Below are positions 1-43,828 of a stretch of DNA of 43,828 nt, piece by piece (positions within the stretch are counted from its first letter, which is position 1; each line of letters starts with the position of its first letter). Under the pieces are notes generated by a model. It did not search any database and had not been told where the DNA came from. It saw nothing but the letters and a program-made list of their open reading frames with translations. Source of the stretch: Gammaproteobacteria bacterium (GTDB lineage: Bacteria > Pseudomonadota > Gammaproteobacteria > GRL18); assembly GCA_026196615.1 (NCBI GenBank), contig JAPHSW010000051.1:1-43828 (forward strand), written 5' to 3'. A program made the position numbers and the translations under genes.

Positions 1-267
1 ACTTAATCGGTCCACTATAAAAAGCGGTTTAGGGAATATAATGGAAATCAGGTATAAAGTACAACTTTATTTTTTAATAGTGTGTATAAAGGATTACTTA
101 TACCTACCATTAGAAAACAATAAGACAAAGTAAGCAATTATCTTTTTATTTCAACTAGTTACTTTTTTAATGTTCTTTATTCTTCAATTAATTACAGCAC
201 TTTGATAAATAATGATTCAAATACTTGCCCCCACCTGGATTCAGTCGTTTTATTGATAATAATCAAA
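1..267. other. Non-coding stretch at window start
   Basis: AT-rich sequence downstream of the minus-strand thioredoxin-like gene. I see no open frame with a plausible start, no RNA gene and no clear terminator. It may contain the 3' region of a gene lying left of the window. Confidence 0.5.
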
Positions 268-822
268 TCACTCAATCCATTTAATTGAACATCCCATACT
301 CGGTATCTGCTGTTCAGGACCCCTTCCAGACTGTGCTACCTGTTTCATTGATTCAAATAAATCTCTTTTAACATCTGGGGCAGCTGTTTCTTTTCTAGAA
401 GCATCAAGTCGTCCCCGATATTGTAATTTGAGTTCAGCATTGTAGCCAAAAAAATCTGGTGTACAAACGGCACCATATTGCTTTGCTACATCTTGGGATG
501 AATCCAGCAGATAAGGAAAGGAAAAACCCAACTCCTGTGATATCTTTTTCATATTTTCTGGTGAATCTTCATCATATTGTGATGGGTCATTGGACATAAT
601 GGCAACACTATTCACTCCAAGTTCCTTTAACTCATTTGTATCACGAATCAAACGACCTAAGATTGCTTTAACATAAGGGCAGTGGTTGCAAATAAACATA
701 ACAAGCAAACCATTTTCACCCTGACACTCTTTCAGACTCCAAATTTTTCCATCGACATCAGGTAGAGAAAATTCAATTGCCTCTTTATTAAATTCACAAA
801 CAGGCGTTTCAAGACTAACCAT
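268..822 (-). CDS. Thioredoxin-like / AhpC-TSA family redox protein
   Basis: This is a 184-aa protein of the thioredoxin-fold, AhpC/TSA-like group, probably a cytoplasmic thiol oxidoreductase or peroxiredoxin-like protein. The visible signature is FICNHCPYVKA at about residues 42-52, a CxxC-type pair at the start of a helix. It is followed by the fold's later elements, including a TPDFF segment (about residue 121) carrying the cis-proline-like position. The C-terminal PSMGCSIKW stretch is typical of this subgroup. There is no signal peptide. The start is supported by AAGGA about 7 nt upstream of the ATG. The gene stands alone and is divergent from metK. The substrate cannot be inferred. Confidence 0.82.
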   Translation of the reverse strand: MVSLETPVCEFNKEAIEFSLPDVDGKIWSLKECQGENGLLVMFICNHCPYVKAILGRLIRDTNELKELGVNSVAIMSNDPSQYDEDSPENMKKISQELGFSFPYLLDSSQDVAKQYGAVCTPDFFGYNAELKLQYRGRLDASRKETAAPDVKRDLFESMKQVAQSGRGPEQQIPSMGCSIKWIE

Positions 823-1084
823 TTTTATTCCTTCTTCATTTTAAGAGATATTCTTGTCTGACTAAAAATTTCTTTTTCACAGGTTAAATAATGTTTATTA
901 GAGCTTAATAACCCCAGTCAGTACAGACATATTAACTAAAAAGTATGAAATTATTTCAATCTAGGCGTACAATTCATTAATTTTATTTGAAGTTGCGTCA
1001 ATAAGGTCTAAAATTGTTAGCTAAATTTATCCTTAATATATACGCATCATTATTCTAATTAATAGTTAAATAGCAGGAACTTCT

Positions 1085-2245
1085 ATGGCCAATAGCCACT
1101 TATTTACTTCTGAATCTGTCTCAGAGGGACATCCAGACAAAATCGCTGATCAAATCTCTGATGCTGTTCTTGATGCCATATTAACAACTGATAAGCATGC
1201 ACGTGTTGCTTGTGAAACCATGATAAATACAGGTATGGTTATTCTATCCGGAGAAATTACTACTTCTTCATATGTAGATATGCAACAAGTTGTTCGTGAT
1301 ACCATCAAAGAAATTGGCTATGACCATTCTGATATGGGATTCGACTATCAATCCTGTGCTGTTTTAACTTCCATTGACAAGCAATCTGCTGATATTGCTA
1401 TGGGCGTTGATGAAACTGATGCTCATGAACAAGGAGCTGGTGATCAGGGCTTAATGTTTGGTTATGCCAGTAATGAAACTGAGGTCTTAATGCCTGCCCC
1501 AATTACCTTTGCACACCAGTTGGTTAAACGTCAGGCCCATGTTAGAAAAAGTGGTCTTCTGAGCTGGTTGCGCCCTGATGCAAAAAGCCAGGTGACTTTC
1601 CGTTATGAAAATAATATACCTGTCGGTATTGATGCAGTCGTTTTATCCACTCAGCATGATGATGAAGTCAGTACAGAAACTTTACGTGAAGCAGTGATGG
1701 ATGAAATCATTAAACCCATCCTTCCTGAAAAATGGTTATCAAAAGAGACCAAGTATCATATTAATCCGACTGGACGTTTTGTTATTGGTGGCCCTGTAGG
1801 TGATTGTGGTTTAACTGGTCGCAAAATCATTGTTGATACCTATGGCGGCATGGCTCGTCATGGTGGTGGTGCTTTTTCAGGCAAGGATCCATCTAAAGTT
1901 GATCGCAGTGCTGCATACGCAGGTCGCTATGTTGCAAAAAATGTCGTAGCTGCTGGTTTAGCTGATCGTTGTGAAATTCAAGTATCTTACGCCATTGGTG
2001 TTTCAGAACCCACTTCAGTTTCAGTCAACACTTTTGGTACAGGAAAGGTCAGTGATAATGAACTGGTTGAACTTATCACTGAACATTTTGATTTACGAGC
2101 AGGTGGGCTTGTTAAGATGTTAAATCTATTACGTCCAATTTATAAAGCAACTGCTGCTTATGGACACTTTGGCCGTGAAGAAGCCGAATTCAGCTGGGAA
2201 CAAACAGACAAAGCTGACGCATTGAAAGCAGCCGCTAACCTTTAA
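1085..2245 (+). CDS. metK: S-adenosylmethionine synthetase
   Basis: MetK makes S-adenosylmethionine from methionine and ATP in the cytoplasm. The 386-aa length is normal for bacterial MetK. Diagnostic motifs are GHPDK at residues 15-19 (ATP binding), [12 protein letters not shown] at 117-128 (signature 1) and the glycine-rich [16 protein letters not shown] region at about 258-273 (phosphate binding). The start codon has AGGA about 7 nt upstream. It is the first gene of a methyl-cycle cluster with ahcY and metF on the same strand. A terminator-like hairpin follows it, so some transcription units may end here. Confidence 0.98.
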
Positions 2246-2287
2246 GGCTTCTTAGGACATTATTACTTAAGAAAGCCCATTTTTTAT
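2246..2287 (+). terminator. Probable rho-independent terminator after metK
   Basis: GGCTTCTTA pairs with TTAAGAAAGCC (one bulge) immediately after the metK stop codon, followed by a short T-rich run. It may terminate metK transcription or attenuate read-through into ahcY. No SAM or SAH riboswitch consensus was recognised in this spacer. Confidence 0.6.
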
Positions 2288-2349
2288 TGATAATTCACTT
2301 ATAAAAATCAATAAAAATAACAAACAGACATAAATATTAAGGATGTAAA

Positions 2350-3756
2350 ATGAGTACATTTACAGATTATAAAGTAGCAGATATGAGCCTCGCCGAATGG
2401 GGACGTAAAGAAATATCTATGGCAGAAGTTGAAATGCCTGGCTTGATGGCTTTAAGAGAAGAATACGAAGGACAAAATCCTCTCGCTGGTTGCCGTATTA
2501 TGGGCAGTATTCACATGACCATTCAAACAGCGGTACTAATTGAAACTTTAGTGTATTTAGGCGCTGAAGTACGCTGGGTCTCCTGTAACATTTTCTCTAC
2601 TCAGGATCATGCCGCTGCTGCAATTGCAGCACGTGATATTCCTGTATTTGCCTGGAAAGGCGAAACAATTGAAGAGTATTGGTGGTGTACAGAGCAGGCA
2701 TTAATGTGGCCTGATGGTAAGTTACCTAATATGATCCTTGATGATGGTGGTGATGCGACATTATTAGTACATAAGGGTGTCGAGTTTGAAAAAGCTGGTG
2801 CAATTCCAGAGACTCAAGCAGATGATAATGAAGAGTATAAAGCTATATTAGATGTATTACGTCGCACAATAAAACCAGGTTCAAGCACCTGGCAAGATAT
2901 TGCAGGCAGCGTTAAAGGTGTAACAGAAGAAACCACAACTGGCGTTCACCGCCTCTATGAAATGCAGGAAAAGGGTGAATTATTATTCCCTGCTATGAAT
3001 GTCAATGACTCTGCTACAAAATCTAAGTTTGATAATCTTTATGGCTGCCGCGAATCACTTATTGACAGTATAAAACGTGCAACGGATGTCATGATTGCAG
3101 GCAAAATTTGTGTTGTTTTAGGTTATGGTGATGTTGGTAAAGGTTGTGCTCAAGCTTATCGTGGCATGGGTGCCACCGTATGGGTTACAGAAATCGATCC
3201 TATTTGTGCATTACAAGCTGCAATGGAAGGTTATCGTGTTGTCGATATGAATGAAGTTGCTCCAATGGGTGATATTTTTGTGACCACGACAGGCAATGTC
3301 AATGTCATTAACCACAACCACATGAAGGCAATGAAAAATGAAGCCATTGTATGTAATATTGGACACTTTGACTCTGAAATTGATATTGCTTCTTTAGAAC
3401 AATATGAGTGGGAAGAAATTAAACCTCAGGTTGATCATGTTATTTTCCCTGACGGAAAGAAAATTATTATTTTGGCAAAAGGTCGCTTAGTTAATCTGGG
3501 TTGTGCAACTGGACACCCAAGTTTTGTCATGTCTGCCTCATTTACCAACCAGGTTATGGCACAGATTGAGTTTTTTACTAATGCCGATGCTTATGAAAAC
3601 AAAGTCTATATTTTACCTAAAATTCTGGACGAAAAGGTAGCTCATTTGCACCTGATGAAAATTGGCGCCAAATTAACCCTACTTTCCGAAGAGCAAGCTA
3701 ATTATATTAATGTACCTCAGGAAGGACCATACAAGGCTGAGCACTATCGTTATTAA
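2350..3756 (+). CDS. ahcY: Adenosylhomocysteinase
   Basis: AhcY hydrolyses S-adenosylhomocysteine to adenosine and homocysteine, removing the product inhibitor of methyltransferases. At 468 aa it is the long form found in many bacteria, with the extra segment at about residues 155-175. Visible signatures are [12 protein letters not shown] (about 131-142), [13 protein letters not shown] (about 217-229) carrying catalytic Lys and Asp, and the NAD-binding GYGDVGKG loop (about 258-265). The C-terminus ends KAEHYRY, typical of the family. AAGGATG precedes the ATG. With metK upstream and metF downstream it forms a methionine/SAM cycle cluster. Confidence 0.98.
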
Positions 3757-3822
3757 TAAGCGTTATTAAAAGTCTTTTTTAAAAGTTTTTAATTACCGTT
3801 AGACAAAAAATGGAGTATTTTT

Positions 3823-3859
3823 CAGGCTACCCAGTTTTAAACTGCGTAGCCTGATTTTT
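3823..3859 (+). terminator. Strong terminator-like hairpin directly before metF
   Basis: CAGGCTACCCAG pairs with CTGCGTAGCCTG with a single mismatch around a TTTTAAA loop, followed by ATTTTT. It lies downstream of ahcY but ends only about 7 nt before the metF start. It therefore either terminates ahcY or folds in the metF leader and covers the normal ribosome-binding position. Confidence 0.75.
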
Positions 3860-3866
3860 ATCGTAT

Positions 3867-4730
3867 ATGAATTCCCTAAAAACTGATTATAACAAAGAGA
3901 AGCACCCCATTAGTTTTGAGTTTTTTCCAACAAAAACAACGGAAGGTGCTGAAAAACTAGCCATCGTACGTGATAAATTAAGTGTCTTAGACCCACTTTA
4001 TTATTCAGTTACTTACGGAGCAGGAGGCAGTACTCAGGAAGGGACGCTTAATACCGTTAAAAGCATAATGGATGCTGGTTACTCAGGTGCACCACATTTA
4101 TCTTGTATTGGCTCTACCAAAGAGGGAATTAAGTCACTTCTAAACACCTTTATTGAAAGAGATATTAAGCGAATTGTTGCATTAAGGGGAGATTTACCAT
4201 CAGGCCACCGTGATGTAGGAGAATTTCGCTATGCCAGTGAGCTCGTTGAATTCATTCGCTCTGAAACAGGAAATCACTTTCATATTGAAGTGGCAGCTTA
4301 CCCAGAAGTACACCCTCAGGCAAAAAATGCCCAAACTGATCTAAATAATTTTCTAGCCAAAATGAATGCTGGGGCTAATAGCGCAATTACTCAATATTTT
4401 TTCAATATTGATGCTTACCTCTATTTTATTGATAGCTGTCAAAAAGCAGGCATGGATAAGCCCATTATTCCAGGTATTATGCCTATCACCAATTATTCTC
4501 GTCTGGCTGGTTTTTCAGATATGTGTGGTGCAGAAATACCCCGCTGGCTCGCTAAACGTCTGGAAAGCTATGGAGATGATATTGATTCAATTAAAGCACT
4601 TGGGCTTGAAGTCATTTCAAACTTATGTGAAAGGCTTATAGAGGCGGGGGCGCCAGGGCTGCATTTTTATACACTGAATCAGAGTAAGACCACATTGCAA
4701 ATCTGTCAGAATCTGGGACTAAAAACATAA
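3867..4730 (+). CDS. metF: Methylenetetrahydrofolate reductase
   Basis: MetF is a flavoprotein that reduces 5,10-methylene-THF to 5-methyl-THF, the methyl donor for methionine synthesis. The 287-aa protein has ISFEFFPTKT (residues 15-24) with the catalytic Glu, TYGAGGSTQEGT (about 49-60), HLSCIG, LRGDLP with the conserved Asp, EVHP, and PGIMPI, all in the family order. The start is uncertain. The ATG sits only about 13 nt after a strong hairpin and has no convincing Shine-Dalgarno sequence, yet no better start precedes the FEFFP motif. Function fits the neighbouring metK and ahcY. Confidence 0.95.
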   Translation: MNSLKTDYNKEKHPISFEFFPTKTTEGAEKLAIVRDKLSVLDPLYYSVTYGAGGSTQEGTLNTVKSIMDAGYSGAPHLSCIGSTKEGIKSLLNTFIERDIKRIVALRGDLPSGHRDVGEFRYASELVEFIRSETGNHFHIEVAAYPEVHPQAKNAQTDLNNFLAKMNAGANSAITQYFFNIDAYLYFIDSCQKAGMDKPIIPGIMPITNYSRLAGFSDMCGAEIPRWLAKRLESYGDDIDSIKALGLEVISNLCERLIEAGAPGLHFYTLNQSKTTLQICQNLGLKT

Positions 4731-4764
4731 ATTAATATGTCAGTAAGGTCAGTTATTTGATTCA

Positions 4765-5520
4765 TTAGCCCCAAATAAGCTTGATACCAACAGCAATTGT
4801 CACAATTTCAAAGACCCGTTTTATCCAGCGATTGTTGGCAACAATCGCTAGGTGTGCCCCTGTATATCCACCTAGAAGAGAGCCTAGCAATAGAGCTGGC
4901 AGCCAGTCCCATTGAATATGACTCAAAACACCAATGGTTATAGCACCGCTCCCATTCCAAAAAATGCCAACCAGAACCAGTGTATAAGCAACAGCCGTTT
5001 TGTAATCAAAACCAAACCACCTAACCAGCCATAGAGTAACAAATAATCCAGTTCCTGAAGTCAAAGAACCATTAAGTATACCAATCAGGCATAACATAGC
5101 TCCGCCAATGAGCATACCATAAGTATTCCTATGAATTGCATTGTGTATTTGCCCCAGTTCAGGCTTTAGCCAGGAATAAATGCCAAGAGAAATAGTTAAT
5201 ATTCCGAGCGCTACTTTTGCTTGATATTCAGGGATCTGTACAATAATAAAACCTCCAGCAACAACACCTGGAACACCAGCCATTAAGATAAATAATGAAA
5301 ATTTTAAATTCAACTTTCCAGTACGCAGATGACGTACGGTTGCACCAACCCCCAAAGCAACACTAGCAACCTTATGGGTTGCTAGTGCAATACTAAATGA
5401 TAATCCCAAAAAAATAAGCATTGGTAGCTGAATCAGACCCGCACCACCACCAGCAAAAGCCGAAAAAGTATTGGCAACATAAGAAACAAGCAATAAAAGA
5501 AGTTGCTCACTCATTGACAT
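4765..5520 (-). CDS. TauE/SafE family sulfite/organosulfur permease
   Basis: This is an inner-membrane protein of the TauE/SafE (DUF81) family, whose members export sulfite, sulfoacetate or related organic anions. The sequence is almost entirely hydrophobic, with about eight predicted membrane segments. The N-terminal ANTFSAFAGGGAGLIQLPML is the first half-repeat signature, and GSLTSGTGLF resembles the second. I chose the start at 5520 (MSMSEQ), with AAAAGG about 7 nt upstream. A longer frame reaches 5616 but adds a polar, atypical N-terminus. It converges with metF. The substrate cannot be deduced. Confidence 0.82.
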   Translation of the reverse strand: MSMSEQLLLLLVSYVANTFSAFAGGGAGLIQLPMLIFLGLSFSIALATHKVASVALGVGATVRHLRTGKLNLKFSLFILMAGVPGVVAGGFIIVQIPEYQAKVALGILTISLGIYSWLKPELGQIHNAIHRNTYGMLIGGAMLCLIGILNGSLTSGTGLFVTLWLVRWFGFDYKTAVAYTLVLVGIFWNGSGAITIGVLSHIQWDWLPALLLGSLLGGYTGAHLAIVANNRWIKRVFEIVTIAVGIKLIWG

Positions 5521-5827
5521 AAATAGACCTTTTCTCATATAAGAGAAGTTATATACAAAATTACAATAATCATTTAAATAATGACTATTTCTTAAAAAGA
5601 AGTTTCTGGTGTGCACTATGTTCTAATGAGCATTAAATCATCAGGATAATGGCTTTTACGAACACAAATTTCTAAAGTCCTAAAAATGTATACTATTTAC
5701 TTTTCCATAGCGTTTTAAAATGTTATATATTATGTTTATAAACAATCGATTATTATTTGCCTATTTAAACTAACAATATGATAAAGCTGGCATTAATAAC
5801 AAGTGACTACTACACTAGCTATTATAT
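5521..5827. other. Divergent intergenic region
   Basis: AT-rich spacer between the TauE/SafE gene (minus) and the secreted coiled-coil gene (plus). It must hold promoters for both, but I could not choose boxes with confidence. No RNA gene or repeat was seen. Confidence 0.4.
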
Positions 5828-6841
5828 ATGACAACACTCAACCAACTCAGCATAAATAAATTCACCCTAAAACAAGTGGTTCATGTACTTGTTGCTTTCC
5901 TGTGCTTACTCATTATTTCAAACCCATTATATGCAGAAAAGAGCTTTATTAAATGCTGGAAAAATGCAGAAGGTTTAACCGAATGTGGGAATCGTATACC
6001 TAGAGAATATTATAACCAAAAAATCCGTTACATTGATGATGCAGGTGTTACACGAAAAGTCAAAGAAAAAGCAAAAACTCGTGAAGAACTTGATGCTCAG
6101 CTGGAAATTGAAAAATTACTTGCCTTAGAAGAAAAACAAAAACGTAAATCAAAAGAATATGATGAAGTTTTGTTAAAAACCTATTTGACTATTGATGATC
6201 TTCTTTTTGCATTAAATTCTAAGCTTAGCATTATAGAGTCACGTGGTACAGTTCTCGAATCAACCCTGGAACTAAAAAAACGTGAATTTGGTAATCTGGT
6301 AAGACAAGCAGCCAATAGCGAACGTTCAGGTCAAAAAATATCCAATCAGTTAGCGACAAAACTTGATAATGCCAGAAATTCACTGAGAGCTTTACAAACT
6401 CAAATCAGTGCTCAAGAGACTGAAACCAAAAAAATTAAAGAAATTTTTGCCCATGATGTTGAACGTTTTATGATATCAAAATCTCACCGTATAAAGCATA
6501 GTCTTTCAACTCCAAGTCAGGCAAAGAAACGGCACGCAGTTCGACTGACCTGCTTGAATCAAGCTCAATGTGACTTACATTGGAAAAAAGCCAATGACTT
6601 TATCAAAGAATTTGCAACAACCAAAGTACTCTATACAACAGATAAAATTTCAGTGACTGACATTCCCAAGGAATATCGTGATATAGCCATGAGCCTTACA
6701 ATATTAAACAGCACATCAGAAGATAAAAAAATGCTCATTTATCAAATTCGATGTAATCAAGAGCGTGAGGGGCAAGAGTTTTGTGCTTCTGAGGATATTA
6801 ATGGTTTACTAAAAGAGTTTAAAGATGCCGTTTACAAATAA
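5828..6841 (+). CDS. Secreted/periplasmic coiled-coil protein of unknown function
   Basis: A 337-aa protein with a hydrophobic stretch at residues 18-36 ending near YAEK, consistent with a signal peptide or N-terminal anchor. The mature part starts with a short segment (KCWKNAEGLTECGNRIP) resembling the DUF4124-type cysteine-containing motif often found at the N-terminus of periplasmic proteins. Then comes a long charged helical region (about residues 75-215) likely to form coiled coil, and a C-terminal part with four cysteines (RLTCLNQAQCD and QIRCNQEREGQEFC) that could form disulfides. It stands alone, between the permease gene and slmA. I cannot assign a role. Confidence 0.75.
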   Translation: MTTLNQLSINKFTLKQVVHVLVAFLCLLIISNPLYAEKSFIKCWKNAEGLTECGNRIPREYYNQKIRYIDDAGVTRKVKEKAKTREELDAQLEIEKLLALEEKQKRKSKEYDEVLLKTYLTIDDLLFALNSKLSIIESRGTVLESTLELKKREFGNLVRQAANSERSGQKISNQLATKLDNARNSLRALQTQISAQETETKKIKEIFAHDVERFMISKSHRIKHSLSTPSQAKKRHAVRLTCLNQAQCDLHWKKANDFIKEFATTKVLYTTDKISVTDIPKEYRDIAMSLTILNSTSEDKKMLIYQIRCNQEREGQEFCASEDINGLLKEFKDAVYK

Positions 6842-6870
6842 TCCACCCCTATAATTTGATAAAAGCCTGG

Positions 6871-7500
6871 CTATTGGTTTTTCACACTATTGACAAAAAA
6901 TAACCATTTACTTACCCAATTTTCATCTGGCTGTTTCACAAATCGACTGCGGACATATTTACTTAACTGCCCCTCAATAAAGCTTGAAAGTACTTCAGCA
7001 AATTGACTAATATTCCCCTGATAACTCAATTGTCCTTTTAATTCAGCCTCTCGTAACGTTTGCCTAAGTTGAGTTTCAATACGTTGAAAAAATTGATCAG
7101 TGCGCTTTAAAAGACGTTCATGTTCGCCAATTAGTGCATCTCCCAACAAAATTCGAGTTATTCCAGGATTTTTTGCCGAAAAAGTTAACACAATAGCAAT
7201 GATTTTCTCAATTTGTAAAAAAACTCCCCCCTGTTCTTTAGTAACCTCATTAATCAAACCAAAAACAGTCTCCTCACTAAACTCGATAAGCGCCTCAAAC
7301 ATCTTTGCTTTACTAGGAAAATGGCGATAAAGTGCTGCTTCAGAAACGCCCACAGCCTTTGCAAGATTTGCCGTTGTGATACGTTCTCCAGGCCTTTGCT
7401 CCAATTCAAGTGCCAAAGCCTGTAGTATTTGTTGTTTACGATTTGGTTTTGGCGTTTGGCTCTTATTTAAACTGGAACGTTTATTGTTTGTCTGAGTCAT
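6871..7500 (-). CDS. slmA: Nucleoid occlusion factor SlmA (TetR family)
   Basis: SlmA binds specific chromosomal sites and blocks FtsZ ring assembly over the nucleoid. The 209-aa protein matches the family from the N-terminal helix-turn-helix (ITTANLAKAVGVSEAALYRHFPSK, about residues 41-64) through the C-terminal dimerisation half, which includes ERIETQLRQTLREAE and FIEGQLSKYVRS. The YRHFPSK recognition-helix end is identical to the classic SlmA motif. It lies downstream of argB on the same strand, probably at the end of the coaBC-dut-algC-argB unit. A generic TetR repressor is a less likely alternative. Confidence 0.93.
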   Translation of the reverse strand: MTQTNNKRSSLNKSQTPKPNRKQQILQALALELEQRPGERITTANLAKAVGVSEAALYRHFPSKAKMFEALIEFSEETVFGLINEVTKEQGGVFLQIEKIIAIVLTFSAKNPGITRILLGDALIGEHERLLKRTDQFFQRIETQLRQTLREAELKGQLSYQGNISQFAEVLSSFIEGQLSKYVRSRFVKQPDENWVSKWLFFVNSVKNQ

Positions 7501-7569
7501 TTTTTGAGCATTTCTTCTCTTAATAAAAGAATCTAAATTGATTAAAAAAGTGAATCACAAAAAAATGAT

Positions 7570-8496
<927 letters not shown>

Positions 8497-8601
8497 CTAC
8501 TTCTTTAAACTATTTATTAAAATAAGGCTTAACAACGAAATGAAAAAATACTCTATCAACTTTAATCACTCTCGTTAAATCTGATATCATTCATCTGAGC
8601 T

Positions 8602-11145
8602 CTAGAATGGAAATTCCAGCGTTGGCTCAGCTGAAAGTATTGATTCTTTAAAAACATTGGCTATTCGTTGTAGAGCCTCTTCATTATCTGCTTCAAAACG
8701 TAAAGTCAGGTTTTCAGTCGTATTAGAAGCTCTTACCAACCCCCAGCCATCTGAATAATTTACTCGAATTCCATCAATTGTTATGATCTCACCATCATCA
8801 AAACAACTAGTATCAGCACTTATTTTTTCCATTATTTCAGCACTAGTGTTTGTTGCTATAAGGATTTCAGGGGTATTTAGCGAGTCAGGCAACTCTGCAA
8901 ACACCTGGCGTGACTTCCTAAGATCAATGGATAAAATTTCAAGCACTCGTGCGGCTACAAAAAGTGCATCATCAAAACCAAACCAGCGTTCTTTAATAAA
9001 GATATGTCCACTCATTTCACCAGCAAGCAATGCACCTGTCTCTAAAAGTTTGCTTTTCATAAAAGAATGCCCACTTTTACACATAATAGCCTTACCACCT
9101 AGATCATTAATATAACGTTCCAGTTTCCATGATGACTTAACATCATAGAGTATTGTGGCTTCTTTATTTCTGGATAGTATATCCTTTGCCAAAAGCATCA
9201 AAATTCTATCTGGCCAGATAATTTCACCACCAGAAGAAATCAAACCGATTCTATCGCCATCACCATCAAAAGCAATACCAAGATCAGCTTTCATTTCAGC
9301 AACTTTTTCTATCAATTCTGACAGATTTTCAGGCCGACTTGGATCGGGATCATGTACTGGAAAATTACCATCAACATCACTATTTAATGCAGTGACTTTA
9401 CAACCTAATTGTTCAAAAAATGTTGTTGCAAATTTACCTGTAACACCATTGCCAGAATCAATAACAATATTCATTGGTCTGGCTAAAATAATATTACCTG
9501 TTATTTTGGTGATATAATCTTCCATTACATTCATTTGCAACAGTTTTCCATCACCAGAAACTTGCTCACCTCTAATAACCTTTGCTTTTAATTTTTGTAA
9601 TCGAACTTCACTATAACTATGCCCTGACAGCATAATTTTCATACCATTATAATTGGCAGGATTATGACTCGCTGTCACAATAACACCATTACCATCGGCT
9701 TTTGTCACTGCGGCAAAATACAATATTGGGCTACTGACCATACCGATATCAAGCACATCGATACCACTTTCCAATAAAGCATCAATGACAGACTTGACTA
9801 ATTCGGGACTACTATTGCGCCCATCACAAGCTACGGCAATTTTCGTTTGGTGTTGCTCTGTCATTTCTTTTGCAATGCCATAAGCAATTTGTTTAAAAAC
9901 CTCTGGGTTAATAAATTCACCGACTTCACCTCTAATATCATAGGCTCTAAATATTTTATCGGTGATAAGTTGTAGTACCTCATTTTCTGGGACATCCTCT
10001 TCTTCAAGAGTAATACCACCATCTTTTTTAAAAATCACATCGGTAACTTGTTCACTTCGAATCACTTTGGAAGAATCATGAGTTGCAGCTATTTCTTGTG
10101 TTTTATTCACTTGTCTTTTAGGAACTTTAACATAACGTTTAAGTTGTATATTTTTAAGTACAAAAACCAGTAGAACCAATGCAGAAACAATTGCCAATGA
10201 GCCTAATGCTAAATAAAGTATACTCATCCATAATAAAGAAGCCGGTGGTTCAACAGTTTGTTCTGCAGGCCACAATTTAAATGTCCACTGAGTATTAGCC
10301 ATTTTTTTCGATATAACTAAAGGCATGCTTTTTAGAGCCGTATTACCTTTTTTAGCCAATACAGATGCTTTACCTGAAAAGAGCTGTACAATTTCAATAT
10401 AGCCAACTTGTGTTTTAAAGTCCTTGATTAATACATCCATAAAGACTTGAGGTAATCTCGCCATAATATAACCAATGACGATATCTTTCTTTAATTCAGC
10501 ATCCATATAAGTGACTTTTTGAATAAAAACAAGGCGTCCATCTTTACTATTCGCCTTGTGAACTTCAATCTTCATAGAATTATCAGCATTAGACTTTAAC
10601 TCATTCAATATTGATAAAACGCCATAGCCCATCTCAGGATTATCAATGATGTCATCATCAATAAAATTAGCTGAAATAATCTCTACAATAGCTTGTTCAC
10701 CAATACGAGCCTCTAACTCTGTTTTTAAAACATCTTGCCAGGAGGATTCATTAAAGTTTTTAATATATTCTGCATCCTTAAGAATATGATTAAAATTATT
10801 TATTTTAAGTGATAAAACCTGAGTGGCTTGTTTAAGGATTGTCGCAATATTTTGTTTAGCTCTATTGTCAATTTCCTGGTTATACTGGTTTACTGCACTC
10901 TCTTTACTTATTGATGCAGCATAAAATAACCCCAGAGAAATAAGAATTAAAACAACAATAAGACCAAAATGCTTTATTGTTTTCTTTTTTTCAGCATCCA
11001 TAGGGATGTGCTCTTTTTTTTCTTTCTTTTCTTTTGACGATTTATTTTTAGATTTCTTCCCCCTAAGCTCTTCTAATTCTTCCTTACGCTTTGCCTTATT
11101 TTCTTCATCCATCATTTCCTGGATTTTTTGTTTGACGTCATTCAT
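8602..11145 (-). CDS. algC: Phosphomannomutase/phosphoglucomutase with membrane-anchored N-terminal extension
   Basis: The C-terminal half (from about residue 398) is a complete alpha-D-phosphohexomutase, which interconverts hexose 6-phosphates and 1-phosphates for LPS and exopolysaccharide precursors. It shows TASHNP (491-496, phosphoserine Ser493), the metal loop DGDGDR (627-632), the sugar-binding GEMSGH and the C-terminal phosphate site RASNTTENL. The N-terminal half differs. Residues 1-57 are highly charged, a membrane helix lies at about 59-79, a domain of about 220 residues (probably periplasmic) follows, and a second helix lies at about 305-331. Similar long forms are annotated for pseudomonad AlgC. 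The order argB-algC-dut-coaBC supports the name. Confidence 0.93.
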   Translation of the reverse strand: MNDVKQKIQEMMDEENKAKRKEELEELRGKKSKNKSSKEKKEKKEHIPMDAEKKKTIKHFGLIVVLILISLGLFYAASISKESAVNQYNQEIDNRAKQNIATILKQATQVLSLKINNFNHILKDAEYIKNFNESSWQDVLKTELEARIGEQAIVEIISANFIDDDIIDNPEMGYGVLSILNELKSNADNSMKIEVHKANSKDGRLVFIQKVTYMDAELKKDIVIGYIMARLPQVFMDVLIKDFKTQVGYIEIVQLFSGKASVLAKKGNTALKSMPLVISKKMANTQWTFKLWPAEQTVEPPASLLWMSILYLALGSLAIVSALVLLVFVLKNIQLKRYVKVPKRQVNKTQEIAATHDSSKVIRSEQVTDVIFKKDGGITLEEEDVPENEVLQLITDKIFRAYDIRGEVGEFINPEVFKQIAYGIAKEMTEQHQTKIAVACDGRNSSPELVKSVIDALLESGIDVLDIGMVSSPILYFAAVTKADGNGVIVTASHNPANYNGMKIMLSGHSYSEVRLQKLKAKVIRGEQVSGDGKLLQMNVMEDYITKITGNIILARPMNIVIDSGNGVTGKFATTFFEQLGCKVTALNSDVDGNFPVHDPDPSRPENLSELIEKVAEMKADLGIAFDGDGDRIGLISSGGEIIWPDRILMLLAKDILSRNKEATILYDVKSSWKLERYINDLGGKAIMCKSGHSFMKSKLLETGALLAGEMSGHIFIKERWFGFDDALFVAARVLEILSIDLRKSRQVFAELPDSLNTPEILIATNTSAEIMEKISADTSCFDDGEIITIDGIRVNYSDGWGLVRASNTTENLTLRFEADNEEALQRIANVFKESILSAEPTLEFPF

Positions 11146-11223
11146 AAAATCAGTTTCACTCAGTTACTTTTTTATAGGAGCTATGTGTTAAAAGCATTAA
11201 GAACATGGGCACAGAAAAATCAA

Positions 11224-11679
11224 CTAGTGGCTACCCGTATGGCCAAAGCCACCCTCACCACGCTGGCTTTGCTCGAAGGACTCAACAATATTTAAATTAG
11301 CTTGTATTACTGGAACAAAAACCAGTTGTGCAATACGCTCTCCCGGCTTAACAATGAAAGTAGTATTTCCTCGATTCCAGCACGAGACAAAGAGTTGTCC
11401 CTGATAGTCAGAATCAATTAAACCCACCAGATTCCCTAAAACTATACCATGTTTGTGACCAAGACCTGAACGCGGCAAAATAACTGCAGCCATATTATTA
11501 TCTTCAATATGGATAGCGAGACCTGTAGGTATAAGTAATGTTTCTCCTGGATGAAGCTCTTTCTCACCATCCAATATCGCACGTAAATCCATTCCTGCTG
11601 AGCCATGTGTTGCATATTCTGGCATTGGAAATTCTGTTCCAACTCTGGGATCAAGAATTTTAACATCAACCTCATTCAT
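11224..11679 (-). CDS. dut: dUTP diphosphatase (dUTPase)
   Basis: Dut hydrolyses dUTP to dUMP and pyrophosphate, keeping uracil out of DNA and supplying dTMP synthesis. The 151-aa protein is normal for the trimeric family and shows its motifs in order: GSAGMDLRA (motif 1), LPRSGLG (motif 2), GLIDSDYQG (motif 3, catalytic Asp), RIAQLVFVP (motif 4) and the glycine-rich C-terminal [10 protein letters not shown] (motif 5). It lies between coaBC and algC on the same strand. The Shine-Dalgarno sequence is weak (AAAAGGA about 13 nt upstream), but the N-terminus aligns well with the family. Confidence 0.97.
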
Positions 11680-11748
11680 GGTTTATATCTATCCTTTTAA
11701 AATTAATAGTGATAATCGTTTTAGACCTAAATTGGACTTAAATTCATG

Positions 11749-12987
11749 TTAGCTTTTAAGTTCTTTTATAAATAATAGTACAATTTCATTCATTAACTGT
11801 TTAGCTAACTCTTTCTTAGTCGCATAGGGTAACTTTTTAGAGCTTATTTCTTTATTATTTTGCACTCGCCAAAGCAATTGTAAAGCATTATTATCACCTT
11901 CAAAACCTTCTGTTTCACTAACCTTATTGGCTACAATCATATCCAGATTTTTTCGTTCTAATTTACTTTTGGCATAAGATTCTACATCATTAGTTTCAGC
12001 AGCAAAGCCAATACTGATGGGCTTTTGGGGTAATGCAGCAACTGCTGTCAATATGTCAGGGTTTTTCACTAATTCAATGTTCAGTTTATCTGTATTTTTT
12101 TTAATTTTTTGACCTACTTTTTCTACAGGTCGATAATCAGCCACTGCTGCAGTGGCAATAAAAATATCTATCGAATCAATTACCTCAAAAACGGCATCAT
12201 ACATTTGTCGCGCACTACGAACCATAAACACTTTGGCACCTTCAGGTGCCTCTAATGCCGTTGGACCACTAATTAAAAAAACATCTGCGCCCAAATTTAA
12301 AGCAGCTTGTGCAATGGCATAGCCCATTTTACCACTACTTCGATTGCTCATATATCGAACTGGATCAATATCTTCTATAGTGGGACCTGCGGTAATTAAA
12401 ACCTTTTTACCTTTTAGACATTTTTTTTCAGCTTGAACATCAAACTCATCAATAACACTTTTGAGTAATCCATCAGGTTCTTCCATTCGACCAGGTCCAC
12501 TATCACCACAGGCTTGTATACCTTCAGCAGGACCACAAAATGAAACTGAATTACGCTGCTTTAATATTTCTACATTTGACTGAGTGGCTTCATTTCTCCA
12601 CATTTGTTGATTCATTGCAGGGGCGATCAATAGTGGAGCATTGCTTGCTAAACAAAGTGTTGTTAATAGATCATCCGCCATACCAAGAGCTATTTTAGCC
12701 ATAGTATTTGCAGTTGCTGGGGCAATCAGAATTAGATCAGCCCAACGGGCCAATTCAATATGTCCCATTCCTGCTTCAGCACCTAAATCAAATAATGCCG
12801 TACGTACCTCTTTACCTGACAGAGCCTGAAAAGTTAATGGAGTGACATACTCTGTTGCAGAGTTTGTCATCACAACCTGTACTTGGGCACCTTGTTTAAT
12901 TAACAAACGGACTAATTCTGCGGATTTATAGGCAGCAATTCCACCACAGACGCCCAAAATAATATTTTTATTTTTTAATACTGACAT
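11749..12987 (-). CDS. coaBC: Bifunctional phosphopantothenoylcysteine decarboxylase/phosphopantothenate-cysteine ligase
   Basis: CoaBC performs two consecutive steps of coenzyme A synthesis. The N-terminal flavoprotein (CoaC) half shows GVCGGIAAYKS (13-23), the PAMNQQMW substrate clamp and the ACGDSGPGRM segment. The C-terminal CoaB half shows TAGPT, NRSSGKMG, TAAVADYRP, KNPDIL and FAAET. The 412-aa length is normal. It is the first gene of the minus-strand coaBC-dut-algC-argB series and diverges from radC, as in many gammaproteobacteria. No strong Shine-Dalgarno sequence is seen before the ATG. Confidence 0.97.
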   Translation of the reverse strand: MSVLKNKNIILGVCGGIAAYKSAELVRLLIKQGAQVQVVMTNSATEYVTPLTFQALSGKEVRTALFDLGAEAGMGHIELARWADLILIAPATANTMAKIALGMADDLLTTLCLASNAPLLIAPAMNQQMWRNEATQSNVEILKQRNSVSFCGPAEGIQACGDSGPGRMEEPDGLLKSVIDEFDVQAEKKCLKGKKVLITAGPTIEDIDPVRYMSNRSSGKMGYAIAQAALNLGADVFLISGPTALEAPEGAKVFMVRSARQMYDAVFEVIDSIDIFIATAAVADYRPVEKVGQKIKKNTDKLNIELVKNPDILTAVAALPQKPISIGFAAETNDVESYAKSKLERKNLDMIVANKVSETEGFEGDNNALQLLWRVQNNKEISSKKLPYATKKELAKQLMNEIVLLFIKELKS

Positions 12988-13145
12988 TAGGTTATTTTAC
13001 CGATTAGTAAGCACTCACTGCAATATATTAATATAAAGTATATTAGGTTTGTAAGAAAATACTGCCTTACAGATCATATTTAATTGTTTATCATGCCCGT
13101 TGTTATAGAAAATGAATATTCTATTATTAAAAATTGGAGCATGGA

Positions 13146-13403
13146 ATGCCTATCATCGACTGGCCGGAAGCCGAACGTCCCCGTGAAAAATTATTACGCC
13201 GTGGTGCTAATGCACTCACTGATGCAGAGTTACTGGCTATTTTTTTGCGTACGGGAAGCAAAGGTATCACTGCAATTGATTTAGCCTATAAATTATTAAA
13301 CAATTTTTCTTCTTTAAGAAATCTCTTTAATGCCAACCTGGAAGATTTTTCACAAACAAAAGGGGTAGGCCCAGCCAAATATGTACAACTACAGGCAGCA
13401 TAA
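13146..13403 (+). pseudogene. radC: radC, 5' part only, interrupted by the island
   Basis: The first 85 codons match Rad[30 protein letters not shown], and the helix-hairpin-helix end [13 protein letters not shown]. Full RadC proteins are about 220 aa, with a C-terminal JAB/MPN metalloprotease-like domain containing an HNHPSG-type motif. That domain is absent here and elsewhere in the window. Reading stops at a TAA supplied by the foreign sequence just after the conserved LQAA. The start at 13146 has GGAG 6 nt upstream. Insertion by a mobile element is the simplest explanation. radC is a known target of Tn554-type elements in staphylococci. Confidence 0.93.
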
Positions 13404-13410
13404 TTTCCCC
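13395..13410. other. Left junction of the island (attL candidate)
   Basis: Homology to RadC ends at about 13397-13400 (codons for LQAA), and sequence after it is unrelated and AT-rich. The left boundary therefore lies within these few bases. The matching attR and the 3' part of radC were not found in the window, so the exact core duplication cannot be given. Confidence 0.75.
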
Positions 13411-13547
13411 TACTTTTCAATTATTATAAATAAAAACCTAACATATTGATTTAAATATTATATTTTGATTAATTTACCCACCTCATCTTGTTGCCAATTA
13501 TCATTTAGTGTTATGCTAATAAAAAATGACAAAAAAAGGTTATCAAA

Positions 13548-15884
13548 TTGCTCAAGACTGAAACGATTTCAAACTATCCTATCAATCGAATCAATGAGTC
13601 ATTCCAGCAAAAATGGGGTGATATTGCAAAAGCTACAGAAAGTAGGACTACTCGAAATGCCGTAATTAAGGTACTGTCAATTTTAAATGCCTTTTGTGAT
13701 ATCACTCACACCGAAATAAATCTTATCACGCTGAACAACCAAAACACGTATCAATCTTTTCAGAAAGCTTTTATTGGCTTTCTATATAAAGAGTTTGATA
13801 TAAGCAAAAGAAATCAATATAACCTGGTCAGATACGCTTTAAATGCTTTTTCATCCTTATCTGAACATTTAAATGTAAACACTATCAATCTTCAACTATC
13901 AGCAAAACAATTATCTGAAGATGTAAAAGAGTCGATTAAGACTTACGAAACCAATTATAGTGTCAATCAAGAACGCATGACATTTTATGAAGGCTGGTCA
14001 GTTGCTAACAAAGAAGATTCACCTCACTGGCTTAATTTAATTGAATTTTACAATAGTTATGGGATTGATTTCACAACACAAACCCATAATGCTTTTAAAA
14101 AAATGGCTATCAAAGAAGCCAAAATAACACTGGTCAATAAAATTACTCTTTTCAATTCATTACGAATGAGTTTTCTTCATTTATTTCCAAAGCTCGATGA
14201 TTTTAAGGCTGCAATGCGTGCAGATATTCAGCACAAAACGATGCTGTTCGTTTATAACTTGCAACTTATGCAAGCACAATCAAACAAACACGATTTAAAA
14301 TCGTTTCATAAGCAATGGAGAGAAAAAATAACTGTATTTGAAGAAATATTTGTAAAACACAAACTGGTTCCAAAGCCATTAATTGATTTGCCTGCACCTG
14401 AATTTAAAACGTCAACAAAAGGAAAATCAAAAACACGAATCGATAAAATTGATCAGGATGGTAATGCTTTTAATGACAAACTCATCACCCGTGTACCGCT
14501 CTCTTACAGTGATGATGAAGCAAAAGAGGCTATTTTTGAATCAATTATACTTGATATAAAACATGTTGTTTATCATTGTAAAACTTTAGTTGAAGAGACT
14601 ATGTTACGCTATGAACGTTGTCAAGAGCTTAAGACAGCCGGTAAAGTAAAGAAAAATTTAGGTCCAGGTATTAACAATTCTTTTGATATGAGCTTAGATA
14701 AAAATGTCTGCGCAACCTTTTATTATTACGGTTTTCAGTCCTCAGTATCGAATTATTATCTCCAGTTTTTAGGTCACACGGACAAAAGCGAAAAATTAAA
14801 TAACTTACTCTGCTTGCCAAAATCTTATCTACTTTACCCTTTTCTTTATTTGTTAGTGGAACAACATCCAGCCATTACGGATTCCTGGCTATTAAATTGG
14901 AAATTATTCGATAAAAACGGTCGAAGAACAGGCTTTAAACAAGTCAACAATGTCTGGGTAGCAGTGAGTTTTAAAAAACGAAAAGGCAAGCAAAAAGCAC
15001 AGCAGACGATTACGCTAAATGAAACGTCCAAAAAATTGATTGAACAAATTATTGACCTTACGGCATACGCAAGAGACTATTTGAAAACACAAGGTGATGA
15101 CAACTATCGGTCAATGCTTATCAGTGTGAGAGGCGTGAATTCAAAACCGACAGCAATAAATCAAATTGAAAAGCTAAATAGATCAGATGTAAATATTGCG
15201 CTATCAAAAACCATGATTCAACAATCACCTTATCGCGATAAAGACTATGCCAGCAATATTATTAATTCGTTAAGCATCACTACCATGCGGGCCAGTTGTG
15301 GCGTCCGAGTGTATTTAGAAACCAACTCTGTGCATAAGATGGCGGAGGCGCTGGGTCATGAAGAATATAAACCACAGCTTATTAATCACTACTTACCCAA
15401 GCCGCTTTGGGATTATTTCACCAACCGTTGGGTGCGTTTGTTCCAGAATGCGATTGTCTATGAAGCAATGAAAGATTCACCTTACCTGTTTGATGCCATG
15501 GATATCAATGAAGACGAACTCGAACAGTTTTTAGCAAACCATCGACTAAAAGACATACCCGATATCATGCGCCGCGCGAAGCAGCGTTCACAGCAGATTG
15601 AGAATGACTTTGATTTTAATGAAGCAGCACTCTTGGTATCCCCCCTCTTGCTTCAAGTGTTTTTTACAGTCGTAAATTTAGTTGAAGCCAATGAAAAAAT
15701 TACTGATGTTGCCCAGCAGTTTTATACCACCGCTAAATTTGTGTTAACTCATATTCAACTGGCGATAGAAAAAGATAAAAACAGACCAGAGCTAACCGTT
15801 GGTAATGATATTATGGCAATGTATCAATTTGCAAAAGATAACCCACTAGACAAATCTATTCTCGAAGGGGCTATTTTATGTTAA
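13548..15884 (+). CDS. Large divergent tyrosine recombinase-like protein (mobility module gene 1)
   Basis: The first gene of the module encodes 778 aa. Its C-terminal part resembles a tyrosine-recombinase catalytic domain but is incomplete. SITTMRASCG (576-585) has the second Arg (R581) with Thr in place of the usual His. ALGHEEYK (601-608) keeps the GH box, and Tyr615 is near the position of the nucleophile. A basic KKRKGKQK hairpin (476-483) could hold the Lys. No TGxR-type first Arg was found. It may be a structural or targeting partner rather than a catalyst. TTG is the likely start, with AAAAAGG about 9 nt upstream. The stop overlaps the next start by 7 nt. Confidence 0.78.
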   Translation: MLKTETISNYPINRINESFQQKWGDIAKATESRTTRNAVIKVLSILNAFCDITHTEINLITLNNQNTYQSFQKAFIGFLYKEFDISKRNQYNLVRYALNAFSSLSEHLNVNTINLQLSAKQLSEDVKESIKTYETNYSVNQERMTFYEGWSVANKEDSPHWLNLIEFYNSYGIDFTTQTHNAFKKMAIKEAKITLVNKITLFNSLRMSFLHLFPKLDDFKAAMRADIQHKTMLFVYNLQLMQAQSNKHDLKSFHKQWREKITVFEEIFVKHKLVPKPLIDLPAPEFKTSTKGKSKTRIDKIDQDGNAFNDKLITRVPLSYSDDEAKEAIFESIILDIKHVVYHCKTLVEETMLRYERCQELKTAGKVKKNLGPGINNSFDMSLDKNVCATFYYYGFQSSVSNYYLQFLGHTDKSEKLNNLLCLPKSYLLYPFLYLLVEQHPAITDSWLLNWKLFDKNGRRTGFKQVNNVWVAVSFKKRKGKQKAQQTITLNETSKKLIEQIIDLTAYARDYLKTQGDDNYRSMLISVRGVNSKPTAINQIEKLNRSDVNIALSKTMIQQSPYRDKDYASNIINSLSITTMRASCGVRVYLETNSVHKMAEALGHEEYKPQLINHYLPKPLWDYFTNRWVRLFQNAIVYEAMKDSPYLFDAMDINEDELEQFLANHRLKDIPDIMRRAKQRSQQIENDFDFNEAALLVSPLLLQVFFTVVNLVEANEKITDVAQQFYTTAKFVLTHIQLAIEKDKNRPELTVGNDIMAMYQFAKDNPLDKSILEGAILC

Positions 15885-18262
15885 CGCTGGTTAAAAGCGA
15901 GGATAAACAGCTTGTTGATGCCATACAATCAGGCAAAAAACACATTAACAACTTCAATGAAGAGGATTTTGAACGATTTAACAAACTTGTGGCCAATATG
16001 CCTTTTGAGGTTGTCAGCGATTTGCTTCAAAAGTCGGTCATGCCTGCCGTACCGATACTGCAATATGATGAACAACATCCTGACTGGTTTGATGACGATA
16101 CTCAGTTCTCAGATAACATTTGGCACCTCTCTCTTAAGCTGGACAGAAAAATCTGGAAAAAAACCATTGATTTTAATCGTGTCGTCTTAAATGATGGCAA
16201 AAAATTAACACTGAAGAAGCACCAACCTTTGTTAAACACGCTAAAAAAATGGCTTGTTGTTCAAGGTCATCCCCTGTACAACGGCGGAAGGATTTTAAAA
16301 CCTGTAACCATTAAAGGTAAACTCAACAGAACACTTCATTTGATTGATGCCCTGTTAATTAACGCAGATGCGATTAAATTGGCGCAGCGTCATATGCATG
16401 CAATTAATCACGACCTGATTATAGATATTTTGTCGCGGCTAGATAGGGGCGTTGCAAACGGGTTGTATCAATTCAATGCCAAATTAACAGATTATTTGCT
16501 CAATAATATCAGTTGCATTTCAGATGAAGAAGCCCATGATTTTACAAAGACATACCCTTATTTGAAAAGCCCCTTATTAGCTGACGAAAAGGTATTACCC
16601 TTATCTCAGGAACAACGCATTAAGGCTTGTTGTTTTTTGTTTCAACAAGGGGCTTATGATAGAACTAATAGGGCGGCAGCTAATACTCCAATTAACACCT
16701 GTCTGGCGTCCCGCTTTTTCTCAAACACCCTAAATGGTGAATCACTAACCATACCAGTGGTAGAACAATTGCGCATTAAAGCGTCAACGGAAACAACTGA
16801 ATACCCCGCCGTTCCAGTGACGGCGAATGAAGATGATAGTGTCACAGAGACATTGATTAGCCAATATCTCTCAATATTCAAGATGCTTGGCGTATTGAAT
16901 AGTAAGGATTTAAGCAAGGTCAACCCAGATATTTTTGATAAGGTCAGCATCAAACAAGTGGCTGAACACAGCACTATCAAATCGTCAGGCCGATTTAATA
17001 CTTTACCAGTGAATATTGTCTTTAAAGCGATGAAAGATGCTTTTGAGTTTGCATTTGAATACATGGATATTATTTTGGAAACGGCCTACACCCTCGCCCT
17101 AAACGCTCCTAAAAACAACAAGAAAATCACTTATAACAATAAACAGATATGGGCCTTAGCCAAGTACAAACAAGTTGACTATTTACAATACATACCTAAG
17201 AAACTCAAAGCACTCGGCGTGACACAATGGTCAGTGAGTAACAATGAAACAGAGCGTTTTGCGATGCGTCGACAAAACCAGGGATTTTGGGACTTATATG
17301 AGGTATTAATCGCCAGTATTCAGGTGCTTGTTGGGGCAGCCATGGCACGGCGTCAAAGTGAATTTTTAGATTTGCATCCAACCGATTGTTTATTGCCCAA
17401 AGGTATCGACCCCAACGATAAAACCTCCAGCATGCTTGATTTTGAGTTGGTATTCGATAACCGAAAATCAGGCACGGGCACCGTCCGCGAACAGTTGAGT
17501 AAACCAATATTACGCAGCATTGCCGGATTCATTTATAAACTGCAAAACTTTAATACCAGGCTTGTCAAGGCCAAGCTGATTAAAAAAAATAAGGCTGATT
17601 TATTCCATCATTTTAATACACAGACTGCAAAATTTAGTTTTGTAAGCCTTAGGATGAATTACAATCAGCGGCTAGACGCCTTTTGTGATTATTTTGAAAC
17701 ACAAACCGCTGCATACCAATCAGCCGATGATGTCAGACGCTACTATATTCGACAACACCAACTGCGCAGATTTTTTGCCATGGTGTTTTTCTGGTCAAGT
17801 GGTTATGATGGACTAGATACACTTCGCGAATTTCTGGGCCACACGGACTCTGAGCATTTGTATCATTACGTGACCGAAGGTATTCCGGGTGAAGTTCTGG
17901 CCAGTGTTAAAGCCCGCCGCATCAAAGACAGTCTTGGTAAAAATGATATCGAGAACATTGAAAAACTGGGCTTAATTATACAACAAGCCTTTGGTGCGAT
18001 ATCAGTCACCTTTAAAACCTACGAGTTGATTCTTAAACAGTATGAAGACGATGCAAAAGAGGGTTATATAGAGGTACAACCTTCAATGGATGAAGTTAAA
18101 AAACAATTTGAACAAGAGCGTATCGCTTTTGAGCAAGATATCACGCGACTATTGCTTGATCATACCATTGACTTACAACCGGAGTTTTTCACGATTAAAG
18201 ACATCGATGGTAACGACATACACGATTATAAATTGGTGCTAAAAGTGAAGGAGCTAGAATGA
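15878..18262 (+). CDS. Large tyrosine recombinase/integrase (mobility module gene 2)
   Basis: A 794-aa protein with a long N-terminal region and a C-terminal tyrosine-recombinase domain that keeps the whole catalytic set. The first Arg is in MARRQSE (491/492), Lys530 in FDNRKSG, HQLRR supplies His627 and Arg630, GHTD supplies His655, and Tyr664 lies nine residues further on, the normal spacing. It should be able to cut and rejoin DNA. The ATG overlaps the stop of the preceding gene and its own stop overlaps the next start, so the four genes are translationally coupled. The size recalls TnpB of Tn554-type elements, but family membership is not established. Confidence 0.88.
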   Translation: MLTLVKSEDKQLVDAIQSGKKHINNFNEEDFERFNKLVANMPFEVVSDLLQKSVMPAVPILQYDEQHPDWFDDDTQFSDNIWHLSLKLDRKIWKKTIDFNRVVLNDGKKLTLKKHQPLLNTLKKWLVVQGHPLYNGGRILKPVTIKGKLNRTLHLIDALLINADAIKLAQRHMHAINHDLIIDILSRLDRGVANGLYQFNAKLTDYLLNNISCISDEEAHDFTKTYPYLKSPLLADEKVLPLSQEQRIKACCFLFQQGAYDRTNRAAANTPINTCLASRFFSNTLNGESLTIPVVEQLRIKASTETTEYPAVPVTANEDDSVTETLISQYLSIFKMLGVLNSKDLSKVNPDIFDKVSIKQVAEHSTIKSSGRFNTLPVNIVFKAMKDAFEFAFEYMDIILETAYTLALNAPKNNKKITYNNKQIWALAKYKQVDYLQYIPKKLKALGVTQWSVSNNETERFAMRRQNQGFWDLYEVLIASIQVLVGAAMARRQSEFLDLHPTDCLLPKGIDPNDKTSSMLDFELVFDNRKSGTGTVREQLSKPILRSIAGFIYKLQNFNTRLVKAKLIKKNKADLFHHFNTQTAKFSFVSLRMNYNQRLDAFCDYFETQTAAYQSADDVRRYYIRQHQLRRFFAMVFFWSSGYDGLDTLREFLGHTDSEHLYHYVTEGIPGEVLASVKARRIKDSLGKNDIENIEKLGLIIQQAFGAISVTFKTYELILKQYEDDAKEGYIEVQPSMDEVKKQFEQERIAFEQDITRLLLDHTIDLQPEFFTIKDIDGNDIHDYKLVLKVKELE

Positions 18263-18804
18263 TGAACAAAGCAGACATTAATGAGCGCTCGGTAAAGGCG
18301 ATTAAACAACTGCTGCTTGAAATCATTGAAGCGCCTGGCAAGTTTAATAGCGAAGATTTTGTGACGCGACTTAAATCCCAAGGCGCACTGGCCAAAATGG
18401 AAAATTTAGAACGAGGGATTGTGCCTTGTGTTTTGAATACCCAAAAAAACGTGGCAGAGCGTATATTCGATGATGGCTTTGATACCCTTAATACCCTTCG
18501 AAATAATGCGTTGATGGCCTTAGAGGGCTTTGAGCAAGCAAATAAAAGAAGTAATAAGACAACCAAAACCGGCTTACAAAAACGCGTCAAAGAGTTAGAG
18601 AATAAAATTGATTTACTCGAACAACAAAACTTCATGCTCATTGATTTGGTAGACATGCTTAAATCGAGCCTAGAACATAATGCAAAGGAAAATGGCAATG
18701 AAACCATGCGCTTTAATGTAGAACATGAACTCAAATCACTAAGAGCGAAAGCGTCATTTACTCAAAATAAGGTGCTAATACAAAAGGTGCATGATAATGC
18801 ATAA
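18259..18804 (+). CDS. Small coiled-coil accessory protein (mobility module gene 3)
   Basis: A 181-aa, highly charged, helical protein with a clear heptad-rich segment at about residues 113-140 (KRVKELENKIDLLEQQNFML). It has no membrane segment, enzyme motif or cysteine cluster. By position and type it resembles the small accessory proteins of multi-recombinase elements, such as TnpC of Tn554. A role in synapsis or directing strand exchange is an inference. It overlaps the preceding gene by 4 nt and the following one by 8-14 nt, so it is made together with the recombinases. Confidence 0.8.
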   Translation: MMNKADINERSVKAIKQLLLEIIEAPGKFNSEDFVTRLKSQGALAKMENLERGIVPCVLNTQKNVAERIFDDGFDTLNTLRNNALMALEGFEQANKRSNKTTKTGLQKRVKELENKIDLLEQQNFMLIDLVDMLKSSLEHNAKENGNETMRFNVEHELKSLRAKASFTQNKVLIQKVHDNA

Positions 18805-20191
18805 AGAACAATTGGTTCATATCCACAAACAAGCATTTGAATTTTGGGATATTTACAGTCCAATTGACCGTCAACTCAAGACGAAAATGCTTCAAGGTAT
18901 TCCTTTTATTCGCTGGCCTGATGATGTGCCTTGTATCGAGGCAAACTTATACATGTTGACACTAGGTCGCACTCATAGGCCAGAGACACTGAAAACCTAT
19001 GCGTACAATATATCTCATTTATTGCGATATTGTTTTAGTAATCAAATGAATATTATTGATTTAAAAGATGCAAACTTTGAGCTTTTTATTCGAGGGTTAC
19101 AGGCCGCAAGAGATATTAAAAACGAAAGAGCTAGAGAGAATGATCAAGTCATAAAGATAGGTCGAGCGTGTATCGATTTTTTGAAATTTATCGCAACAAT
19201 GCATTCATTAAAACATTTCATTGGTGAAGAAGATTTTAATGCCATCCAAATAATTGAAAAAAAATACAGTCGACCGGTAGAAGGTCGCAAAAAACCAATA
19301 ATAAACTATTACTGGTCTCATGATTCATTTCCAAAACCTAGTGAGAAAAAGATACGCCATCCCATTGCTAATAACACAGTTAAGGCGATTAAGAAATATG
19401 TGAATGGTCAAGCCGATTCAGATATTGTCACTCGTGATTTTTGTTTAATACAGACGTTTGAGCAAACGGGGGCTAGAAGAGTAGAGATAGCTGGACTAAA
19501 AGTAGAAGATGTCCAGGAAGCATTAAATAACAGTATCGGTCTAACCAAATCAATGCTCAAACTTCCTACAGCCAAGCGAAGAGACGACATTACAGAGCGT
19601 ATTATGCCAGTTCCGCGAGTACTTATTGATAATTTAATGAATTATATTAGAAGGGTACGCAGAAGAATTATAAGAAATACAATAGGTAAAGCACATGACC
19701 ATGGCAATGTCTTTATTGCCCACACAACAGGCAATGCCATTGATGTAGACTACTTAACAACGTTGATTAGTACCTGGCGTAAAAATATTGGCATCAAAGA
19801 ACAATGTCACTGGCATTTGTTCAGACATGCTTTTGTGACAAATAAATTTATTGATTTAATTTATGAACACGACTTTGAAAATAAAGATGAATTTAGAAAA
19901 GCATTGTTTAATACCGAACGATTTAAAATGCAGATCAAAGAGTGGACAGGACACACTAATTTGTATTCATTAGATACGTATCTTGATTTAGCATTTGCCA
20001 GCGTGTCAGGCGCTGATGTGACCTATGACAGCGTCATGTTTAAATCATCGGTTGATGCCTATGTTGATACTTTAAACATGTTAGATATACGCAAAAAAGA
20101 AAAAAGAATATCTGAGGCCGAATACCAAAAAGAGATGATTAGACTTACAACTGAATTTAAAGAAAGTAGGTCTATGAATCACACAAAATAA
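18791..20191 (+). CDS. Tyrosine recombinase (mobility module gene 4)
   Basis: A 466-aa tyrosine recombinase with a complete active site: TGARRVE (Arg229), CHWHLFRHAF (His342, Arg345, His346), EWTGHTN (His388) and LDTYLDL (Tyr397, nine residues after the His). The N-terminal part (about 50-150) looks like a core-binding domain of the SAM-like type. It is the last gene of the coupled four-gene unit. It starts inside the end of the coiled-coil gene, at 18791 or the in-frame ATG at 18797. It probably acts with the 794-aa recombinase to insert the element into radC. Confidence 0.92.
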   Translation: MIMHKEQLVHIHKQAFEFWDIYSPIDRQLKTKMLQGIPFIRWPDDVPCIEANLYMLTLGRTHRPETLKTYAYNISHLLRYCFSNQMNIIDLKDANFELFIRGLQAARDIKNERARENDQVIKIGRACIDFLKFIATMHSLKHFIGEEDFNAIQIIEKKYSRPVEGRKKPIINYYWSHDSFPKPSEKKIRHPIANNTVKAIKKYVNGQADSDIVTRDFCLIQTFEQTGARRVEIAGLKVEDVQEALNNSIGLTKSMLKLPTAKRRDDITERIMPVPRVLIDNLMNYIRRVRRRIIRNTIGKAHDHGNVFIAHTTGNAIDVDYLTTLISTWRKNIGIKEQCHWHLFRHAFVTNKFIDLIYEHDFENKDEFRKALFNTERFKMQIKEWTGHTNLYSLDTYLDLAFASVSGADVTYDSVMFKSSVDAYVDTLNMLDIRKKEKRISEAEYQKEMIRLTTEFKESRSMNHTK

Positions 20192-20696
20192 TGAATATTC
20201 GCATTTATACAAAACTGGTTTCTGGCATTAATGACTACAGTTGATTTTTTGTTTCAGGATGCTTTTTATTGATATTGAAAAGTCGAAAATGACCTAAAGC
20301 AGAAAATTAGCTTTTCCTTATTTAATTTAGCATGGGTGAAAAGCAGTTATTTCATGAGTCAACAAAATGTGGATTGCAATCTAAAGTTCGGATTTTGATC
20401 AGCCCTTAACCAAGTCACTTATTGTACAAAGCCGAACAATTAGCATTTACTTATTTAGCTCCCAGAACAATTGATGCTGAATATAATTTATTCTCTGAAC
20501 TCCATAAAGCGGAAAAGAATCATGTTCCATACATAATGCTAAATAAAAATAGTTATTTAATAGGTATTAGGTAATTATCTGTTTTAAATATAAAAAGAAC
20601 AATTTCTACATTATAATAGTTTAAAATTATTCACTTCAGTTGTTAAAAAGTTAATTAACCTTTATAAAAATAAAATTTGAAAAAGCAGATAATTAA
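20192..20696. other. Non-coding spacer after the mobility module
   Basis: AT-rich with no gene visible. It contains TGACCTAAAGCAG at about 20290-20302, a motif recurring in other island spacers. The last 100 bases before the SIR2 gene are very AT-rich and probably hold its promoter, but no boxes are convincing. Confidence 0.5.
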
Positions 20697-23600
20697 ATGA
20701 TACCTGATCAGAGTCATATAAATCATATCCGTGAAGCTCTTTGGCAAAGCAATAGTAGTTCGGCATCAGTTATGATCGGGGCTGGCTTTTCACGAAATGC
20801 CAGAAAAGTAGAACCAGGTCGAAATGAATTTCCCTTATGGCATGAAGTTGCCAAATCATTATGCACAAAGCTCTATCCTTCTAATGATGGTGATTATTTC
20901 AAAAAAGCAATACAGGAAGCCTCAGGTACAAGCGGATTTCTCAGTCTTGCTCAAGAATTTGAAGTGGCATTCGGACGAGTTGCCTTACATAATCTTATAC
21001 AGGAAATGGTGCCAGATGAGGACTATGCACCTGATGATATTCATGCACGTTTATTAAAGTTACCATGGAATGATGTTTTTACTACTAACTGGGATACACT
21101 TTTAGAGCGGACTCAACCATTAGTTCTGGAGAGTAACTATGAGGTAGTACGGACCAAAGAGGAACTACTGACGGCTCAAAAACCCAGAATAATAAAGCTA
21201 CATGGTTCATTTCCAGCCTTTACCCCTTTTATTTTCACAGAAGAAGATTTTCGAACCTATCCAATTAAATTTGCGCCATTTGTAAATACAGTACAACAGG
21301 CAATGATGGAATCTATTGTATTGCTTATTGGTTTTTCAGGAGATGACCCCAATTTTCTTCAATGGTCTGGATGGGTTCGTGATAACTTAGGTGAATCAGC
21401 CCCCAAAATATATCTGGCGGGATGGCTGGCTCTTTCTCCTCATCGTCGTAGAATGCTCGAAGCAAGAAATGTTGTACCTATTGATATTTCTAAACACCCT
21501 AATGCTAATGAATGGCCTGAACAGCTACGCCACCAATATGCTACTGAGTGGATCTTACATACCCTTGAGCGTGGTCGTCCCTATGATGTTACTAACTGGC
21601 CTTCTCCGCTGGACTGGAAGAATGAGGAAGTACCTGATTTATTGCAACCTGTTGAAACGGTAACGATAAATGCGCCAATAGATGAAATTCGTGTACCAAC
21701 AAATATAGAGAAGAATAAAAAACATCCAGAGTTGGTGCGTACTATAATAGAAAATTGGGAGCATAATCGAAAGGTTTTTCCTGGCTGGTTGTTTATTCCT
21801 TACCCCAAGAGTCATCATATAAACCGATCAACCAGCGAGTGGGAAAATATAATCATTCAGACTATTGCTGATTTCCCTGTGAATGAAAAATTACTAATCC
21901 TTAGAGAATTGGTTTGGAGAAAGGAGAAAATATTAGAACCACTTAATGAACAGCTGGTTTTAGTCATTAAAGGTGTTCTTGATGAAATCGACTGCCAAAA
22001 ACGTACTATATGCGGTGCAGAAGATAAATCGGTTAACTGGGCTTATATTCGTAAAATATGGGCTGGTTTAGTGCTTGCTCTTCTGACGACAGCTCGGCAG
22101 TGTTTTGATAAAATGACTTTTAATGCTTATCTGGAAACACTTCAACCCTTTCTGAATGACCATATTGATATTGCTCAACGTTTACATCATGAGAATTGCC
22201 TTTGGGCATTAAATAATCTCGACTTTGCTGCTCTTGAAAAGTTATTAAAAGAATGGTCACCTGAAAAAGCAGATCCTATCTGGATGATGAGAAAAGCCTC
22301 AATATTAATTGAAACAAATCATCCAAATGAAGGGATACGGTTACTGAACCAAAGCTTATCCATTGTTAGAAAAATACCAAAAAACAATAGTAATCTTGCG
22401 GCTCCATCACGTGAGAGCTGGATTTTGTGGCTGGCATTAGCTTTTGAGCATAAATTTTCTGACTTGATAACAGAAAACATGGCAGTCCCTTCGGTCTGGA
22501 AACGCTGGGAGCAATTGACCGCGTTGCAGTGTAATGCATTTGATCAAAAACGGGTACTTCGTGACAAAATTCATGGAGATAATAAAAAGATAGAATCACC
22601 TCTTTTTAATCTGGGAGCTCGTCGAGGAACAACGTTTCAGATTTCAAATGGGATTGATGAAAAGCTGGCAGCCAGTTATCAGGCTATACGAATGTCTGAA
22701 ATCACTGGTTTGCCACCTTCAGCATCACACACAGTACTTGCCAGTGAGCTTCTAACACTGGCTGCAATCCAACTCGCTTCCACTGATTATAAATTAGCTT
22801 CTCGTTTAGCTCTTCGTTTAGCCAGTTCTGAAGAGGATGACATATTAAATAATATTTGGTCTCGTACAAAGGTCGCTTCCCTAACAAGCGTTGAAGTAGC
22901 TGCTTTGGTGGATATTACAAGCAAAATTATTAATTATGCTCTTCCTAAAGTTTCAGAGCCTGGTTCAATATGGGTTACTCGCCTTCGTGTTGCAGTAGAG
23001 GCTCTGTCGCGTCTTGTTTTGAGATCATCTCAAGATCATGCTGTGGATGTCTTAAAACGGGGACTCCAGTTTTACAAAATGGAAGTGTTTATAAAGGAAT
23101 TTTGGTTGCACTCTGCACTTGATCATTTACTAACTCGTTCCTGGGAAGCTTTATCTATAGATTATAGAGAAAAATGTATCACTGATATATTGAGTGCACC
23201 CATTATGGGCATTGATGGTTTTGATCTTATGGTGGATAGATATCCTGAACCAGGCAACTTATTAACCAATAATAATGAAGAGAATCCTGTACCATCTCGA
23301 ACAGCAGAAACAGAAGAGCTTTGGGCTGAAATTGTCAAACTGATTTTACGTGGCTTACGTGCTGGTGGTGAACCCCGAAAACGAGCAGCAACAAGGCTTG
23401 CTCAGCTTGTTTTCTGGAATATTATTAACGATGATGAAAAAAAACTAATTTCAGACGCTCTCTGGCAAACTCAAAACACTATTAAATCACTCCCTGGAGA
23501 CACTAATTTGTTTGATTGGGTTTTTCTATTATGTCCAGAGCCTGAACCAGGCGTGGCAGATCAATATTATAGAAAAAAATGGCTTGAAGCTCCTATCCCG

Positions 23601-24440
23601 AAAAATGGAATACACCTAAACCAATATTTCTGGCAGCTTGGAAATGCCATTATTAGTCTAAGAAGCAGCAAGTATCCGTTATTATTATCAGAAGAAGAAC
23701 ATTTGTACGTTACTAATGTTATTGAGCAGTGGGCAGACATGCCCATTGAGTCAGATGATCAGTGGGGACAAAGGTATAAATCATCCGATGCTATAGAAGG
23801 CTTGCAAACTATACTTCCTGAGATAAATTTAGATATTGCTATTGCAAAAAAAATATATGATAAGACAAATCTTATGAACCAGTCTGATTCGTCAACGTCA
23901 GGATTTCGATTATTTGCAGGTTTGACCAAATTATTACCAGATAAAATAAATGAAATAACTGTTTCAATGAGAATGGGTCTTGCTTCAGATAAAATGAAAG
24001 TTTCAGAAGAAGCAATATTGGGTTTGCATTCATGGTTAGTTATCGCATCGAAAGAGAGTCCACAAGGAATTATGCCACCAGACGATTTGATTAGAGAGAT
24101 TGGTGTAATCATTGCCACTCGAAGAAAATCTCTGTTAAACCGTTCACTACAGCTTGCTCTCTGGATTTTCGCTAATGGAACTGAAGAACAATGTGAACTC
24201 ATTGTACAACTTGTTCTTCAGGGGTTGAAATTTCTAATTGAAGAGTTACGCTATGATAGGGAGCCTGATGAAAATATTGATGTACCTTTGCTGCGTTGGG
24301 GATGTGCTCATTTGGCATTAGCAATGTCAGAGGCAGGTTACGATACAGATCCTACAGTAATACAATGGAAAGAAATTACCACAAATGATCCGCTTCCAGA
24401 GGTTCGTCATGCAAAACAAACTTTTCTAAAAACAAGCTAG
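20697..24440 (+). CDS. SIR2-domain anti-phage protein, defence-associated sirtuin (DSR)-like
   Basis: The N-terminal 230 residues are a SIR2-type NAD-binding domain: VMIGAGFSRNA (25-35), FTTNWDTLLER (128-138, catalytic-type Asn131), IKLHGSF (166-172, His169) and IGFSGDDPNF (211-220). The remaining 1000 residues are mainly helical and repeat-like, with no Walker A motif. In known defence sirtuins of similar layout, phage sensing by the C-terminal part triggers NAD depletion and abortive infection, and that role is inferred here. The 1247-aa length exceeds the roughly 1000 aa of DSR2. The missing NTPase argues against a SIR2-STAND (Avs5-type) protein. The Shine-Dalgarno sequence is poor. Confidence 0.85.
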   Translation: MIPDQSHINHIREALWQSNSSSASVMIGAGFSRNARKVEPGRNEFPLWHEVAKSLCTKLYPSNDGDYFKKAIQEASGTSGFLSLAQEFEVAFGRVALHNLIQEMVPDEDYAPDDIHARLLKLPWNDVFTTNWDTLLERTQPLVLESNYEVVRTKEELLTAQKPRIIKLHGSFPAFTPFIFTEEDFRTYPIKFAPFVNTVQQAMMESIVLLIGFSGDDPNFLQWSGWVRDNLGESAPKIYLAGWLALSPHRRRMLEARNVVPIDISKHPNANEWPEQLRHQYATEWILHTLERGRPYDVTNWPSPLDWKNEEVPDLLQPVETVTINAPIDEIRVPTNIEKNKKHPELVRTIIENWEHNRKVFPGWLFIPYPKSHHINRSTSEWENIIIQTIADFPVNEKLLILRELVWRKEKILEPLNEQLVLVIKGVLDEIDCQKRTICGAEDKSVNWAYIRKIWAGLVLALLTTARQCFDKMTFNAYLETLQPFLNDHIDIAQRLHHENCLWALNNLDFAALEKLLKEWSPEKADPIWMMRKASILIETNHPNEGIRLLNQSLSIVRKIPKNNSNLAAPSRESWILWLALAFEHKFSDLITENMAVPSVWKRWEQLTALQCNAFDQKRVLRDKIHGDNKKIESPLFNLGARRGTTFQISNGIDEKLAASYQAIRMSEITGLPPSASHTVLASELLTLAAIQLASTDYKLASRLALRLASSEEDDILNNIWSRTKVASLTSVEVAALVDITSKIINYALPKVSEPGSIWVTRLRVAVEALSRLVLRSSQDHAVDVLKRGLQFYKMEVFIKEFWLHSALDHLLTRSWEALSIDYREKCITDILSAPIMGIDGFDLMVDRYPEPGNLLTNNNEENPVPSRTAETEELWAEIVKLILRGLRAGGEPRKRAATRLAQLVFWNIINDDEKKLISDALWQTQNTIKSLPGDTNLFDWVFLLCPEPEPGVADQYYRKKWLEAPIPKNGIHLNQYFWQLGNAIISLRSSKYPLLLSEEEHLYVTNVIEQWADMPIESDDQWGQRYKSSDAIEGLQTILPEINLDIAIAKKIYDKTNLMNQSDSSTSGFRLFAGLTKLLPDKINEITVSMRMGLASDKMKVSEEAILGLHSWLVIASKESPQGIMPPDDLIREIGVIIATRRKSLLNRSLQLALWIFANGTEEQCELIVQLVLQGLKFLIEELRYDREPDENIDVPLLRWGCAHLALAMSEAGYDTDPTVIQWKEITTNDPLPEVRHAKQTFLKTS

Positions 24441-24998
24441 GTTTAACCTGCGTTTGAAACTGAAGCAATGATGGCTTTTGTGAATCGACATGATCACAAT
24501 GAGAAAATTGTTGGAGGTTTTATGCAGGATGAGAATTTACAGAAGTTGATTATATCTATATTTCTGGATGATGTTTATAGTAAAGCTGTATTGTAGTACA
24601 TTGAGCCATACCAATAAATTGCTAATTTTATTATCAAAGCAATTGCCATTTTTTTCAAGAGTATGGAACGAATTACATGCCTTAATAATTTTATAAAGGG
24701 ACGATTACGAATATTGGCCAAAACATTTGGCTATAATTTTCCCTAGTAACCCTGAATTAACCTTGTCTGACCTTATTGCTGTCATATCAGCAAATAATCC
24801 TATATCATTAAAATTCCTGTTAGCGGCTATTTTCAATTGTTCAAAATTAGATGCAAGAAGATTTTAAAACAGATAAAAATGCCCCAATATAGCGGCCTTT
24901 TGAATTTCAGATGTAGACAACCTCAATGCAGAGGCCGTGGTCGACTGGATCATGGCAAATAGCCAAAGACCATAACTAACAAATTTTTCAAGGTAGCG
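24441..24998 (+). pseudogene. Decayed coding remnants between the SIR2 and STAND genes
   Basis: Three short stretches look protein-like but are in different frames and broken by stops. At 24468-24596 a 42-codon frame starts MMAFVNRHDHNEK and contains IFLDDVYSKAV. At 24700-24867 an open stretch without a start reads DDYEYWPKHLAIIF and later LKFLLAAIFNCSK. Near 24910-24975 a frame reads NLNAEAVVDWIMANSQRP then stop. I interpret them as remains of one or two genes lost by frameshifts. Their family is not recognised. The first could also be a genuine small ORF. Confidence 0.5.
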
Positions 24999-27900
24999 AT
25001 GTCACAATCACCTGAACTTGCTGGCGGAGAGGGTTTCACCTTTGAAGGAGATGCTGCTGCATTTTATCTCAGCGCGCTGTTAGCCGAAGCATATGCACCT
25101 GGCATCGATGATCGAGCAGTTGTTCAAGTGTCGGTTCAGCAGCGCGACTTTGGCGAACCGCTCGATGATGTGATCGTCGATTTTGAAGACACCATAAAAG
25201 AACTCGCTCGCCTTAGCCTCCAAGTTAAGCGTTCGCTAACGATCAGCAAGGCAAAAACGAACAAAGACTTTCGTGAAATCATCCGTGACAGTTGGGCCAC
25301 CCTTAAAAAGTCTGACTTCCGTATCCATGTCGACCGCTACGGGGCAGCAGTTGGCACGGTCAGCTCTGCCAAAGAACGAACGCTCAAGACCCTTTGCGAT
25401 TGGGCCCGTGAAAGTTTGACGGCTGACCATTTCGATGCTCGCTTTGCAAAGGGCGGCAGTGCTAGCGACACTATCAAAGTGGTCAAGAACGACATCGTTG
25501 CCCTACTGGAAGAGGTGAAGGGGACACCGTGCACGAGTAAAGAAGTTCATCAGTTCCTTGCGCACTTCGTGCTCATCCAATTCGACTTCCTTCGCGAAGG
25601 TGCCATTGATCCCCCTGATGCCATTAATCGCATCCGAGACTGCCTCGCATCCGATGACGCAGCTAAGGCCCCCCTCGTCTGGTCGCGGGCTGTTCAGTTA
25701 GCCCGCGCATCAGCTGGCAAATCAGGTCAGTTTGATCGCACACGGCTTGTGCGCTTAATCTCACCAATTACACGTCTTCGCGGAGCGACCTCCTTAAGCC
25801 TTGACCTCGATAAGTTGACGGACCTCGCAAATAGCTACGCGAACCTTATTCCGGACGATGTCGGAGGAACGAAGCTCGACCGAATTTCGCTCCTTGATAA
25901 CCTGGATGCAAAGCTCACTAACGCCCGAGTTGTCCAAGTCCGTGGTCTACCAGGAAGCGGCAAATCAGTCGTGGTTAGGAGAATGGTACAACGCGCACTA
26001 GAACTCGGGCCGACCCTCTTTCTCAAAGCCGAACAGCTCGAAGGCACCAGCTGGATCAGCTATGCAACCTCACAGGGTCTATCGAGTGTTCCTCTGGAGC
26101 AACTTCTCGTGGAGATCGCTGCCACCGGCACTCCCATTCTCTTCATCGATGCAATCGATCGCATCGAGAAAGAACACCAGCCTATTATACTTGATCTGAT
26201 TCACACCATCGTAAATTCACCGCTGCTTGATAACTGGCGCATCCTCTTCTCACTTCGCGACACCGGCATTGAAGTACTTCGCAATTGGTTAGGCGAATTC
26301 CTTGATGTCTTGAAGATCGAGATGCTTGACGTTGGTCAGCTAAGTGACGAAGAGGCAGAGACGCTCGCAAAAGCTAAACCACATCTGAGGCCGCTTCTGT
26401 TTGGATCAGCCCAGATGAAAGAGATTGTTCGACGCCCCTTTTTTGCAAAGGTGCTGAACCAGAGTTACGTGGCTGCCCGCAGCGCTACAACATACGCTCC
26501 CCAATCTGAAGTCGATTTAATTGAGAATTGGTGGAGGCGCGGCGGCTACAATGAGACAGGACAAAGCGCGATTGAGCGCCAGCGCGCGCTGCTCGATTTG
26601 GCGCATGTTCGTGCCCGGCAACTGAGCCAGCCGATTGGCCTTAGCCAGCTCACCTCTGTCGCACACATCGATGACCTAATATCGGACGGTATACTCCAAA
26701 ATGTCCGTGAAGGGGTCTCCGTCCGCTTCGCTCACGATATCTTCTTCGAATGGACTTTCTTCCATGTCCTAGCTGATCGCGGACCACAATGGATCGATGT
26801 GATCAAGACCTGCGGCGAGCCACCGGCGGTCGCGCGCGCCGTCGAACTCGCTTCCCAGTGGGAATATGCGCAGGGAACAGATTGGTCGGCATACCTCGCC
26901 CAAACCGAGGCGTCGGACCTTAGATCTCAATGGCTTCGAGCATGGCTGGTCGGCCCACTAGGAACCGCAAGGTTCGAAGCTGAAGAGGACCAATTCGCGA
27001 CGTCCGTCTTTGCCGACGATTTCTGCCTTTTTAGGAAGACGCTCGTCTGGTTTCAGGCTGAGAAGACCACACCGAATGAGAATATCCTTGCTGGTGAACT
27101 CCCACAGGAGCAACGCCAACGGTTCGCTGATCTTCTCGGATGGCCTTCCGACTTCTCCACGTGGCGTCGCCTCATCGCCTTTATCCTCCGACATATTTCA
27201 GATATTCCGCAGAGGCTCTATCCAGAGCTCGTCGCTATTTTCGAGGTCTGGCAAAATGCCCTAGCCGATCTGAGTAACCCGACGTCTCAAGCTCTTCTGC
27301 AACAATGCGCTACCTGGCTAGCTGCCATCGACGCAGTCAGTACCGCCAAGGGGCCTGATGAGAACTCCGCTTACTGGGAGAAGGTGCCCAGCTTGAACGA
27401 TTTCCGAAAATCTCTTGGCCAGCTCCTCTTGAGATCATCAAGAACCGAGCCGACCCTTGCCGCTGACTATTTGCTGCGGGTCACCAACTCAGAGCGCATT
27501 CGTGAAGATGCATTTCATGATATCATCACCTACTCACTCATCCTCGCCCAATCGCTGCCCCAGTCATTAGTCAAGCTTTCTCTGGCATTCCTACTTAAGG
27601 AGCTTCCGGACGACCAAGTTGCTCGTGAAAAGAAGGAACTTCATAACGCGGCTGAGTGGCGCAAAAGAATACAGGCCAAGCCTGAATCAGAACGCTCGCG
27701 TCAAGAAGAAATGGCGCTTTCGGGTGTGTTTCATCTGCAAACCATCGGTGATTTCAGCTACCACGAATGGGAAAGGCTTTCGATCCACGACGACTACCAG
27801 AACTTCTGGCCTCCTTCGCCGCTTCGAGAGCCCTTTCATTCACTTTTCCAATCATCACCCAGCGAAGCATTGCGGCTCCTTCGGGAACTATGCAATCACG

Positions 27901-30365
27901 CGATGTTCGCATGGCAACAGCTACATCATCACTCACGCGACCGTGGCGGCACCCCTATACCGCTCGTACTGACGTTTCCCTGGGGCACCCAAAAGTTCTG
28001 GGGCAACGAACAGGAGTACCTTTGGTTTCGGTCAACGAATGCGCCAAAGGTCATTGGCAGCGGGTTTATGGCTCTTGAGGAGTGGTGCTTCGCCGAGCTT
28101 GCGCGCGGCCGGCCCGTTGACGATCTACTCCAACAAATCGTTGAGGGGAACGAATGCATCGCCATCCTGGGCATCGCGTCGACGCTCGCGATCCACACAG
28201 AGACGGTGTCCGAAGTAACTTTGCCCCTCTTCACCTCACAGCGCCTGTTGGCTGCAGACTATAACCGAATGGCGCAAGACCTTTCGTCAACATCAAACCT
28301 TATCGGTTTCACGAGTAGCACCGATAAGCCCCACATTGAGATGATTCAGACAGCAAATGCTAGGCCTGTCCGTAAGACACAACTTCGTTGGATGGTACCT
28401 AGATTCGTCTTTGCGACGGAGCCGCTACGTGACCGAGCCCGCGAAGCAATCCTCAATTTCAAGAACAATCTGCCCTACGAGTATGAAGAGCACCGCGACA
28501 TTCCAGAAGTGCAGGCGTACCTCACAGCTCAGGCCCTCGAATATGCCGAGTTGGCGGACCCGGAAAACTATCAAGCCTTCCGCACCAAAGAGGATTCAGA
28601 TCAGATTGCGATTGTCCACGTCAGCCCTTCTGCTGCTAAGCCTGAAAATATTGCTAGGGCTGAAGAGGCTTCTAAGTACCTTAGGCAGACGGGCCTTTGG
28701 ACGTGGGCATCCAAGTCCTTCGAAAGCCAGACACTGAACGAAACCTACAAGGTAGAGGATGCCATTGCATTAGCCAAGGAAGCAGACTCCAGCAACTTAT
28801 TTGAGCACTCGAAGAATGAGAATGAAGAAGAGCAGTTGGGAATGCGTCGTGGTGCAGTCACCGCTACCGCGGCCATCGTGCTCAACTTTCGAGAAGGGCG
28901 CACACAAGAAGACCTTGAGTGGGCTCGCGATATCCTAGGGCGCGCGATCCTTATGCCAGAAAAGCCTAATCTGATGCGGTCACCTAGTTCCATCATCCCA
29001 TGGCATCAGGCTATCTACGTGGCGCGAGGCCTTGCATCAGATCTTCGCGAGGGTACAGCGGTGCACGGCGTGGCTCATGACTTCCTTGGGTTGATTGCAC
29101 ACCCACTTGAAGCCGTTTCATTGGCCACAGTCGAAGAAGCTTGCAAACTTTGGTCTCAGGATTCCAAGCTGACTTGGGCCGCGCTGAACTTGGCATTTTC
29201 TCTCTGCCACGTTCCTCCAAGTCCGCGCGATAAACTCCGTCAACGCGGTAAAGTGCTCCACTTGTCAAGTGAAGCGCAAGCGGAGGTCGATGCGGCGCTT
29301 GCTTTCTATGAGAACGGAAGCGGGTGGCCTTCCTTTCCCTTACCGCCCCCAGCCTGGGTGAAGCTCGAATCAGAGAAGGGTCGTACTTGGCATCAAAGCC
29401 ATGAAGAATACGATGCGAATGAAGTGTGGGTAGAACCCGATGTCTTCTGGCACTCAAAGCAGGCTGCAAACATCCTTGAGCGCATTCCCTTCGACAAGAT
29501 GCTGAATGGTGGCACGAAGAACACTCTTCTCGACTTCCTCTCCGGTGTTCTGGATTGGACCAATCAGAAGAATGAACCGCCTTGGGTAAATCCAAGACGC
29601 CGAGATCATTCGACGACACACATCTTAGAATGGACCCACAGCCTAGGATCAAATCTTGGTAGGATAGCTGGGCTTCTCCCACTTAGCGAGTTTCAGACCC
29701 GCTTTCTCGAACCAATATTGAGGCTCGAGGGCGATAATTGCTGGACTCTTCTCTCTCCATTCATAAGCACCTACATCTGTGCCTACGTGTACGATGCGCC
29801 AGTAATACCAGTGGACGCAGTCGCGACGCTTGACCTCTGTCTTGACCGGTTTCTACAGGCATCAGCCTTCAAGCGCAACAATTACCGGAGCGGAGAATTC
29901 TCAGGCTTCGAACAGCCCAAGCTTGTTCGCACGTTAATGTTTGTGTCGGTCGAACACACGGCTCTGGCTGCTCGCTACGTCAATGGTGACTGGTCTGAAA
30001 TCAACCTCATCGTACCCCTAATTGATCGTTTCGTTCGTGCTGGCGGTTGGGCCGCTTCTGTTATGGACCCGTTCTTAACACTCTGTGAGCGAGCCAGGGC
30101 CAACTATCCATCCGAAGCTTTTGCAGACCAAGTACTCTCGATTATCGATGACGGCCCCGACAACTTAAAGGGGTGGCATGGAACGTTCATTCCAGCACGT
30201 ATTGCTGAGCTGGTGCAGTATTTCGCACATCGTGATACTCCAATGAAGCAGGCTCTGGCTCAGAAGTTCCTGCGAATTCTCGACATGCTGGTCGATATGG
30301 GCGACCGGCGAAGTGCGGCGCTTCAGCTTAGCGAGGCGTTCCGCGAGACTTGTTTGCCTTCCTAA
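24999..30365 (+). CDS. Giant STAND-type NTPase with candidate N-terminal nuclease (Avs-like defence protein)
   Basis: This is a 1788-aa single protein. The N-terminus (about 10-80) runs FTFEGDAAAFYLSALL, then LDDVIVDFED (55-64), then LSLQVKRS (72-79). That resembles the D...(E/Q)xK core of Cap4/Mrr-like PD-(D/E)xK nucleases. A P-loop NTPase follows, with Walker A RGLPGSGKS (315-323), Walker B ILFIDAIDRIE (380-390) and a downstream SLRDTG arginine segment. The long helical C-terminus is probably the sensor. This matches antiviral STAND (Avs) proteins that bind a phage protein and become active nucleases. The gene is visibly GC-richer than its neighbours, suggesting a separate origin. AGG lies about 5 nt before the ATG. 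Confidence 0.8.
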   Translation: MSQSPELAGGEGFTFEGDAAAFYLSALLAEAYAPGIDDRAVVQVSVQQRDFGEPLDDVIVDFEDTIKELARLSLQVKRSLTISKAKTNKDFREIIRDSWATLKKSDFRIHVDRYGAAVGTVSSAKERTLKTLCDWARESLTADHFDARFAKGGSASDTIKVVKNDIVALLEEVKGTPCTSKEVHQFLAHFVLIQFDFLREGAIDPPDAINRIRDCLASDDAAKAPLVWSRAVQLARASAGKSGQFDRTRLVRLISPITRLRGATSLSLDLDKLTDLANSYANLIPDDVGGTKLDRISLLDNLDAKLTNARVVQVRGLPGSGKSVVVRRMVQRALELGPTLFLKAEQLEGTSWISYATSQGLSSVPLEQLLVEIAATGTPILFIDAIDRIEKEHQPIILDLIHTIVNSPLLDNWRILFSLRDTGIEVLRNWLGEFLDVLKIEMLDVGQLSDEEAETLAKAKPHLRPLLFGSAQMKEIVRRPFFAKVLNQSYVAARSATTYAPQSEVDLIENWWRRGGYNETGQSAIERQRALLDLAHVRARQLSQPIGLSQLTSVAHIDDLISDGILQNVREGVSVRFAHDIFFEWTFFHVLADRGPQWIDVIKTCGEPPAVARAVELASQWEYAQGTDWSAYLAQTEASDLRSQWLRAWLVGPLGTARFEAEEDQFATSVFADDFCLFRKTLVWFQAEKTTPNENILAGELPQEQRQRFADLLGWPSDFSTWRRLIAFILRHISDIPQRLYPELVAIFEVWQNALADLSNPTSQALLQQCATWLAAIDAVSTAKGPDENSAYWEKVPSLNDFRKSLGQLLLRSSRTEPTLAADYLLRVTNSERIREDAFHDIITYSLILAQSLPQSLVKLSLAFLLKELPDDQVAREKKELHNAAEWRKRIQAKPESERSRQEEMALSGVFHLQTIGDFSYHEWERLSIHDDYQNFWPPSPLREPFHSLFQSSPSEALRLLRELCNHAMFAWQQLHHHSRDRGGTPIPLVLTFPWGTQKFWGNEQEYLWFRSTNAPKVIGSGFMALEEWCFAELARGRPVDDLLQQIVEGNECIAILGIASTLAIHTETVSEVTLPLFTSQRLLAADYNRMAQDLSSTSNLIGFTSSTDKPHIEMIQTANARPVRKTQLRWMVPRFVFATEPLRDRAREAILNFKNNLPYEYEEHRDIPEVQAYLTAQALEYAELADPENYQAFRTKEDSDQIAIVHVSPSAAKPENIARAEEASKYLRQTGLWTWASKSFESQTLNETYKVEDAIALAKEADSSNLFEHSKNENEEEQLGMRRGAVTATAAIVLNFREGRTQEDLEWARDILGRAILMPEKPNLMRSPSSIIPWHQAIYVARGLASDLREGTAVHGVAHDFLGLIAHPLEAVSLATVEEACKLWSQDSKLTWAALNLAFSLCHVPPSPRDKLRQRGKVLHLSSEAQAEVDAALAFYENGSGWPSFPLPPPAWVKLESEKGRTWHQSHEEYDANEVWVEPDVFWHSKQAANILERIPFDKMLNGGTKNTLLDFLSGVLDWTNQKNEPPWVNPRRRDHSTTHILEWTHSLGSNLGRIAGLLPLSEFQTRFLEPILRLEGDNCWTLLSPFISTYICAYVYDAPVIPVDAVATLDLCLDRFLQASAFKRNNYRSGEFSGFEQPKLVRTLMFVSVEHTALAARYVNGDWSEINLIVPLIDRFVRAGGWAASVMDPFLTLCERARANYPSEAFADQVLSIIDDGPDNLKGWHGTFIPARIAELVQYFAHRDTPMKQALAQKFLRILDMLVDMGDRRSAALQLSEAFRETCLPS

Positions 30366-30627
30366 CTGAAGGAACATGTCCAAAACACTTCAACTAATTG
30401 GTCTGTGGTCATGTCAAACTAGGAAGGAATCAGGTTGGTAATCTGCTGCTTATAGTTGATAAACCACAACTTGCTACAAACCCGGTATGAGCTAAAAGGC
30501 TACTAGTAACTCGATAAACACGTTAATACTCCTTGTGAGGATATGTAAATCAAAACTTTAGTTATATTAAACTAACGATGCTTTAAAAAATATATAGGTT
30601 TAATTTATACTGATTCGGACAAAAACA

Positions 30628-31149
30628 ATGAGACTATCAAAAAATGCTATTGACAATTACATAAATGAATCCATTTTTCTTGGTAAGATAAAAAAAGAAA
30701 TTAAAGCAGGCAATAGCCAGTGTTTTTTTGATCTAATAGATCAACATTATAATAATCAAGATAATAGTGTTCAATCTGAAATAGAAATTCTGAATGAAAT
30801 TCAAGCAATATCTAGTATATTGTTTGAATGTAAAAACAAAACTATCTTAATTGAGTTAACAAAAAGAGTTTTTGAAAACAATCAGCTTAAAATTAATGTA
30901 TACAATATTTCAGAAAATCTTTATAAAAAATACTGGTTCATTAACCGACTAGAACAATCAATTAGAGAGAAGTATTTCAAAGAAATAATTAATAAAAAAG
31001 AAAAAACCATTAATACAGCTCTTGCTTTGGAATATTATGATGTAATTGATAGTGCCTATGGTGTCAAATGGGGTTTCTTTAACCGCTTCGGAACTACATA
31101 TATTTCTGAATTAAAAAAAGCCTTATTAAATAGAGATTGTATGATTTGA
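30628..31149 (+). CDS. Hypothetical protein, AT-rich
   Basis: A 173-aa soluble protein, rich in Lys, Asn and Ile, with predicted helical content and no signal peptide or recognisable enzyme motif. It reads coherently (e.g. EIEILNEIQAISSILFECKNKT; VKWGFFNRFGTTYISELKKALL). Base composition is strongly AT, in contrast to the STAND gene just upstream. It is followed after 16 nt by the first copy of a repeat also found after the 439-aa gene, which suggests a cassette-like unit. The ribosome-binding site is weak. Function unknown; an orphan defence or immunity protein is only a guess from context. Confidence 0.6.
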   Translation: MRLSKNAIDNYINESIFLGKIKKEIKAGNSQCFFDLIDQHYNNQDNSVQSEIEILNEIQAISSILFECKNKTILIELTKRVFENNQLKINVYNISENLYKKYWFINRLEQSIREKYFKEIINKKEKTINTALALEYYDVIDSAYGVKWGFFNRFGTTYISELKKALLNRDCMI

Positions 31150-31165
31150 TTACATTCTTTTTAAA

Positions 31166-31232
31166 GTGTACTGACTTATACCCGATCTGACATATTCAAA
31201 ATTTGAGTTAAACTCAACCTTACAATCTTAAT
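31166..31232 (+). repeat. Diverged direct repeat, copy 1, left half (split by IS)
   Basis: GTGTACTGACTTATACCC and GATCTGACATATTCAAAA, then further matching sequence, parallel the copy at 34665-34755. The IS1380-type element interrupts this copy at its end. The right half resumes at 32926 with GCTTTTGACCTTTAGCGG. With the IS removed, similarity spans about 90 bp at roughly 70 percent identity by eye. Confidence 0.75.
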
Positions 31233-32920
31233 CCTAAATTAATCACTTAACCCTGCCAGAAATCAAAATTCAGCATAAATCACCCCAACTTTTACTCTTT
31301 TCTTCATCTATGCAGGAGCAGGTAGTCCAATATAATTATCAGAGCCTAAATTAATCTTAAATTTCTCCATTGCTTTCGCCAAAATGAGGTTCCAGCACTC
31401 ACGATAATTCAACTGCGTCGCAGTTTCTTTAAGCTCATTAAAAAAGTCAACAAGTCGAGTATAGGCTGATTTTAATGTGGAGATGTCACCATGAGTACTG
31501 GTTATGACCATTTTTCTTTGGCGACCATGTTCAGTCAATCGACCAATACTGCTAAGTAATAACGGTCGACTCGTAATGGCCTCATGGTGCTTGTGTGGAA
31601 TGGCTAACCGAACAAATAAATTCCACCAATTACAGACCAGCGCAATCATGCGAGCCATAAATTGACAGCTCTTGAGTTTATGAGTGGTATAGCCTCCCCA
31701 ACCCCATTGATTTTTTAATTCATCAAAATTATTTTCGCAATCAGCGCGATCACGATAGTGCTGGAAAAGGGTCACGATATCATCGTCTAAATCGGTCACC
31801 AAAACTGAATATTCATAGGCTCTGATATCTTCAGGCCCATCAATTAACGCCAGCTGTTGCTGCAGCTGATGTTGAGATTCAAAACCAATAATGTTATCGC
31901 TGGATAGACGTCGCCTGACGATAATGACTCTGCGTTCTTTTTCCCAACCTTGCAACTGAAGTTTATCTTCTTTTGCTTCCCACTCCCGATTAATATAAAA
32001 CCATTCACCCAGCTTATGATGCTTGTATATCAGATTTTTAACGTTAATCGATTTTTTTAGCTTGAATAAATAGGGTTGCTCCAGTGCTTCCAGTTGAGTC
32101 ATTACATTGTCTGTACCCCAGGCAATATCACCTCGTACAAATGCAGGCTTTCCATTGAAAGGTAAACGATTCAGAAGAGATAATAATCCAGGCATTGAAT
32201 GGCATGAATTCGATTGGTCTCCAGGTTGCACCTCAACATCTAACACTAACCGTAAGTTGCCCATCATGTAGGTATGATAGGTGTGAGATGGTCTACCTGG
32301 CTTTTGTGGATTGTAACCTTTTTTAGCACCTTCCTGGTGGCCATACAATGGCTTTACGGTAACATCAACATCTAAAATCTAGGGCGTTGTTAACAAGGGT
32401 TCATAACAGGATTGTAAATGTTTTTGCAACCAGTCTATTCCTGCCAGCTCTTCAATTTTATTCAAGCCTCGACGAGCAGAATCATCACTCACGACTTTTG
32501 TCATTCCCAATAATCGGGAATTAACTCGATCACTCATCAGATTGGTTATGTGTGAATAGCGATTGTGACCTGACAATATGGAGAGAAATAAAGAACCCAG
32601 TACATTCACTTTTTTGGGGGCATTATTACTTCGATAATGTAATGGGCAATCGTTTACCCAAGGATCAAATCGGCCACCTAATTTTAAAAACTGGATAAAA
32701 AAGGGTAATTGGCCCATCGGTGTAACCGATGCATTGGAATCCCATTCAACATGCAGTTTTCCTGCATAAGTGTCTACTTCTACCGCCTCAGACAGTGGAT
32801 TTCTGGTGGCTAAGTCTTGATCACCCGTTGGGTGATCAGATTTTGGTGGGAGAACCATTATTTCATCCTTGGTTTTCAAATACTTGTGATTTTATCGCAC
32901 TTTCAACTGATTAAAATAGG
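31233..32920 (-). mobile_element. IS1380-family insertion sequence, 1688 bp
   Basis: Both ends are visible. The left end begins CCTAAATTAATCACTTAA and the right end, read inward on the minus strand, begins CCTATTTTAATCAGTTGA, which matches at 14 of 18 positions. The 5-bp sequence TTAAT occurs immediately outside both ends (31228-31232 and 32921-32925) as the target duplication. The transposase fills the element on the minus strand. The insertion splits the diverged direct repeat. The transposase carries a nonsense codon, so this copy may be immobile. Confidence 0.9.
31308..32879 (-). pseudogene. IS1380-family DDE transposase interrupted by an amber codon
   Basis: The reading frame runs from 32879 to 31308 in a single phase but is broken by TAG at 32381-32379, between EPLLTTP and ILDVDVTVKPLYGHQEGAKK. 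A Trp codon (TGG) changed to TAG is a likely origin. The catalytic residues all lie after the stop: LDVDVTV (first Asp), RGDIAWG (second Asp) and the Glu in RDRADCENNFDELKNQWGWGG. The KPGRPSH segment is typical of this IS1380/DDE group 1 transposase type. Restart at the downstream ATG (32348) would lose about 175 N-terminal residues, including the presumed DNA-binding part. Amber suppression is possible but unlikely. Confidence 0.88.
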
Positions 32921-33357
32921 TTAATGCTTTTGACCTTTAGCGGATGCTCATATCCAATAGAAATTTCTCAAGTTTTTCCAAAGCGGCTGGTCAATTTCAA
33001 TAAAAATTTAATACCAGAATCTTAGGTAATCCATCAGTAAAAGGTGTAAATCCGACATTATAAACGGAGAAATAAGTGCATATTATGATTTTAAGGTTCA
33101 ATACAGTATTTACTTTTTAAGAAAAAGTTTCATTATATCTGCATCAATTGATCTACTTTAACAATTATGTGCGAAGGTACATTTTATCTTTAATGCCATT
33201 AAGATATAATTATTTTGGTCAACAGTTCACCAGACCTGTCTCAGCGAAAGCATGGCAAACCTGTATCTTCTTTTAGAATGCACGACTTTCAATGAAAATA
33301 ATTTCGTGTTACGAGAATGAGACACTTGTAAGACGTTATTAATTTTCGGAGATAGTC
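32921..33357. other. Non-coding spacer with remainder of repeat copy 1
   Basis: The IS target duplication TTAAT comes first, then the right half of the diverged repeat (GCTTTTGACCTTTAGCGG at 32926-32943, continuing ATGCTCA). The rest is AT-rich with no gene. The 3' end supplies CGGAG about 6 nt before the ATG of the 439-aa gene. Confidence 0.55.
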
Positions 33358-34677
33358 ATGTTCCCAACGATGGCCTATGCGTCTGCATGCGCAAGACGCG
33401 CAAAATCTTACTTAAAAAATATTGGTATTAACTTCTCACATACCGCTTCATTAAATTTGGTTGCTGCAATTTTTGGCTTTGAAAATCAAAATACGATGAA
33501 AGCAATGTTGTCAGTAGGAAATCGCAAAAAAAAGAAAATCAATCGACTGTATGTAGAACAACAATTACATGATTTTCATGCAGAACAGATGAAGAGCTTT
33601 GATCATCTTGAAAAATGTAGTGATCAACTTTTATCAAGTCAGAGAAGTTTAGATACAGTTCAAGATTTAGCAAAGGATAGTGCTTTGATTTTTCGATTTT
33701 TAATGTCATTACAAAAATATAAAAATGATTTAAATAAACGTTGCGCCGCACTTTGTTTAGAAGGATTTAAACCGTATTTTAAAGTCTATGATTATCTATA
33801 TGAAGAGGGTGATATCTATAATTTTCAACCATTCAGTCTCACAAAACGCAACATGTTTCATTATGAGCATGTTTTATTTGTCGTGTTCTCAGATGAACCA
33901 TTTGATGCAGACATGGAAGCATTACTGCCTGTGTTAATTTATGAAAAATATGAGCTACCATGGATGATAAATTATCGTGCGAACCTGATTAAGATGGGAT
34001 ATCAGCAATCAACACCCCAGTCAGATGCCGCACTTTATAAGGCTGAACACTTCTTAAGAGATACTGAAATTTTTACAGCACAATTATCCCCGTATCAGGA
34101 TAATATGGATCTCTATGACCTCAACAACATCATTGAAGCGAATGAAGGTAGTGCCGATCCTATGCCTGGCATCACAGAATATATGCAATTAAAACATCCT
34201 GATTCTGGTGATTACCCTTATCATAAGTGGGCAGAAGTATTAAGAAATATATCTAAAAGATGCCTGGATGTTGAATTGATATGTTTTATTATGATGCGAC
34301 TGATAGCCGATTACAGCCCTGGAATTAAAAACTTTGAAGACGCTTTCAATATTTTGTTTTTAAAAAACAAATTAAATGAAAAAGATATTATTGAATTATA
34401 TGCTATGTCAAAAGGAAACTCCTTGAAAATGGGTAATCAACTTGGAATAAATCAAGATACCTATAACTTTACTTCCTATGAAGTTTATTTTGAAAAGGCA
34501 GTTGAAATGATCACAAAACGTTTAAACGATGGTCTAGAATATAGTAATTTTTATAAAAAAAATCCTGAGCAATGGGAATGGGATGAACAATGGTTTTATA
34601 AAAAAAATCAACAAGAATTAAAAAACATAAATATTTTTATTGAACGGCATTCAAAGCTTATTAGGTGTACTGACTAA
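33358..34677 (+). CDS. Hypothetical protein with SHxxxLxxxAxxxGF N-terminal motif
   Basis: A 439-aa soluble protein. Residues 8-50 (CARRAKSYLKNIGINFSHTASLNLVAAIFGFENQNTM) resemble the short N-terminal helical domain found in many plasmid- and ICE-borne proteins, recognisable by AKxL, SHxxxLxxxA and GFxxxNT positions. The rest is charged and helical, with Trp/Tyr-rich acidic segments (e.g. NPEQWEWDEQWFYK near the C-terminus), and matches nothing I know. CGGAG precedes the ATG at good spacing. The last four codons (RCTD) and the stop lie inside the repeat starting at 34665, so the native C-terminus may have been replaced. Function unknown. Confidence 0.7.
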   Translation: MFPTMAYASACARRAKSYLKNIGINFSHTASLNLVAAIFGFENQNTMKAMLSVGNRKKKKINRLYVEQQLHDFHAEQMKSFDHLEKCSDQLLSSQRSLDTVQDLAKDSALIFRFLMSLQKYKNDLNKRCAALCLEGFKPYFKVYDYLYEEGDIYNFQPFSLTKRNMFHYEHVLFVVFSDEPFDADMEALLPVLIYEKYELPWMINYRANLIKMGYQQSTPQSDAALYKAEHFLRDTEIFTAQLSPYQDNMDLYDLNNIIEANEGSADPMPGITEYMQLKHPDSGDYPYHKWAEVLRNISKRCLDVELICFIMMRLIADYSPGIKNFEDAFNILFLKNKLNEKDIIELYAMSKGNSLKMGNQLGINQDTYNFTSYEVYFEKAVEMITKRLNDGLEYSNFYKKNPEQWEWDEQWFYKKNQQELKNINIFIERHSKLIRCTD

Positions 34678-34755
34678 TATCTGATCTGACATGTTCAAAG
34701 TTAGAACGTAACCAAATCTGACAACATGGTGCTTTTGACCTAAAGCGGCAGCTCA
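34665..34755 (+). repeat. Diverged direct repeat, copy 2
   Basis: GTGTACTGACTAATATCTGA, then TCTGACATGTTCAAAG, and GCTTTTGACCTAAAGCGGC at 34731-34749 followed by AGCTCA. It matches copy 1 (31166-31232 plus 32926-32950) throughout, about 70 percent by eye. It begins inside the last codons of the 439-aa gene. Confidence 0.75.
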
Positions 34756-35244
34756 AGTTGTTTTCATAGGTATTTTGAAAGGTTAATTTTCGATCTAATT
34801 TTAAGATTTTGTACGTTAATCAATTTGTTCGGGTCTAAAGCAGCAGACGTCCCAAACCGCTAGGTCACATCCGTAATTGATGAGTTGTCGGATTAAAAAA
34901 TCACATTGATATTAAGATTTTCATTTCGCCGAAAAGTACATAAGCCGCCAGTCAAATTTTAAAATATTATTCACATTTATAGCTGCTTCCAAGCAAATGC
35001 CGTCTGTTATAAAATTCATTTATATACAAAAATACTAACGCCACTTATGCAAACCACCTGTATCTCATGGTGATGTTGTGTCACATTAGATATGACCACG
35101 AACCATAACGAAGTATTACTCACCTAGAAAACCTTCTTGGATTCGCTCTTCGTAGATTACAAAACACTCTTCTTTGCTCGGAGGACAGAAAACGACAACT
35201 TAAATTAGTTGCATGTAAAGAACCTGTTTTTAAACCAATTTAGT
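34756..35244. other. Non-coding region between the 439-aa gene and CBASS
   Basis: No gene is visible. It contains further traces of the island's spacer motif (GGGTCTAAAGCAGCAG at 34831-34846; CCGCTAGGTCAC at about 34858-34869) and otherwise AT-rich sequence. It forms the 3' side of the CBASS operon; no clean terminator hairpin was identified. Confidence 0.45.
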
Positions 35245-35706
35245 TTAGCTCAAGTAATCAGTAATGGAAGTCACCACTGATCGGATAGATATCCCAAGCC
35301 AATGAGACTTTCTTCCTTGAATCAGCAAGACCATGGGGCGAGCAGGCAATGTTTTTTCCCACTCATGGATGTCGATTGAAGAGGGGATCGGGTAGTCCTC
35401 AGGGTGGGTATGCCATTCGCCTACCCAAGTTTGTATTTTTCCTGATGAGTGCCATGCAGATAACACAGAGTTTTGGTGGTGAGGGCTTCGACGATCAAAG
35501 CTAAAGCGTGTGCTTCTATCAATCTGACCTGGTCTTGTTGCACCTACCACCCGAATATGGTGATTCCCTCTATATTCGCCAATTAAAACACCTGCTGATT
35601 CGGTATCTAGTGTTGAGATTTGTTTTAACGATTCGATTATGGACATTGCTTGCGCCTCTATTAAGAGAATACCTTCGTTCGGAATTTTGGCGATTACTTC
35701 GAGCAT
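35245..35706 (-). CDS. cap3: CBASS Cap3, JAMM/MPN isopeptidase
   Basis: A 153-aa Mov34/MPN protein. The JAMM zinc-protease motif is complete: Glu44 in GVLIGEYRG, then His99 and His101 in EWHTHPEDYP, then Ser109 and Asp112 in SSID. In type II CBASS, Cap3 removes the CD-NTase from Cap2-made conjugates, limiting or recycling activation. It is the last gene of the minus-strand capV-cdn-cap2-cap3 operon. I place the start at the ATG at 35706, which overlaps the end of cap2; an upstream TTG (35715) is possible. It should not be mistaken for the missing radC C-terminus, which has a related fold. Confidence 0.93.
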   Translation of the reverse strand: MLEVIAKIPNEGILLIEAQAMSIIESLKQISTLDTESAGVLIGEYRGNHHIRVVGATRPGQIDRSTRFSFDRRSPHHQNSVLSAWHSSGKIQTWVGEWHTHPEDYPIPSSIDIHEWEKTLPARPMVLLIQGRKSHWLGISIRSVVTSITDYLS

Positions 35707-37415
35707 ATGGGGCAATTACTTAGAGATGAGAGTTTTTGGTTTTTTACGGATAACACTTGATCGGAAAATCTGGTTTGCATAAATGTTGGTCCGGGTTGTG
35801 AGCACAGCTGTTGAATCATGCCAGCGACGGCGAGGCTTGGTTGAGAGTTAAATGGCAAGTAGGTTTTTCCGCACCCTCTTCGAAATTGCTCCGAATGTTC
35901 AGGGGCATGACCTGACTTGAACAGTTCAAATCTAGGTTTTCTAGTATTACCATTTTGGATAGTTAAGCAACCAAAGCAAGCTGACCCATCATTGTTGAGT
36001 AAGGCCCGCGAGGCTAAGCCGTAAGCATCAATCCAGCCATGAATTAAAATCGGCCTTTTTGATTGCCACTGTACGTCATGTATCCAGCGAGATAAACTTA
36101 AGGAGAATTCACTATGGCCTGTTGCATCTATAATAATGTCCCAGCGTTTACCAATATCTTCTCTGTAAAAATTGTTGTGGTTTACAATACTATTGGCGAG
36201 CCCTTGATTATCAAGGAAATGCTTCAGCGCCGAGGACTTTTGCTCTTGCAGATATTCGATGCCAAGAAGGTGTCGGCCTAGATTTCCTGGTCCGAGAATG
36301 TCATCATCAAACAAATGCAGCTCGCCTGAAGTTCCTGAGCCGGCTCCAATTTGCACTAATGCATGAGCTGCGTAGCCACCGATAGTCCCGCATCCAATTA
36401 ATGCAATCCTCTTGCCGTCAAGCCCCAAGTCATTTTGACTGCTTTTATTGCGCTGAATTAGGAATGTGTCAGATACATCCTGTACAATACTTCTTGTAAA
36501 GGATTTCGTTAATTTAGCTAGACTTGAGGCCATCTGATTTATGTTGTGGCGTTTAGCTGACGAGTTTTTTCTCCGCTTCTTTTTTGGTTTTAATCGTTGA
36601 ATAATCGGCATGGCATTTTTGGTAATGTCAACAAAAAAACCAATGTCTTCCGCTTGATGCCTGAAGCTAATAAATACCATCCCCTTTTCATCAATGTATT
36701 TAATAATTTTATGTATTAGGGAGCTTTTTGCATGAAGGTCTATATTAGACAGCCAGTTTAGAAACTCGCTAAATGTTTTAGGGGGCCAGTCAATGTTGTG
36801 AGGCACAAATGGAGGTTGTCTAAAATCGACAGGAATAAAAATCCCGGTGATAAGCTGTTTTACGCCTTTTCGCCTATTTATCCATGAGTCTGCGTCATCG
36901 GAAGTATTTGCGAGTACAATTTCCGTCTCTTCTTCTCCGCAAATAGAGTGACGCTTGTAAAACGTATATATACCAATTGTTCGTTCTTTACTGACATCAA
37001 ATACTTGATATTCTCCTTCCCAATAAGATGTTAGCTCATGCTGAAAATCTTGGGAAGTCACTTTGTCTTCACTCCACTCTTGAACGCGTGTTTTAATTGC
37101 TTCAACAAATGTTGCAAGTGTCGTCTCCAGATCGATGATCCATAAGCTAGTTGTCTCATCGTCCAAATAGCAAAGCGATTTATCACTGTTTAAATGAGGA
37201 AGAAATTTATTTTCGAAGGCAGAAGGGAGTTCAACAATATACGCTTTGGGGTAAGGTGTGAGTTCTTCATTAATGCCTTCAAGTCGGACAGTGACAGGTC
37301 CGGAGGCTGACTGCACCGTACCAATAAAAGCCTGCTCAAAATTTGGTGGATTCCTCTTTGGGATATAGCCCAAGCTCACCATACACTCAGTCAGTTGTTT
37401 TGAATCGAATGCCAT
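35694..37415 (-). CDS. cap2: CBASS Cap2, E1-E2 fusion that conjugates the CD-NTase
   Basis: A 573-aa fusion of an E2-like N-terminal domain and a ThiF-type E1 C-terminal domain. The E2 candidate cysteine is Cys82 in SLCYLDDETTSLW. The E1 adenylation loop is IALIGCGTIGGYAAHAL (337-353), with FDDDILGPGNLGRH (369-382) for nucleotide binding. Cys515 in RRGCGKTYLPF is the probable E1 catalytic cysteine. CxxC pairs at 480/483 and 568/571 probably hold zinc. By analogy with characterised type II CBASS, it adenylates the C-terminal glycine of the nucleotidyltransferase and attaches it to a target. It overlaps its neighbours on both sides. Confidence 0.94.
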   Translation of the reverse strand: MAFDSKQLTECMVSLGYIPKRNPPNFEQAFIGTVQSASGPVTVRLEGINEELTPYPKAYIVELPSAFENKFLPHLNSDKSLCYLDDETTSLWIIDLETTLATFVEAIKTRVQEWSEDKVTSQDFQHELTSYWEGEYQVFDVSKERTIGIYTFYKRHSICGEEETEIVLANTSDDADSWINRRKGVKQLITGIFIPVDFRQPPFVPHNIDWPPKTFSEFLNWLSNIDLHAKSSLIHKIIKYIDEKGMVFISFRHQAEDIGFFVDITKNAMPIIQRLKPKKKRRKNSSAKRHNINQMASSLAKLTKSFTRSIVQDVSDTFLIQRNKSSQNDLGLDGKRIALIGCGTIGGYAAHALVQIGAGSGTSGELHLFDDDILGPGNLGRHLLGIEYLQEQKSSALKHFLDNQGLANSIVNHNNFYREDIGKRWDIIIDATGHSEFSLSLSRWIHDVQWQSKRPILIHGWIDAYGLASRALLNNDGSACFGCLTIQNGNTRKPRFELFKSGHAPEHSEQFRRGCGKTYLPFNSQPSLAVAGMIQQLCSQPGPTFMQTRFSDQVLSVKNQKLSSLSNCPICSK

Positions 37416-38632
37416 TAGCCCCCCGACATGTTTTTGACTTCCGGTTGGGGTTGAGGGCGAGGTTTGCTTTGCCGAACCATTGCTGCAGCTGTCGTGACAA
37501 TTAATTGAGGTTCATACGGCATCCGAGACCCAAATGCAGCTAATAACTTTTGGTTTGCTTCTTGTGCACTGTTTGCGTGGAGTAAGCTGGATTTTATTAA
37601 TATTCCGAAGTTCTTGGCCTTGCTTAAAATTTCTTGGCGCTCTTCATCAGAAAGATTACGCGGAAATAACGCCGGTTCTGATTCATCAATAGGGCTGTCG
37701 ACCCCATCCGCAAGTAGGTCATGCAGTTTATTTGTACAACATAAAAGAGCTTCGCTATCATCTTTAAACATTCTACCGTTGAATGCGCGTTCTTCAAAGG
37801 TCTTTACTACACAGGCCATTAACGTGATGGAAGATGGACCACCTTTTACAAACTCAAAGTCTCTCCATGCCTTTAAATAACGACTAACACGGCGAACTAT
37901 TTCTCCGTAGTCTTCTACGTTCCCTAAAAACCACTGACTGACTTGCTTAGGATCAGACTTGATCCAATGTTCTTTATTTCTCATCGCCATAAATATATTC
38001 TTACTATCAAGAAGCGTTCTTTCGATGCTTGCATCCCTGACATATGCTTCTTTAATGGCAATTGCCATCTCCTCATACTTCTGTCTTGGTATGGCATATA
38101 GAGGAACGTCGATATGCTTCTTTTCATCAAGTATTACTCTTGCACATGTAGGTTTAGAGTTGTCAAATTTCCAGCCTGGAATGGAAGCACATAGCTTAAA
38201 GAGGGCACCGTCAACTATCTTAAAGAACAAATCTTTACTAACGATGGGTTTGTCTTCAAACAGATCGGTTGGAAGATATACCCCATCATCAAAATCGATT
38301 TGTTGGGGAGGTATATGACATGGACTATTTGCTGTTTTATAGACAAAAGAGCCTTGCGGGGCGAATTTAGGCTTTGTTTGTCGAAGGGCATCCTTTTGTA
38401 TTGAGTCTAACTTTCTTATCGACTCGGCAAGCTCTGGTGCTATTCTACTTTCGTCGATAAAAAAACGTCCATGTTCGTCAGGAGTGACGCTTCGGTGTGT
38501 TTCACTAAAAGCTTCTCGAATAGTATTTCTTATCAAAGCTTTTGCCTCTTTTAGTTGGGTTACTTCGACGACTTCCGGCTCTAGTCGAGGAAGAAAATGT
38601 TGCGATAGTAATTTGTGGGCACTGTATTTCAT
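37415..38632 (-). CDS. CBASS CD-NTase, DncV-like cyclic-dinucleotide synthase
   Basis: A 405-aa cGAS/DncV-like nucleotidyltransferase. The active site is visible as GS at 94-95, the Asp pair in QIDFDDGVYLP (Asp113, Asp115) and the third Asp in KKHIDVPLY (Asp175). It should produce a cyclic nucleotide that activates the CapV phospholipase; a 3',3'-cGAMP-type product is likely by analogy to DncV but not shown. The protein ends ...NMSGG, a C-terminal glycine as required for conjugation by Cap2. The start overlaps the capV stop (ATGA) and the stop overlaps the cap2 start. Confidence 0.93.
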   Translation of the reverse strand: MKYSAHKLLSQHFLPRLEPEVVEVTQLKEAKALIRNTIREAFSETHRSVTPDEHGRFFIDESRIAPELAESIRKLDSIQKDALRQTKPKFAPQGSFVYKTANSPCHIPPQQIDFDDGVYLPTDLFEDKPIVSKDLFFKIVDGALFKLCASIPGWKFDNSKPTCARVILDEKKHIDVPLYAIPRQKYEEMAIAIKEAYVRDASIERTLLDSKNIFMAMRNKEHWIKSDPKQVSQWFLGNVEDYGEIVRRVSRYLKAWRDFEFVKGGPSSITLMACVVKTFEERAFNGRMFKDDSEALLCCTNKLHDLLADGVDSPIDESEPALFPRNLSDEERQEILSKAKNFGILIKSSLLHANSAQEANQKLLAAFGSRMPYEPQLIVTTAAAMVRQSKPRPQPQPEVKNMSGG

Positions 38633-39624
38633 CTCTGCAATAACTCCTGGGTCAATACTTGTTGCTGAGCTTTATGGTTGAAAAATTCCATTACGTTTGG
38701 TTGTCCTAATGCATTTTGCCCCCTCTCTTTGCCTCTTCCACGAAGCATTTGAGCTGCATTGTCACTCGCATTATCCAAAGTGATACTTTTGCTTTGATCA
38801 GGAGTGAGTTCTTCGTCAAGAAACGAGCATTGATTGCCCAGAAGGTGTTCTACCATCTTATTTTGCATTTCCTCGTTGGCGCTTAAGGTCATTTCAATAA
38901 GTTTTCTGCCAACACCCCATCCAGTGAGATAACCCCACCCATTGGCCAAGCCTCTATCACTGTTCAATACACGCTTCGACCCCATAGTTCCAATCCCCAT
39001 TAGGTAAATGTTCTCTTTTGGCACTTTTATAAAGTGTGTAGCTTCGTGGTAAGCAACAAGGGCTGGGCCATTGGCAATAAGTCCGCCATCAACATTCAAT
39101 GAGTCGTTCATTAAGTGAGGGGAGAAGAACGTAGGTGCAGCACTCGTTGATAATGCCACGTCAACTAAAGATAAATGCTTGTCGACATAAAAGTTTTCGT
39201 GGTGAGGAGTTTTATAAATTTTGGGTGAACCTGAGGTTCCATTTACAGCAGGGATGGTGACAAGAGTGTTTAGATCTTTAATACACTTGTCTTCGAAGCA
39301 ATGTTGCAGCACATCCTGTAGAGGGTTACTACTGTATAAAGATCCGAAAGCTTGTCTAAAAGTTTTGGCCCATTTTTTGGGGAATATTAGTTTACGGTTT
39401 TCATCCAGAACTTTGCATAACTCCCTGGCGTTCATTCCTGACGCCAACCCGAGAGCCAGAATTCCTCCAATTGAAGTGCCGGCGATAAGATCAAAGTGCT
39501 GGGCGATATTGTATGAATTATCTCCGTGCTTCTCAGCCATAGCTCGTTCTAATAAAGCGAGTATGGATATAGTATATAAACCTCGAACGCCTCCGCCCGA
39601 AAGTGCAAGTATTTGGAATCTCAA
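38629..39624 (-). CDS. capV: CBASS effector CapV, patatin-like phospholipase
   Basis: A 331-aa patatin-like lipase. It has the oxyanion motif GGGVRG (10-15), the nucleophile elbow GTSIG (49-53, Ser51) and DGG (179-181) completing the Ser-Asp dyad. In type II CBASS the cyclic nucleotide activates CapV to degrade the inner membrane, killing the infected cell. I place the start at the TTG at 39624 (TTG AGA TTC), with GAGGAG just upstream. An upstream in-frame TTG at 39705 lies in the predicted -35 box and cannot be translated from this promoter. First gene of the four-gene operon. Confidence 0.93.
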   Translation of the reverse strand: MRFQILALSGGGVRGLYTISILALLERAMAEKHGDNSYNIAQHFDLIAGTSIGGILALGLASGMNARELCKVLDENRKLIFPKKWAKTFRQAFGSLYSSNPLQDVLQHCFEDKCIKDLNTLVTIPAVNGTSGSPKIYKTPHHENFYVDKHLSLVDVALSTSAAPTFFSPHLMNDSLNVDGGLIANGPALVAYHEATHFIKVPKENIYLMGIGTMGSKRVLNSDRGLANGWGYLTGWGVGRKLIEMTLSANEEMQNKMVEHLLGNQCSFLDEELTPDQSKSITLDNASDNAAQMLRGRGKERGQNALGQPNVMEFFNHKAQQQVLTQELLQR

Positions 39625-39676
39625 CCTTGTTCTCCTCGTTTTGGCTGCCAAAACTTTTATACGTATGCTTGACAAT

Positions 39677-39705
39677 ATATTAGGGTAGATGCCAGAAAGT
39701 GTCAA
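39677..39705 (-). promoter_or_regulatory. Promoter of the CBASS operon
   Basis: On the minus strand TTGACA (39705-39700), a 17-bp spacer and TAATAT (39682-39677) form a near-consensus sigma70 promoter. The leader to the TTG start of capV is about 50 nt. The -35 box lies inside the first copy of the operator repeat, so a bound repressor would block it. Confidence 0.85.
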
Positions 39706-39768
39706 TATAAATAACTAAATGTCAATATAAATAACTTTATTTTAATTTTTATGTCATTTATACTGACA
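39700..39768. promoter_or_regulatory. Operator array for the CapH-like repressor
   Basis: Two identical direct sites TGTCAATATAAATAACT start at 39700 and 39720, exactly 20 bp apart. A third, inverted and slightly diverged site (TGTCATTTATACTGACA, 39752-39768) covers the -35 of the divergent regulator gene. The half-site TGTCA(A/G)TATAAAT is common to all three, arguing for one protein controlling both directions. Confidence 0.8.
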
Positions 39769-39792
39769 TTTGTTAGAGAAACCTGCTATCAT
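39763..39792 (+). promoter_or_regulatory. Promoter of the regulator-peptidase pair
   Basis: CTGACA (39763-39768), an 18-bp spacer and TATCAT (39787-39792) fit a sigma70 promoter. The -35 overlaps the third operator copy, consistent with autoregulation. Confidence 0.65.
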
Positions 39793-39827
39793 CAAACTAT
39801 AGTGTGGAATTGATGGGAGACGCTGTT

Positions 39828-40148
39828 GTGATTGATGAGGCTCGCCTGAAGAAAATTATTGGAACTCGGATCAAAGATCTACGTACTAAATTTGGTAAAA
39901 AGCAGCTCGAGCTAGCATCTGCGGTGGATTTGAAACGAACCTCAATCACTAACATCGAAGCAGGTAAGCAAATGGTCACGCTCCCTGTTTTGTATCGAAT
40001 ATGCTTTGAGCTTGAAGCGAGCATAAATGACGTTTTGCCAACGTTTGATGATTTGCTTCGTCACAAAGTTGAGGCAAATCATAACGATAGCGGTGTGGAA
40101 ATAGGTGGTAAAACGATGGCTGCTTTAAAGCGCGTTAGAAATGTTTAA
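39828..40148 (+). CDS. XRE-family HTH repressor, CapH-like
   Basis: A 106-aa protein whose first 70 residues form an XRE helix-turn-helix: IGTRIKDLRTKFGKKQLELA, then VDLKRTSITNIEAGKQMVTLPVLYRIC. A short C-terminal tail may mediate dimerisation. It is divergent from the CBASS operon, and its promoter and the CBASS promoter share operators. Together with the following HExxH peptidase it matches the CapH-CapP pair known to repress CBASS until DNA damage triggers cleavage of CapH. The start is chosen at GTG 39828, with GGGAGA 7 nt upstream; ATG 39813 and GTG 39804 are alternatives. Confidence 0.88.
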   Translation: MIDEARLKKIIGTRIKDLRTKFGKKQLELASAVDLKRTSITNIEAGKQMVTLPVLYRICFELEASINDVLPTFDDLLRHKVEANHNDSGVEIGGKTMAALKRVRNV

Positions 40149-40178
40149 GTTTAATAAAGTGCTAATGGAGGCCGTTTT

Positions 40179-40709
40179 ATGATGAATCCCGGAAGAGTCG
40201 AAGCTAAAGCACGCAAGATATTAGACCAGTCTGGCATTACATTTGCTCCAGTTGATGTCGAGTTGGTTGCAAAGACCTTAGGTGTTGAAATTAAATTTGA
40301 TGATTTGGATGACGATGTGTCTGGCTTCTTATCCGTTGATCCAAGCCGATCTGTGGCCGTTATAAACGAAAATCACCACCCTAATAGGCAGCGATTTACG
40401 ATTGCCCATGAATTGGGACACTATGTTCTTCACGTGGAAGCTGATGAAGGCCTATTTATTGATAAAAAATATATTGTCCACCATAGAGACCACAGATCTA
40501 GCTTGGGCACAATTGATAAGGAAAGAGAAGCTAATTTATTTGCTTCATCACTACTGATGCCCAAAGCAATTGTTCAAAGCTTACTTGACGATTTTCGGGT
40601 TGACTTCTTTGACGAATTTGAAACTCATTCGCTGGCTAAACGTTTAGGTGTGAGCGAGCAGGCTTTGGGATTTCGGTTGGCTAGACTTGGGTATGAGGTG
40701 GGAGAGTAA
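40179..40709 (+). CDS. ImmA/IrrE-family metallopeptidase, CapP-like
   Basis: A 176-aa zinc peptidase with the HExxH site FTIAHELGHYVLH (His77, Glu78, His81) and a downstream segment EREANLFASSLLMP supplying the third zinc-ligand Glu, typical of ImmA/IrrE. GGAGG lies 7 nt before the ATG. It follows the HTH gene by 30 nt in the same transcript. In the known CBASS regulatory pair, CapP is activated by single-stranded DNA and cleaves CapH, releasing the operon. That role is inferred here. A toxin-antitoxin of the HTH-ImmA type is a weaker alternative given the CBASS neighbour. Confidence 0.9.
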   Translation: MMNPGRVEAKARKILDQSGITFAPVDVELVAKTLGVEIKFDDLDDDVSGFLSVDPSRSVAVINENHHPNRQRFTIAHELGHYVLHVEADEGLFIDKKYIVHHRDHRSSLGTIDKEREANLFASSLLMPKAIVQSLLDDFRVDFFDEFETHSLAKRLGVSEQALGFRLARLGYEVGE

Positions 40710-41005
40710 AATTGCCTTCCATTTCCAAATGTGAATTAGTTAAATAGTGACGAAGGAGCAAATCTCATATATTTGTCTACGTTACTGTGACTAATAAATT
40801 TTAACTTTTCCTAACATGCTGCTCAGGGTCATCAGCAGACTGATTGGTCAAGTGCAAAGAAAAAAATGATATTTAATGAACTTAATATTTCTAATAAATT
40901 GACTGAATGGTCAAAATTCGAGATCTTAATTTTATTAAAATGTATAATGAAACCTTGGGTCTCGTTTATAATCCTGTCAAATTGCATAAGAAATATCGAG
41001 TGTAA
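40710..41005. other. Spacer between CBASS regulators and cassette genes
   Basis: No gene seen. A partially self-complementary segment lies at about 40747-40790 (AGTGACG near its start, CGTTACT near its end), possibly a weak terminator. The right part carries the first copy of a small hairpin repeat described separately. Confidence 0.45.
40937..40978 (+). repeat. Cassette-border hairpin repeat, copy 1
   Basis: AAAATGTATAATGAAACC, then TTGGGTCTCGTTTATAATCC, upstream of the 185-aa gene. It matches the copy at 42298-42338. TAATGA can pair imperfectly with TCGTTTA. Confidence 0.7.
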
Positions 41006-41563
41006 ATGGACGCCCTTACTTTTATATCAGAACTAATAAAGGCTGTGGCGTGGCCGGCCACAGCAATAATCCTCGTTGTTCAGCTTCGTAAGCCTATCGT
41101 AGAACTTATACCTTTGCTGCGCAGGTTAAAATACAAGGAACTAGAGTTTGAGTTTGCTCAAGAGGTTTCAGAGCTAAAAGCAGAGGTTGAGGCTATAGCA
41201 AAGGAAAAGGGAGAAGAAATTCCCTCTATCGCGACCACTTCCTCTAACCTATTGAACCTGATTACCTTTTCAACTCGTGCAGCAATCATGGAGGCTTGGC
41301 TAGAGGTTGAGTCCGTTAGTGTCACGGTAGCCAGTTCTTTCTGGGGACAATCACCAAATGAAACATTCAAGAATATGCCAAAACTTGGAGAATACTTGCT
41401 GCAGTGTAAAGTAATTGATGAAAAGCAGCTCTCGGTGTTCAACAAGTTGAGGCAGCTAAGAAATAAAGCAGCCCATGCACAGGAGTTGGATCTTAGCGAA
41501 AACGATGCAAGGTCTTATGTTCAGCTTGCCTCTGATCTCGCAAAACACATCAGAGAGGCATAG
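41006..41563 (+). CDS. Membrane-anchored protein with HEPN/DUF4145-like C-terminus
   Basis: A 185-aa protein. Residues 10-27 (IKAVAWPATAIILVVQL) form one membrane helix, followed by a basic, then coiled-coil-like segment (about 40-70). The C-terminal half ends FNKLRQLRNKAAHAQELDL. RNKAAH is the Rx4H pattern seen in HEPN and DUF4145 domains, some of which are ribonucleases. The gene sits between a hairpin repeat and an attC site, as an integron-type cassette would. An RNase or phage-response role is speculative. The Shine-Dalgarno sequence is weak, as is common in cassettes. Confidence 0.7.
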   Translation: MDALTFISELIKAVAWPATAIILVVQLRKPIVELIPLLRRLKYKELEFEFAQEVSELKAEVEAIAKEKGEEIPSIATTSSNLLNLITFSTRAAIMEAWLEVESVSVTVASSFWGQSPNETFKNMPKLGEYLLQCKVIDEKQLSVFNKLRQLRNKAAHAQELDLSENDARSYVQLASDLAKHIREA

Positions 41564-41573
41564 TGCAAGTGCA

Positions 41574-41663
41574 ATTTAACAAGTCGCCCAAATTCGTTCC
41601 GGCCACAAAAAGCGTGATCTCCACCGGACTTGCTAACGCTCGCCGTTTAGCGAGTTGTTAGGT
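41574..41663 (+). repeat. Integron attC recombination site
   Basis: Outer boxes ATTTAAC (41574-41580, RYYYAAC) and GTTAGGT (41657-41663, GTTRRRY) bound about 90 bp that is imperfectly self-complementary. TTAACAAGTCGC pairs with the complement of GCGAGTTGTTAG, leaving the unpaired base typical of attC. A central TTCCGG...CCGGAC pairs and a short apical hairpin lies near 41632-41650. It lies directly after the 185-aa gene stop, as in a gene cassette. No integron integrase gene is present in the window. Confidence 0.82.
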
Positions 41664-41672
41664 TTATCAGCA

Positions 41673-42290
41673 ATGACTTGGAATCTAGATACTGACGAAC
41701 TCAACGAAGAGTGTGAGCAGATTGTTGGCAACCTTAAAGAGGAGTCTTTGGCCGCATATTGCTTCATAAACGAACAATGGAATTCAGGCTCAATAATTCT
41801 AAACAAACTGTTTCAGTTTGTTTATCGTTCTTTCTATCGCATAGATAACGCAGGCCTGACGGACGAATTCAAAGAAGCATATTTTCAACACATGGAAAGC
41901 ACACGAAATCAAGAACCAAATCTGTATATGCTTTGCGAATCCTTACATAAGATAAAAAACCATAAAGGGCTACAATCATTACAGTTTTCCTTTGTAAGCA
42001 AGTTGGCAAATACCGTCAGACCAACAATGCCAATATATGACTCAGAAGTAGCCAAAATGTATGGGTATCGGCCGCTTCTCTCATACAAACCAATAAGGGA
42101 CAGAATCAATAGTTATATTGATTTTTATCGCGAGATGGAGTCAGATTATTCTGCAATAATAGAGCAAAAAAAACTTAATACGGCATTTAATCAATTTGAT
42201 TCCAAATTTCCAGAATACAAAGACAGAATCAACCCAAGCAAGAAAATTGATTTTATTGTTTGGTCAGCAGGGAAGTTGCGTGGAAAATAA
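41673..42290 (+). CDS. Cassette-borne hypothetical protein
   Basis: A 205-aa soluble protein beginning MTWNLDTDELNEECEQ, starting 9 nt after the attC boundary, the usual cassette arrangement. A recognisable feature is the central FSFVSKLANTVRPTMPIYDSEVAKMYGY (about 106-133). Its F.SK...P..PIYDS pattern recurs in uncharacterised bacterial proteins, but I cannot name a function. No signal peptide, membrane segment or metal motif is seen. A longer frame from a TTG at 41655 would start inside attC and is unlikely. Confidence 0.72.
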   Translation: MTWNLDTDELNEECEQIVGNLKEESLAAYCFINEQWNSGSIILNKLFQFVYRSFYRIDNAGLTDEFKEAYFQHMESTRNQEPNLYMLCESLHKIKNHKGLQSLQFSFVSKLANTVRPTMPIYDSEVAKMYGYRPLLSYKPIRDRINSYIDFYREMESDYSAIIEQKKLNTAFNQFDSKFPEYKDRINPSKKIDFIVWSAGKLRGK

Positions 42291-42297
42291 TAAACCT

Positions 42298-42338
42298 AAA
42301 AATGTATAATGAGTCCCTGGATCTCGTTAATAACTCAG
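42298..42338 (+). repeat. Cassette-border hairpin repeat, copy 2
   Basis: AAAAATGTATAATGAGTCCC, then TGGATCTCGTTAATAACTC, just before the 282-aa gene. TAATGAG pairs with CTCGTTA (one G-T wobble) around TCCCTGGAT. It is homologous to 40937-40978, so the two copies bracket the 185-aa gene, attC and 205-aa gene. Confidence 0.7.
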
Positions 42339-42344
42339 TAAGCT

Positions 42345-43193
42345 ATGATAGATACAGCGAATCGTTTCAATCAGATTTTGATAATAGACTCAATTCCCAA
42401 AGGCGAACTCAATACAGCCCGACGGCTCTTTGATGATATTAGCACCTATGCTAACGCATATCCGGAAACTTCTCCGGCTGTTATGTCCGTTCGTGTGGAA
42501 TCAGCTTGCGAGTTTCTGGAGGTTCTTTCGGAATGTGCTGACCGAGCAAACGAGAAAGATATCATTCCAATGCTTCACCTTGAATGCCATGGCTGTGAGC
42601 AAGGTTTTCAATTCGCCGATTTCTCGATTTTGGATTGGCAAGAGATCAAGGCCCCTCTTACAAATCTCAATATCGCAACTAAAATGAATCTCATGGTGGC
42701 TGTGGCGGCATGCACGGGCGGTGCAATTGCCAAGACCGCGTCTCTCTCAGATCGGGCACCATTCTGGGGTATGATTGGACCAACTGACAGCATTTCTCCA
42801 ACTGATTTGGAGTCTGCTTTTCGCGCTCTTTACACGACACTGATACAAACGGGTTTGCCAGCTAACGCATTGAAGGCGTTTGAGGCATCGAGCAAACCCG
42901 GGCAGTACTGGCGTACTACGGCTCTAGGGCTGTTCAAGAACGGCTGGGCTGCGTATAAATCTACCTATTGCACCGAACAGATGCTAGAGATCAGAGCAAA
43001 GCGGATGGTCGAAGAATGCAGGCGTAGAGGATTGCAACCACTCCTCACTGTGAGCCAAAAGCGTCAGCGCCTTGTTGCGCATGAGCCGAGCGCATACGAG
43101 AGATTTCGGAGGGGCTTCTTCATGGAGGATCTATTTCCGGAGCAAGCTGGGCGTTTTGCCGTTCCACTACAGTCAAGCGGTGATAATGGTTAA
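42345..43193 (+). CDS. CHAT/caspase-like protein, putative cysteine peptidase
   Basis: A 282-aa protein with the two-residue signature of CHAT/caspase-like peptidases. After a beta strand, IPMLHLECHGCEQG carries His82-Gly83. After a second strand, MVAVAACTGG carries Cys123 in the C(T/S)GG context. The N-terminus (ILIIDSIPKGE, TARRLFDDI) fits the alpha/beta fold. The C-terminal 80 residues are basic and unlike a known domain, perhaps for target or partner binding. No obvious partner gene lies beside it; the next 635 bp are non-coding. It follows a hairpin repeat and looks like a further cassette. Some CHAT proteases act in anti-phage systems, but that role is inference here. Confidence 0.7.
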   Translation: MIDTANRFNQILIIDSIPKGELNTARRLFDDISTYANAYPETSPAVMSVRVESACEFLEVLSECADRANEKDIIPMLHLECHGCEQGFQFADFSILDWQEIKAPLTNLNIATKMNLMVAVAACTGGAIAKTASLSDRAPFWGMIGPTDSISPTDLESAFRALYTTLIQTGLPANALKAFEASSKPGQYWRTTALGLFKNGWAAYKSTYCTEQMLEIRAKRMVEECRRRGLQPLLTVSQKRQRLVAHEPSAYERFRRGFFMEDLFPEQAGRFAVPLQSSGDNG

Positions 43194-43828
43194 TTGGGTA
43201 GTCGGAGGTCTCAACTAATCATAAGAAATCCGTAATATACTGTGCTTTCAAAGGCCTACCGTTAGTATTTTTTATTATAGGCATTCAAAACTAATAAACA
43301 GATACATTAGTGATTTCTATTATTTCGCCTTAATCGCGGACTGAGTCATTCAATATAATTATCGTGCTGAATCTTAAAATTTTACCGAATTTCTACCATA
43401 TATAGATACTTTCAGATCTCAACGTGAATGTCCGCTCTGGTTTCAGCTTTGACTGTAATTGAAACTACGTCGACTTGCAGCAATCCGCCCTGAGCGACAT
43501 GATCAGACGGTGATATTCTGTTTTGGTTGTGTGACGGGTTTTGAATTGACATCTTAAAATGGAGCTTATTTTTTAATCATAGAGATTTTTAATTCTGAGA
43601 TTAAATGGTCACTTTATCACAGAGAGCAGCTATTATGAATTAAATATCTTCTATAGCTCTTTAGTGCTGAAGATACAATTGGAAAAATTTCTTGACGTTA
43701 GCCTTCAATACAATATTAGAAAAACTCGACATAGCGCTTTGGTCAAAAGAGCAGTCAAATTTGTAAATTATTTTGACACTTTGATTGGTTTTGAAAAAAG
43801 CGGCAATTGGGAGTTTTCCGGTTACAGG
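43194..43828. other. Non-coding right end of window
   Basis: No gene-like frame, tRNA or convincing attC was found. It has a weak inverted motif (AGGCCTACC...TATAGGC, about 43252-43282) and the reverse of the island's spacer motif (GGTCAAAAGAGC at 43741-43752). The radC 3' end is not here, so the island probably continues beyond. Confidence 0.5.

Follow-up and report, generated by a model that had tools for sequence, protein, structure and literature searches.

What kind of element is formed by four overlapping genes, two of them encoding complete tyrosine recombinases, that lie directly downstream of an interrupted radC? The window in which this question arose, a stretch of 43,828 nt, comprised contig C242 in full; the draft genome to which it belongs measures 4.96 Mb. 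The features concerned are as follows, with coordinates in the window unless stated otherwise.

13146..13400, plus strand: 5' part of radC, the target gene, ending in ..KYVQLQA, directly upstream of the module
13399..13404, plus strand: attL core CATAAT, 6 bp of foreign sequence that separate native CAGGCAG from the left end of the element
13405..13420, plus strand: left terminal motif C (TTCCCCTACTTTTCAA)
13548..15884, plus strand: gene D (tfp-like), 778-aa protein of tyrosine-recombinase fold, TTG start
15878..18262, plus strand: gene B (intB-like), 794-aa tyrosine recombinase, full R-K-H-R-H-Y
18259..18804, plus strand: gene S (srap/ginD-like in place and size), 181-aa protein predicted to be all-helical
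18791..20191, plus strand: gene A (intA-like), 466-aa XerC-like tyrosine recombinase, full R-K-H-R-H-Y
Contig C203 of the same genome (L010:16934-17359), minus strand: 3' part of radC

The four-gene module and its active sites

The four genes occupied nt 13548-20191 on the plus strand with overlaps of 7, 4, and 14 nt, in agreement with a sequence-only reading made earlier, which had described the four genes as overlapping. That reading had also assigned full R-K-H-R-H-Y sets to two of the proteins, and these were confirmed as R492-K530-H627-R630-H655-Y664 in B and R229-K262-H342-R345-H388-Y397 in A, no residue deviating in more than two of 72–76 relatives. Its description of the 778-aa D as degenerate was only partly apt: the first Arg and the His of HxxR were missing, but K476, R581, and Y615 were invariant in 69 of 69 relatives and H604 was kept in 68 of 69. 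In the AlphaFold model of D (pLDDT 82, pTM 0.49), the 21 best PDB fold matches were all tyrosine recombinases (Cre, Tre, XerH, and Xer-type kin), although these matches were weak, with a best E of 0.035. The predicted structure of S was all-helical and included one helix of 43 residues; a fold search with it matched nothing meaningful. A PDB sequence search with B returned no match, and D, B, and S received no name in Pfam and NCBIfam searches.

Insertion into radC and ends of the element

The insertion into radC is real, with the 5' part of the gene on C242 and the 3' part on C203. The matching 3' part on C203 contained the only RadC catalytic domain of the genome, in which a search for a second radC copy found none; intact radC was present in genomes of the same genus, e.g. 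caggcgGTATTGGAAATG. The left junction read CAGGCAG-CATAAT-TTCCCCTAC and the right junction, on C203, ATAGGGAAA-TATTGG-AAATG, where the native core TATTGG represents attR; thus, the native 6 bp were kept at the right and a foreign 6 bp stood at the left. The counterpart of motif C on C203, designated C', was TTTCCCTATTTCC in reverse complement, and the C/C' pair taken by itself in the window was weak and not significant (P about 0.09). The right end on C203 (TTGACAATATTTA...GGGAAA) aligned with the right ends of related elements in comM of Vibrio, an alignment equalled by 0–1 of 1000 shuffles, and this match to the right ends of the family described below ties C242 and C203 together. The element, split over two contigs in this draft genome, therefore extends from nt 13399 of C242 to the radC junction on C203 and measures at least about 33 kb (30.4 + 2.4 kb).

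radC is known as a target of the Tn554 family. As the usual target of the family described below it was rejected, only the member in this window being located there. Islands transduced by jumbo phages and carrying RadC and IntY (PMC12595487) were also considered as relatives and were rejected, being a different system with a single integrase.

Distribution and gene order of the family

A pattern scan based on an alignment of B homologues was applied to 84,980 genomes and yielded 93 confirmed loci, 80 of which were kept; among 369 genomes sampled throughout the class there were almost no relatives. Gene order was read by applying HMMs of the four proteins to these loci. All of the complete, uninterrupted modules (73 of 73) had the order D-B-S-A on one strand, mostly with overlaps or tiny gaps, the remaining loci being cut by contig ends or containing broken frames. 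This uniformity of order and strand indicates that the four-gene set is not a chance assembly, and it answers in the affirmative the earlier question of whether the four genes occur together; as the loci were collected through B, the co-occurrence is that of B-found loci. A plasmid search with D returned the same records as strong B matches.

The gammaproteobacterial hosts included Vibrio, Photobacterium, Pseudoalteromonas, Colwellia, Pseudomonas, Stutzerimonas, and Acinetobacter, together with bins assigned to Legionella, Coxiellaceae, and Methylococcaceae; the betaproteobacterial hosts were Paucimonas, Methylophilus, Methylotenera, Polaromonas, and Noviherbaspirillum. One module, with proteins of 786, 707, 192, and 473 aa, was common to a Providencia IncT plasmid, in which a class A beta-lactamase gene adjoins it, and to genomes of Neiella, Thalassolituus, Acinetobacter, and Colwellia, the upstream 230 bp being identical in at least three of these. 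This distribution points to a recent spread of the module across orders.

Target genes, junction scars, and replacement copies

Left ends of the family were located in radC (the window), comM, hrpB, cinA, phoH, hemB, mscS-like, rarA, and topoisomerase genes, several of which were named from translated motifs only. All 10 comM hosts had both halves of the gene, and the elements were about 9–36 kb where they lay on one contig. The right junctions in comM were constant (AAA-ATGCCN-GAATTT), with a core one base off the expected native codon, so that the core limits may be 1–2 nt off; the left junctions varied (ACGTTCTT, ATGCCATA, ACTTTTGT, AGGCATGA, ATTTCCCA, CTCAACGT, CTTAACGT, TTTGTGGT, and TTAATTTT). 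In hrpB, 14 left junctions (attL) carried 14 different 6-mers, often partly equal to the native core, and nine right junctions (attR) kept the native TT[CT]CA[CT], with E. coli HrpB as the native reference. Hence, the radC insertion, ten in comM, and fourteen in hrpB all had a variable foreign stretch of about 6 bp at the operon-proximal end and kept the target bases distally. In SE, the target bases are kept at the intA-proximal end and the foreign bases stand at the other end (PMC10214605); relative to the operon, the scar of the D-B-S-A family is therefore mirrored.

A complete hrpB was present besides the two fragments in all 16 hrpB hosts examined, mostly near the hrpB fragment at the right end of the element (members L217-L246). 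The target site in the complete copies was recoded, the native FDEFHERSLDAD being replaced by FDEYHLRNLDSD or FDEFHLRNLDAD and the like, and the complete copy is apparently an insertion-proof replacement. Members in phoH (L063, L112), in a topoisomerase gene (L049), and in some other targets likewise contained a relative of the gene that they split (13 of 70 loci, within the DNA examined around each), while the comM hosts and the genome of the window, examined for replacement copies of the target gene, had none. Such replacement genes would illustrate how islands can afford to break housekeeping genes.

Relationship to SE, GInt, and other multi-recombinase elements

The SE modules used for comparison were taken from plasmids and Pseudomonas genomes, in both of which the order intA-tfp-intB-srap was confirmed; the GInt modules were those of loci L183 and L189-L193, one lying directly after ssb, as published; and the GMT modules were gathered with the GmtY model. 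In profile comparisons (hhalign), A matched SE IntA with a probability of 99.7 (E 3.8e-27) and GinA with 97.9, B matched SE IntB with 96.4 (E 1.2e-9), and D matched SE Tfp moderately (83.0). The values for S were not significant (5.5 with Srap and 30.7 with GinD), the similarity to Srap lying in size, place, and helical fold. The control pairs IntA-GinA (98.7), Tfp-GinB (95.1), IntB-GinC (95.7), and Srap-GinD (86) showed that SE and GInt are collinear, whereas the D-B-S-A family has its IntA gene last. HMMs of SE and of the family cross-matched for A/IntA only. In a tree of IntA-type proteins, the family, SE, GInt, and GMT were separate, with branch support of 100/99 for the family, 99–100 each for the family, SE, and GMT, and 93/85 for GInt. 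The multi-recombinase islands represented by SE, GInt, and GMT thereby gain a fourth well-supported clade, found in both Gamma- and Betaproteobacteria.

The family resembled SE (Tn6283/SE-6945 type) in having two active recombinases, a recombinase-fold protein without the full motif, and a small coiled-coil protein, all encoded in an overlapping operon at one end, as well as in its inverted end motifs, a core of about 6 bp with foreign bases at one end, conserved genes as targets, and, in some members, a gene copy that replaces the target (bcp in SE). It differed in its order, tfp-intB-srap-intA, in forming a separate clade with betaproteobacterial members, in an S not recognisable as Srap, and in the foreign core, which is distal to the operon in SE. 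GInt, several of which are situated at ssb, shared with the family a four-gene operon for three recombinase-type proteins and a small protein, site specificity, and defence and other cargo, but their order ginA-B-C-D places the IntA-type gene first and they form a clade of their own. Lys, the second Arg, and Tyr were nearly invariant in 15 Tfp proteins of SE, as in D, and for these proteins at least the published view that the RHRY residues are absent from Tfp is only partly correct.

Two further candidates had been put forward in the sequence-only reading, namely the Gamma-Mobile-Trio (GMT) and recombinase-in-trio (RIT) elements. Kinship with GMT did not extend beyond a distant likeness in the recombinase domain (A versus GmtY, probability 89), and membership was rejected by NCBIfam, gene order, and profiles alike: the GmtY model NF040693 had no match among the window proteins, the order in GMT is GmtY-GmtZ-GmtX with a GmtZ of 860–1385 aa, and D, B, and S showed no similarity to the GmtZ and GmtX profiles. 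RIT kinship fared no better, since RIT are described with three full-length recombinases and no small partner (PMC10214605), whereas in the family D lacks the first Arg and the His of HxxR, and S is present. A GMT or RIT element with an extra gene would share the style of overlapping recombinase genes and the defence cargo, and GMT operons likewise stand at one end of islands rich in defence genes, but this explanation is regarded as highly improbable. The reading was correct in setting the locus apart from phage-type integrases and from the three-gene Tn554: it is a multi-recombinase integration module with four co-occurring partners. Tn554 also has two recombinases and a small protein, TnpC, and a similar behaviour of a 6-bp core (PMC10214605), but consists of TnpA-TnpB-TnpC without a Tfp-type protein and is distinguished from the family by this description.

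The proposal of an unnamed class was upheld in part. SE and GInt are described systems of the same composition; the order, the clade, the betaproteobacterial members, and the mirrored scar appear to be undescribed. In the 2023 survey of SE, neither Tfp nor Srap homologues were reported from Betaproteobacteria, nor was the order tfp-intB-srap-intA (PMC10214605), which suggests that the D-B-S-A family was absent from it. The family is apparently a widespread, undescribed cousin of SE and GInt, a statement from which later or subscription papers could differ.

The strongest competing explanation is that intA was relocated in an SE or GInt that has diverged but whose mechanism and polarity stayed unchanged, so that the junction pattern would be a mere matter of how the ends are labelled. 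It accounts for the equal composition, the homology that profiles showed for three of the four proteins, the inverted ends, the core of about 6 bp, and a replacement copy like that of bcp in SE-6283 (PMC9345347). Against it stand the separate position of the four groups in the IntA-type tree, the restriction of HMM cross-matches to A/IntA, the existence of betaproteobacterial members, and the variable core found operon-proximal at radC, comM, and hrpB, where SE keeps target bases (PMC10214605); it is considered unlikely, though a serious contender. That the locus is a decayed, immobile remnant without present function would suit the sole member found in radC, in a draft genome where a second radC copy was not found, but the four frames and the catalytic residues are intact, both ends are preserved, and modules that are nearly identical occur in different orders, on plasmids as well as on chromosomes, all of which makes it improbable. 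The four genes thus very probably constitute the tfp-intB-srap-intA recombination module of an integrative element that is site-specific for conserved protein-coding genes. More tentatively, and with somewhat less than even confidence, the family may be a separate class of transposable tyrosine-recombinase island whose circularisation has a strand polarity opposite to that of SE, in which operon permutation and strand choice are coupled and which targets housekeeping genes, in part with an insertion-proof copy.

A Pseudomonas set of four genes (420-836-709-169 aa; L188:1905-8508), with the IntA-like gene first and the IntB-like gene third, was covered fully by none of the SE, GInt, and D-B-S-A profiles and may be a further variant.

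Proposed mechanism

We infer that D-B-S-A elements transpose. Most likely, A and B would carry out catalysis at C and C', the inverted motifs of the two ends, and D and S, made in a fixed ratio through translational coupling, would be their partners in assembly or DNA binding. Mainly one strand would be exchanged, and the resulting circle would include, at its joint, about 6 bp of host DNA from beside the element. Integration would leave these carried 6 bp next to the operon, with the 6 bp native to the target at the far end; for target genes whose disruption matters, the element would bring a complete copy with a recoded target site. Knock-outs in SE and GInt have shown that all four genes are required in those systems (PMC10214605, PMC5385486), and by analogy we infer the same need here, together with the circle, copy-out/copy-in, and the strand bias. 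The mirrored scar suggests two possibilities: the distal flank may be the source of the joint core, or integration may put the carried core at the opposite end. Two systems with equal parts, permuted order, and mirrored scars amount to a natural experiment, in which the question of which subunit sets the strand exchanged becomes testable.

Cargo genes

Downstream of the module, the window contained the following cargo, which amounts to three defence systems.

20697..24440, plus strand: DSR2-like SIR2 anti-phage protein, below the NCBIfam cut-off for Dsr2
24999..30365, plus strand: Avs4-like large protein, partial match
35245..39705, minus strand: CBASS, with JAB (cap3-like), E1-E2 (cap2-like), DncV-type cyclase, and patatin phospholipase

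The GC content of the Avs4-like gene was 53%, compared with 32–44% elsewhere in the window, and this gene was therefore probably acquired from another source than its neighbours. A DDE transposase within the cargo (31308-32879) was broken into two frames. Among the large cargo proteins of other members, six of ten matched defence families, the matches comprising type I, IIG, and III restriction, JetC, a HamB-type helicase, and Ppl. Since they carry many such systems, D-B-S-A islands help to explain the spread of anti-phage systems. In an E. coli plasmid, a GInt located right after ssb (L190:2188-11794) carried avs4 directly behind ginD, a placement resembling that of the defence cargo in the window.
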